Positions 1 through 64,000 of a DNA stretch of 64,000 nucleotides are shown one piece after another. Source of the stretch: Siphonodentalium dalli (taxonomy: Eukaryota; Mollusca; Scaphopoda; Gadilida; Siphonodentaliidae); NCBI GenBank assembly GCA_032622095.1, contig CP136069.1, positions 128,197,123-128,261,122 of the forward strand. Reading direction: 5' to 3'. Position 1 is the first letter of the stretch. Each line of letters opens with the position of its first letter. Under the pieces are notes generated by a model that saw only the letters and a program-made list of their open reading frames with translations, had not been told where the DNA came from and did no database searches. Position numbers and translations under genes: made by a program.

Positions 1-1036
1 TATTATCTAACTTTTTTATATAGCAATTAATTATCTTAAAGATTGTGTATCTTTTCCTAGAAAGTTTGATGTAGATTCCGGGTAATATAATAATAGCTAT
101 GAATCGAGGACACCTGTCCGAAAACGCTTCTATCAATTAATATTAATTTATATAGAATTTCTTATCACATTCCCGGAACAGTAAAAGAGCTATTTTAAAA
201 CAGAAATCCCGCGAACGCGTTTCACATCGTACCAAGAAGGAGAACACTATATCTTATTAGCGCCCTCTGGGAAGGCAAATTTCTTTTCAACTAATAGATT
301 ATGAAGAATTAAGCTTGGTTGCAGAAATTAGAAATAAACCGCTTGAATTTGTAGTCTTGAAATCTGTTTTTTTTAATGTTGTAATTGTATGCCAGAAGAG
401 ATACACTACCTTTAACATGTTCTGGAATTTAACGAAAATTGAAAAAATAAATAAGTATAAAGTTCAAATCTTTCGTCTGCGGTTTGGCTTCAAAGAAAAC
501 TTTCTAACCAAACGTATGTGTACGGTTGCATTTTGGTATCCGGTGGATTGAAAATAAGGACGTGCCTCCGATCTCGAGACCTTAAGCTACACCACTGTTA
601 AAGCAGTTACAGTAATAAACAATGTGATGACGCACATAACATCATTTGAGCGTTATATAATAATGAAAACAATTCAAATATCAACAATAGCACAAATATT
701 CTTGCACTCAAACTTGAAAGGATATTAGTCCATATGGAATGATGGGCAATCCAGAATACCTGTTTCCCCATTAGTAGGTAGATAAGAAATTTAGACCTTT
801 TTAATGGGACCCAATTCACTCGCAATGGGTAAATGAACAAAAATGTAAATGTCTACAAAATATCACCAATAAGATCACGGAGAACTTCGTTCCTATATTC
901 ATTATTGATAGTTCTATATTCATTATTGATAGTTCTATATTCATTATTGATAGTTCTCCAATAATGAACTTTCGCGTGTTGGAATGTTTGTTACAATGAA
1001 AACAAAACGATTACGGTGATTTGCCAACAAGCACCT
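1..1036. other. AT-rich segment without recognised gene
   Basis: No open frame here looks like a known protein and no splice-consistent exon was recognised. The only clear structure is a short 21-bp triplication at 893-955, listed separately. Confidence 0.5.
893..955. repeat. 21-bp unit, three tandem copies
   Basis: The unit CTATATTCATTATTGATAGTT occurs three times in a row without a mismatch, at 893-913, 914-934 and 935-955. This is a minisatellite-like local duplication. Perfect identity suggests a recent origin. Confidence 0.9.
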
Positions 1037-1459
1037 CTAAGGGTATACGTTCATACGCTGGCAAGTTTGCACGGCATGTATTTGTGGGCATTTCGTCATT
1101 GAAAACCACATGGTGCCAGAATATGAACGGAAACATGCACATAACATGCATATTTACCAAAGTGAAAGTACTGAGAAGTAAAATGTATGTAGTTTCGCTT
1201 GTAACGGCGCTACTGGGATTTGCCTTCCAATACTTGTATAATTTATTCTTGCGAGATTATTGCATGCTATCTACATGCAAATTCATGTAACATCGCTACA
1301 TGCGGAACTACGGAGATTTTACTTCGCGCGTAGTTAGCTGTGGCACAGATACACTTTATGCGCTTGTTTCCGTTCATATCCAGGCACCATACCGTGTTCT
1401 ACGACAAAATTCCCGCAAAGCACACCGTGCAAACTTGCTGGTGTATGAACATACCCTAA
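1037..1459. mobile_element. Fold-back MITE, family Z copy 1
   Basis: The two ends are inverted copies of each other over roughly 110 bp. The left arm reads AAGGGTATACGTTCATACG and continues through GGCAAGTTTGCACGG and TATGAACGGAAACATGC. The right arm is the reverse complement of the same series, ending CATACCCT at 1459. No transposase is present, so this is a non-autonomous inverted-repeat element. The same arm sequences recur at 3077-3140, 3590-3975 and in part near 8430-8470. Confidence 0.8.
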
Positions 1460-1810
1460 ACGTGTAGGAATTTCAAATAATTTTAGTCTAAATATGATTT
1501 TCAGAATATTTTTCCTTGCTTTGCAGAGTGCTTTGATTTTCTTCAAATGATTACCGGCCAAGTTTTGATTAAACTCTACTATCTGATCGGACTAATTGGA
1601 CATTTATCGGTTATTTCAGGGCAGCAGTAATGTCTATATAGCAATGGTTTAGACATGCGAAATCTCATTTTTTTTAGAGTTATTAATATTGAGAATAAGA
1701 ACAAAGTAAAACTCTTTGCTCGCGTACTTGTTAATAACAATTTTTTTTACAAACGTATACAAAAAATATGTTATTACACACAAACCCACTTCGAATGCCT
1801 TTAATCCCTT

Positions 1811-1942
1811 TAACCCTTTCATGATGGGAGCTGCGTAGGGCCAGTACATGCTCTTATATATGCGAGTCTCCGGTAGGGAGCATCGCATATATAAGAGATC
1901 AAGGTAAATGTTGTTAGGCCAATGCATTCTCTTATATAATAA

Positions 1943-2003
<61 letters not shown>

Positions 2004-2065
2004 AGAATGCATTGTCACAGGGTTTTCGAAAAAACAATCAGGAAGCCCCAGACATGAATGGGTTA
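1811..2065. mobile_element. Small inverted-repeat element, family S copy 1
   Basis: The ends read TAACCCTTTCATGATGGGAG and, inverted, CAGACATGAATGGGTTA. The interior has stem-forming segments built on TATATAAGAGAATGCATT, and a long (AT)n tract fills the middle. The same ends and stems are seen at 5145-5304, and the stem motif recurs in the palindrome at 27977-28442. Confidence 0.7.
1947..2001. repeat. (AT)n microsatellite
   Basis: An almost pure dinucleotide AT tract of about 55 bp lies inside the family S element, between two copies of the TATATAAGAGAATGCATT stem. It may be an expanded loop of that hairpin. Confidence 0.95.
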
Positions 2066-2689
2066 AAGGTATCTATAAAAGTAATCTCTCGATCGCAGTG
2101 AAGATTTTGAAAACTTCGACAGTGTTATTAGCAATCATATTATATATATGTAAGTACACGTCACAATAATATTGTCGCATTAAATTACATCATGTCTATA
2201 AAATTGTCACGACAGTGACGATATTTATATCCATAAGCCATATGTAATAAGAGGCATTTGTGCCACGTGAGGAACTGGACATTGAGCGTGTGGCAGGTGA
2301 ATACATGAAACGTCATACAGAATCAGTATTGTTCGCCATTGATGCAATGGCCAGTACCACTGACTGTACAGAAATAATCGGGGGCTCAAACATTAAGTTG
2401 GCCTATACAAAAATTATGTCAATATACACGTCACCTAATTCTGAGGTACAATGTATGAGTTATCTTCATTTAAATATCAACAGTATCTCTAGTGCCAAAA
2501 AAACAATGAATAAATTGATGGCTTGAAATAAACCAAAAAACAAAAACAGAGAAAGATATATTTCACCAGAATACAGAACAGGTGTGACCAAGGAGTTTCC
2601 ACCGAGTGATAGAGATTCTCAAAATCACCCAAATAATTTCCCTTTATTTGCCAAAACTGCATAAAAAAATTGAAATTAGGAGATAGAGT
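2066..2689. other. No recognised feature
   Basis: An 88-codon open frame at 2260-2526 (+) lacks any motif I recognise and has no splice or neighbour support. I see nothing else beyond AT-rich sequence. Confidence 0.4.
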
Positions 2690-2885
2690 TATTCCTCTTC
2701 CATCGAGAATAATAAACGGCAGTACCATATCATAATTAAGCACATAACCACTCATAAGACACGTCAGTTCACAGTGTATTCGACAAGATATGTTGATGAT
2801 ACATTGCTATGGAGCTTCTCTTTCAAATGTAATATAATAGAGCATATGTTGCTTATAATGTGATATGTGGATTCGAACACGAAGT
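2690..2885 (-). mobile_element. Degenerate fragment of family A element, inverted
   Basis: The order of short motifs (GAGTTATTCCTCTTCCATCGA, then a segment with TTCGACAAGATATGTTGATGA, then GGAGCTTCTCTTTCAAATG) follows the inverted family A copy at 63303-63753. The ends are not preserved. Assignment rests on this collinear but diverged similarity. Confidence 0.5.
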
Positions 2886-3076
2886 GGGGCTTTAAACTAA
2901 ATTAAATCAAACTATAATGTCATTCTTATGAATTTGAATTCACAAAACACGCTATTACTGTGATCTTGTGTATTCATTTATTTATTGGTAGAAATATATT
3001 CAAAGTTTCTTGGAGCACATCGGTTTTCTGTAGAAAACCAGAAGGGTTGTTTAGAAGAAAGTGTCCACAATTGATT

Positions 3077-3140
3077 TAGGATACGTTCATCACACTGGCA
3101 AGTTTTCACGGTATGGATTACAGGCATTCAGTCGTAGAAT
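3077..3140. mobile_element. Family Z arm fragment
   Basis: GGATACGTTCATCACACTGG and the following GCAAGTTTTCACGGTATG match the left arm of the family Z element at 1037-1459. The match stops near 3140, at TCGTAGAA, the same octamer at which the Z fragment starting near 3590 picks up. The two pieces may be one Z copy split by about 450 bp of inserted sequence. Confidence 0.55.
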
Positions 3141-3589
3141 TTTTTTTGGTTAGGATTTTACGTCGTTTTAGCCGTTAGGTCACATCACGACTGAGAAAAT
3201 TGAATCAGAATTAAGCGAAGCAACTGTGTATAGACGTAATCGTGAATTGGACTAAAATTAAACTAAATATATACAAATAAAAACACCCAAAATCAGAGCG
3301 AGAGTGCTCAATTGGGGTCAGAACCATTACGATCACTGTGCAAACACATATCAAACAGAATATAAAATAAGACAGCAATACTGCTTTGGGAACAGCCAAG
3401 TTATAAAACCTGCATAAAATTAATCACCAAAAATAAATTATTTAATTTCAAGACTGTGATAGACCATAATATTTTAAGTAGCTGTCAAAAAAAGCGTCCT
3501 GAATGATTGATAAGATATTTATAATATACGTTGAATCTGGCGTGAATCTTAATCAATTCATCAAGTTGACTATCGAGTGGTAGACTAGT

Positions 3590-3975
3590 CAGGCGAGCCT
3601 TCGCCCACTTCATCCCGTCGTAGAAAACTATATGATGCCTGATTATGAACGGAAATATTCATATAAAATGCATTTGTACCCCAGCAAACTACATGAGAAG
3701 AACAATCTATGTAGTTCCAGCTGTAGCGATGCAATCGGAATTTGCCTGTAATAGCATGCAATTATCTCACAGGAAGCAATCATTGTGGTATTTGAAGGTA
3801 AATGCTAGTATCGACGTTACATGTGGAACTAGATAAATTTTACTTCTAATTTCGTTCGCTTTGGTAAAGATACATGGTATATGCACGTTTCCGTTGATAT
3901 TATGGCAACTATATGACGAAATGACTGCAAACTTACCGTACAAACTTGCCAGCGTGCATGTATGAACATACCCTC
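3590..3975. mobile_element. Fold-back MITE, family Z copy 2
   Basis: The interior and right arm are similar to the element at 1037-1459: TATGAACGGAAATATTCATA near the left, ACTTGCCAGCGTGCATGTAT near the right, ending CATACCCTC at 3975. It directly abuts the family A element that starts at 3976, with no spacer. Confidence 0.7.
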
Positions 3976-4993
3976 AAAGGCCCATTTCATTTTCGAACCC
4001 TCGGATCACGTTATATAAAATATATGCCATATTTTATGAAAGCGGCAGCTCCAACACATTGTATTTTCAACTTACTCGATGTAATATACTGTGAACATGT
4101 TTTTTTTGTTGAGAAACCGACATGGGCTCTGTAGTCAAGTTTCTGCACAAAGTATATTATTTGCAATGGAAGGGGAATAACTATATTTATATAATCCCCT
4201 GTCATTGAAAATAAACTATAGTTTGAATTATGTTGCATTCTGGGAGCCATATATAACGGGGGAAATATATCTGTGATTTCAGCTGTTTTCTATTTCTCCA
4301 TCTTCTGAGCCACAGCCGTTTCAAATGTGATGAATTATAGTATTTTGATCATATTTTATGGCATATATTGTTATTAAAACCGTTTATTAATTAGCTATAG
4401 GTTATCTATCGGCCGCAATAAGTAGGCGCTGCCCGCGTCATAAGTAACAAAAAGTCGGCCAATAAGTAGAAAACGCGGCCAATAAGTAACAAAAAGTCAG
4501 CCAATAAGTAGAAAACGCGGCCAATAAGTCAAGGTGGCGTAACTGACGTCATACGTAATTAGCTCGATCGGCAAAGAATATTGGGTCGACGGAAGATAGA
4601 TTGCAGTTGATTTCGGATGAATTACGGATAGTCACTGTTTTTGGGAGTAAATATACTTGTACGAGGATGAACTGTATGTATCCGTATCAATATCATTCCC
4701 AGTGGAAATTGACAGTACTGTGAAATCGCTGCAAGTTCTTCACAAAGTTCACAAGAATAAAAATTGTTGCAATTATTGTTAATTTAATAAAACACACAAT
4801 GGTATGAAGCTCTATGTTAATATATTCATCGTGTGAAACAATTATTACATTGTTGCTAATTAATGCGGCCGAAGGCTAATACGACAGACCGAGGCCTCAT
4901 AACTCGGTTAATGTGGAAACAACCAATTAATAATATATATTGTCAAGGCACTATAAAAAATAATCGGTGACTCGAAAATTTAAATGGGCCTTT
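3976..4993 (+). mobile_element. Family A TIR element, split by family Y insertion
   Basis: It starts AAAGGCCCATTTCATTTTCG and ends CGAAAATTTAAATGGGCCTTT, giving terminal inverted repeats of about 20 bp. Internal marks are GTTGAGAAACCGACATG, TTCTGCACAAAGTATATTAT and TGTTATTAAAACCGT. The collinear copy at 7690-8160 is about 470 bp. Here the sequence is interrupted between AAAACCGT (4383) and TCAAGGCACTATAA (about 4942) by a family Y element. No protein-coding capacity is seen, so the element is non-autonomous. Confidence 0.8.
4384..4932 (+). mobile_element. Family Y element nested in family A
   Basis: About 550 bp starting TTATTAATTAGCTATAGG and ending CAACCAATTAATAA, giving short inverted ends. 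The 5' part is a run of CGGCCAATAAGTAG-type units. The middle (GATCGGCAAAGAATATTGGG to AATAAAACACACAATGG) is strongly similar to the copy at 36157-36785, and the 3' end carries half of a palindrome around GAGGCCTCATAACTCGG. Its position inside a family A copy shows it moved after A. Confidence 0.8.
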
Positions 4994-5144
4994 AATATTA
5001 ACTTTTCCCGCAATATAAAGCAATAGTTAAGCCAGATAAGTGTTCCAACTGTTCCATGAATCCATAAATGTGAGGATGTAGCGTCAATGCTGGAAGAAAA
5101 CAATACAGCGACCATCACTGTTGAAACTAAGCCAACTGCAACCT

Positions 5145-5304
5145 TAACCCTTTCTTGACGGGAGCTGCGTTGGTGCTGCATTAAAGACCATGTGCCAGTG
5201 TGCCAGTGCATTTTTTTTATATATGCGAGTCTATCATATATAAGAGAATGGCTTGGCACAGGGTTTTCGCAAAAATTCAGGAAGCTGCAGATATGAACGG
5301 GTTA
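5145..5304. mobile_element. Small inverted-repeat element, family S copy 2
   Basis: The ends read TTAACCCTTTCTTGACGGGAG and, inverted, CAGATATGAACGGGTTAA. The interior has TATATATGCGAGTC facing TATATAAGAGAATGGC. The layout matches the copy at 1811-2065, without the long AT tract. Confidence 0.7.
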
Positions 5305-5663
5305 AATTCTGAACTGGACTGAACTAGGCAACATAGTCACTGTACCTCTTTCGCAAGCAATCTCATACAACAGAGAATTTGTCATTGTGAATATATACTT
5401 CCAACTTTTTTTTTATTTGAAACTTTTAGATGGGAAACTGCATATTGGTGGTATATATTATCTTAACAATGGGACGAATATTCGTCTGAAGAGATAAGGC
5501 ATTGTGATGAGACATTTAAAATATCAGAAAATATAAAATTCTTCTGGTGAATAACAGTGCGTATAAATATTAACATACATAATAAAAATCATAATTTGCA
5601 TTGCATATCTGGAATATCACTCTCTATATGTCATAATTAATAAACGATATGTGATAGATATTT

Positions 5664-6109
5664 TGGCTGGATTTAGACGATACATGGCCACAGTGTTCTT
5701 GGAAATAGAATTAGGCACATAATGAACGAGACTAGCGAAAGCCATCTTGTTGTGTTTTAAAATATGTGACATCATAAGAATGCAACATTGGCCTCGTTTT
5801 GTTCATATCTGGCAAACAGAATTTAACATAATTATGCGAATAGAACTTCGAAATCAAGTGGTAGAAATTGTGCATAGTGTGTTACCAGATTGATACCTCC
5901 CCAATGCCTTGCTGTGAAATACATACATCCAAATTGTGTTTGTTTGCCCTTCCTCCGATAACGAAAAATAATGTTCATAAAAATCCCACGTGTGGATTTA
6001 AATATTGCACAATGTATGGCAAGAGATAAAGTAAACAGAACTCGAAGTGAGACACGCTTTTTCGATTAACAGCGACACGTCAACCTAGGTATGTGTCTAA
6101 ATCCAGCCA
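5664..6109. mobile_element. TIR element with TGGCTGGATTTAGAC ends
   Basis: TGGCTGGATTTAGACGATAC at 5664 is answered by the inverse GTATGTGTCTAAATCCAGCCA ending at 6109. The 446-bp length and lack of an open frame suit a MITE. I could not see a convincing target duplication or assign a superfamily. Confidence 0.65.
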
Positions 6110-7011
6110 TTGGTCTGATGATATTCATGCTTGTAATTCGATAACCCTCAGGCAAGAGAAGCAGACGAATTCAAACAAATGTCGTTATTGTGATGAGATT
6201 AAATAGAATGCCACATTCTGATATTTTATATTAAGGTTTGGATTGAAAAAAAAATCATTCTAACCTAACTCGTCATGCATAATTATAGACTATATTCATC
6301 TGTGTCCGAAGCGTAAGAATATCCAGTTGTCACGACAGCTGTTTTATTTCCAATCGAAACTCTTGTTTAGGTAACCCAAATGTTACCAGAAGCGTTACAC
6401 AAACTTATTATCACTCCAATTAACTGGTATTATTAACTACTAATGGGCTGGTCATTGGACCAATAATTTTGAATGTCTCATTTTGGAACTTGATTGAGCC
6501 ATAACCACAGAAAACTTTATGTTAGGTTACCTACAGGCGAACTGCGGCAATGATACACAAAATGTGCCATAACAAAGTCAGCACTTAACAAGAACGCTAT
6601 ACTCGCGCGTAACAATTCAATCTTGTTGTTATGGGGAGTTTATCAACAGACTATATTTCCTCTATGATTGATCACGATCTCCCACCACATTTTTTCAATC
6701 TAAACCTTCCCAACAAATAACTAATCAATCAAAAGTAATTCGTCGTCGGTAGCTATTGGCGAATTTGCGTAAATACGTTGCGATAGCCTATATATTTTCT
6801 AGTACCGAAAGAAAACATGATGTAAGGTCTTTGTTTATGCCATAGTGTTGTAAGATTTGATCGCAAAATACATGCAGGGCGTACTTCAACTAGCATCGTT
6901 AGATCCGCCAGGGCGTAACAAGAAGCGTACTACAGACGGACACATTACCATCGAAACAATATCACATTGGAATTGACCTGATATAAAGATTTGATTGACT
7001 TTATATATGCG
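6110..7011. other. No recognised feature
   Basis: AT-rich sequence without a protein-like open frame or repeat that I could match elsewhere in the window. Confidence 0.45.
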
Positions 7012-7467
7012 TTTTGGGCAGTAAAGTGGTTGGTATGTACACTATTTTACTACGGTCCATTACGTAAACTATAAACATCAAACCCAAAGATAAGGGTTTC
7101 CGTACTGTGCATCTATATTTGGTATGAATTTTGTCACGTTTTTTGCAATCAACCAGATAGTCCGAATTCATTTATTTGTCGACACACATCGCTAATTAGT
7201 ACGTTCTAGTTTAAATTTGACATTTATGGGTAATGTCAAAGTAACAATTATTTCGATATTATAGAGTTATTAATAATGAAAATTAGTCCAAAGTCCAAAT
7301 CTGGGCGGTAAAGTAGTTGGTAGATACATTATTTTACTACGGTCCACTAAGTGAACTATACATGTCGAACCCCAAGATATGGGTTTCCGTTCTGTGCATC
7401 TATATTTAGTATAATTTTCGTCATGCGTTTTACATTCAACCAGATAGTCCGAATTCATTTATTTGTC
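7012..7467. repeat. Two direct copies of a 170-bp segment
   Basis: The segment from 7012 to about 7180 recurs from about 7300 to 7467. Shared blocks are ATTTTACTACGGTCCA, GGGTTTCCGT followed by CTGTGCATCTATATTT, and CAGATAGTCCGAATTCATTT. The copies differ by scattered substitutions, so the duplication is not very recent. About 120 bp of unrelated sequence separates them. Confidence 0.85.
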
Positions 7468-7689
7468 AACATGAATATTATAGTTATTAATAATGAAAGT
7501 TAGAACAAAGTCGATCTATTTTTAAATATACATGAACATCTTCTATTATTTAACATGGACTTACTTCGAACGTCTTATGTCTCTTTAAATGAACTTTGAT
7601 CTTTTGATAAAAAGCTGCACTAGTAAATGGGGAAAACTTCCCAATACGTATCTTATTTCAGTAATAATAAGCGAGGACGGAAACATTTG

Positions 7690-8160
7690 AAGGCCACGTT
7701 TCTTTTCGAACCCCCAGGTCACATTATATAAAATTATTCCATAGTATATACTATTTGAAAGAGGAAGCTCGAAAATATTGTGTTTTCAACTTATTCGAAG
7801 TAATAAACTGTGAACATTTAGTTTTTGTTGAGAAACCGACGTGTGTTCTGTGCTCAAGTTTCTGCACAAAGTATATTATTTTCAATGGAAGGGGAATAAC
7901 TATATTTATATAATCCCCTGAGTTATTCACCTTCCATTGAAAATAAACTACAGTTTGCATTATGTGAGCCGCAACGGGGGAAATGTTTCTAAGAGTTCAG
8001 CTAATTTATATTAATCTGTGAGCACCTTCTGATACACATACGTTCCAAATGGTGCTGAATTATAGTATTATAATCATGTTATGTCATAGATTGTTATTAA
8101 AACCGTATATCAAGGCGCTATAAATAATAATCGGTGACTCGAAAATTAGATGGGCCTTTA
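7690..8160 (+). mobile_element. Family A TIR element, uninterrupted copy
   Basis: It runs from AAGGCCACGTTTCTTTTCGA to CGAAAATTAGATGGGCCTTT, with internal GAGAAACCGACGTGTGTTC, TTCTGCACAAAGTATATTAT and TATATCAAGGCGCTATAAAT. It provides the intact reference for the copy split at 3976-4993. It also contains a local hairpin near 7887-7944 (CAATGGAAGGGGAATAAC facing its inverse). Confidence 0.8.
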
Positions 8161-9691
8161 AAGAGAGACAGAGCCAAGACAGCGGTACATACAGTAATGC
8201 TCTAATTAAACGACTTCTTAACCACAGCAGAATTATGGGTAACATTTCAGGATTTAGTCGGTCATATGGCTTGATGCCATTCATCGGAAAGCTCTCTGGC
8301 AAATCCCCGTAGAATATAGATTTACATACGTCTCACTGAGTTTTGTTGTAAACAATGAGGTACGTGCATTTATAAGTATTTTATCGTTCGCAACGTGACG
8401 CATTACAGTCCAATATAAGACGAACTAACTGCAAAATTACAAGGCAAACTTACCAGCGTGTGAACGCATGCTCGCTTATAGTGATACATCTTTGTCGCTA
8501 TAACGTTTAATGTGAACAAGGCATTATTGTAATTCCTTGTATTAGGTTTTCTCTTTGAACGCTCAGAAATATTTTTGAAGACGTCAATCAATGACAAATG
8601 GAGTGATGAATTAAATTGCTGGCCTTTATTGTGAGTGACCTGGTGGGAAATCCAGAAATTAGTCATTAGCTATCGACCAGAATAATGGTCTAATTAGGCC
8701 ATCTCCTCTTTGTTTTGTATTCAACTGATTAATATTCATTACTTTGAGCTTTGACTTGCCTTCGAGTCAAGCGAATAATCGGGACTATATTGTCTCTACG
8801 AAACAATTCTGATACGAAATTAAATTCGCATTTGAATTAACGATTTACTCGGGACTGTGCATATAATCTGGTCAACGACATACATATATGGTGAAAAATT
8901 TATCTGGCGGAAATGGAAAATCCGCCGGAGATTTTCTTCTATAGCTGTATTCCAAGGTTTATGGTGGGGATAGTTTAAGAAATGGTAGATTGCGAGTCGC
9001 ACGACATTGATCTAAATCCCATATATGTGGGGATTCGCCCGTTAACCGAATACCCGGTCGGTGTCGATGGATATTGTCAGTATGCTAATCCTGGCGCGCG
9101 CGTTAGCTGTGCGGATTACTGCCTCCTGAGCTAGGATTGGTATAACCAATACCCAATGACTGGGGTAATGTGGAATAGGTTACATAAATTCATCGATTAT
9201 TATTGTTATTAAATTTGAAAATCATAGCTTCAAGTTGACTACACATACTCATTCTTGGTATGTACAAGTATAAGATAAGAAGTTTATGATACTATGAGTA
9301 ATTTCTATCATATCTATGGAGATATATTTGTGGTGCAAAATGATATACCATAAAGCTTTGTTGTTTTTGGAACCATAAGTACATGCACCTCTATGCTTCT
9401 CTGGGTCCTCAACATTATCGGTAACCATGACAGCGGACCACGATCAGCATGCATTCGTAGTATAGTTGGCAATACCGATCTACGTCCGTCCTAATTCACG
9501 ACAACGCACACCAACGTCTCGCGCATTCACATTCAAACACGCTCCAAACTTGCAAACACATACATACATGACACATTTTCTCATGGAGTCCGCGGGTGTC
9601 GTCAGTATCGTATATATCACGTGGACGTCGTCACTTCCGGTTATCCCAAGAGGCAACGCTCTTCTAGCAGTTTTGAGCAGTACACGCGGTG
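8161..9691. other. Region 3' of nvd; no other gene recognised
   Basis: This lies downstream of the nvd stop codon, which is read on the minus strand, so its upper part should include the nvd 3' untranslated region. I did not find a canonical AATAAA on the minus strand in the first 500 bases past the stop. A partial family Z arm lies near 8430-8470. Nothing else is recognised. Confidence 0.4.
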
Positions 9692-9859
9692 TCACCAATC
9701 GAGTGAGTCTGTCTGGAACTTAAACTTTGGACTATGTTCCGTGTAGAATTGTGAATACCACCGTCTGTGCTTCGCTATAAGAGAATCCTCCATGGATTTC
9801 ACAAACAATGGGCGCGCTTCATATCGCTTGTTGTTCCATATCATGATATCACGTTCAAT
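9692..9859 (-). CDS. nvd: nvd terminal exon (catalytic domain C-terminus, stop)
   Basis: The exon follows a T-rich acceptor ending in TTTCAG and encodes 55 residues, starting [14 protein letters not shown], then TGA at 9694-9692. The E-R-D-x-x-I-W segment matches the position where related oxygenases such as KshA carry the aspartate that completes the iron-binding His-His-Asp triad, so the Asp at exon residue 4 is the likely third iron ligand (inference from family alignment). The H-R-R-W-Y-S-Q-F-Y stretch is typical of the nvd C-terminus. The entering phase is 0, matching the donor of the exon at 12129-11956. Confidence 0.93.
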
Positions 9860-10106
9860 CTGAAAAAAAAAAACAACAAATGTAAATAATGTCAAAACTG
9901 CAATATTAATATTTCGTGCATATAACGAAATACGTATGGCCCCAAAACAACACCCACGGCAGCAACCAGTCGACATCAATTTCGACTCAGTATATCATAT
10001 ATAATTATTACGGAGATGTTTACGTCGACTGGGCAGCAACCCATGCGGAACATAAAATTCAATCTTCTCGTCAGGATATACTCAGGGTATCAGATTAAAT
10101 TACATC

Positions 10107-10187
10107 TGAGAGAGAGAGAGAGGGAGGGAGGGGAGGGAGAGAGAGAGAGAGCGAGTGAGAGAGAGAGGGCGAGAGAGAGAGAGAGGG
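10107..10187. repeat. (GA)n-rich microsatellite
   Basis: About 80 bp of almost pure purine on the plus strand, mostly GA dinucleotides with GGGA and GCGA interruptions. It lies within the last intron of nvd. Confidence 0.95.
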
Positions 10188-11082
10188 TTCCTTCTGCACT
10201 GTATTTATCTCTCGCCTGCTTTTATCACCTTAGCATCCATCCAAATCATTAGCAGACCATTCCGATATACACTCGTTAATTGACTGGGAGAATAAACCAA
10301 AGGGTTAAAAACAGTGTATACTGTGTGTAGAATATGCACAATGCAAATAAGCTTGGCGTATTTTTCAGAATCAGATTGCCTGTTTATTTTTTTAGATCTG
10401 ACACAAGATTCCAACTCATTTGGCATTGTTTGACAATGAACACATTAGCCTGTGACGAGGAACCAAGAATGAGTATTTGTTTCGAGATAAAGGTTTTTAC
10501 AGCTCACAAGGAGCCGCCGAATGTATATGCAAATAATGCAACCCCAGAAGATGTTCTTATTATTATTTCTGCATTGATTACATCGGCCATCAAGTCGCAA
10601 TGTCGATAATATAAATGTATTAGATAGATTCTTGAGAACTATATACTGGAACTAAACACTCAAAACAGTACGTTCCACCCCGTCTCTATGATAGTTTATC
10701 AGATGTGGTTATCAGAATGCGATTGTACGATCAGTTGGGAAGATAACATCTAATATGGGACCAATATATCTTATAACAAAAGCTTGAATGAATACGAATT
10801 GAATGGGAAGAGAACTTTCCACAATTCACAAACTCACTGGGTTCACTAAGAGTTAACATGTTCATGTAAGCTGGATATTTTGTCATGTTTAAGTGTCAGT
10901 TAACGACAGGAGGACATATTGTGAATTGGCACATGTGGTTCAAAACGGAGCAATCAGAAAACACAAGAGTTGATAAAGATACTAAACCTGATGACATTTC
11001 TCACTCACAATTATGTATATTAGCAACAGTGTGGTAGTATTGAATGCAGTGTTAACTCATTTCAGTATAAAGTTGAATGATA

Positions 11083-11212
11083 TATTATTCATTTGGAGGG
11101 ATTTTAAGGATATATGAGCAGACGACAGCCAGACAAAATGATAATAAATAATTCATATTCATTGGTGGGAAATGTTTAGATAATAATTTCAATATTGGTC
11201 GTTTTGTTGAAC
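11083..11212 (+). repeat. Dispersed repeat R, copy 1
   Basis: TATTATTCATTTGGAGGGAT, GCAGACGACAG and TTCATTGGTGGGAAATGTTTAG-type blocks are shared in the same order with 16213-16356, 25984-26078 and, inverted, 34178-34298. Two of these copies lie close to LINE 3' coding fragments, so R may be part of a LINE. Confidence 0.65.
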
Positions 11213-11955
11213 TTATTATCTGAACACTTCACTAAGGGAACTAGTAACTACTCGTCAATGAGTATTTTTATAGGTTAACCAATACAGGTAAGTGGGTGCC
11301 TGACAAGGTAACACATCTGCCGGGTCAACGAAAATCACACCTAGCCCTCCGGAATGACAACAACGAGTCAGAATGGAGCACTGGCTGACGGACCTTATGG
11401 CCTTTGTCAACATAAGTAGAGTTAAAGAAATAATTGTTTACAACCTATCCGTCATATAATTTCCCCACATAATGAAGGTGGTGCACACATGTATGGATGT
11501 CAAAAGAAAGGGGAGGTTATCTGATATAGGCATATTAAAGAAGATTCGAATGTGATGATGACCAAGGTCCCAATTTCTCGCAGACAAATTGCTCATCGTG
11601 CTGATGACATGAATTTTGAGGTGGAAGCTGGACCCTGGAGCGGTTTATTAGAATTTTGAAAATAATTTTAGAACGTGCCCCACAAAAACAAGATTATTTA
11701 ATGCCAAAGGTAGAATTTCTAAATTTTTGAAAATTACTCCCAATGAGTTAAAAAGATGACAAAATGTTTTGATAAGACCATCATCAGTTGCAGATTGCTG
11801 ACTATATGCCATGCTAAGCGCATGTCACATCACGGGAACTACTCGTCAATGAGTATTTAGTATAGAAAGTGCTACCCTTGTCCATCATTCAAATTTCGCA
11901 AGAGATGATACACATTCATAACTATTACTACATGTATTGTCAATTAATTCCTCAC

Positions 11956-12129
11956 CTGGACAGCTTCAGCGTACATCAGGAACTTAGCATATATCGTTGG
12001 CATTGCCCAGTGTATGTAGATATTGTGGCACACCTTTTGTATAAGAGGGCCTATTGGCGTGAGGGTCTGGATATATACGCCTGGCCCGAACGGGCTTGTG
12101 AATCTCAGGTACACAAGACCTGGACCTAT
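11956..12129 (-). CDS. nvd: nvd exon (catalytic domain, 58 codons)
   Basis: The acceptor reads TTTATTTACAG and the donor CCAG/GTGAGG. The exon encodes 58 residues from IGPGLVYLRFTSPFGPG to FLMYAEAVQ, entered and left in phase 0. The G-P-G-L-V-Y segment followed by a hydrophobic strand and the T-P-I-G-P-L-x-Q-K-V block are typical of the nvd catalytic barrel just before the C-terminal E-R-D-x-x-I-W motif. It contains no iron ligand itself and forms part of the substrate-cavity wall by family analogy. Confidence 0.92.
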
Positions 12130-13376
12130 CTGTAAATAAAAATAATATATATAAATAATCACCTAAAAAAAGTACGTTCCCCCGATAGATTCGAAGATAA
12201 CTTCAAATATGGTATGCAGAAACTCTGGATGATAATCTATTATATTAGGCTGCTAACACGTGACGAGCACTGTCTTGTAACTAATGATATGGTGAGTGGC
12301 TACATGCATCAGTGAACACCCATTGAATGGGAAGAGTCGACTTTCCAAAAATCAAATTCTCACAGGGTTCACTAAGAGTGAACATGTTCACACATGCTGG
12401 GCATTTGATCAAGTTCGAATGTCTAAATATTCGGTTAATTACAGGTGGGTTGACATATCATTGGAGACTTCGTCCCAATAGCTCTAAAGAAAGCGAACAG
12501 TCTACAACAGAGTGGATAATGACACAAATCGATGACATTCTTCACCTACTGCCAGAGTGATTGGCAGCCTCATCGCATGACATTATTGGATCCAGTGTCT
12601 ACTCTTTATAATGAGAGCACAGTGACTCCATATATTGTCGTGGCATGCATGGGGTTACATGAATTACTAACTGTTCTTCACACGAGTATTTAAATGGGTT
12701 GTAACAGTGTTGTGACGTTTTAATTAGGCACTGCATCCGCATAAATTGTTCTCACTCAAATATGCAAGCAGTCCCCCCAAACGTTTTGAAAGCTCAAAAT
12801 TCAGACAATGGGGATATTTTTGGGCAATTTTCGGGCAAATGGAATGGTATTTCAAGGGGAAAATTATGGCAAATTACAGTATTGTTCACATTTCTGTCCG
12901 AATTATACATATATAATGTTAACGTGAATATGTTTTGTTATATTTCTGTGTATAAAGAAGGTATATTCTTTTGCAATGGTCCTAATATACTGAATATACT
13001 TGCACAATTTCACGGCAATCGGCCTAAGAATTCTAGAATTTCCGTGTAGTATGCCAGGGGTAATTTACTTACTTTGAGGTGTTTAGAATACATATAGCAA
13101 TTAATCACCTGTATAAATCGTAACTCTTTGTATAAGAGTTTCGATAATATATCTAAATACGCTCTTCAAGAATCGACATATTATTATAGAGTTACTATAC
13201 AATGTTGTGTACAGTATGTGTTTTCTTTACTTTGGGGACCATAATGGAAATAAATGGTCTTCGGGCTGTTTTCTTATGCTATCCCCGATGGTTTTTGGTC
13301 ACCTGTTAGTGCCGGACAACTCCTTTACAGTATCATACCCTGTATAAACGCCATACTTATGCTGGGTATTGGTCGA

Positions 13377-13423
13377 CTGCGGAAGTGGTAATGTACCATA
13401 TGGTACATCACATCCTTCCGCAG
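13377..13423. repeat. Short hairpin with palindromic centre
   Basis: CTGCGGAAG at 13377 is matched by CTTCCGCAG ending at 13423, and between them GTACCATATGGTAC is a perfect palindrome. The whole can form a 47-nt cruciform or RNA hairpin. It is framed at a distance by GGTCACCT (about 13298) and AGGTGACC (13422-13429). Confidence 0.75.
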
Positions 13424-13807
13424 GTGACCTAATTCCAGTAATAAATCAAATAATATGATATTCTACATCTTTAAAATTTCTGCTAATCTGTTACTTGTTA
13501 CATGTATTGCTGTTTATTTTTATCTATACATGTAGGTTGTCCTACACCAATATGTCCCTTAAAGACCATTAAAACGTATCTTATCTAGTCCAGGTATGAG
13601 TGTGTTTGGAAATGCCATTCAGTATAGTGAGACGCCTACATTATTTTTTTTCATATTAAGGCCATAATAAAAATTGGACTTTTTCCCCCAGATTAAAAAT
13701 AACATAAAAACCTCCCTATACTACCAAACATATTTTATTGAGACTATATGAATTAATACTCTAAGGATATGGAAACACCATTTATGTTACAGGAATGACA
13801 AATATAG

Positions 13808-13953
13808 AGGATCTCCAACGAGTTATATTTGGGTTATAAGATTTTATGGAACGAGTTTTGTAAATTTGATTCACGACGTGTCATGGGCGAGTTGTGAATC
13901 AAATTTATGAAACGATAAAATCTTATATCCCAACGTAACGAGTTGAAGATCTT
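13808..13953. mobile_element. Fold-back hairpin element, 146 bp
   Basis: The left arm GATCTCCAACGAGTTATA, continuing TTATAAGATTTTAT, is matched by the inverted right arm ATAAAATCTTATATCCCA and ACGAGTTGAAGATC. An inner stem pairs TAAATTTGATTCAC with GTGAATCAAATTTA. This looks like a small MITE. Confidence 0.75.
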
Positions 13954-14880
13954 GTATATTACATGAAAAAAACTAGAGTTTTTATGACCTTTTAACAAAT
14001 CAAAATCCCCAAAAGAAGTTGCAAAATGCATATATTTACAGCGTTGGTTGAGACGCTTCACAACCGTGTACGGCAGTATTGCGCGCTCTGGCTGACGACG
14101 GGACATATATAATCCCCAATGTGCATCTTTGTTTTGTGTCTCTTTTCATTAGTGCAACGAAGTTGGCAATAATTTAACTTTAATGCACAAAGCAATCATT
14201 TTTGCATTGTCTGATATTGGTGTCATGCGCGGCTTTTCTAAATAGTATTAATCCGACGAAATCAATATAAATTTTGTTGGCGAGATGCCATGTTATCACA
14301 GGAAGCACGCAAATATATTGAACAATCGGGACATGGCCTCATGTTGGCTGTATAAAAACACACCAGCTGAGAACATAGCGCAGTTTTTTTTCTCAATATA
14401 ATCCTAGGCGTGGTGTTACCTGGAAAATGATTACCTTGGTTTCTCAATGTACACGCAGTTCTGGGACAAATGGCTGAATAAACCTATCCATTGGCCTTCT
14501 GTAGTAGAGAAAGAGATAAATTGCCTACATATGCCTACTCAGTCTGAAGCATAAGGTATAGGGTAAGGAGATACCAAGATATTTTTTTGTTGTGGCCTAT
14601 AAAGCAGATTAAAGGTACGTGCAGCAGTCTTAATTCATCGGTATAAATTAGTCGAGCGGGAAACTAAACGTATAAGTTTAGAGAATAGGTAACAAAACAT
14701 ATAACAGGAAATGCGACTTAAAGGTTTCGAATAGCTATAGTGTATGTTGAATACTGTTCGCAAACTGGTCCAGATTATATATACATATATTAAGCATTAA
14801 CTACTAGTATTCGAAAAGGAGATTAGGTTGAAAATTAATGTCGTTTAGACTCTTGTGTGATTTTTATGTCAGCAACATAC

Positions 14881-15126
14881 CTGGTCAGCTATTACGCTTA
14901 ATGACAACCCTGGACATGACACGCCGAGTACTTTCAGCTCATGTGTTAATTTAAGAGTTCCTATGTGCTCATTCGGTGTCGAATTTGATTCCCATTTAGC
15001 CGTCCAAGCGTGAAATGCGAATCCCCATATCTTTTTCCACATGTAACGAAGATCAACACCAGCGAACATTAGATTCCCATGTACTTTTGAGAGATGCCCT
15101 ACGTCTGCCCCATTCTCTGGAATTTC
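14881..15126 (-). CDS. nvd: nvd exon with iron-binding histidines
   Basis: This 246-bp exon (82 codons, phase 0 at both ends) begins EIPENGADVGHLSKVHG after the acceptor ATTTCAG and ends ADQ before GTATGT. The motif D-x-x-H-x4-H within it holds the two histidines that bind the catalytic mononuclear iron in Rieske oxygenases; the Asp just before is thought to bridge electron transfer from the neighbouring subunit's Rieske centre (family knowledge). The rest contributes catalytic-domain strands (W-K-K-I-W-G-F-A-F-H-A-W-T-A-K-W). The junction with the previous exon rebuilds C-H-I-E-E-I-P-E-N-G-A-D, a near-invariant nvd signature. Confidence 0.95.
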
Positions 15127-15192
15127 CTGAAATGATGAAATTTAGCGTCAGTGCCCAGCTGCAGTGCCTGGAATTTCCAACCAACCTCATCG

Positions 15193-15668
15193 ACGGTGGG
15201 GAATCACGTGGTTTCGAGTTGATGAGTATATCACGCATTCAAAATGGCAACCGGAGGCGACCGCAAACTCGATCAGAAACGAGGAAAAAGGTAATAAGCT
15301 AGATAATGATTTATTAGATAGTATTTTGGCAGCTACAAGCATAATTATGCTATACTATTTTTCAAACAAGCTGATACCTCATTTGTGTCCAAACTTACAG
15401 TCGTTTGCTCTAACATTCTGACCAAAGTTGTCAGTCGAAGGATTCTCCAAGATGTATGGACTGCAAGAGGCAACTTAGGTAAGAATTTTACAGCAAACTA
15501 CTCAGTATTTCCGTACAAATAAGGTATCAACTTGTTTTAATAATAAACTAGCATATGGTCGTAACAGTTAAAATGCTATGTGTTGTGTCAGTTGCTCATA
15601 TATTATGTGTTTGCACATTCTGAATGTGTGGTAGTCACCAACCTCGAAACCACGTGATTCCCCACCGT
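15193..15668. mobile_element. TIR element in nvd intron
   Basis: ACGGTGGGGAATCACGTGGT at 15193, continuing TTCGAGTTG, is mirrored by CAACCTCGAAACCACGTGAT continuing to CCCACCGT at 15668. The inverted ends are about 28-30 bp and the element about 476 bp. It lies inside the 796-bp intron between the exons at 14881-15126 and 15923-16101 and makes up more than half of it. No coding capacity is seen. Confidence 0.7.
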
Positions 15669-15922
15669 GCCCATCTACATATATATATGGAATAACAATT
15701 TAATCTAAATTTTGGATGTAATGTATATATGAAAATGTATTTACCAAGTCTAGAAACCTATTTTCAGCTTAAAATAGCTGACTGCCGAGGATGGAATTTC
15801 AACTGTTGAATATTTTGACCCAAGTATTGTGTTATACAACGACCTCACAAACTACATCCACGTAAGAGGTTTAAATACACTGGATACACTGTGTAAGGGG
15901 ACACCACTCTATTGTGACTCAC

Positions 15923-16101
15923 CTCGATATGACAGTTGACGTAGTGCTCCGTCCGACCCCTGTACGTATAACTACCATTCTGTATTTCTTCTATATCCGG
16001 CGGTGTCCAGTTTGGTTCCATTCCTTCCGCGTGGAACCAGAAATGAATCCACTGATTGATTTCTATGGTGGGCCATGCCTTTATCTTAGCCGTATCTGGG
16101 A
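15923..16101 (-). CDS. nvd: nvd exon between Rieske and catalytic motifs
   Basis: The acceptor is TTCTCAACAG and the donor GAG/GTGAGT. The exon begins in phase 1 (its first two bases TC complete a Val codon whose G comes from the Rieske exon) and encodes VPDTAKIKAWPTIEINQW, a hydrophobic F-W-F-H-A-E-G strand, P-P-D-I-E-E-I, Y-R-G-R-T-E-H and finally V-N-C-H-I-E. The order W-P, [IF]-x-[FV]-W-[YF]-H-A-E-G, P-x-W-x-P-P and G-R-x-E-H-x-V-N-C-H-I is the nvd/DAF-36 pattern. It leaves in phase 0. Confidence 0.95.
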
Positions 16102-16212
16102 CTGTTGAGAAAATAAAGAAACATGACAGTGACTTGCTCACACCTCCATATTTAACACTTTCTATGCTAAATGGATTCTCCCATTCAGTTCTAAAAGTAT
16201 ACACTGGAACGG

Positions 16213-16356
16213 TCTATTATTCATTCATATGGGCGTTCAGATAATAAAAGCAGACGACAGACAGAAAACAGATAATACACTAGCAGAATTATTCATATCC
16301 ATTGGTGGGAAATGTTCAGATAATAACTTTAAAAAACATGGTCATTTTGTTGAACA
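16213..16356 (+). repeat. Dispersed repeat R, copy 2
   Basis: TCTATTATTCATTC, GCAGACGACAGACAG and ATTGGTGGGAAATGTTCAGA match the R copies at 11083-11212 and 25984-26078. A LINE-type zinc-knuckle fragment follows at 16491, supporting the view that R derives from a LINE. Confidence 0.65.
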
Positions 16357-16490
16357 TAGTACTCGTCAGCGAGCGTTTTGTAAAGAAAGGTTGGTTTATT
16401 ATTGCTATACACAGAATGCACAAGTGTTGCCCACTTGATTCAGATTAAAATGCAGCAACTTAAAACTATAAACTTGTATGAAAACGTGAG

Positions 16491-16551
16491 TGTGACAGCA
16501 TTCTGCACATGTGTGGGAGTGAAAGCGCACATCATTTGTTACTTCATTGTT
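16491..16551 (+). pseudogene. LINE C-terminal zinc-knuckle fragment
   Basis: Read from 16491, the frame gives CDSILHMCGSESAHHLLLHC, a C-x2-C-H-C style arrangement (H-M-C-G...H-H-L-L-L-H-C) like the cysteine-histidine motif at the C-terminus of many non-LTR retrotransposon ORF2 proteins. A stop follows about 11 codons later and no reverse-transcriptase motif is adjacent, so it is a remnant. The same motif style is seen in the fragments at 18811-20668 and 34415-34651. Confidence 0.5.
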
Positions 16552-16861
16552 CGTGCACAGTATTCTGCAATTCGATCTGAAATGTTTGATGAGTTATATC
16601 GACCGATTTACTACTAAATGTAGATTGATCATTATCAAAGTCAGATAACTGAAAGCAGTACAGAAATGCATTGTGCAATCTAGTACGTTCAAACGATTGC
16701 ATGCGTTTGGTAACTAACCCACACTATTTATTCAATATAACTTCGAAGGCTCTCTATAGGTTAATCCTCGGTATTATTGGCTCAGCATTGACTTTTAACT
16801 CTCGGGATAAATATGTGATAATTACTAACTTCACCAGAAATGTTGTAACACTAACTACAAC

Positions 16862-17221
16862 TTAAAGGGGACTGTACGCACCAAATCCGGCCGTTTATGG
16901 GACCATCTCCCATTACATGTATACTCAACAGAATATATATGCAAGAAATGAATGAATTTGAGCCATGGATGAGTGCAAAATACACTCATGTGCTCTATAA
17001 ACGATGTAAACAACATGGTAATTATAATGAAAATGAGTCTATGACTCGTGCCATTAACTCAATTTGATTATAATTACCATGTTGTTTATATGGATCATAG
17101 AGCACATGAGTGTATTCTGCACTCATCCATGGCTCAAATTCATTCATTTCTTGCATATATTGTTGAGTGTAATAGATGGTCCCATAAATGTTCGGATTTA
17201 GTGAACAGTATCCCTTTAAAT
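16862..17221. mobile_element. Fold-back MITE, 360 bp
   Basis: The two halves are inverted copies of about 160 bp with a loop near 17030-17062. TTAAAGGGGACTG at the left is matched by CAGTATCCCTTTAA at the right. Deeper in the arms GAGCCATGGATGAGTGC pairs with GCACTCATCCATGGCTC, and AACAACATGGTAATTATAAT with its inverse. The inner arm is nearly perfect, so a long hairpin is possible. Confidence 0.9.
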
Positions 17222-18589
17222 CTGCATGTACCGCTCGCAATCCCGACGGCTTGGCCACTTCCGCTTTCGCATGTACCAAACTCCAGGCAGAGTTATCTCC
17301 CGTCGCTCCGATGAGATACCACTGCCACAAGAACATTTGGTAAGGATTTCTGACATGACCTTAGTTCTTATCTTTTAGGATTAAAATTGTATATGTCGGG
17401 CTCAGTTCATATTGTTTTTATCAATACCGAAAGAATTGCCATTATAGCAAACTAGTGGTGATAAAAATAAGATAATAGGTGACTAAATAGTTCCGACAAT
17501 ACTTAAAAATAGATGTATCGGTCCGAAAAGTTCCATCCACGCGACAGTGATATATCGCAGTGATAACGGGGGGGGGGGGGGGGTTGCATGGAGTTTGGGA
17601 AATAAACTCTCCCATAAATAGACACCGTATTCGAGTAAGACTACAACACACGGCCCTGATAATAAGACGATGGCCTTGACTGCATGGTTAGTACGCAGAG
17701 ATATCCAACAGATAAAAGAATAAAAAGTTCAATAAATAGGACAATAACTAGCAATTATTAAGTTCAAATGACTAGTGTCCCTGTTAACTGACGAATTTCC
17801 CGGTAGTGTGCACATGATCAATCACGTGATTGAAATAGTCCGGCATATATGAAAATGGCCGATTTTGGTACCTTTCTTTCATTATTTGAGTTTCAAACGT
17901 CCTTCTGTTAAATGTAATCTACACGGTGATCATGTGCAAATGCAGATGAACAGACTTATAAAGCTCGAAGCGTGTTGTCGAATCATTTCCATCAACTCAC
18001 ATATACACGTAATATGTATACATGTATATCATCGTTGTAAAATGTTTCTAACGTTGCTTGTTTTGTGGAAGGAATATACAGTGCTTACAGAAGCCTTACA
18101 TGAAAGAACCGCGAACCCCCAAATTATAGATGTCTTCGAAATTTGGAAGGTAGAATAAAATGTACATGTATGAGGCATGTATTTCGATACGTACACGAAC
18201 ATATATATGCATACTCTACATACCCTGGACATGATTTGCCAATTTAAAAAAAAAAAAAAAAATTCACATATAATTGAGCAATCAATCAATCAAGTTTATT
18301 GTCTATGTAAATCAATAAATGACATTTAGACAAGATATATAGAATAAACCCATAGTAGCGGAGTGTATTAAATTGTCACCACGAGTGGCATTGTGGTTTT
18401 AACAACGAGTAGAATTGGACATTTTGGCGGGTGGTTAAAACAACAATAACACGAGTGGTCAAAAGTTGATACTCTTGGCCTAATGGGTGTATTTATGCCT
18501 TAATTATTGTTTTTGATTTGTTCCTCGAATACATCTACTCCGCTGTTTACTTTTAATGTGTATCTTCACGGAGAGACCCACACACGACG
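17222..18589. other. Intronic sequence without recognised gene
   Basis: It contains a 16-base G run at 17568-17583, an A run near 18246-18261 and a (CAAT)n-like stretch at 18280-18296 followed by AAGTTTATTG, which resembles the inverted 3' tail of a LINE. No exon or intact element recognised. Confidence 0.4.
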
Positions 18590-18590
18590 G

Positions 18591-18809
18591 GGTGTGTCTT
18601 TTTACCGGATTCCGGATTCCGGATTTAGGTGTCTTTTTACCGGATTTCAACCCGGATTCGGGTATGAATTTCATGCTTGTTTTATCACACATTTAACCCA
18701 TTAAAAGCCGTTTCTGACACGCGGAAACTGGTTAGGAGGCGAGATTAAACCAATATAGGGCTGTCGTGCTCATTCAACCCGATTAATCGTATTTAAAGGT
18801 ACATATCGT
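18591..18809 (+). repeat. Left terminal inverted repeat of 2.9-kb element
   Basis: About 219 bp, inverted counterpart of 21276-21508. It carries internal short repeats of TTTTTACCGGATT separated by GGTGTC, and ends inward at TTTAAAGGTACATATCGT. Confidence 0.88.
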
Positions 18810-18810
18810 A

Positions 18811-20668
18811 CTGCAGTCACTGATTGATATTTGTGTCAACTATAGTAACTTTTGGAGGTATAAGTACAATCCTGCAAAAACAGTAATTTGCGTATTTAAT
18901 GAGTCCGCTAACACTGCGCTTAAAACAAACAGATCTTGGAATCTTAATGGTCGGACAATCATTGAAGGTGATCAAGTCACGCATCTCGGGATTCCACTTG
19001 AGAAGCACGCATTCCGAACAAAATTTGTGGAGAATATTTGTTCAAAGTTACGTTCAACATATTTTATGCTTTCAAATGCAGGCTTGTATGCGTATGACAC
19101 CTATTAGCTGTCTCAAAATATACAAGTCGGTTGTTCTCCCGCGTGCTTTATATGGCAGTGAGCTCCTTTGTGATCTGACTTCATCTGACATGGAACGTCT
19201 GGAAAAGTCACACCGTCTGTGTTTAAAGCACATTCAAGGCTTGCCAATGCGTACGCGTACCGATATGGTTCTATGTCTTTTGGGATGTTTTCCTATTGAA
19301 CGAGACATTGAATACAGAAAGCTTTCTTTGCTTTGCTCATTATACCATCTTAACCGGGGGTAGTCCGTGAAGGAGATATTCCGGTACAGACTACTTCAAT
19401 ATGTGACAAGTCCTCAAGCTGTCAACAGGAACGCCTTCTTCTCGGATTTGTTCCGGTTACCACACAAACGGGGCCTTCTTGAACACGTGTATGCATATCT
19501 CTCTTCTGGGGCATTCCCGGACAAATGTTTGCGGAAAAGCTTTGTCAGACAGAGTGATTTAATTTGGGAACTTTCTTTGTCTTCCAGAACTGAGGAAGAT
19601 GTATCTTTTTGGAGATTCAACTCAGCCAATTCTTGCTTGCAAATGTCATATATATGGAAAGCCTGTAAGAAATTTCCATCCGAGAAAGGCAACTTTTACG
19701 TAGCGGCAAAACTTTTGTGCTCAAAATTATTTGGTGATGAAGAATCTTGTCACATGTGTGGCACATCCTTCTCTGACAGAACGGCGCACATTTTAATTCA
19801 TTGCTTCTTCTTATATAGAGGCCGATATACTTTGATTCTGGTATGACTTGATTGACAAATTCCATGTAAATACTTTTATTTCTATCGACTCTATGTCATT
19901 AGAAGATCAATTACTTTTATTTCTGGGTGTTATTCCTGTAGAATCTCTGTCAGAGCATTACTATGACGAGGAGCTTTCGCTTATGAGATTTTTTATTAAG
20001 GCAACACATGATATGTGGTTTAAATGGAGCTTAGCCTCCGGAACGCCGACAAAAGATTGTCTGACTTACATTAACTCTCATTTTCATTGAAAGTAATATT
20101 TTCGCTAATTAACAGCAATCTCAATTATGTTCTCTTTTTAAAAACTGAACGTGTAATAACATACGCTAACTAAACAGTTATTAAACGTTCAGTAGCTATA
20201 TGCACATTCAAGGGTTCTGTTATCGTTAAAACGCAGCGACGCGGTACGCAGGATGCATACTCTGGACCTCCCGTACCATGAAATTATGTGCTAATTCCAT
20301 TGAAAATTGTTAAATATGTTGATCTTTAAAATTTCCAAAGATATACTGTTTCCACAATTAACTTTCGGTCGATATAAGTGACGAAAGCACTGCCCCGAGC
20401 CTGCAGCATGCTTTCTGTTTGCCATGTCGCTGTGGGGAAGGGTTCTGTTCGTGAATGTGTAGCTTTATGCTACGGTCTGTTGACATATATCTGTATATAT
20501 TGTCAAGTTTGTGTGTGTATGTATTTATTTATTTATTTATTGTGTGTGATTGTTTTGAAAACTGTTTGTGTTTCATGGTGGCGGGAATTACTATTGATGT
20601 CCTTTCTATATTTATAGTAACATGTATTTTGGAAAACATACTCTCCTAGCTGGAGGAAATAAAGAGAT
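18811..20668 (+). pseudogene. 5'-truncated, frameshifted LINE ORF2
   Basis: Three collinear segments read as the C-terminal half of a non-LTR retrotransposon reverse transcriptase. Frame 1 (about 18844-19104) gives W-R-Y-K-Y-N-P-A-K-T and T-H-L-G-I-P-L-E, late RT motifs. Frame 2 (19106-19846, with a TAG at 19361) gives L-K-I-Y-K-S-V-V-L-P-R-A-L-Y-G-S-E and the zinc knuckle C-H-M-C-G...H-I-L-I-H-C. Frame 3 (to a TGA at 20090) completes the C-terminus. The catalytic Y/F-x-D-D box and the endonuclease are missing. The 3' part holds AATAAA near 20656. The copy starts right at the inner edge of the host element's left inverted repeat, so it is an insertion there. Confidence 0.85.
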
Positions 20669-20673
20669 ATATT

Positions 20674-21197
20674 TAAGGGAACACACCATGTCCGGATCAG
20701 AATTAATTATCTCGTAATTATTGATCATATTTAAAGGTAGATATCATGTCCGGATCCGGTTTTTTTCTCTCTCTGTTTTTCCATTTAAATTATCGTCTTT
20801 TTGATATATTAAATGTCACGTGGAACAAAGTTATAAGTTGATTTTGAGACGTTATACTAGGCTTTTGGATTGATTTCACGGAATGATTATCGCATTTAAA
20901 GGTACACACTATGTGCGGAACCGAATTAATTTCCACGTATTTACTGATAATATTTAAAGGTACAGATTATGCCCGGATCCGGATTTTTCTTCTTATAAAG
21001 TAATGCTTATTTAATACAATAGATGTAAACTGAGTTGCGTGGAACTAGGTTATAGATGTTGATGTTTAGATCAGATCATTCCCGGATTCGGATACGAATA
21101 GTTCTTTTCCATTTCATATAAATAGTCAAGTATTTAATACATTAAATGGCAGCTGAGCTGAGATAATTAATTCGGATCCGGACATGGTGTGTTCCAT
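20674..21197. repeat. Subterminal repeats and nested inverted repeat
   Basis: GGAACACACCATGTCCGGAT at 20674 is mirrored by ATCCGGACATGGTGTGTTCC ending near 21196, an inverted pair of about 40 bp. Between them the unit TTTAAAGGTACA followed by a CCGGATCCGG-like core recurs near 20730, 20898 and 20953. The same unit forms the inner border of both terminal repeats. Repeated subterminal motifs are where transposases often bind (family knowledge). Confidence 0.75.
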
Positions 21198-21275
21198 TAA
21201 ATGCCACCATGATCACGTAAAATCAATCCAACCGCCGTGTCTATATGAAAAAATAAGAAGTATGCTGATCCGGGC

Positions 21276-21508
21276 ACGATATGTACCTTTAAATACGATT
21301 AATCGGGTTGAATGAGCACGACAACCCTATATTGGTTTAATCTCACCTCCTAACCAGTTTCCGCGTGTCAGAAACGGCTTTTAATGGGTTAAATGTGTGA
21401 TAAAACAAGCATGAAATTCATACCCGAATCCGGGTCGAAATCCGGTAAAAAGACACCTAAATCCGGGTAGAAATCCGGAATCCGGAATCCGGTAAAAAGA
21501 CACACACC
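21276..21508 (-). repeat. Right terminal inverted repeat of 2.9-kb element
   Basis: About 233 bp, the inverted counterpart of 18591-18809, including the ACACGACG direct flank just outside at 21509-21516. It has one additional GGATT-type internal unit compared with the left arm. Confidence 0.88.
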
Positions 21509-21516
21509 ACACGACG

Positions 21517-23589
21517 CTATAAGGAATATACGTGGCGCCTACGTAGTGATGCCTACTTTTTACGTCATAACAATTCAAAATCCAATTCTAAATGAATGTA
21601 ATAGAAGAACTAGTTTGCTAACTACGCGTGATGTAATTCTACTATGGGTATAAACATTTAACCCATGAACTGGAGTTTGACAATTTACACCCACAGTAGA
21701 AATTTATACCCACAGTAGGGTGTAAAAATGAAATTTACAAAATAGGTGCTACACACAATATTATTCCATAGATAATTGTGGTATAAATAAATATATACAA
21801 CTGTTCACGGTTCAAAGCCCTGTCGCGGTTTGAAGCCTGAAATAACAGATGATCTTTCCATTATAAGCATGTACCACTCCGGATCCGCCGATCAAACAAT
21901 TAAGAGTAGGTCGCTAAATACGCTCAATATTATTATGCGAACCTTATATCCATTATATGAACTTGTTCAAGACACCTGGACACCTGAGATTCTTCAGCAT
22001 GTAAACATAAAGAGCGTTTCTAGTTATTCTATTCGATGTATAATTATGGTAAGCATAAAGAGCGTTTACCTCACTTATAAATGAACCACGCATTTTCACT
22101 CATGGAAACATTATTTTGGCAACTTCTTTTCGAACGCCTCTGAGGCCAAAATGTCGATTTACCAGAGCGGTGCGGGGGTAATTTCTGGACGCCAGAGACG
22201 CCGATTCGTATCGATTTCCGACAGATTTCCGTTCTCATCGTTTACGCCTCAGAGGCCAGAAATGTCAACGTATTGCAGGTCCGAGTATTTAAACCTGTAG
22301 ATATTTCGTGTATTTTTCGACCTATATTTGTGCATTTATCTTATGTCTGCTTCCAAATTAAATATACATACTTTTGGATGTCCACATGAGCCATACCCCG
22401 GGGGGGGGGGGGGGTCAAAAGGACCAAAAAGTTATTTTTGCAGCTAAAAAAATATCTGCATAATTTTCAACTATTTTTGGCATTGAAACTTAGAGATAAT
22501 GTAATTTTAACATAAAAACTGCCTTTAGACGGTCGGTGTAGCTTGCATCTTGTTGCAAAATAACTAAATACCGGGTATATCAAGGTATATGTCAGTTTAT
22601 GTCACTCCGAACATAAAATACATGGACACGTTGCATAACAAGATTCACTGCATGTCAAACTAATTTAATCACATACACCCACCTGTAATAGGTGTTAGAT
22701 TGGAAACGGACAGTAAGAGGTAAACGTTTTAATATTCTTCCGAAAATTTAGATTTCGTGTTTCGAGGTGGGTGTGTGTCGAAAATGGTCGTAAAAAAGCT
22801 TGCTAAAACGAAAACAATAATTAGTTGCATGCATGGGTCATAAAATGACCAAAGGTAAAACAAAAAAGTATCGCACCTTTTATTCCGACACCCCCTGTCT
22901 CATTGGGAGATGCAACTCGTTCACAGAATCTTGTAAAACCTCATGCTTTAACAGCGTCGAAATTCATCAAAGGATGGGGACCCTGACATAACTTGACGCG
23001 AGCCTTCCGGCGCTGGAGAAATTGCACATATATACATGTATTAAACACATAAAACGCTCGGGTATTAATAAATATGCCACTTCAGCTATTGCGGTCAAGG
23101 ACAAACATGTTACATAGTTATGTATAGAAACAACTGGTAATTTATTGATATATTGATAAGATGACCCATAAATTGCGATACACTTCAAACGGTTAGACCG
23201 ACTTCTATATAAAATTAGTTCACGTTGGCTGTTGATATTGACAAAGCTACACTTAACATGTCACAGGACACAGTGTCGGCGGAAATACGTTGTTCTGGTC
23301 TGAGTCTGGTGTAGATCCGCCCCGTGTCAATGTCTTGGTTCACAACTCAACTGTCGGTCGAAGGACATCCTTGTTTATGATGTAATCAAAGCCGATGAAG
23401 GTTAAACATATCCTTGACAAGAATAATTACACTAAAAGTACACACACACACACGATTGTATTCCTCAGTCGTGATATGAAGAATAGAGATGACTCGAAAA
23501 CTCACGGTTAGCACTTTCGAAAACAATTAGCTATTCATCGTCGCAAAATTCATTTAGGGACAAAAAATAATTTAGGGCCAAAAATAATC
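21517..23589. other. Intronic sequence without recognised gene
   Basis: An 84-codon open frame at 21830-22084 (+) has no motif I recognise. There is a 15-base G run at 22400-22414 and a pair of CGCCTCTGAGGCC / CGCCTCAGAGGCC blocks near 22134 and 22244. Nothing else is assignable. Confidence 0.4.
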
Positions 23590-23955
23590 CAACATATCCT
23601 CCAGCAAATACGATCATAATCGACATAATGTGAAAATAAGTTCATATTGGATTATTTTATTCCGAAATAAGCAAATAATGGACTCATGTCCGTTATTCCG
23701 TTTTATTGCGCGAGTCACAGTGAAAACACATTATAAAGAGCGTATACACCTGACAAGTCGTACGTTGGGTTAATTGTGTCATTGTCCTTGGGTACTGAAT
23801 CTATAATGAAGTAATTATGAGTTAATAATGTGACTAAAACGCTCTCATTTTCAGTTTATTATCGACTTAAATTTAGGCGATTCAAAGCAGACTATCGACC
23901 TAAAACAAATTATTTATATAAGCAAATAATGTTTGATTTTCGGGAGAACAGGCTG
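23590..23955 (-). mobile_element. Family T TIR element, inverted copy
   Basis: It starts CAACATATCCTCCAGC and ends TTCGGGAGAACAGGCTG, the same two ends (here swapped) as the copy at 38433-38885. The core TCCGTTATTCCGTTTTATTG at about 23690 is the inverse of the AACGGAATAACGG core shared by the family. Confidence 0.75.
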
Positions 23956-25196
23956 AAAAATCCGTTTCCCAAAGATAACGACAATGATTAGGATTATTGC
24001 ACACGGCAGTGAATATATCATCGTGCGCAGTGAGATTTTTCGCTTTGTGCGATCCACCCGGCTAAGTAAAACGCGTATGATAAACTTTTGTTCAACCGCC
24101 AAATTGGTGAACTTGTTGTCCGAGGTTTAATAAGTGATGGCTGTACGACGCAAAACAACTAACTGACTGAGCGACTGTATTTTTAAATGAAGTTTTGGTA
24201 CAAACTGAAGAATATCACGGCTATACAGCTAGATATTCCGCACAATGGGACGGCGTAGCACCCGAAACTCAGTCGTAACTCTATCCGTGCGTTTTGCGAA
24301 ACATGTCTAATATTCCAACATACCAAAAACAAAACGTTACCAGAATGATAATAGTACAAGAACAAAATAATGGGTCGATAGAACAACCATGCGTGGATTC
24401 CAAGAACAACGCATGTCATTGTCATATAGATCAACTATTTAGTCCACATCTAGCGACTGTGGGGACAAACTCATAGGTAGACTCATTGTGCGAGAAAATC
24501 GACGGGCGACATAACGTACTATGGCATATTGAATTTATTATGACGACCACTTGTCACTAAATTGCACCATCGTGAGACAACATACCTACTATGCCGCATC
24601 GCTACTGTGTATGGTACGTGAGTCTCCAGCCATTGGATTATTTGTCGGACAGTTTACCATATGTGTATTTGTTTGCACATTATTCCAAAACATGTATTAT
24701 CTAATATTAATAAAATACTTCACTCTGCTATCAAAAGTATTTTTTTTTATTTTGAAAAGTGTTAGTGATATATACATCAATTACGCCACAAACTGATCAA
24801 TAAATGAGCACCACTCCGCACTCGAATCACCTCATCTCGTATTTATATGTTTGCTTGATATAGCTGATTGATATGTCATGTTAAAATACGAAATGCGCAT
24901 ATGAATAGTGTGTCAATATAATTTATGCATTGTATGTTTTGTATTAGTTCATGTCATTAATCTCTACTCAGGCTATGCCTGTACAGATTATACTCCACAA
25001 GTTCAAAACCTATAGGAACCTGTTAAAGTTCTGACCTGTTCTGACGGGGAACGTTATAACATTTAACAAACAATGCAGGAATTTTATCTAACAATACCTG
25101 TTCCTTATAATCTATTTTACAGTAGTGTTAGTCCCAACTCGAGACTGAATTATATTTGTGAGTCGATATTGCAATAAATATGGAATTCATTGGTTT
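23956..25196. other. No recognised feature
   Basis: AT-rich intronic sequence. Short open frames on both strands lack recognisable motifs, and I could not match it to other parts of the window. Confidence 0.4.
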
Positions 25197-25712
25197 AAAG
25201 GCCCACTTTCGAACCCCAAGATCACATTATATAAAATAGTTGCCATAGTATATACTATTTGAAAGAGAACGTTGTATTTTCAACTTATTCGATGAAATAA
25301 ACAGTGAACATGTTGTTTTCGTAGAGAAACCGACGTGTGTTATGTGCTCAAGTTTTGCACAAACTATAGTTTATTTTCAATAGAAGGGGAATAGCTCTAT
25401 ATATCTAGATATGGAGTTATTCTCCTTTCATTGCAAATAAACTATAGTTTGAATTATGTCGCATTCTGGGAGCCATAACGGGGGAAATGTCTTGTCTTTA
25501 TGATTTCAGCTATTTTCTATTACCCTGGGCACCTTCTGAGACACAGGCGTTCCAATTGGTGATGAATGATAGTATTTTAATCACATTGCATATATTGTTA
25601 TTAAAATCGTATATCAAGGCATAAAAAATAATCGGTATGATATTGTTATTAAAACCGTATATCAAGGCATACAGAAAATAATCTGTGACTCGGAAATTAA
25701 ATGGGCATTTAA
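25197..25712 (+). mobile_element. Family A TIR element, copy 3
   Basis: It runs from AAAGGCCCACTTTCGAACCC to GAAATTAAATGGGCATTT, with GAGAAACCGACGTGTGTTAT and TGCATATATTGTTATTAAAA inside. The segment TGTTATTAAAACCGTATATCA is present twice (about 25588 and 25641), a local duplication of some 50 bp not seen in the copy at 7690-8160. Confidence 0.8.
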
Positions 25713-25870
25713 CTGTGCTGCCTGTTCTCGTGAAAATAAGTAGTATTATGAGAGCCCACCCACCCCCCATCCCGCCACCCATAGTATCTTATGCGCCACA
25801 GGCACCCATATAGAGGCTACTGCCCACATAAATAAGTAGCATTATGAGAGCCCACCCACCCCCCATGGAA
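25713..25870. repeat. Duplicated 40-bp C-rich segment
   Basis: AAATAAGTAG(T/C)ATTATGAGAGCCCACCC followed by a short C-run occurs near 25733-25770 and again near 25830-25866. The first copy is preceded by TGCCTGTTCTCGTGAAAATA, which resembles the end of a family T element. Confidence 0.7.
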
Positions 25871-25983
25871 CAAACTTATGCTGGTTTGCGTTGTTTGATG
25901 ACGTTATTATGCTGAACATCTCTACAAATTAATTTGTTAATTTATTTATACTTTAGAACGTTATAAATGTATTCTTTTGAATG

Positions 25984-26078
25984 GTTTATTATTCATTTGG
26001 AGGGATGATAGGGATATAATAAGTAGACGACACCCAGAGGAAAATATAATGAAAGTGCAGAAAAATTCATATTCGGGC
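25984..26078 (+). repeat. Dispersed repeat R, copy 3
   Basis: TTTATTATTCATTTGGAGGG, AGTAGACGACACCCAGAGG and AAATTCATATTCGGGCG follow the order seen at 11083-11212 and 16213-16356. Confidence 0.6.
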
Positions 26079-26089
26079 GTAATGAATGA

Positions 26090-26432
26090 GCGAAATAAGT
26101 TCATATTGGCATTATTTAACCTCAATATATATATACGGACCTAAACGCGTTTAAAAAAACAGTCCAAGATGGGACTATTTCCTTACGAAATAAGACCATA
26201 TTGGCATTATTTAATCTACCTTTTCTCATCGACAGGACTTATCAGATTCATGCTCTCTATAGTGTTTCCGTTGCGGCCCGCGCCATTCAATTGAATAACG
26301 GGTGTAAGCTCACTGTGGGATTATTTCAGAATAAAGTTAGTCCAATATGAACATATGTGAATATTTAGGTCCAATATAAACCTATCTGAATATTTAGCTT
26401 CAATATGAACCAATTTGTACGAGGATACGTTG
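26090..26432 (+). mobile_element. Family T TIR element, copy
   Basis: It ends AATATGAACCAATTTGTACG then GAGGATACGTTG at 26432. The core CCCGCGCCATTCAATTGAAT followed by AACGGGTGTAAGCTC lies near 26277. The left end is unclear; a TGCCTGTTCTCGTGAAAATA sequence at about 25718 may be a displaced left end. Confidence 0.65.
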
Positions 26433-27244
26433 ATCTGGGAGAAATTCCACTAGTGTAAGTAAGTGATGCAAATCAAAATCGGAGAAACGAAGTCGCATAA
26501 ATTTTGCCACTGTAAAATATGTTTTTAATGAGCTATTAACTAAAATATATTAGCTGCATTGTGCTTTCAATGCTATAATCATCCCTCTCAGAACATGAAC
26601 AAGTTTCCATTTTTTTAACTGGTTGAGTACGATCTCAGTATACGTATAGCCAGACTGGATGTTCATGGCATGATCTATTCTGTATGTGTTTGAAAGTTAA
26701 TATAAACTGTTCATTCGTGTATATTGTAGACATATTTTGTTTCATAGAAATCGGGAACCACCTTATATTCTGAAGAATAATAGTTATACTGTGATATACA
26801 ACTTGTACATGTAGAACGGGCGTGCACATGAACAGTGTGCATGATTATCAACGTTTTCGCATCAGATATGACACCAGATAAGTAAGTCCTAAGCCACATT
26901 TCCTCCCACAAGGCAGATTGAAAATACTCGTAATCACACCACGAACATCTGCAGAAGCAACCAAAATATATCGATTTTGTGCAACGAAAGTATGTACAAT
27001 ATGACACTTTTTCTCGGCCAACAAAACGTGGAAAAACTGTCGATAACTCACAATAACAACATCCCACAAATGGCCTGTACATGTATGATCCAATTAGATT
27101 TAGCTATACTAGTATGCCATTAGTGATCTTGCGCTATCAAGCGATGATACATCTTTAACCTGTTCTATGCTGAAAGGATTATCCCACCCAGTTCTAAAAT
27201 TGAACAATGAGTAAAGAAAGGGATATGTTGCTAATTATACAAAC

Positions 27245-27433
27245 CTTTTTCCGCATAAGGTATTTCGACACATTTTCCATCGATTCCTCGGAATTTCCAT
27301 CCATGAAACGGACACTCGATGCAGTTGCCAATGACGCGGCCTCCGGCTGCCAGATTGGCCCCCATATGAGGACAGTACGCATTGATGACGTGTGCATCTC
27401 CTTTTTCGTCTCTGAACACAGCCAACGCTTGAC
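27245..27433 (-). CDS. nvd: nvd Rieske [2Fe-2S] exon
   Basis: The exon follows the acceptor TTGTTTTTAG and ends AAAAAG before GTTTGT. Its first two bases GT finish a Gly-type codon begun in an unseen upstream exon. It encodes the Rieske domain: [13 protein letters not shown], 17 residues after the first His, then C-P-F-H-G-W-K-F. The C-x-H and C-x2-H pairs bind the [2Fe-2S] cluster that passes electrons to the mononuclear iron. The A-N-L and F-H-G-W-K-F-R-G-x-D-G-K-C spacing is characteristic of Neverland/DAF-36. The exon leaves in phase 1. The first Rieske strands, the proline-rich linker and the N-terminal membrane helix are expected upstream and were not found. Confidence 0.96.
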
Positions 27434-27976
27434 CTAAAAACAATTAATGCACTGGTAACTTAGTGAATGCATAGGAAACTTAGTAATTGTGTTGGAAACT
27501 TAGAAAACGTTCTATAAAACGCATTGTAACACGAAAACCGATCTACACAGGGGGTGTAGTGACAAAAATTGCAGGCATGCACGGGGTAAAATAATTTACC
27601 ATACCTGACCACCCATCTGTGCAAATTTCTTTTTTATATGCCAACTTTTGTGACCCACCCCCAAAAAATATGTCAATCAGAATAATGTGAAACAAAATTA
27701 TATCAGCCTGATTCTTTTCTAGCAATTACTATTTAGCATATTACAACATAATATTACAAACCAAAAACAGTGTAACAGTGGCCACCATTTAAATACTTCT
27801 GATTGAATATATTAAGATGTGCATTACGTATAGGGATTTCATCTGAGGCCGATAACATACACCTCACAATGATAGTGGTACATGTGCACATACACTGTTC
27901 AAGTTTGTTGGACAATGCCCTCCACGTGTCATCCTAATGGACTGGACAGTATGTCAGTGATTGTTTGATTGCTTAT
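27434..27976. other. Upstream of the nvd Rieske exon; no exon recognised
   Basis: This should be nvd intron. A 60-codon minus-strand frame at 27543-27725 has no Rieske-like features. I looked for a minus-strand exon ending in G with the usual N-G-W and cluster-preceding strands and did not find it. Confidence 0.4.
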
Positions 27977-28442
27977 ATATGACCCGCCATATCAAATCCA
28001 GTCGGAAGTCGGGATTTTTTTTACCCTGTGCCAATGCATTCTCTTATATATGCGAGTCGACCATAGGTCGCCTCGCATATATAAGAGAATGCATTGGCCT
28101 AACAATTTTTTATCATTTTTTTTAAATAAATGTTTCTGACAATTTTTAGGACATAAAATAAAAAAACATCCATTACGCTGCAGGGAGCCCCACACATATA
28201 TAGAAGCATATAGAAGAGTGTCGTCTGCTCATGTTTGTCTGGGGCTCTGTATGGGTGAAATTATAAAATTGTTAAACAATGCAAGAAAAAATTATTAAAA
28301 TTGTAAAAAAATTGTTAGGCCAATGCATTCTCTTATATATGCGAGGCGACCTATGGTCGACTCGCATATATAAGAGAATGCATTGGCACAGGGTAAAAAA
28401 AATCCCGACTTCCGACTGGATTTGATATGGCGGGTCACATAT
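27977..28442. mobile_element. 466-bp palindromic element with nested hairpins
   Basis: The arms 27977-28115 and 28305-28442 are inverted copies over about 138 bp with very few differences. Each arm itself contains a hairpin: ATGCATTCTCTTATATATGC with GAGTCGACC, a short loop, then GGTCGCCTCGCATATATAAG and AGAATGCAT. The 190-bp centre is AT-rich. The stem motif is that of family S (1811-2065, 5145-5304), so this may be two S-type elements in head-to-head arrangement or a larger relative. Confidence 0.9.
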
Positions 28443-29012
28443 TTGGTCTACCATCCTATACACAATAAAATGGTTTTGACAACCGGTTACTGGTGTAAAA
28501 GGCTCACAGGGCAAGATGATATTAGCAAATATTTTGTTATAATGTTATACTGTTGACATGCGGATGTCATATTTTGTCAATCAAAATGGGTTTATGTTTA
28601 TACATGTAGCCATGTACGTGTATAGGACTGCTGGTACATTGACTAGAATATCGACTAGCAGAAACACAGAGCAAGAATAAGACCTTGATAGCCACTGCCT
28701 GAAGTACATGTTAAAGTATTGAGGGTGATGGAATATGGCTCAATAATAACATGTAATACCTGTGCCTTTGAAATGAAATGCTACGAATTGTTTATCGATG
28801 TAGCATTAAATCAGCCAACTCAATAGCAACACAACCGGGTTACATGTTTACGGCATACTGTAATCATGAATGTCCAACCTGGTATGCATACATTGTTCTC
28901 TAGTCACTAATACGGGCAGGTCAAACCAAGAAATGATGCAACAGTTCAAAACTATAAGTGATATAAATTCCAATATCTTAATATTTCCTTCTAACCTTTG
29001 ATCAATATGCAC
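28443..29012. other. No recognised feature
   Basis: AT-rich sequence without a protein-like frame or matched repeat. Confidence 0.4.
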
Positions 29013-30438
29013 ATCATTTCATGAAACTCTACTATGGCTAACGCCCGTAGAAATCATATTCCACAGTAAAACACCTTGGAACTTTTTGATCTTATAAAGT
29101 CGAAAAATAACACGGGGAATATATTTCTTATATATCTGTTCCTTAATAAGGTACTTCACTGAAGGTGAGGGTCACATATCGATTATCGATATTGCATGTT
29201 TTTCTGTGACTTTTCTGAGCCGATATCGCAATTACCATTGAATTAATTACCCAGGAGAAATACCATATTTGTAAGCGACGCGAGTCAAAATCGCTCACAA
29301 AGTCACTTAAATCGATAAATTTCGAGTCAGGAACTATATGTTGATTGGACTCAAACCAAACTCGAACCACCCCTCCTGTGTCTGGACTTTTTTCTGCAGA
29401 TTTTACTTATACCACATTAGGAAGAGACGGACAAGGAACGCTGTTTTATTATTTCATGTTGAAAACCGAATTTCTGAATTCTGACTTGGATAAGCCTTTT
29501 CGCTCCATATGCATTCTATATGTAGGTATGTCGCGTGCTATTGACCTGTTGATTTCCTGAACCTGGCTATAATGTGACAAAAACGTCCGTTGCCAATATG
29601 GGGCTCCAAAACTGCAATACGTCTGGCAAGTTCTTGTCCGAATCACCATATAATACTCTGGCGTTTGTAGATTTATTGATGACGTGGTGTTATGTCAGCG
29701 TGTTACTGCGTTATAATTTCGGTTTGGAGTGCAATAGAGCATCTACATTCCTGCGTATATGTCAGATTTATGAATTTGGAACAGCTGATGTGATAGAATT
29801 TTTCAGCATTAATATATGTTGCGTTCTTCAAACGGGTGCGTATTCGCTTATTGATGGCCAGTCCAATATGTCACCATACCTATACTATTAACGTAGAACG
29901 TATTCTATATATAGTCTGTATCTACGAAAGATATGTTCTAGTCTATATGTGTACGGTCTGCAGTGGCCTGCGTTCTTATTTGTTTCAAAATTACATCTCT
30001 CATAGCCCCCGCCAATGCCATTGTGGAAATCCATGCCAATATACTTATCACTACCGCTGCACGTGCCCCCTATTCCTCACTGAAATCAAAAATTATATCA
30101 AGAAGGACTGGGTATACACATATAAACGATTTACTTTGAGTTCCCGATACCTCAAGGTTTAAAGTAATGAAAATTATGTCTAGTTATAATAAGACTGCAA
30201 GCGACGCAAAGCCAAATCTTTCACAAAATCACTTAAATCGTGAAATTTCGAGTTGGAACCTTCAGCTACAGTGAAGTACTTTATTAAGGATCAGATATTA
30301 ACTAAGAAGTATATTCCCCGCTTTCTGTTTTTGACTTTATAAGGTTCCCTGTCAAAACTTCATAAAGTTCCCAGGTTTTGTACTTGTGGAGTATGAACTC
30401 TACGGGCGTTAGCCAGAGTAGAGATTCATGACATGATC
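29013..30438. mobile_element. 1.4-kb element with inverted outer and direct inner repeats
   Basis: Outer arms 29013-29161 and 30269-30438 are inverted: ATCATTTCATGAAACTCTAC and CTAACGCCCGTAG at the left face CTACGGGCGTTAGCC and ATTCATGACATGAT at the right, and TTAATAAGGTACTTCACTG faces CAGTGAAGTACTTTATTAA. Just inside, a 65-bp segment occurs in the same orientation at 29271-29335 and 30197-30261 (AGCGACGC, CACTTAAATCG, AAATTTCGAGT). Three plus-strand open frames (29345-29560, 29574-29891, 29836-30162) lie between but none matches a family I know. The element type is unknown. Confidence 0.65.
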
Positions 30439-30959
30439 TGAGGTATATACGGCGTAACGTCTTTGCGCTGTAGCAAAGCAGCTGTAGCAGCAGCATTGAC
30501 GGATCGTCTAAATTCATGTCGGCTTCGCGGAACGCATGAACGGAACGAATGCAGAATAGTGATAACGTATGCGGAATGGAACGGCGGTCACGATGATACC
30601 ATTTTCTAATGATTTGGACAACTATCAACTGTGCTCGAATGGGATGAACTTATTAGAAGAGCGCAGAAGTTACAGTCACTCCGGAGATCGTGCTTTCAGT
30701 GTTGGTGTAAACATATTTTATTCTCTAAATCATGCACATGAATTAACAAGCTAATGGTACAAATATAACATAAAGACAATTTTATTAGAGAATGGGATTT
30801 TGGCAGAAAGCATGATGCTTATATCAGCCATGTCCCCATCTTTAGCATTCACAGGTGGTGTCTTTATTGATTATTCATAATGTTCTTTTCCCAGTTAGAT
30901 TTTGCTTTGCTTTGTCAGCCATCTGGGGCATAGACTGTCAAACAATAACTCATCATGAG
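30439..30959. other. Sequence preceding a LINE 3' end; nothing distinct seen
   Basis: Part of this may belong to the same LINE as the fragment starting at 30960, but I could not read RT motifs in it. Confidence 0.35.
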
Positions 30960-31242
30960 TCACTGCTGGGCAGTCCATGCATGTTGGCGCTCCATCATTG
31001 TGGAACTCTCTGCCTGGTACAATTCGAGGCTGTTAATGGACTTAATGGAGTTTCGTCATCTGTTAAAGACTCATTTCTTTAAATTAGCTTTTGATACTGA
31101 CTAACATGCAGCTACTGGTATCGTAATTTGTATTTCTCGACAACTTTTTTCAGACTCGTGTAAACTATAACTTGGTTTCGCATGTGAACATGTATATGGA
31201 ATTTGCGCGTTATAAATGTATTAAATAATAATAATAATAATG
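30960..31242 (+). pseudogene. LINE 3' end with (AAT)n tail
   Basis: One frame reads H-V-G-A-P-S-L-W-N-S-L-P-G-T-I-R-G, and after a one-base shift L-M-E-F-R-H-L-L-K-T-H-F-F-K-L-A-F-D-T-D and a TAA at 31102-31104. The pattern A-P-x-L-W-N-S-L-P ... F+..LKTHLF is the standard C-terminus of many animal CR1-, RTE- or Jockey-like ORF2 proteins. About 120 bp of 3' UTR follow, ending in an AAT microsatellite at 31222-31242, the typical tail of such elements. The frameshift and the missing upstream coding region mark a dead copy. Confidence 0.8.
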
Positions 31243-33254
31243 TTCATTGCAAATCCACTTTATATCTTCCTGGTGAGTGGACAATATACATAGGCAATCT
31301 TGTCAAAGTATAATGTGAAATCAAATGACCCAACTTTGAAAGACCCAAATATTGAATCCACAATATGCCTTTAACTCATAATCTTCTGATCATCGGCCGT
31401 AGATTCCTGTGCGGTGAAACAATGTGCGAGTTTCGCAAAACTATGCAAATAGTCGATAAGTATTATGATATCAAATACGGCGAACAATGCTCAGTATCGA
31501 TATGATGTATTTACTCTGTTGTCACATCACGCTGGCTCCCGAACTGATTGAAAATCAAACACAAATGTATAGATACCCTACAAAAAGGGAAATCATGTGC
31601 ACAAAAATCCGATATCCAATTCAAAGGGTAGATCATTCTACACTCCATCACATCAGAACAGCCATGCTGATACAAAATACACATATATATCGAGTAACTG
31701 TATACAATACAAATATCGACCTAGTCTGGAATCGTACCTGTGAATTCATCTGCATTCATTCATGCATGCGGATAAGGGCATTGATTTTCCTCGTGCAAGG
31801 CCTCAAGACATTATATGCGGTCTTGGTTAATCCATACTGCCATAGTTTTGACCTTCTTATTACCCTGTTTGGGGAGGCAGGAAGACCACCATCCATATTG
31901 TCCTGTGTGTTGTTGCTGCACAAAACACATATGTGTACATAACTCAATGCGGGTGCATAAGATATCATTATGTGAAGTTGTTGGTTGAGGAAGGGTCTAC
32001 AACGAGTCAGAAATTACAACGATGTTGTTATATGGTCCGCGGCTGACAAAACTGAACATATCGAACATTATTTGATCAAATTTGCTTTTGGGGTGGGTTA
32101 CAAACTATCGAGCTGACTAATGACATTGGCTGCACGGGGGTAATAATGTGTACGCATTTTCATATTGTAATTCAAAGCATCCTTATTTCGCATAACAACG
32201 AACATCCAAATTTAGAGCAAACGCATATTAAGTTTTGTTTTTAAACATCGATTCGTCGGTGTCTCGGCATAAAACCACACCGAACCTGGGCTCTATAATA
32301 CAGTTAGTTGACGCCACATAGATGTTGAAATCCTCATGGCTTTGTTGTTATAACGGGGGATCATCTGGATGGCTCTAAATGGGTCTAACATGGGTAGCTT
32401 TATTACGAGGAAGATGGTGGTCCAAGTTTAAATTTTCTGTTGTCGGGGACAGAACAAGGGGAGGAGCAACAAACTATATCTAGCGCCACTCGAGTAAATG
32501 TTGTGTTAGGGGGCAACAAAATTGATAAACATAATTTTAGCGCCGATTTCAACCAAATAGTTACATATTCTCCACGGTACACAAAATATAATCGAGTGGT
32601 TTAAATACGCCACATTGGTGCCGCTTGTGTCATGGGAGGGGAGGGGCACTACATGTCACATTGATAAGTATGTCTTAATCTCCTATGTCTACCATAGTTA
32701 TATATAGTGATCTCCATGATACGATGAAACTAATGACGTGCGACCCTATGCGAGTCAGTGATGGGGAGTGGAGGAGCAACAACATAGCATGAACAAATTG
32801 TGTAGCCCATTTTCACCAAACTTATATATAATCATCAACTATACATGGAATCTAATGGACTTGGCGTATAAAGGCGGCGTCGTAGGGGCCAGCGATTGGG
32901 GCGGGAATGCCACGGGGTGGCACCAGGATGCCAGGATAAGACATGGCATCGCATATTAGTACCAACATTAGATATACATTTAGGCCTCCACATGCATCTA
33001 CTGGTGTGGTTCTAAGTTTTCAGAGTGGTGCCATTGTTATGAAATTTCCATGCATGATACGAGGAATCTACTGGTGTAGTTTGGAGAATGCAAAGTGGAA
33101 CCCTCTGAGTTAGGGTAGGGCCGGGCCGTGGCACCAAAATTGATGAAGAAAAAATTGCCAATAGAACATGGTTACTTTTATAAAGGCAACCTTGTGTCAA
33201 TTCAGCATGTCCTCTTGAATATCCGCACATTATATGCTTATAATACAACTTGTT
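31243..33254. other. No recognised gene
   Basis: The longest open frame is 151 codons at 31487-31942 (+), with a 70-codon minus-strand frame at 31756-31968 across it. Neither shows a motif I recognise. CTACTGGTGT followed by (G/A)GTT occurs twice near 32998 and 33068 with related surroundings, a weak local duplication. Confidence 0.35.
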
Positions 33255-33572
33255 TTATGTAGACAATCTGCTCAGAATCGCCTCATTTTGAGTCGATTAT
33301 GTGCTGAAAATGAGAGCGTTCTAATCACTATATGATAATGAGGCTATTCTAAACAGATTAAGTGCAGACAATGACACAAATAAGCCAACTCACGACTTCT
33401 CAGGTAAGCTCTTTACCACGTATTTTCACTCTGCATGGTCCCCGCCATAAAACGAAATAACGGACATTATCGATTATCTGCTTATTTCAGAATCAAATAA
33501 TCACACTAGGTACCTATTTCACATGCATTATAGGTCGATTATATGCGTATTAATTTACGCGAGGATATGTTG
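33255..33572 (+). mobile_element. Family T element, truncated copy
   Basis: It ends GAGGATATGTTG at 33572 and has the core CCGCCATAAAACGAAATAACGG near 33443. The left end is not recognisable, so the boundary is approximate. Confidence 0.55.
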
Positions 33573-34177
33573 GTCAATTCAGTTAATCAGCACAACTTGA
33601 TCAGTGGCACTCAGCCATTATCCAAAATGTAATGTGTCAATCATTTACTATTGCCGATAATTTCAACAACGTCGATTGTACAAATTAAAAAAGAAAACGT
33701 CTGAAGTACGCACAGTTGTAAGTACATAAGTCTTTACTCGCGGGATGAATTAATCGCGACAAACAAATGGCAATCATTCCGACACGGTGACCCACTTCTT
33801 ATAACCCATGTATGAGAATGACGTTTTGCGATGACTATTTGGATATAAAATTTATGATAACACCATAAGCAAGAGAATACTCTATTCCCACCAAATATCC
33901 ACAACGGGGGGGGGGGTGGGGGGTTCCACACCACTTTAACCTGGGCAACACCTAGTCACCCTGCTATAGCATACTTAGTGATGTCACATGCACTCGTCAA
34001 CGTCACTCTTACTTCAATGATGTTCCGATCTTATATTGAGAATATGTCGCTCGAATAAAAAGATGACAGCACATACGTCATCGGAAACAATAACTCGACA
34101 GTGTCATATAAGCACATTTAACCCTGTCCTTACTAAATAGTTCCATAGCTTAGTTGTAATGTTCCGTTTGTAAATTG
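33573..34177. other. No recognised feature
   Basis: It includes a G-rich run near 33905-33922 (GGGGGGGGGGTGGGGGGTT). No gene or matched repeat seen. Confidence 0.4.
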
Positions 34178-34298
34178 AATTTATTATCTGAACATTTCCT
34201 ATCAATGATGAATAAGAATCCGTCTGCACTTGTATTAGCTTATCGTCTGATTGGCGTCTGCTGTTATTACCTGGACATCCCTCCAAATGAACAATTGA
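34178..34298 (-). repeat. Dispersed repeat R, inverted copy 4
   Basis: TTATTATCTGAACATTTCCT and CATCCCTCCAAATGAACAAT are the inverse of the blocks at 11083-11212 and 16213-16356, in reversed order as expected for an inverted copy. Confidence 0.65.
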
Positions 34299-34414
34299 CC
34301 ATTCCTTTGTATAATTGTGTAACTGAATGGGAGATGTTGAAGTTTTATCAAAATTCCAAACACGCAATCATCGATTACCAATAGAAGTGGGAGGGGGGCT
34401 GTCATGATAGAGCT

Positions 34415-34651
34415 ATGAATAACAGACTGTGTACACTATGCAACAATGCAGTTGGTGACGAATTTCATGTATTATTAGTATGCGATAAATTAGAACAGGA
34501 AAGACGGAAATATATAGCCAGTTAATATTATACTAATCCTACGACAATAAAAATGTCTCAACTGATGAACATCCGACGACCAGTAGCTGTGCGCAACATA
34601 TGTAAGTTCCTTCTCTTAATGAACCGTACGTTAAACGAGACATGTTCCTAA
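34415..34651 (+). pseudogene. LINE ORF2 C-terminus with zinc knuckle
   Basis: The frame from 34415 reads M-N-N-R-L-C-T-L-C-N-N, then V-G-D-E-F-H-V-L-L-V-C and L-E-Q-E-R-R-K-Y-I. The C-x2-C...G-D-E-x-H-x-L-x-x-C pattern followed by E-x-x-R-x-x-Y is the C-terminal cysteine-histidine motif of LINE ORF2 proteins of aquatic animals. One in-frame TAA follows at the A-S codons (about 34522), after which the frame continues with a plausible C-terminal helix (I-C-K-F-L-L-L-M-N) to a TAA at 34649. It is therefore a 5'-truncated copy with one stop. AATAAA near 35040 may mark its 3' end. Confidence 0.75.
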
Positions 34652-35597
34652 TTACTCATATAATTATACTGAGGGCCCCCCGAGCCCCCACCATCATGAC
34701 CAAGTTCCGACCAAATTGTCGGACGAGGACTACTCCCTTTAGTTCCACGCTGTAACAGTTGGGGACGATTCTCCCCCATAATTAGTAAATTTTTTCAATT
34801 TCTCTGTTGAAAATTATAAAACAGGCGCATGCGTTGTGATCATATCGGCGGACCGATCTCCTTCCAATCACATATATGTACCTTTATGTTATAAAATATT
34901 TTGCATTTTCATATATATATCATCGTGTTTAATGTAATGCGTGAACTATATATTATGTATATATGTTGTATACTGTGTTGGGAGAAGACAACGTTACGTT
35001 TTGTATTTCTTAACACTGTATGCTATACAGTTTATAAGAATAAACAATTCAATACATAATATATAACCCAGTTGCATGACTATAGTTCACTGATTCCGGT
35101 GCGTGTCTCTTGATAATGATCACGCCTCCACTGATAACAGATGTAAGCCAGTGTCGTATGTTTATTTATGTACATGCAAGTCATCATTTATCATTAAAAA
35201 ATTCGGTATTCAGACTGGAGCTGCAACTGCGATGAGGTTCCACGATGCGATGCACATCACGGTGAAAACAAAGTTGACGAACCTGCTAATTGTCACTCCA
35301 GAATAATGAATGATGTATAGCTGTACATAGTAAACATGCGTACATTGAAGCTAATCTATTTGTTACAGATAGAGCGTGATAAATTCACAGGACTATACTT
35401 AAACAAACAGGTTTACATTCTGGGTGTCCCATAACTTGTTGGTTGAACGGTACATGATTAGGAAGCCGCTAATGTCAATTAATGAATCGTAATGCATCGT
35501 CGTAACATCCTGACGATGCTATGTAGTGAAATAATCACGATGCATAACGCGTTGCAGCCCTAATTCATGTTATCATGTACAATACAATGTTAAAAGA
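34652..35597. other. Probable LINE 3' UTR then unassigned sequence
   Basis: AATAAA with an AT-rich tail occurs at about 35039-35060 and could end the LINE fragment above. The rest, including a 67-codon frame at 35103-35306 (+), has no recognised content. Confidence 0.35.
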
Positions 35598-35905
35598 TAA
35601 ACGAAGCATCTGTTTTAGATGTCAACCATAAGTGATATTATACAGTACAGGGAGACGCTTTCGTATGGTTTCTACTTGGACATTTTGAAACATCTCTTTT
35701 AGATCACGTTTTTTGTCCATCCATGCAGTATATGTCACATGTGATGTGGTATGGACACTTCTGCGATCTTCATGTCATCATATGCATTCAAATTCTAACA
35801 ATTAACCGAAGAATATGTTTCAGATGTGAAACGTCAGTGACTATACATGTACGTTGGTATGGTTTCGACATTGACATTTTGAAACATCTCTGTTAGAGTT
35901 ATCGT
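35598..35905. repeat. Two direct copies of a 100-bp segment
   Basis: About 35598-35700 recurs at about 35804-35900. Shared blocks are CGAAG(C/A)AT(C/A)TGTTT, GGTATGGTTTC-type, and GACATTTTGAAACATCTCT. The copies are diverged. Confidence 0.75.
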
Positions 35906-36156
35906 GTCTTTAAACCTACTTTAACGATCTAGTTAAACCGGAGTCAAAGTGGCGTACATATTGTTGTTCGGTAACCAGTTGAATGACAACTTGATTCAAT
36001 TGACTTGACTACCCAGTGACCAATTGGCAAAACACAGCATAATTTGATCAGTACATGCCATCAATTAACGTGAATTGCCCAGCTCGTGATCTCTTGATAC
36101 CTAGCTGTCCTCATATAGTTGTGACAAGACAAACTATAAGTCGGCACTAGCCAGAT

Positions 36157-36785
36157 TTATTAATTAGCTATAGGCTATCGGCCGCAATAAGTAGAACGAT
36201 GCCCGCGTCATAAGTAACAAAAAGGCGGCCAATAAGTAGAAAACGCGGCCAATAAGTAACTAAAAGTCGGCCAATAAGTAGAAAACGCGGCCAATAAGTC
36301 AAGGTGATGTAAATGACGTCATTCGTAATTAGCTCGATCGGCAAATAATATTGGGTCGACGGAAGATAGATTGCAGTTGATTTACGGATGAATTACGGAC
36401 AGTCACTGTTTTTGGGAGTAAATATACATGTACGTGGATGAACTACATGTATCCGTATCAATATCATTCCCGTGCAGTCGAAACTGACAGTACTGTGTAA
36501 TCGCTGAAAGTTCTTCACAAAGTTCACAAGAATACAAATTGCTGGAATAATAGTTAATTTAATAAAACACACAATGGTATATATATGTTAATATATTCAT
36601 CCTGTGAAATAATTTTTACATTGTTGCTAATTAATAAAATACTTATTAATTGGTTGTTTCCACATTGTCCGAGTTATGAGGCCTCGGTCTGTTGTATATT
36701 AGCCTTCGGCCTGCGGCCTCATGCAGGCCAATACGACAGACCTCAGCATCATAACTCGGCCAATATGGAATCAATCAACTAATAA
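36157..36785 (+). mobile_element. Family Y element, copy 2, with terminal palindrome
   Basis: It starts TTATTAATTAGCTATAGGCT and shows the run of CGGCCAATAAGTAG units at 36180-36300, then GATCGGCAAATAATATTGGG and AATAAAACACACAATGG as in the copy at 4384-4932. Here the 3' end is an intact palindrome of about 140 bp (36648-36785): TTAATTGGTTGTTTCCACAT and GAGTTATGAGGCCTCGGTCT, turning at GGCCTGCGGCC, then the imperfect inverse ending AACTAATAA. No coding capacity is seen. Confidence 0.82.
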
Positions 36786-36801
36786 CATATAATACACGAG
36801 T

Positions 36802-37060
36802 TGCAATAAGCTCGTATTGAACTTATTTTCAAAAATACAAATAAGCCCATATCGGCACCATTTTAATGTGATTTACGCTCTATATGAACCAAATCGACCT
36901 ACCAGATGTATGCTCTTTACATTTTTTCATGTGGCCCGTGCCTTAAAACGGAATAACGGGTATATGTCTACTATGGGCTTACTTCATAACCAAATAAGTC
37001 CAATATGAATTTTGTGAATATGTAGGTTCAATATGAACCTATTTACATTAAGATATGTTG
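36802..37060 (+). mobile_element. Family T element, copy
   Basis: It contains AAGCTCGTATTGAACTTATT, AAATAAGCCCATATCGGCAC, the core CCTTAAAACGGAATAACGGG near 36942, and ends GTTCAATATGAACCTATTTA with AAGATATGTTG at 37060. It lies 16 bp from the end of the family Y element. Confidence 0.65.
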
Positions 37061-38432
37061 GATACACACACCTCAGTCAACCATATTTATAATTCCGCCC
37101 GTTGAACTGAATAAATAGCAATTGAAATCCGCGGTTGAGAAAGTTCGAAGTCGTCACTTCATGTCTGGCATAAATAAACCGGGTTTAGTCAGATCCTATT
37201 TTTACGTTACTCGTATTTAAATTCATGCATATCAATTTTCCGCGCATCCGTCGTCGTGCGAATTTAAAACTGAGCGAAAATTAGTACGATTCATGAGGCT
37301 AAACTAATTAACCACAAGGAAAACAACATCGAGGCTTATGTTGATGAGTTACACACTTTGCGCAAAAGTTTAATTGACAATTACGCCTATACACGTAGGC
37401 TCATATTTACAGCATTCGGCCAACCATTATCAATAATTAAAAACAATTACTCAATCCCAAGAGACGTACAAATCATGGTAACGTCGAGAAGTTGAAATGC
37501 TTATAAGAAATCACTGCATATTCTAGATTGCATGTGCATGAAAGCACGCCCCCTATTCCCCGTCCTGTGCTGACACCGCGTGACCATATACAGTTTGAGC
37601 TATATAGTATACTGTGCGAATTTAAATACGAGTAAGCTACATGTATATGGTTATGATACCGCATATTGTTATAATTCATAAAAAAAAAATATAGCAACTG
37701 ACAAAACAATTCATCCCCATACAACTACAGGAGCGGTCGATTCTTATTTTTGAAGTTCCGATCAAACTATAAACGCTCGTTATACGTATTGATTGAAGGC
37801 GGTTATTCGCACTTGTCGGCAATGAGTATCTAGTATAGAAAGGGTTCAATTACAAAGATGTGGGTCAATGTGTATCAATGCAAAGATATCAAAAGTATTA
37901 TCAATAGACACATGTTATCTCAAAGCAACATGTGGTTGGAAAAACGAACTGATTATACTCGATAAAATTCAACTAAAGTATTCCTAAAAGGTGAATACGG
38001 CATAGCTGAATGGTCCTTTCATGCTTGACCATATCTGATAAGAGTACTCCACTTTTATATTACCAGGAGTGGTCGGTTTTAGTCTCCTGTCTTAGTGTAT
38101 GAAATTATATATTAAAACAAATTGTGGCCACATATATATACGACTAATGTATTAACCAAGTAGCACAGTTGCCTTATTCGTTGGATCTCCGTTATATTTA
38201 TGTTAAATGTTAATCTTTCCATTGTTTTGAAATATTAGCAAGAAAGATATGTCCGAGTCGTCATTCACTGTATGTCTCACTCTTCCACCCTCAGCTGATT
38301 CATATTTTTCTATCATGTTTTGTTTATTCTCGTCATTTTCATTTTCCATCAACCTGTTCTCTTCAATTCGGCCTCTTGCCATTCGCTCCCTCTACAGTAT
38401 AACTTAAGATAAACGGTGATCCGTTTGTTGTT
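37061..38432. other. No recognised gene
   Basis: An 83-codon minus-strand frame at 37473-37724 shows no recognisable motif. A short TCGGCAATGAGTATCTAGTA block near 37816 resembles ones at 11240 and 11845, probable repeat debris. Confidence 0.35.
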
Positions 38433-38885
38433 CAGCCTGTTCTCCTGAAAATAGGTTCATATTGAACGTATTTCAAATACCCAAATACGCCCATATCGGA
38501 GCTACATGTATTTGAATATGAATTAGGCTCTATATATACGAACGTAAATGGGGCCCGAAAACAGTCATATATGAGCGTATTCTAATTACAAATACGTCAA
38601 TATCTGGCGTATTTGATGCAACCCCATACGACACACGCCCATATTGGCATTATTTAATCAAACTTTTTTCATCGACACGACTTTATAATGTGGTTTCACC
38701 GCGACCCGCGCCATTCAACGGAATAACGGGTATACGCTCCAAAATGTCTGATTTCAGACTCGACTGTTTTCGTACCCCATTTACGATCATACAGAGCGTA
38801 ATTGAGATTCAAATAACGCCAATATGGGCGTATTTGGGTATTTGATATATGCTCAATATGAACCTATTTTCATGAGGATATGTTG
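38433..38885 (+). mobile_element. Family T TIR element, best-preserved copy
   Basis: The ends are CAGCCTGTTCTCCTGAAAAT at 38433 and, inverted, ATTTTCATGAGGATATGTTG at 38885, with inverted similarity continuing for about 140 bp (CAAATACCCAAATACGCCCA faces TGGGCGTATTTGGGTATTTG). The core GCGCCATTCAACGGAATAAC followed by GGGTATACGCTC is near 38710. No open frame of note. Copies at 23590, 26090, 33255 and 36802 share the right end and core. Confidence 0.85.
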
Positions 38886-39335
38886 TGTTGTTATATCTTC
38901 TTCACCCTCTTTTAATCTAAACCATGTTATCATAAAATTATCTAAATCATAATGTTCAATGGTTTGTTTGATGTATACATGTATTAAGGGTATATTACAT
39001 ATTGTTTAAACCAATCCGTATTGCTAACGACGGATTACGAAGACATTTCTTCACATGCAGACGATTTGAACACCGATAGCAACATATCCAAAAAAACAAA
39101 AAAATACCAAATTTCACCTCAATCGGCTCGTCAATACAGCCTGCGCCTTCTATAGCTATATGTCGTGTAAGTGTAAATTTTCTAAGTCCAGCTATGGTCT
39201 GCAAAACGGGAAAAGCGCGGAATTTCGGACGACGTTTGGGTGGGAGAGCACGAATTGGACTCATGGCGCACCCCTCATGCATAAAACGAATTTATTTTTA
39301 TTTTTTTTAATATCAAATATCCAATATCCAACATC
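38886..39335. other. No recognised feature
   Basis: Short overlapping frames on both strands (38995-39282 minus, 39160-39345 plus) without recognisable motifs. Confidence 0.4.
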
Positions 39336-39337
39336 CT

Positions 39338-39432
39338 CCAACTAACTATACGCGAATGTCCGTTGAATATACAACGTCCAACTAACTTCACGCGAATGTC
39401 CGTTGAATATCGAACGTCCAACTAACTTCATA
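39338..39432. repeat. 40-bp unit, about 2.4 tandem copies
   Basis: CCAACTAACT(A/T)(T/C)ACGCGAATG followed by TCCGTTGAATAT recurs with a 40-bp period at 39338 and 39378, with a partial third unit from 39418. Confidence 0.85.
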
Positions 39433-39436
39433 CACC

Positions 39437-41221
39437 TTTGTGACCACAGGTCCTTGACACAATATTAGTCATAACACTAAAAGTAACTAATTATAAGACA
39501 AGCTTCTTAACACTTCGAATTTAAAATTCCCACATGTCCCCAAAACGTGAACATAAATGCAATGATAGATATTAAAATTAAAATATAACGGAAATGTATT
39601 CGTATTCCAATAATAATTCCCTGCAATATGATAATTATGTAGATCAAGTATGTGCATGTACATGTACGGTCAGCTATATACAGTGGAAATATCTTCCCTG
39701 GAACTACTGGAGCAAGCATGTACACGGAAGCGACCATTTGGGGGCTCCCAATCCGAATGTTGCCCCTATGCCCATAATATTCAGGTGTCCTTACCATTGG
39801 CAATACAAGATTTATATGCTGATAATTAGTACCCAGTCTGTCAATGAGGACCGACAAGAGTCAGGGTCGGCATCTTCAACGGGCAAGACACATCAAAGGA
39901 TTCGAAAATCCATGACACTTGGGCACATGACTGTTGTAATAGTGAAGATTGATGAAGATAATAATCCGATGAGAACAACAACTCAGGCCCAGATAGGCGA
40001 CCTTGAAGAGTAGAAGATATCATAGGCTAAATAAAATTTGCATTTGGCGCCTAACTTTTAGGCATGTTTCATTCTGAGCATACATGTATACATAGGATGA
40101 CGTGGCGACGCATCGCCAGGCGATGTGCAACTACGTCATTAATAATTGACCAATAACGAGATTATGCAAGTTGAAACCAATGTTATGTCAACACCAACTA
40201 TCACAGTTTTGTCTAGAGACATCTCCAATGGCGATTGTGATTCAAATATTCAGTTAAAAGTCTGCGTTTGTAGAATATATGTCAATTTTTTTTTATGTGA
40301 GTATTTGGGGGAGGGGGGGGGGGGGCTAAAAATATATATATATATATATATGTCAATGCTTTGACCTTTCCTTGCATTAAATTTTATTAAATAATGGTGC
40401 TATACTTGAAAATATATACAAATAATATATACAGTCACGTGTGCATCATCACGCATAATATAATCATAATACATTGAATTAATTTCCCTGTTCATTTAAG
40501 ATCTTTCTAACATGTATTAATCTATAGTCATTTAATTAACTTGATTTATATATATATATCATATATGTGGTTATTATTAGGTGCGTATTTATATAACAGA
40601 ACACTTTGCCGGGCTGGTCCGGCTCGCCAAGAGTAGAGATCGACGCTGGGCGAGCATGACCAAACTCGGGCCCATGTCAAGTTACATGTTATATACGGAC
40701 CCAAAGCCTACGCTCTATGGTAGATATAATACCATTTACTGCCGAATGAGTTGGCTGTGAGTGGGATGGATCCACCGCATATGCATACACTGTTCTACAT
40801 TTCTGAAAATACGCGTCGGTTACTGGCATAACATCACATCAAAAAGGTACATCTTCGATCGCCCCCTCAGTGCACCCCTGTCGCAATAAAACATCGCGTC
40901 ATTTTGACCTGCACGTGAACAACATGATTCGGTCCACTTGCTCGCTTACTGACCTAGTATCACAGATGTGATTTTATTATCATGCAATGTCGCTGTTTGG
41001 TTCTCTCTTCTAATTCACCGTTTGTTCGAATTAGAGAGAAATTAAAAGAGAATTAGTGATCTAATCACGGAGTAGGTATTATATTGTTGTTCGTGTCTGT
41101 GTAGTTGTCATGAGGTGTCTAATTTACCGAGACTGCTTACTAGTAGACTTTAAGTTAGAGACTTGAATTGAAAGAGGAGAATCGTGGTTTGTTCGAGTTT
41201 TGACGTCACTAGGTCACACCC
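39437..41221. other. Left flank of the satellite element; no recognised gene
   Basis: A 139-codon frame at 39594-40013 (+) overlaps a 116-codon frame on the minus strand at 39507-39857; neither matches a family I know. A G run (40307-40324) followed by a TA microsatellite lies at 40332-40350. Near 41000 AATTCACC...GAATTAGAGAGAA forms a weak hairpin. GTCACA at 41213-41218 may be the left target duplication of the element that starts at 41222. Confidence 0.4.
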
Positions 41222-41294
41222 GGTCCTACTAAAACCCGACCGCACCCGACCGCACCCGACCGCACCCGACCGGACCCGACCGCACCCGACCGGA
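41222..41294 (+). repeat. Left terminus: GGTCCTACT end and six 10-bp repeats
   Basis: After the terminal 13 bases come CCCGACCGCA three times, CCCGACCGGA, CCCGACCGCA and CCCGACCGGA at 41235-41294. The order of variants is the same as at 62428-62487 on the opposite strand. Confidence 0.93.
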
Positions 41295-41297
41295 CCG

Positions 41298-44200
41298 CCC
41301 CCAGGGGTCCGAGCGAGATGGGGTTTGCACTATCGTGTAGAATGGACCCGAATGTACCAAAGTTCCAATCCCCAAGTCGATAGCTCGAGCGGTCACGGCA
41401 CTGTTAACCCCTGACTGGCGGCCGTTTCCGCCAGGTACGGGAAATCCGAAAAGGCGCCGACCGCACCTCCCCTGACTGCCTGACCACGGAAATGGACATT
41501 ATATCATGAAGTGAATACCCATATGCATCCATGGGCGATCGGACAAGTCGCTAGCTGCAGCGGAAGTGAATAAATTAACCCATACGCTGCTGCCGAATTC
41601 GCTATAAATGTACGCAAAAACGCCGAAATTAACACCCGCCGACCGGACCGCCCCTATGGGTCCGAGCGAGATGGGGTTTGCACTATCGTGTAGAATGGAC
41701 CCGAATGTACCAAAGTTCCAATCCCCAAGTCGATAGATCGAGCGGTCACGGCACTGTTAACCCCTGACTGGCGGCCGTTTCCGCCAGGTACGGGAAATCC
41801 GAAAAGGCGCCAACCGCACCTCCCCTGACTGCCTGACCACGGAAATGGACATTATATCATGAAGTGAATACCCATATGCATCCATGGGCGATCGGAAAAG
41901 TCGCTAGCTGCAGCGGAAGTGAATAAATTAACCCATACGCTGCTGCCGAATTCGCTATAAATGTACGCAAAAACGCCGAAATTAACACCCGCCGACCGGA
42001 CCGCCCCTATGGGTCCGAGCGAGATGGGGTTTGCACTATCGTGTAGAATGGACCCGAATGTACCAAAGTTCCAATCCCCAAGTCGATAGCTCGAGCGGTC
42101 ACGGCACTGTTAACCCCTGACTGGCGGCCGTTTCCGCCAGGTACGGGAAATCCGAAAAGGCGCCGACCGCACCTCCCCTGACTGCCTGACCACGGAAATG
42201 GACATTATATATTGAAGTGAATACCCATATGCATCCATGGGCGATCGGACAAGACGCTAGCTGCAGCGGAAGTGAATAAATTAACCCATACGCTGCTGCC
42301 GAATTCGCTATAAATGTACGCAAAAATGCCGAAATTAACACCCGCCGACCGGACCGCCCCTATGGGTCCGATCGTGATGGGGTTTGCACTAACGTGTAGA
42401 ATGGACCCGAATGTACCATAGTTCCAATCCTCAAGTCGATAGCTCGAGCGGTCACGGCACTGTTAACCCCTGACTGGCGGCCGTTTCCGCCAGGTACGGA
42501 AATCCGAAAAGGCGCCGACCGCACCTCCCCTGACTGCCTGACCACGGAAATGGACATTATATCATGAAGTGAATACCCATATGCATCCATGGGCGATCGG
42601 AAAAGTCGCTAGCTGCAGCGGAAGTGAATAAATTAACCCATACGCTGCTGCCGAATTCGCTATAAATGTACGCAAAAACGCCGAAATTAACACCCGCCGA
42701 CCGGACCGCCCCTATGGGTCCGAGCGAGATGGGGTTTGCACTATCGTGTTGAATGGACCCGAATGTACCATAGTTCCAATCCCCAAGTCGATAGATCGAG
42801 CGGTCACGGCACTGTTAACCCCTGACTGGCGGCCGTTTCCGCCAGGTACGGGAAATCCGAAAAGGCGCCGACCGCACCTCCCCTGACTGCCTGACCACGG
42901 AAATGGACATTATATCATGAAGTGAATACCCATATGCATCCATGGGCGATCGGAAAAGTCGCTAGCTGCAGCGGAAGTGAATAAATTAACCCATACGCTG
43001 CTGCCGAATTCGCTATAAATGTACGCAAAAACGCCGAAATTAACACCCGCCGACCGGACCGCCCCTATGGGTCCGAGCGAGATGGGGTTTGCACTATCGT
43101 GTAGAATGGACCCGAATGTACCAAAGTTCCAATCCCCAAGTCGATAGCTCGAGCGGTCACGGCACTGTTAACCCCTGCCTGGCGGCCGTTTCCGCCAGGT
43201 ACGGGAAATCCGAAAAGGCGCCGACCGCACCTCCCCTGACTGCCTGACCACGGAAATGGACATTATATCATGAAGTGAATACCCATATGCATCCATGGGC
43301 GATCGGACAAGACGCTAGCTGCAGCGGAAGTGAATAAATTAACCCATACGCTGCTGCCGAATTCGCTATAAATGTACGCAAAAATGCCGAAATTAACACC
43401 CGCCGACCGGACCGCCCCTATGGGTCCGATCGTGATGGGGTTTGCACTAACGTGTAGAATGGACCCGAATGTACCATAGTTCCAATCCTCAAGTCGATAG
43501 CTCGAGCGGTCACGGCACTGTTAACCCCTGACTGGCGGCCGTTTCCGCCAGGTACGGAAATCCGAAAAGGCGCCGACCGCACCTCCCCTGACTGCCTGAC
43601 CACGGAAATGGACATTATATCATGAAGTGAATACCCATATGCATCCATGGGCGATCGGACAAGTCGCTAGCTGCAGCGGAAGTGAATAAATTAACCCATA
43701 CGCTGCTGCCGAATTCGCTACAAATGTACGCAAAAACGCCGAAATTAACACCCGCCGACCGGACCGCCCCTATGGGTCCGAGCGAGATGGGGTTTGCACT
43801 ATCGTGTTGAATGGACCCGAATGTACCATAGTTCCAATCCCCAAGTCGATAGATCGAGCGGTCACGGCACTGTTAACCCCTGACTGGCGGCCGTTTCCGC
43901 CAGGTACGGGAAATCCGAAAAGGCGCCGACCGCACCTCCCCTGACTGCCTGACCACGGAAATGGACATTATATCATAAAGTGAATACCCATATGCATCCA
44001 TGGGCGATCGGACAAGACGCTAGCTGCAGCGGAAGTGAATACATTAACCCATACGCTGCTGCCGAATTCGCTATAAATGTACGCAAAAATGCCGAAATTA
44101 ACACCCGCCGACCGGACCGCCCCTATGGGTCCGATCGTGATGGGGTTTGCACTATCGTGTAGAATGGACCCGAATGTACCAAAGTTCCAATCCCCAAGTC

Positions 44201-47200
44201 GATAGCTCGAGCGGTCACGGCACTGTTAACCCCTGACTGGCGGCCGTTTCCGCCAGGTACGGGAAATCCGAAAAGGCGCCGACCGCACCTCCCCTGACTG
44301 CCTGACCACGGAAATGGACATTATATCATGAAGTGAATACCCATATGCATCCATGGGCGATCGGACAAGTCGCTAGCTGCAGCGGAAGTGAATAAATTAA
44401 CCCATACGCTGCTGCCGAATTCGCTATAAATGTACGCAAAAACGCCGAAATTAACACCCGCCGACTGGACCGCCCCTATGGGTCCGAGCGAGATGGGGTT
44501 TGCACTATCGTGTTGAATGGATCCGAATGTACCATAGTTCCAATCCCCAAGTCGATAGATCGAGCGGTCACGGCACTGTTAACCCCTGACTGGCGGCCGT
44601 TTCCGCCAGGTACGGGAAATCCGAAAAGGCGCCGACCGCACCTCCCCTGACTGCCTGACCACGGAAATGGACATTATATCATGAAGTGAATACCCATATG
44701 CATCCATGGGCGATCGGACAAGACGCTAGCTGCAGCGGAAGTGAATAAATTAACCCATACGCTGCTGCCGAATTCGCTATAAATGTACGCAAAAATGCCG
44801 AAATTAACACCCGCCGACCGGACCGCCCCTATGGGTCCGATCGTGATGGGGTTTGCACTATCGTGTAGAATGGACCCGAATATACCATAGTTCCAATCCC
44901 CAAGTCGATAGCTCGAGCGGTCACGGCACTGTTAACCCCTGACTGGCGGCCGTTTCCGCCAGGTACGGGAAATCCGAAAAGGCGCCGACCGCACCTCCCC
45001 TGACTGCCTGACCACGGAAATGGACATTATATCATGAAGTGAATACCCATATGCATCCATGGGCGATCGGACAAGTCGCTAGCTGCAGCGGAAGTGAATA
45101 AATTAACCCATACGCTGCTGCCGAATTCGCTATAAATGTACGCAAAAACGCCGAAATTAACACCCGCCGACTGGACCGCCCCTATGGGTCCGAGCGAGAT
45201 GGGGTTTGCACTATCGTGTTGAATGGATCCGAATGTACCATAGTTCCAATCCCCAAGTCGATAGCTCGAGCGGTCACGGCACTGTTAACCCCTGCCTGGC
45301 GGCCGTTTCCGCCAGGTACGGGAAATCCGAAAAGGCGCCGACCGCACCTCCCCTGACTGCCTGACCACGGAAATGGACATTATATCATGAAGTGAATACC
45401 CATATGCATCCATGGGCGATCGGACAAGACGCTAGCTGCAGCGGAAGTGAATAAATTAACCCATACGCTGCTGCCGAATTCGCTATAAATGTACGCAAAA
45501 ATGCCGAAATTAACACCCGCCGACCGGACCGCCCCTATGGGTCCGATCGTGATGGGGTTTGCACTAACGTGTAGAATGGACCCGAATGTACCATAGTTCC
45601 AATCCCCAAGTCGATAGCTCGAGCGGTCACGGCACTGTTAACCCCTGACTGGCGGCCGTTTCCGCCAGGTACGGGAAATCCGAAAAGGCGCCGACCGCAC
45701 CTCCCCTGACTGCCTGACCACGGAAATGGACATTATATCATGAAGTGAATACCCATATGCATCCATGGGCGATCGGAAAAGTCGCTAGCTGCAGCGGAAG
45801 TGAATAAATTAACCCATACGCTGCTGCCGAATTCGCTATAAATGTACGCAAAAACGCCGAAATTAACACCCGCCGACCGGACCGCCCCTATGGGTCCGAG
45901 CGAGATGGGGTTTGCACTATCGTGTTGAATGGACCCGAATGTACCATAGTTCCAATCCCCAAGTCGATAGATCGAGCGGTCACGGCACTGTTAACCCCTG
46001 ACTGGCGGCCGTTTCCGCCAGGTACGGGAAATCCGAAAAGGCGCCGACCGCACCTCCCCTGACTGCCTGACCACGGAAATGGACATTATATCATGAAGTG
46101 AATACCCATATGCATCCATGGGCGATCGGACAAGACGCTAGCTGCAGCGGAAGTGAATAAATTAACCCATACGCTGCTGCCGAATTCGCTATAAATGTAC
46201 GCAAAAATGCCGAAATTAACACCCGCCGACCGGACCGCCCCTATGGGTCCGATCGTGATGGGGTTTGCACTATCGTGTAGAATGGACCCGAATGTACCAT
46301 AGTTCCAATCCCCAAGTCGATAGATCGAGCGGTCACGGCACTGTTAACCCCTGACTGGCGGCCGTTTCCGCCAGGTACGGGAAATCCGAAAAGGCGCCGA
46401 CCGCACCTCCCCTGACTGCCTGACCACGGAAATGGACATTATATCATGAAGTGAATACCCATATGCATCCATGGGCGATCGGAAAAGTCGCTAGCTGCAG
46501 CGGAAGTGAATAAATTAACCCATACGCTGCTGCCGAATTCGCTATAAATGTACGCAAAAACGCCGAAATTAACACCCGCCGACCGGACCGCCCCTATGGG
46601 TCCGAGCGAGATGGGGTTTGCACTATCGTGTAGAATGGACCCGAATGTACCAAAGTTCCAATCCCCAAGTCGATAGCTCGAGCGGTCACGGCACTGTTAA
46701 CCCCTGCCTGGCGGCCGTTTCCGCCAGGTACGGGAAATCCGAAAAGGCGCCGACCGCACCTCCCCTGACTGCCTGACCACGGAAATGGACATTATATCAT
46801 GAAGTGAATACCCATATGCATCCATGGGCGATCGGACAAGACGCTAGCTGCAGCGGAAGTGAATAAATTAACCCATACGCTGCTGCCGAATTCGCTATAA
46901 ATGTACGCAAAAATGCCGAAATTAACACCCGCCGACCGGACCGCCCCTATGGGTCCGATCGTGATGGGGTTTGCACTAACGTGTAGAATGGACCCGAATG
47001 TACCATAGTTCCAATCCTCAAGTCGATAGCTCGAGCGGTCACGGCACTGTTAACCCCTGACTGGCGGCCGTTTCCGCCAGGTACGGAAATCCGAAAAGGC
47101 GCCGACCGCACCTCCCCTGACTGCCTGACCACGGAAATGGACATTATATCATGAAGTGAATACCCATATGCATCCATGGGCGATCGGACAAGTCGCTAGC

Positions 47201-50200
47201 TGCAGCGGAAGTGAATAAATTAACCCATACGCTGCTGCCGAATTCGCTACAAATGTACGCAAAAACGCCGAAATTAACACCCGCCGACCGGACCGCCCCT
47301 ATGGGTCCGAGCGAGATGGGGTTTGCACTATCGTGTTGAATGGACCCGAATGTACCATAGTTCCAATCCCCAAGTCGATAGATCGAGCGGTCACGGCACT
47401 GTTAACCCCTGACTGGCGGCCGTTTCCGCCAGGTACGGGAAATCCGAAAAGGCGCCGACCGCACCTCCCCTGACTGCCTGACCACGGAAATGGACATTAT
47501 ATCATGAAGTGAATACCCATATGCATCCATGGGCGATCGGACAAGACGCTAGCTGCAGCGGAAGTGAATAAATTAACCCATACGCTGCTGCCGAATTCGC
47601 TATAAATGTACGCAAAAATGCCGAAATTAACACCCGCCGACCGGACCGCCCCTATGGGTCCGATCGTGATGGGGTTTGCACTATCGTGTAGAATGGACCC
47701 GAATGTACCAAAGTTCCAATCCCCAAGTCGATAGCTCGAGCGGTCACGGCACTGTTAACCCCTGACTGGCGGCCGTTTCCGCCAGGTACGGGAAATCCGA
47801 AAAGGCGCCGACCGCACCTCCCCTGACTGCCTGACCACGGAAATGGACATTATATCATGAAGTGAATACCCATATGCATCCATGGGCGATCGGACAAGAC
47901 GCTAGCTGCAGCGGAAGTGAATAAATTAACCCATACGCTGCTGCCGAATTCGCTATAAATGTACGCAAAAATGCCGAAATTAACACCCGCCGACCGGACC
48001 GCCCCTATGGGTCCGATCGTGATGGGGTTTGCACTATCGTGTAGAATGGACCCGAATGTACCAAAGTTCCAATCCCCAAGTCGATAGCTCGAGCGGTCAC
48101 GGCACTGTTAACCCCTGACTGGCGGCCGTTTCCGCCAGGTACGGGAAATCCGAAAAGGCGCCGACCGCACCTCCCCTGACTGCCTGACCACGGAAATGGA
48201 CATTATATCATGAAGTGAATACCCATATGCATCCATGGGCGATCGGACAAGACGCTAGCTGCAGCGGAAGTGAATAAATTAACCCATACGCTGCTGCCGA
48301 ATTCGCTATAAATGTACGCAAAAATGCCGAAATTAACACCCGCCGACCGGACCGCCCCTATGTGTCCGATCGTGATGGGGTTTGCACTATCGTGTAGAAT
48401 GGACCCGAATGTACCAAAGTTCCAATCCCCAAGTCGATAGCTCGAGCAGTCACGGCACTGTTAACCCCTGACTGGCGGCCGTTTCCGCCAGGTGCGGGAA
48501 ATCCGAAAAGGCGCCGACCGCACCTCCCCTGACTGCCTGACCACGGAAATGGACATTATATCATGAAGTGAATACCCATATGCATCCATGGGCGATCGGA
48601 CAAGACGCTAGCTGCAGCGGAAGTGAATAAATTAACCCATACGCTGCTGCCGAATTCGCTATAAATGTACGCAAAAATGCCGAAATTAACACCCGCCGAC
48701 CGGACCGCCCCTATGTGTCCGATCGTGATGGGGTTTGCACTATCGTGTAGAATGGACCCGAATGTACCAAAGTTCCAATCCCCAAGTCGATAGCTCGAGC
48801 AGTCACGGCACTGTTAACCCCTGACTGGCGGCCGTTTCCGCCAGGTGCGGGAAATCCGAAAAGGCGCCGACCGCACCTCCCCTGACTGCCTGACCACGGA
48901 AATGGACATTATATCATGAAGTGAATACCCATATGCATCCATGGGCGATCGGTCAAGTCGCTAGCTGCAGCGGAAGTGAATAAATTAACCCATACGCTGC
49001 TGCCGAATTCGCTATAAATGTACGCAAAAACGCCGAAATTAACACCCGCCGACCGGACCGCCCCTATGGGTCCGATCGTGATGGGGTTTGCACTAACGTG
49101 TAGAATGGACCCGAATGTACCATAGTTCCAATCCTCAAGTCGATAGCTCGAGCGGTCACGGCACTGTTAACCCCTGACTGGCGGCCGTTTCCGCCAGGTA
49201 CGGAAATCCGAAAAGGCGCCGACCGCACCTCCCCTGACTGCCTGACCACGGAAATGGACATTATATCATGAAGTGAATACCCATATGCATCCATGGGCGA
49301 TCGGACAAGTCGCTAGCTGCAGCGGAAGTGAATAAATTAACCCATACGCTGCTGCCGAATTCGCTATAAATGTACGCAAAAACGCCGAAATTAACACCCG
49401 CCGACCGGACCGCCCCTATGGGTCCGAGCGAGATGGGGTTTGCACTATCGTGTTGAATGGACCCGAATGTACCATAGTTCCAATCCCCAAGTCGATAGAT
49501 CGAGCGGTCACGGCACTGTTAACCCCTGACTGGCGGCCGTTTCCGCCAGGTACGGGAAATCCGAAAAGGCGCCGACCGCACCTCCCCTGACTGCCTGACC
49601 ACGGAAATGGACATTATATCATGAAGTGAATACCCATATGCATCCATGGGCGATCGGACAAGACGCTAGCTGCAGCGGAAGTGAATAAATTAACCCATAC
49701 GCTGCTGCCGAATTCGCTATAAATGTACGCAAAAATGCCGAAATTAACACCCGCCGACCGGACCGCCCCTATGGGTCCGATCGTGATGGGGTTTGCACTA
49801 TCGTGTAGAATGGACCCGAATGTACCAAAGTTCCAATCCCCAAGTCGATAGCTCGAGCGGTCACGGCACTGTTAACCCCTGACTGGCGGCCGTTTCCGCC
49901 AGGTACGGGAAATCCGAAAAGGCGCCGACCGCACCTCCCCTGACTGTCTGACCACGGAAATGGACATTATATCATGAAGTAAATACCCATATGCATCCAT
50001 GGGCGATCGGACAAGTCGCTAGCTGCAGCGGAAGTGAATAAATTAACCCATACGCTGCTGCCGAATTCGCTATAAATGTACGCAAAAACGCCGAAATTAA
50101 CACCCGCCGAATGGACCGCCCCTATGGGTCCGAGCGAGATGGGGTTTGCACTATCGTGTTGAATGGACCCGAATGTACCATAGTTCCAATCCCCAAGTCG

Positions 50201-53200
50201 ATAGATCGAGCGGTCACGGCACTGTTAACCCCTGACTGGCGGCCGTTTCCGCCAGGTACGGGAAATCCGAAAAGGCGCCGACCGCACCTCCCCTGACTGC
50301 CTGACCACGGAAATGGACATTATATCATGAAGTGAATACCCATATGCATCCATGGGCGATCGGACAAGACGCTAGCTGCAGCGGAAGTGAATAAATTAAC
50401 CCATACGCTGCTGCCGAATTCGCTATAAATGTACGCAAAAATGCCGAAATTAACACCCGCCGACTGGACCGCCCCTATGGGTCCGAGCGAGATGGGGTTT
50501 GCACTATCGTGTTGAATGGACCCGAATGTACCATAGTTCCAATCCCCAAGTCGATAGATCGAGCGGTCACGGCACTGTTAACCCCTGACTGGCGGCCGTT
50601 TCCGCCAGGTACGGGAAATCCGAAAAGGCGCCGACCGCACCTCCCCTGACTGCCTGACCACTGAAATGGACATTATATCATGAAGTGAATACCCATATGC
50701 ATCCATGGGCGATCGGACAAGACGCTAGCTGCAGCGGAAGTGAATAAATTAACCCATACGCTGCTGCCGAATTCGCTATAAATGTACGCAAAAATGCCGA
50801 AATTAACACCCGCCGACCGGACCGCCCCTATGGGTCCGATCGTGATGGGGTTTGCACTAACGTGTAGAATGGACCCGAATGTACCATAGTTCCAATCCCC
50901 AAGTCGATAGCTCGAGCGGTCACGGCACTGTTAACCCCTGACTGGCGGCCGTTTCCGCCAGGTACGGGAAATCCGAAAAGGCGCCGACCGCACCTCCCCT
51001 GACTGTCTGACCACGGAAATGGACATTATATCATGAAGTGAATACCCATATGCATCCATGGGCGATCGGACAAGTCGCTAGCTGCAGCGGAAGTGAATAA
51101 ATTAACCCATACGCTGCTGCCGAATTCGCTATAAATGTACGCAAAAACGCCGAAATTAACACCCGCCGACTGGACCGCCCCTATGGGTCCGAGCGAGATG
51201 GGGTTTGCACTATCGTGTTGAATGGACCCGAATGTACCATAGTTCCAATCCCCAAGTCGATAGATCGAGCGGTCACGGCACTGTTAACCCCTGACTGGCG
51301 GCCGTTTCCGCCAGGTACGGGAAATCCGAAAAGGCGCCGACCGCACCTCCCCTGACTGCCTGACCACGGAAATGGACATTATATCATGAAGTGAATACCC
51401 ATATGCATCCATGGGCGATCGGACAAGACGCTAGCTGCAGCAGAAGTGAATAAATTAACCCATACGCTGCTGCCGAATTCGCTATAAATGTACGCAAAAA
51501 TGCCGAAATTAACACCCGCCGACTGGACCGCCCCTATGGGTCCGAGCGAGATGGGGTTTGCACTATCGTGTTGAATGGACCCGAATGTACCATAGTTCCA
51601 ATCCCCAAGTCGATAGATCGAGCGGTCACGGCACTGTTAACCCCTGACTGGCGGCCGTTTCCGCCAGGTACGGGAAATCCGAAAAGGCGCCGACCGCACC
51701 TCCCCTGACTGCTTGACCACTGAAATGGACATTATATCATGAAGTGAATACCCATATGCATCCATGGGCGATCGGACAAGACGCTAGCTGCAGCGGAAGT
51801 GAATAAATTAACCCATACGCTGCTGCCGAATTCGCTATAAATGTACGCAAAAATGCCGAAATTAACACCCGCCGACCGGACCGCCCCTATGGGTCCGATC
51901 GTGATGGGGTTTGCACTATCGTGTAGAATGGACCCGAATGTACCAAAGTTCCAATCCCCAAGTCGATAGCTCGAGCGGTCACGGCACTGTTAACCCCTGA
52001 CTGGCGGCCGTTTCCGCCAGGTACGGGAAATCCGAAAAGGCGCCGACCGCACCTCCCCTGACTGCCTGACCACGGAAATGGACATTATATCATGAAGTGA
52101 ATACCCATATGCATCCATGGGCGATCGGACAAGACGCTAGCTGCAGCGGAAGTGAATAAATTAACCCATACGCTGCTGCCGAATTCGCTATAAATGTACG
52201 CAAAAATGCCGAAATTAACACCCGCCGACTGGACCGCCCCTATGGGTCCGAGCGAGATGGGGTTTGCACTATCGTGTTGAATGGACCCGAATGTACCATA
52301 GTTCCAATCCCCAAGTCGATAGATCGAGCGGTCACGGCACTGTTAACCCCTGACTGGCGGCCGTTTCCGCCAGGTACGGGAAATCCGAAAAGGCGCCGAC
52401 CGCACCTCCCCTGACTGCCTGACCACTGAAATGGACATTATATCATGAAGTGAATACCCATATGCATCCATGGGCGATCGGACAAGACGCTAGCTGCAGC
52501 GGAAGTGAATAAATTAACCCATACGCTGCTGCCGAATTCGCTATAAATGTACGCAAAAATGCCGAAATTAACACCCGCCGACCGGACCGCCCCTATGGGT
52601 CCGATCGTGATGGGGTTTGCACTAACGTGTAGAATGGACCCGAATGTACCATAGTTCCAATCCCCAAGTCGATAGCTCGAGCGGTCACGGCACTGTTAAC
52701 CCCTGACTGGCGGCCGTTTCCGCCAGGTACGGGAAATCCGAAAAGGCGCCGACCGCACCTCCCCTGACTGTCTGACCACGGAAATGGACATTATATCATG
52801 AAGTGAATACCCATATGCATCCATGGGCGATCGGACAAGTCGCTAGCTGCAGCGGAAGTGAATAAATTAACCCATACGCTGCTGCCGAATTCGCTATAAA
52901 TGTACGCAAAAACGCCGAAATTAACACCCGCCGACTGGACCGCCCCTATGGGTCCGAGCGAGATGGGGTTTGCACTATCGTGTTGAATGGACCCGAATGT
53001 ACCATAGTTCCAATCCCCAAGTCGATAGATCGAGCGGTCACGGCACTGTTAACCCCTGACTGGCGGCCGTTTCCGCCAGGTACGGGAAATCCGAAAAGGC
53101 GCCGACCGCACCTCCCCTGACTGCCTGACCACGGAAATGGACATTATATCATGAAGTGAATACCCATATGCATCCATGGGCGATCGGACAAGACGCTAGC

Positions 53201-56200
53201 TGCAGCGGAAGTGAATAAATTAACCCATACGCTGCTGCCGAATTCGCTATAAATGTACGCAAAAATGCCGAAATTAACACCCGCCGACTGGACCGCCCCT
53301 ATGGGTCCGAGCGAGATGGGGTTTGCACTATCGTGTTGAATGGACCCGAATGTACCATAGTTCCAATCCCCAAGTCGATAGATCGAGCGGTCACGGCACT
53401 GTTAACCCCTGACTGGCGGCCGTTTCCGCCAGGTACGGGAAATCCGAAAAGGCGCCGACCGCACCTCCCCTGACTGCCTGACCACTGAAATGGACATTAT
53501 ATCATGAAGTGAATACCCATATGCATCCATGGGCGATCGGACAAGACGCTAGCTGCAGCGGAAGTGAATAAATTAACCCATACGCTGCTGCCGAATTCGC
53601 TATAAATGTACGCAAAAATGCCGAAATTAACACCCGCCGACCGGACCGCCCCTATGGGTCCGATCGTGATGGGGTTTGCACTATCGTGTAGAATGGACCC
53701 GAATGTACCAAAGTTCCAATCCCCAAGTCGATAGCTCGAGCGGTCACGGCACTGTTAACCCCTGACTGGCGGCCGTTTCCGCCAGGTACGCGAAATCCGA
53801 AAAGGCGCCGACCGCACCTCCCCTGACTGCCTGACCACGGAAATGGACATTATATCATGAAGTGAATACCCATATGCATCCATGGGCGATCGGTCAAGTC
53901 GCTAGCTGCAGCGGAAGTGAATAAATTAACCCATACGCTGCTGCCGAATTCGCTATAAATGTACGCAAAAACGCCGAAATTAACACCCGCCGACTGGACC
54001 GCCCCTATGGGTCCGAGCGAGATGGTGTTTGCACTATCGTGTTGAATGGACCCGAATGTACCATAGTTCCAATCCCCAAGTCGATAGATCGAGCGGTCAC
54101 GGCACTGTTAACCCCTGACTGGCGGCCGTTTCCGCCAGGTACGGGAAATCCGAAAAGGCGCCGACCGCACCTCCCCTGACTGCCTGACCACGGAAATGGA
54201 CATTATATCATGAAGTGAATACCCATATGCATCCATGGGCGATCGGACAAGACGCTAGCTGCAGCGGAAGTGAATAAATTAACCCATACGCTGCTGCCGA
54301 ATTCGCTATAAATGTACGCAAAAATGCCGAAATTAACACCCGCCGACCGGACCGCCCCTATGGGTCCGATCGTGATGGGGTTTGCACTATCGTGTAGAAT
54401 GGATCCGAATGTACCAAAGTTCCAATCCCCAAGTCGATAGCTCGAGCGGTCACGGCACTGTTAACCCCTGACTGGCGGCCGTTTCCGCCAGGTACGGGAA
54501 ATCCGAAAAGGCGCCGACCGCACCTCCCCTGACTGTCTGACCACGGAAATGGACATTATATCATGAAGTGAATACCCATATGCATCCATGGGCGATCGGA
54601 CAAGTCGCTAGCTGCAGCGGAAGTGAATAAATTAACCCATACGCTGCTGCCGAATTCGCTATAAATGTACGCAAAAACGCCGAAATTAACACCCGCCGAC
54701 TGGACCGCCCCTATGGGTCCGAGCGAGATGGGGTTTGCACTATCGTGTTGAATGGACCCGAATGTACCATAGTTCCAATCCCCAAGTCGATAGCTCGAGC
54801 GGTCACGGCACTGTTAACCCCTGACTGGCGGCCGTTTCCGCCAGGTACGGAAATCCGAAAAGGCGCCGACCGCACCTCCCCTGACTGTCTGACCACGGAA
54901 ATGGACATTATATCATGAAGTAAATACCCATATGCATCCATGGGCGATCGGACAAGTCGCTAGCTGCAGCGGAAGTGAATAAATTAACCCATACGCTGCT
55001 GCCGAATTCGCTATAAATGTACGCAAAAATGCCGAAATTAACACCCGCCGACTGGACCGCCCCTATGGGTCCGAGCGAGATGGGGTTTGCACTATCGTGT
55101 TGAATGGACCCGAATGTACCATAGTTCCAATCCCCAAGTCGATAGATCGAGCGGTCACGGCACTGTTAACCCCTGACTGGCGGCCGTTTCCGCCAGGTAC
55201 GGGAAATCCGAAAAGGCGCCGACCGCACCTCCCCTGACTGCCTGACCACTGAAATGGACATTATATCATGAAGTGAATACCCATATGCATCCATGGGCGA
55301 TCGGACAAGACGCTAGCTGCAGCGGAAGTGAATAAATTAACCCATACGCTGCTGCCGAATTCGCTATAAATGTACGCAAAAATGCCGAAATTAACACCCG
55401 CCGACCGGACCGCCCCTATGGGTCCGATCGTGATGGGGTTTGCACTATCGTGTAGAATGGATCCGAATGTACCAAAGTTCCAATCCCCAAGTCGATAGCT
55501 CGAGCGGTCACGGCACTGTTAACCCCTGACTGGCGGCCGTTTCCGCCAGGTACGGGAAATCCGAAAAGGCGCCGACCGCACCTCCCCTGACTGTCTGACC
55601 ACGGAAATGGACATTATATCATGAAGTGAATACCCATATGCATCCATGGGCGATCGGACAAGTCGCTAGCTGCAGCGGAAGTGAATAAATTAACCCATAC
55701 GCTGCTGCCGAATTCGCTATAAATGTACGCAAAAACGCCGAAATTAACACCCGCCGACTGGACCGCCCCTATGGGTCCGAGCGAGATGGGGTTTGCACTA
55801 TCGTGTTGAATGGACCCGAATGTACCATAGTTCCAATCCCCAAGTCGATAGCTCGAGCGGTCACGGCACTGTTAACCCCTGACTGGCGGCCGTTTCCGCC
55901 AGGTACGGGAAATCCGAAAAGGCGCCGACCGCACCTCCCCTGACTGCCTGACCACGGAAATGGACATTATATCATGAAGTAAATACCCATATGCATCCAT
56001 GGGCGATCGGACAAGTCGCTAGCTGCAGCGGAAGTGAATAAATTAACCCATACGCTGCTGCCGAATTCGCTATAAATGTACGCAAAAATGCCGAAATTAA
56101 CACCCGCCGACTGGACCGCCCCTATGGGTCCGAGCGAGATGGGGTTTGCACTATCGTGTTGAATGGACCCGAATGTACCATAGTTCCAATCCCCAAGTCG

Positions 56201-58550
56201 ATAGATCGAGCGGTCACGGCACTGTTAACCCCTGACTGGCGGCCGTTTCCGCCAGGTACGGGAAATCCGAAAAGGCGCCGACCGCACCTCCCCTGACTGC
56301 CTGACCACTGAAATGGACATTATATCATGAAGTGAATACCCATATGCATCCATGGGCGATCGGACAAGACGCTAGCTGCAGCGGAAGTGAATAAATTAAC
56401 CCATACGCTGCTGCCGAATTCGCTATAAATGTACGCAAAAATGCCGAAATTAACACCCGCCGACCGGACCGCCCCTATGGGTCCGATCGTGATGGGGTTT
56501 GCACTATCGTGTAGAATGGACCCGAATGTACCAAAGTTCCAATCCCCAAGTCGATAGCTCGAGCGGTCACGGCACTGTTAACCCCTGACTGGCGGCCGTT
56601 TCCGCCAGGTACGGGAAATCCGAAAAGGCGCCGACCGCACCTCCCCTGACTGCCTGACCACGGAAATGGACATTATATCATGAAGTGAATACCCATATGC
56701 ATCCATGGGCGATCGGACAAGTCGCTAGCTGCAGCGGAAGTGAATAAATTAACCCATACGCTGCTGCCGAATTCGCTATAAATGTACGCAAAAACGCCGA
56801 AATTAACACCCGCCGACTGGACCGCCCCTATGGGTCCGAGCGAGATGGGGTTTGCACTATCGTGTTGAATGGACCCGAATGTACCATAGTTCCAATCCCC
56901 AAGTCGATAGCTCGAGCGGTCACGGCACTGTTAACCCCTGACTGGCGGCCGTTTCCGCCAGGTACGGGAAATCCGAAAAGGCGCCGACCGCACCTCCCCT
57001 GACTGTCTGACCACGGAAATGGACATTATATCATGAAGTAAATACCCATATGCATCCATGGGCGATCGGACAAGTCGCTAGCTGCAGCGGAAGTGAATAA
57101 ATTAACCCATACGCTGCTGCCGAATTCGCTATAAATGTACGCAAAAATGCCGAAATTAACACCCGCCGACTGGACCGCCCCTATGGGTCCGAGCGAGATG
57201 GGGTTTGCACTATCGTGTTGAATGGACCCGAATGTACCATAGTTCCAATCCCCAAGTCGATAGATCGAGCGGTCACGGCACTGTTAACCCCTGACTGGCG
57301 GCCGTTTCCGCCAGGTACGGGAAATCCGAAAAGGCGCCGACCGCACCTCCCCTGACTGCCTGACCACTGAAATGGACATTATATCATGAAGTAAATACCC
57401 ATATGCATCCATGGGCGATCGGACAAGTCGCTAGCTGCAGCGGAAGTGAATAAATTAACCCATACGCTGCTGCCGAATTCGCTATAAATGTACGCAAAAA
57501 TGCCGAAATTAACACCCGCCGACCGGACCGCCCCTATGGGTCCGATCGTGATGGGGTTTGCACTAACGTGTAGAATGGACCCGAATGTACCATAGTTCCA
57601 ATCCCCAAGTCGATAGCTCGAGCGGTCACGGCACTGTTAACCCCTGACTGGCGGCCGTTTCCGCCAGGTACGGGAAATCCGAAAAGGCGCCGACCGCACC
57701 TCCCCTGACTGTCTGACCACGGAAATGGACATTATATCATGAAGTGAATACCCATATGGGCGATCGGTCAAGTCGCTAGCTGCAGCGGAAGTGAATAAAT
57801 TAACCCATACGCTGCTGCCGAATTCGCTATAAATGTACGCAAAAACGCCGAAATTAACACCCGCCGACTGGACCGCCCCTATGGGTCCGAGCGAGATGGG
57901 GTTTGCACTATCGTGTTGAATGGACCCGAATGTACCATAGTTCCAATCCCCAAGTCGATAGATCGAGCGGTCACGGCACTGTTAACCCCTGACTGGCGGC
58001 CGTTTCCGCCAGGTACGGGAAATCCGAAAAGGCGCCGACCGCACCTCCCCTGACTGCCTGACCACGGAAATGGACATTATATCATGAAGTGAATACCCAT
58101 ATGCATCCATGGGCGATCAGACAAGACGCTAGCTGCAGCGGAAGTGAATAAATTAACCCATACGCTGCTGCCGAATTCGCTATAAATGTACGCAAAAATG
58201 CCGAAATTAACACCCGCCGACCGGACCGCCCCTATGGGTCCGATCGTGATGGGGTTTGCACTATCGTGTAGAATGGACCCGAATGTACCAAAGTTCCAAT
58301 CCCCAAGTCGATAGCTCGAGCGGTCACGGCACTGTTAACCCCTGACTGGCGGCCGTTTCCGCCAGGTACGGGAAATCCGAAAAGGCGCCGACCGCACCTC
58401 CCCTGACTGCCTGACCACGGAAATGGACATTATATCATGAAGTGAATACCCATATGCATCCATGGGCGATCGGACAAGTCGCTAGCTGCAGCGGAAGTGA
58501 ATAAATTAACCCATACGCTGCTGCCGAATTCGCTATAAATGTACGCAAAA
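41298..58550 (+). repeat. Satellite array, about 48.9 monomers of 352-353 bp
   Basis: Counting from CCCCTATGGGTCCGA, monomers start at 41298 (variant), 41651, 42004, 42357, 42709, 43062 and so on to 58229; the last is cut after GTACGCAAAA at 58550. The usual length is 353 bp; monomers with TACGGAAAT in place of TACGGGAAAT are 352 bp. Identity between monomers is very high, with a small set of recurring variants (GAGCGAG or GATCGTG; GTGTAGAAT or GTGTTGAAT; AGTCGCT or AGACGCT; ACGCCG or ATGCCG). The array is clearly GC-richer than its surroundings. One monomer near 57757 lacks 8 bp (CATCCATG). Confidence 0.98.
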
Positions 58551-61512
58551 GCGGTTATGTCCACTTACCTCACCGTTACATATCCATAAAAATAGTCCAC
58601 ATGACAGTTAATCCTTATATTTATATACATTTAGCGAAAAAGCCGCTTTTGTAAATATATTTAAATCGAAAAGTGTATCGTGACAAGATCAGCCCAAAAT
58701 ACCCAATAGCACCCTTGGCAAAAGTTAATAGGAACAATTTCTCTTCATGTTGAAACCCGATGATGTATTAAGTCAATCCTGCGCGAGTCAAAATGCGCCC
58801 AAAGCATTACGCGTTCGTCTTTCCAAACCTAATGACGTATCGATGGTGTTATTAGCTTGGTGTTATGATGCGTTACGCATTCACCGAGAAATAACTGCAA
58901 CTAGCCACGTGGGCGCCGACCAATCAGAATGCTGGATTTAGTGATGACAACACTTAGTGTGTAAATATATGTATTTGATCATCAGGAGGCATGACTTGGA
59001 ATAGTAAACAGGGAAGTGAAAAAAGAACTCAATGCGGAAGTGAAACGTCTGATACATTCACCAGAGTATTGCGCGCGCATAAAAATTCACCGATAACTTT
59101 GGAAATAGTGTTACTCCGTGACGTCACATTGTCCCGGTAATTCCAGGATTATAATGTGACAGCTTTTGTTCAATCAGAAATAGTGTTAGTTATATAAAGG
59201 ATGGATAATAAAACATATTATTGATCAACCGTAACCTGCATATATATCAAAAGATAACTAGTATTAAATCGTGCCATATGTAAAGTATCCAAATATATTA
59301 ATTGCGTATTGAATCAGATGATGTTTTGATAACAATCAGCTCTATGTGTAAATTAGTCTCTGATCATCAAGAGATTAGTTGGCTTCAGAAAAGAGTGACA
59401 CATATTAAGCTGACTGGGGATTATAACAGTGCACGTCGTGTAATGATGTGGGAGCCTTCACCTAGGTTATTTCTCTCCAATAATACTTGTTTATGCGTGC
59501 ATAGTTGTATTTATTGTAGGAGTGCATCATTTTCTTCATGGTTGCAATGGTGTCGCAACACGATGGACTTGCGCACACATGTCGCCAATACATCACCTTT
59601 GTTCCCGCCGAATGTTGGTGTGGAACAAATATTGTTTTCTAAGCACCCCCCCCCCCCCACACACACACACGTTGAACTGAACATAATGCGTCGTAACAAC
59701 CATCATATATGTAATGTGTTAATTGGAATATAATAATGATATTGCATAATTGAATGAGTTGAGTTGAGTTATTTTTTCTTTAATGCACATGTCTTTATTT
59801 CCTCTTTGGTTGTGATAAAGAAATCATTATGAATTGTTTAACCCCAGCCGTCTTTGTGTCGTTTCCCCAAGCTACAATGTGATTTAGTGATAAAGATGGA
59901 TATAAAATTCGTCGCAAATCAATCAGATTCAATACTCAATTTATTAACCTCGTCCACTAAATTAGATTCGAGCCCCGCTTGATAAATCTCGACTTTAAAT
60001 GGAATTTATTGCAATCGGCCAATATATTTCGTATAGTTTCGAGTTATTGATATCGGCATGCCAGTCGTCAATACAAAATTTAGTTGGCTACTGGAGAGTA
60101 AATGTGTTGTTCAGAAATAAATATTCGTTTCTCCGTTCGATACGGTTACTGGAATCCATATAGCTACCCGTACCGCAACACGTGTTGCAACCACAAACTG
60201 TTTTACAGGAATAATTCAGCGCATCGACTGTACTGGTATAGTGTGAGCAAATTGAAAAAACATTGATATATGGTGCAGACAAATTGTTAATCGCATTCGC
60301 TTTATTGGCAGATATACGTATCGTTATGGATTATTGGACAATTTAAAATTAAATGGCTGACATGTTGGCAACATTTCAAACAATTGGATTTTACAAATAA
60401 TTTCATAGACTATTCGAATGTTGGATTTTCCAGACTGAGAAAATAGGTTATGATTGCTCGAACATACAATTCCGTTAGCTAGCTTGTCCAATCAATATTC
60501 GACTCGCTCAAAATCATTCGTACAAAAAGATTTTTGGTGTCATGCTTTACTATACTATCAGATAATACCAAACATCATAACTATAAATTCGCGAATAACG
60601 GAGAAACAAACAGTAGTTATCTAAACTGCATTAGCAACTTTCCGTTAGTATATATCAACCTTAAAATATAAATCAAATTGTTCCCTTACCTTCGGCTTCA
60701 CCGTCGCAAACAGAACATGGATATATGACCATAACTGGTAGAACTCGTGGTGGTCGCATTATGATAAAATCAAGATGTCGATTTGACACAATTTAGAAAG
60801 TAACCATTTTATATATCAATGCAACTATATCATTGGTTCATTCCATTGGTTGCAAATTACATTCGACTGGGTTTCTTGCCATGTACACGAAGCCATCATG
60901 CATCTCAATCGTCCCACGGATGAGGCCAAGGTTCATAATCCGATTTTAAAATCTCTTAATCTGATCATGTTTTAAATCCCAATTAATTCGCACGATCGTA
61001 TAACTACTGTCGAAACCAATTCCTATAAAAACACGTACAATTGATACATGTACATTATTCATGATTATTTATTGTAACGAAAACAGCCAAAAGTAAATCG
61101 GACGAGAACTCGAAGTAAATTAGTTAATCACTGGACTGATAATCACAAGGGATTCACCAAAATAAATAAATTAATTGAATTTAAGTCCGTGGTGACGAAT
61201 GTGACACCTCGCTATAATCCATACACAATGTCACATGCAGTGCTTTGAATAGCTTACCACTTTAAGTCACTACACATGCGACTATCATGACCTGAACCAT
61301 GTTGATTTATAATAAATAAACATGGGGTTACCCCCCCCCCCCCCACATTCACATATTCAGTTGTTTTATAATTAATTTTTGCATGTACCATAAAGAAAAT
61401 TATCCGGGTCTCATACATATGTGTTTCAATTGATATGTTATCACTCACCTCGTATACGTTTTCGAATATCGGTGTTGATCTAGCAGGACCAGAATACACT
61501 CTTCGCTGCATG
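58551..61512. other. Central non-satellite segment of the 21-kb element
   Basis: It begins abruptly after the last left-arm monomer and ends where a diverged inverted monomer begins. The longest frame is 143 codons at 59302-59733 (+), without transposase or other recognised motifs; 64-codon frames at 58747-58941 (+) and 60088-60282 (-) are likewise unassigned. A C run with (AC)n lies at 59646-59671 and a C run at 61331-61344. If the 21-kb unit is one transposon, this is its only non-repetitive part. Confidence 0.55.
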
Positions 61513-61746
61513 ATATGATGTCCATTTCCGTGGTCGTGCAACCAAGGAAAATGCGGTTTGTGCCTTTTTGGATTTCGCGTACCCGTGGAACCGGTCGCAA
61601 ATTAGCGGTTAACAGTGCCATATCCACCCGAGCTATCGACTTGGGGGTTGGAACTATGGTCCATTCGGGTCCATTCTACACGTTAGTGCAAACCCCATCA
61701 CGCTCGGACTCATAGGAGCGGTCCGGTCGGCGGGTGTTAATTTCGG
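61513..61746 (-). repeat. Diverged satellite monomer, inverted, inner edge
   Basis: Sequence from TGATATGATGTCCATTTCCG to GTGTTAATTTCGGCATTTTT matches the inverse of the monomer. It is close to the consensus nearest the intact copies (61650-61746) and far more diverged toward 61513, with many substitutions. Satellite similarity stops near 61510. Confidence 0.85.
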
Positions 61747-62427
61747 CATTTTTGCGTACATTTATAGCGAATTCGGCAGCAGCGTATGGGTTAATTTATT
61801 CACTTCCGCTGCAGCTAGCGACTTGTCCGATCGCCCATGGATGCATATGGGTATTCACTTCATGATATAATGTCCATTTCCGTGGTCAGGCAGTCAGGGG
61901 AGGTGCGGTCGGCGCCTTTTCGGATTTCCCGTACCTGGCGGAAACGGCCGCCAGTCAGGGGTTAACAGTGCCGTGACCGCTCGAGCTATCGACTTGGGGA
62001 TTGGAACTTTGGTACATTCGGGTCCATTCTACACGATAGTGCATACCCCATCACGCTCGGACCCACAGGGGCGGTCCGGTCGGCGGGTGTTAATTTCGGC
62101 GTTTTTGCGTACATTTATAGCGAATTCGGCAGCATCGTATGGGTTAATTTATTCACTTCCGCTGCAGCTAGCGACTTGTCCGATCGCCCATGGATGCATA
62201 TGGGTATTCACTTCATGATATAATGTCCATTTCCGTGGTCAGGCAGTCAGTGGAGGTGCGGTCGGCGCCTTTTTGGATTTCTCGTACCTGGCGGAAACGG
62301 CCGCCAGTCAGGGGTTAACAGTGCCGTGACCGCTCGAGCTATCGACTTGGGGATTGGAACTTTGGTACATTCGGGTCCATTCTACACGATAGTGCAAACC
62401 CCATCTCGCTCGGACCCCTGGGGGCGG
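61747..62427 (-). repeat. Two satellite monomers in inverted orientation
   Basis: Two near-consensus copies (about 61747-62099 and 62100-62427) in opposite orientation to the array at 41298-58550. The outer one carries the same CCCCAGGGGTCC terminal variant as the first left-arm monomer. Confidence 0.95.
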
Positions 62428-62500
62428 TCCGGTCGGGTGCGGTCGGGTCCGGTCGGGTGCGGTCGGGTGCGGTCGGGTGCGGTCGGGTTTTAGTAGGACC
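62428..62500 (-). repeat. Right terminus: six 10-bp repeats and AGTAGGACC end
   Basis: Exact inverse of 41222-41294, including the order of the two 10-bp variants. GTCACA follows at 62502-62507. Confidence 0.93.
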
Positions 62501-63302
62501 CGTCACATCTGTTCGAAAATGTTTGGCTGTTTCTTTTCGCAAGGTTTTTGATTTAAAGATTTGTTCTAAATATGACAATACGAGACAGTTCTTTCGTCAA
62601 CACCAGTCTATCATGGGCAGCAACTATAGAATGCATCTAGGTAAGTTATCTTCTGTATTTGTATACGCGTGCAGGTCTAAAGACGGCCCACGGCAACAGG
62701 GATGTCGATTTGATTTGCATAGATGGGTGGGGGTGGCACTGAGTTACGATTGGTTCCCCTATATAGTAAAAGTAGAACTTACCGTAACAGTATGTTGACA
62801 TTTACATAACAATGGTTTCAATACATAGAGGACACCTATGTTTTTTGAGTGAATACATAATTATTTCATGAGTGACTAGCAGTGGAAATATCAATTTTCA
62901 TCGAGCGACCGCAGGACGCGCGAGTCCAAATCCATATTTAATAAATAAATAAAACATCTACATGTATATGTATAGGTGTTCTATTTATTTATGCTTCAAC
63001 CATGTAGATAATTATTATTTGTAATGCTTAAAGTTGCTAAATTATGCAGCATTTCACTTATAATAGCACAGCAAATTAAACAATACACGGAACCGATCAG
63101 CTGATAGGTAGCCTAGTACACAGGCCAGAAAACGGGCGAGTAGCAGGAGTTGGGACAGTGTACCAATCTACTGATAGGTAGCAAACCGCTTTCAAGTGAT
63201 GACGTCAATCGACAAGCCACAGTATAGCTTATTTTACCGGAAGTATATAAGCGACAGTGAAGATATCATTTTGTAAAATCTAGACACTAAATACGATATT
63301 TA
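62501..63302. other. Right flank of the satellite element; no recognised gene
   Basis: CTGATAGGTAGC occurs near 63101 and again near 63171, a weak local duplication. No exon or known element was recognised. Confidence 0.4.
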
Positions 63303-63753
63303 CGTTTATAGTGCCTTGATATACGGTGTTAATAACAATCTATGCCATAAAATATTATAAAAATACTATAATTCATCAGCATGTGAAACGTTTGTGTCTC
63401 AGACGATGCGCATAGAGAAATAGAAAACAGCTGAAATTATAGAAAGATTTCCCCCATTATGGGTCCCAAAATGCAACAATATTCAAACTAAAGATGTATT
63501 CTCAATGGAACCGCAATAATAACTCTATATCTTAAAAAATAGAGTTACTCCCCTTCCGTTGAAAATAATGAAATAGTACAAAACACAAGTCGGTATGTCA
63601 ACAAAACAACATGTCCACAGTTTATTACACCGAATAAGTTGATAATACAATGTTTTGGAGCTTCTTTTTTCAAATGGTATCTATCTATATAATATGTCAT
63701 AATTATATTTTATATAAAATTATCTGGGCGTTCGAAAATTAAGTGGGCCTTTG
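63303..63753 (-). mobile_element. Family A element, inverted copy 4
   Basis: It ends CGTTCGAAAATTAAGTGGGCCTTT at 63753, the inverse of the family A start, and contains the inverses of TGTTATTAA...ATATCAAGGCACTATA (63306-63332), GGGGGAAAT and GAGAAACCGACTTGTG-type blocks. The other terminal repeat is missing or degraded. Confidence 0.75.
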
Positions 63754-64000
63754 ATGGGGAAGCATATGATAAATAGCATTTCATTATTGGAGGATTATTG
63801 ATAATGAAAATTTACCAAAGTGTATTTTATCATGTTCTTCTTGGTGAATATTCGAAAACAAGGCCAAAAAAGATAGATATGACATATAATGTACAGAAAA
63901 CTATAGGGATGTCTTTTATTCCAAAATCTTGAGACTTTTCCCAAACTCTATCTCATGGGGAATTAACTTAAATTCGTTCCCTCGTACAAATATGACAGTG

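Follow-up and report, generated by a model that had tools for sequence, protein, structure and literature searches.

How satellite DNA arises is mostly deduced from remnants that have already decayed. Can a satellite array instead be caught growing inside the arm of a transposon, with the ends of that transposon still in place? The 64-kb window examined here—that is, the whole stretch of DNA that was analysed, at its full length—raises this question, as a single locus within it preserves the 10-bp motif of the ends, the ~176-bp unit that opens with this motif, a 353-bp dimer, a higher-order arrangement of monomers and both transposon-like ends.

The general route from transposon to satellite has already been established for Tetris, a foldback transposon of Drosophila virilis (PMC4079207). 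That work appeared in 2014 and thus the transposon–satellite link for which the original prediction had hoped was, as far as the general route goes, already known; the element described here would extend that route rather than found it. Below we document the anatomy of the locus, weigh rival accounts of its origin and compare it with known systems.

Anatomy of the element

The candidate element occupies positions 41222–62500 of the window (Table 1) and shows 218 bp of exact inverse identity when read inward from both ends, with 10 mismatches between the inverted ends over the first 700 bp (ungapped). The left end opens with GGTCCTACTAAAA at 41222; six units of 10 bp follow (sites 41237–41296), of the types C, C, C, G, C and G in turn, and after them come monomers; the right end, with 62500 as its last base, is its exact inverse. 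With up to three mismatches allowed, the 17-bp end GGTCCTACTAAAACCCG has no occurrence in the 64 kb beyond those at the element's own ends (shuffle control: mean 0.15, largest 1). Beyond these ends, the left and right outer flanks differ and both are unique.

Table 1. Positions of the element's parts and of the candidate target-site duplication within the window.
Feature	Position	Strand	Description
Left copy, candidate target-site duplication	41213–41220	+	GTCACA (41213–41218) or GTCACACC
Left terminus	41222–41285	+	GGTCCTACTAAAA and tandem 10-bp units
Sixth CGACCGSACC site of left terminus	41287–41296		Start of monomer L01
Left arm	41286–58550	+	49 tandem 353-bp monomers, L01–L49; 17,265 bp
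Core	58551–61512	.	AT-rich, single-copy; 2,962 bp
Right arm	61513–62436	-	Inverted monomers R3, R2 and R1 (~2.6 monomers)
Right terminus	62437–62500	-	Left terminus inverted, exact
Right copy, candidate target-site duplication	62502–62509	+	GTCACA (62502–62507) or GTCACATC

The structural claims of the original prediction are borne out by this anatomy. The ends had been described as exact inverses, each with a 13-bp terminus and an identical succession of six 10-bp units, and are so over 218 bp; satellite monomers do run inward from both, 49 on the left and ~2.6 on the right; and a variant monomer was said to be common to both ends, as it proves to be. Two variants, 23C and 25G, are carried by the outermost monomers L01 and R1, and none of the remaining 50 monomers out of 52 (L02–L49, R2 and R3) has either. 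Since the array state is present in R2 and R3 too, it is probably the terminal state that is derived.

The nearest monomer to R1 is L01, at four differences (next nearest, eight), and a maximum-likelihood tree pairs them as sisters, at a node printed without a support value. From the side of L01, R1 is no closer than five monomers of the array (four differences each), since R1 carries four private changes. Terminus and outermost monomer thus go back to one ancestral end, or have been homogenised with each other apart from the array.

These comparisons bear on whether the right arm might be no more than an inverted piece of the left array, misplaced during assembly. Misassembly is common in long arrays, yet neither R1 nor R2 has an exact match on the left (best four and three differences, respectively), while R3—a partial and diverged monomer, the others in the right arm being full or nearly full—stands at 84% identity. 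The right arm also possesses its own outer flank and its own core junction, and the window contains no N, all of which makes such an artefact scarcely credible.

The two arms measure 17.3 kb and ~1 kb, and pairing between them is therefore possible over ~1 kb only. Between the core and the rest of the 64-kb window no long repeat was found. All 19 ORFs of at least 50 aa that overlap the core were scanned against Pfam and none matched at the cut-off, so that neither a transposase nor any recognised domain or gene was found among them; one ORF gave two weak matches below the cut-off (E 0.07–0.08) and the rest gave nothing at E 0.1. There was no Rfam match at the gathering score.

Candidate target-site duplication

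The hexamer GTCACA is present on both sides but does not touch the exact inverted ends, lying three bases away on the left and one base away on the right. A symmetric 8-bp reading (GTCACACC/GTCACATC) matches at 7/8 positions and gives the element a span of 21,281 bp. Random flanks drawn from the window match as well in proportions of 0.006 (6-bp reading) and 0.003 (8-bp reading), both readings having been chosen after looking at the sequence. The target-site duplication is a weak candidate, short and imperfectly placed. Set against the criteria for Mutator elements such as Tm1 and Phantom (duplications of 8–10 bp), the 8-bp reading fits with one mismatch, and no transposase was found in the core.

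An account that dispenses with a transposon is that the edge of a satellite array underwent a local inverted duplication, after which rearrangement placed unique sequence between the copies. Only one copy of the structure is seen, its arms are unequal and its inner boundaries are unrelated (monomer position 340 on the left, where the last monomer, L49, is cut, versus about 236 on the right), all of which would suit such an event. We nonetheless consider it very unlikely, as the exact inverse match stops at both ends, where the flanks differ, the terminal monomers differ from the array and a candidate target-site duplication is present.

The terminal motif within the monomer

The motif CGACCGSACC occurs 95 times in 64 kb, against an expectation of 0.10, and not once outside the element. 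Its orientation follows the arms, with 85 copies on the plus strand in the left arm and 10 on the minus strand in the right. Six copies stand in tandem at each end and the rest—including 79 left-arm sites beyond the six of the terminus—fall at monomer positions 8 and 179, giving spacings of 171 and 182 bp. Among 10,000 dinucleotide shuffles of the monomer, none contained two copies, as the real monomer does, and 40 contained one. The plain 353-bp monomer shares nine 8-mers, six 9-mers and four 10-mers with the terminus, counts equalled by 2, 9 and 11 of 10,000 shuffles, respectively. Gapped local alignment of terminus and monomer rises weakly above chance (equalled by 23/500 shuffles), and the link between the two therefore rests on the motif.

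Aligned with one another, the monomer halves score better than any of 1,000 shuffles, with or without the part that holds the motif. The halves are homologous and the 353-bp monomer is therefore an old dimer whose ~176-bp unit starts with CGACCGSACC. The predicted derivation of the satellite from the terminus is supported, at this one locus, by the motif and the dimer structure; the plain terminus–monomer alignment lies only weakly above chance.

Selection on the motif was not seen: its conservation is no better than that of the remaining monomer columns (3/20 motif columns polymorphic versus 32/333 in the rest of the monomer, P 0.43), and the first site has been lost from 17/49 left monomers.

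The same evidence bears on a third account, in which the satellite already existed and was taken up by a transposon with unrelated ends, or expanded inside such a transposon by chance, so that the array owes nothing to the terminus. The weak alignment between terminus and monomer, the unexceptional conservation of the motif and the occurrence of internal satellite arrays in bivalve Helitrons (as described in the accessible text of PMC8268682) lend it some weight. However, the terminus joins the monomer at the same position in both arms and the shuffles, as noted above, never produced a monomer with two exact copies of the motif, and we judge capture unlikely.

As separate observations, each 353-bp monomer holds a short hairpin (CTGGCGG/CCGCCAG) and the monomer (e.g. 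41986–42338) contains a TATA-box-like CGCTATAAATG. Single-strand folding of one monomer gave z -1.55, with 5/100 shuffles folding as well.

Growth of the left array

Similarity between monomers was compared at lags 1 to 20 with that in permuted order (5,000 permutations). Similarity at lags 3 and 16 exceeds that of the permuted arrays (equalled by 0 and 1 of 5,000, respectively), and both signals survive correction for 20 tests, while lags 6, 8 and 13 are only nominally significant (P 0.004, 0.003 and 0.009). Adjacent monomers of the left array are less alike than in permuted order (P 0.003). Identical monomers occur as pairs in register—L06/L16 with L07/L17, and L27/L32 with L28/L33—and several variants are regional, with 265A confined to L02–L15, 200T, 209T and 234A to L25–L47, and 12T to L10–L48. 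This higher-order pattern fits block duplication or unequal exchange better than the arrival of one homogeneous array. Directional growth toward the core was not significant (rank correlation 0.23, permutation P 0.06).

A model for the element

From about 41221 to 62501, this stretch is probably a non-autonomous, foldback-like, cut-and-paste transposon, the arm repeats of which have multiplied in place into a satellite array. Structurally, its long inverted ends carry tandem repeats, with monomers in both arms, as in foldback-like elements. That it is a single element with inverted ends of satellite DNA, as originally predicted, is favoured by the ends themselves, the variants of L01 and R1, the arm-oriented motif and the weak duplication. 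Mobility is unproven, because there is one copy, a short and imperfect duplication and no transposase in the core; the 64-kb window holds just that one copy of the element, and one copy cannot show movement.

How such an element would work is inferred, both in its binding by a transposase and its mobility and in the sequence of the steps given here. A transposase supplied from elsewhere would recognise GGTCCTACTAAAA together with the six tandem CGACCGSACC units, and perhaps also the motif copies spaced 171 and 182 bp apart along the arms. The motif would have become the start of a ~176-bp unit, that unit would have given rise to the 353-bp dimer, and dimers would have formed a short array in both arms. 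Afterwards, the left arm alone would have expanded in place, through unequal exchange or block duplication, into the 17-kb satellite array. By analogy with Galileo (PMC3688188), the motif may be a transposase-binding site, an inferred role against which stand its lack of extra conservation and the loss of the first site from 17/49 left monomers. Plausibly, additional sites were of use to short arms, and the arms lengthened afterwards by ordinary satellite expansion. In the text available to us, the Tetris authors propose the same history for Tetris, with added sites early and satellite expansion later (PMC4079207).

The element suggests that a satellite can grow inside a transposon arm. We entertain more tentatively, and with some doubt, the stronger proposition that this is a transposon in the course of becoming a satellite, with intact ends, a 17-kb array, each half-monomer a present or former end signal, the motif setting the ~176-bp period and the arm carrying or seeding satellite at new loci. 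If other copies show the same ends and differing monomer numbers, growth of the satellite within the arm could be traced stepwise, and the role of end-binding sites in setting the satellite unit would then be open to binding assays.

Comparison with known systems

In Drosophila Foldback (FB) elements the inverted ends consist of nested short tandem units; unit sequence, unit size and duplication length probably all differ from those of the element described here.

The nearest system is Tetris, which, from the portions of its description available, resembles our element in its repeat-bearing TIRs, non-coding middle, repeat–terminus link and satellite arrays (PMC4079207). Tetris has long TIRs with ~220-bp tandem repeats and a non-coding middle, and its transposase is reported there as not found; a 37-bp stretch is common to the outer TIR and the repeat, target-site duplications measure 8–10 bp, and the repeats build up satellite-like arrays in which as many as 66 copies are present (PMC4079207). 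In the same text, complete copies hold few repeats and the long arrays are seen in other contigs or by fibre-FISH, whereas here a single sequence contains both ends with 49 monomers between them (PMC4079207). The repeats themselves, compared by unit length and GC content alone, also differ: TIR-220 is given as 218 bp and about 70% AT (PMC4079207), while our monomer is 353 bp and 54% GC. Unlike the Tetris repeat as there described, the repeat here has two copies of the terminal 10-bp unit, at a constant phase.

Galileo, a foldback-like member of the P superfamily with 7-bp duplications and a known transposase, is described in the accessible parts of two reports as having TIRs of up to about 1.25 kb with 2–3 repeats, including ~210-bp repeats in one subfamily (PMC3688188, PMC3573991). 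On that evidence, it shares with our element long TIRs, tandem repeats and a copy number that is unequal between the two TIRs of one element (PMC3688188, PMC3573991), and gel-shift assays place binding sites of the THAP domain of its transposase within the TIR repeats (PMC3688188, same portions). No sequence link was found between Galileo and our element. Pfam recognised no P-type transposase among the 19 core ORFs, a negative of limited weight for an element that looks non-autonomous.

Tm1, a Mutator/foldback family of root-knot nematodes with 14-bp units and 9-bp duplications, has composite TIRs built, as here, from a variable number of short tandem units, and its short, unequal bases outside the inverted repeat recall loosely those at our locus; the available text of that study describes no satellite array for Tm1, unlike the element here (PMC3169594). 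Oyster Helitron/Helentron elements are reported to carry satellite arrays and so, like our locus, place an array inside a mobile-element-like unit, but the array in the accessible description is central and the ends are without long inverted repeats, whereas here the array is itself an inverted end (PMC8268682). A Helitron or Helentron reading of our locus was rejected, because such elements have unlike 5′ and 3′ ends that lack long inverted repeats and both ends here are one sequence, inverted.

Among the titles and abstract openings listed in literature searches, which were weighted to open-access texts, none describes an array of this length bounded on both sides by complete foldback ends. 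Exact patterns for the terminus, the 10-bp tandem and the monomer had no match in viral and prokaryotic contig collections holding few animal sequences; as the records searched were viral and prokaryotic, the absence of matches says little.

Other features of the window

Several further repeats lie elsewhere in the window. An inverted pair at 18605–18809 and 21276–21485 (about 205–210 bp, 96% identical) has GTGTGTCTTTTTACCGGATTCCGGATT at both outer ends and may represent two opposite small elements or one. Between its members, reverse-transcriptase-like ORFs can be read from the letters at 18887–19846; these gave no Pfam match, and a homolog search with the ORF at 18887–19363 found none. A second inverted pair, at 27975–28442 (about 146 bp, 97% identical, with a palindrome in each arm), looks like a small foldback element or MITE. 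A dispersed repeat family is represented at 3977–4387, 7690–8135, 25207–25712 and about 63305–63700, with copies 75–83% alike, and a 488-bp dispersed repeat at 4383–4864 and 36156–36635 (91% identical) has 42-bp tandem units in each copy. On the minus strand, an ORF at 15845–16213 has a weak match, below the cut-off, to KshA_C, a Rieske oxygenase C-terminal domain (E 0.0084), which together with the reverse-transcriptase-like ORFs points to an animal source; the ORF may form an exon of a gene resembling Neverland.
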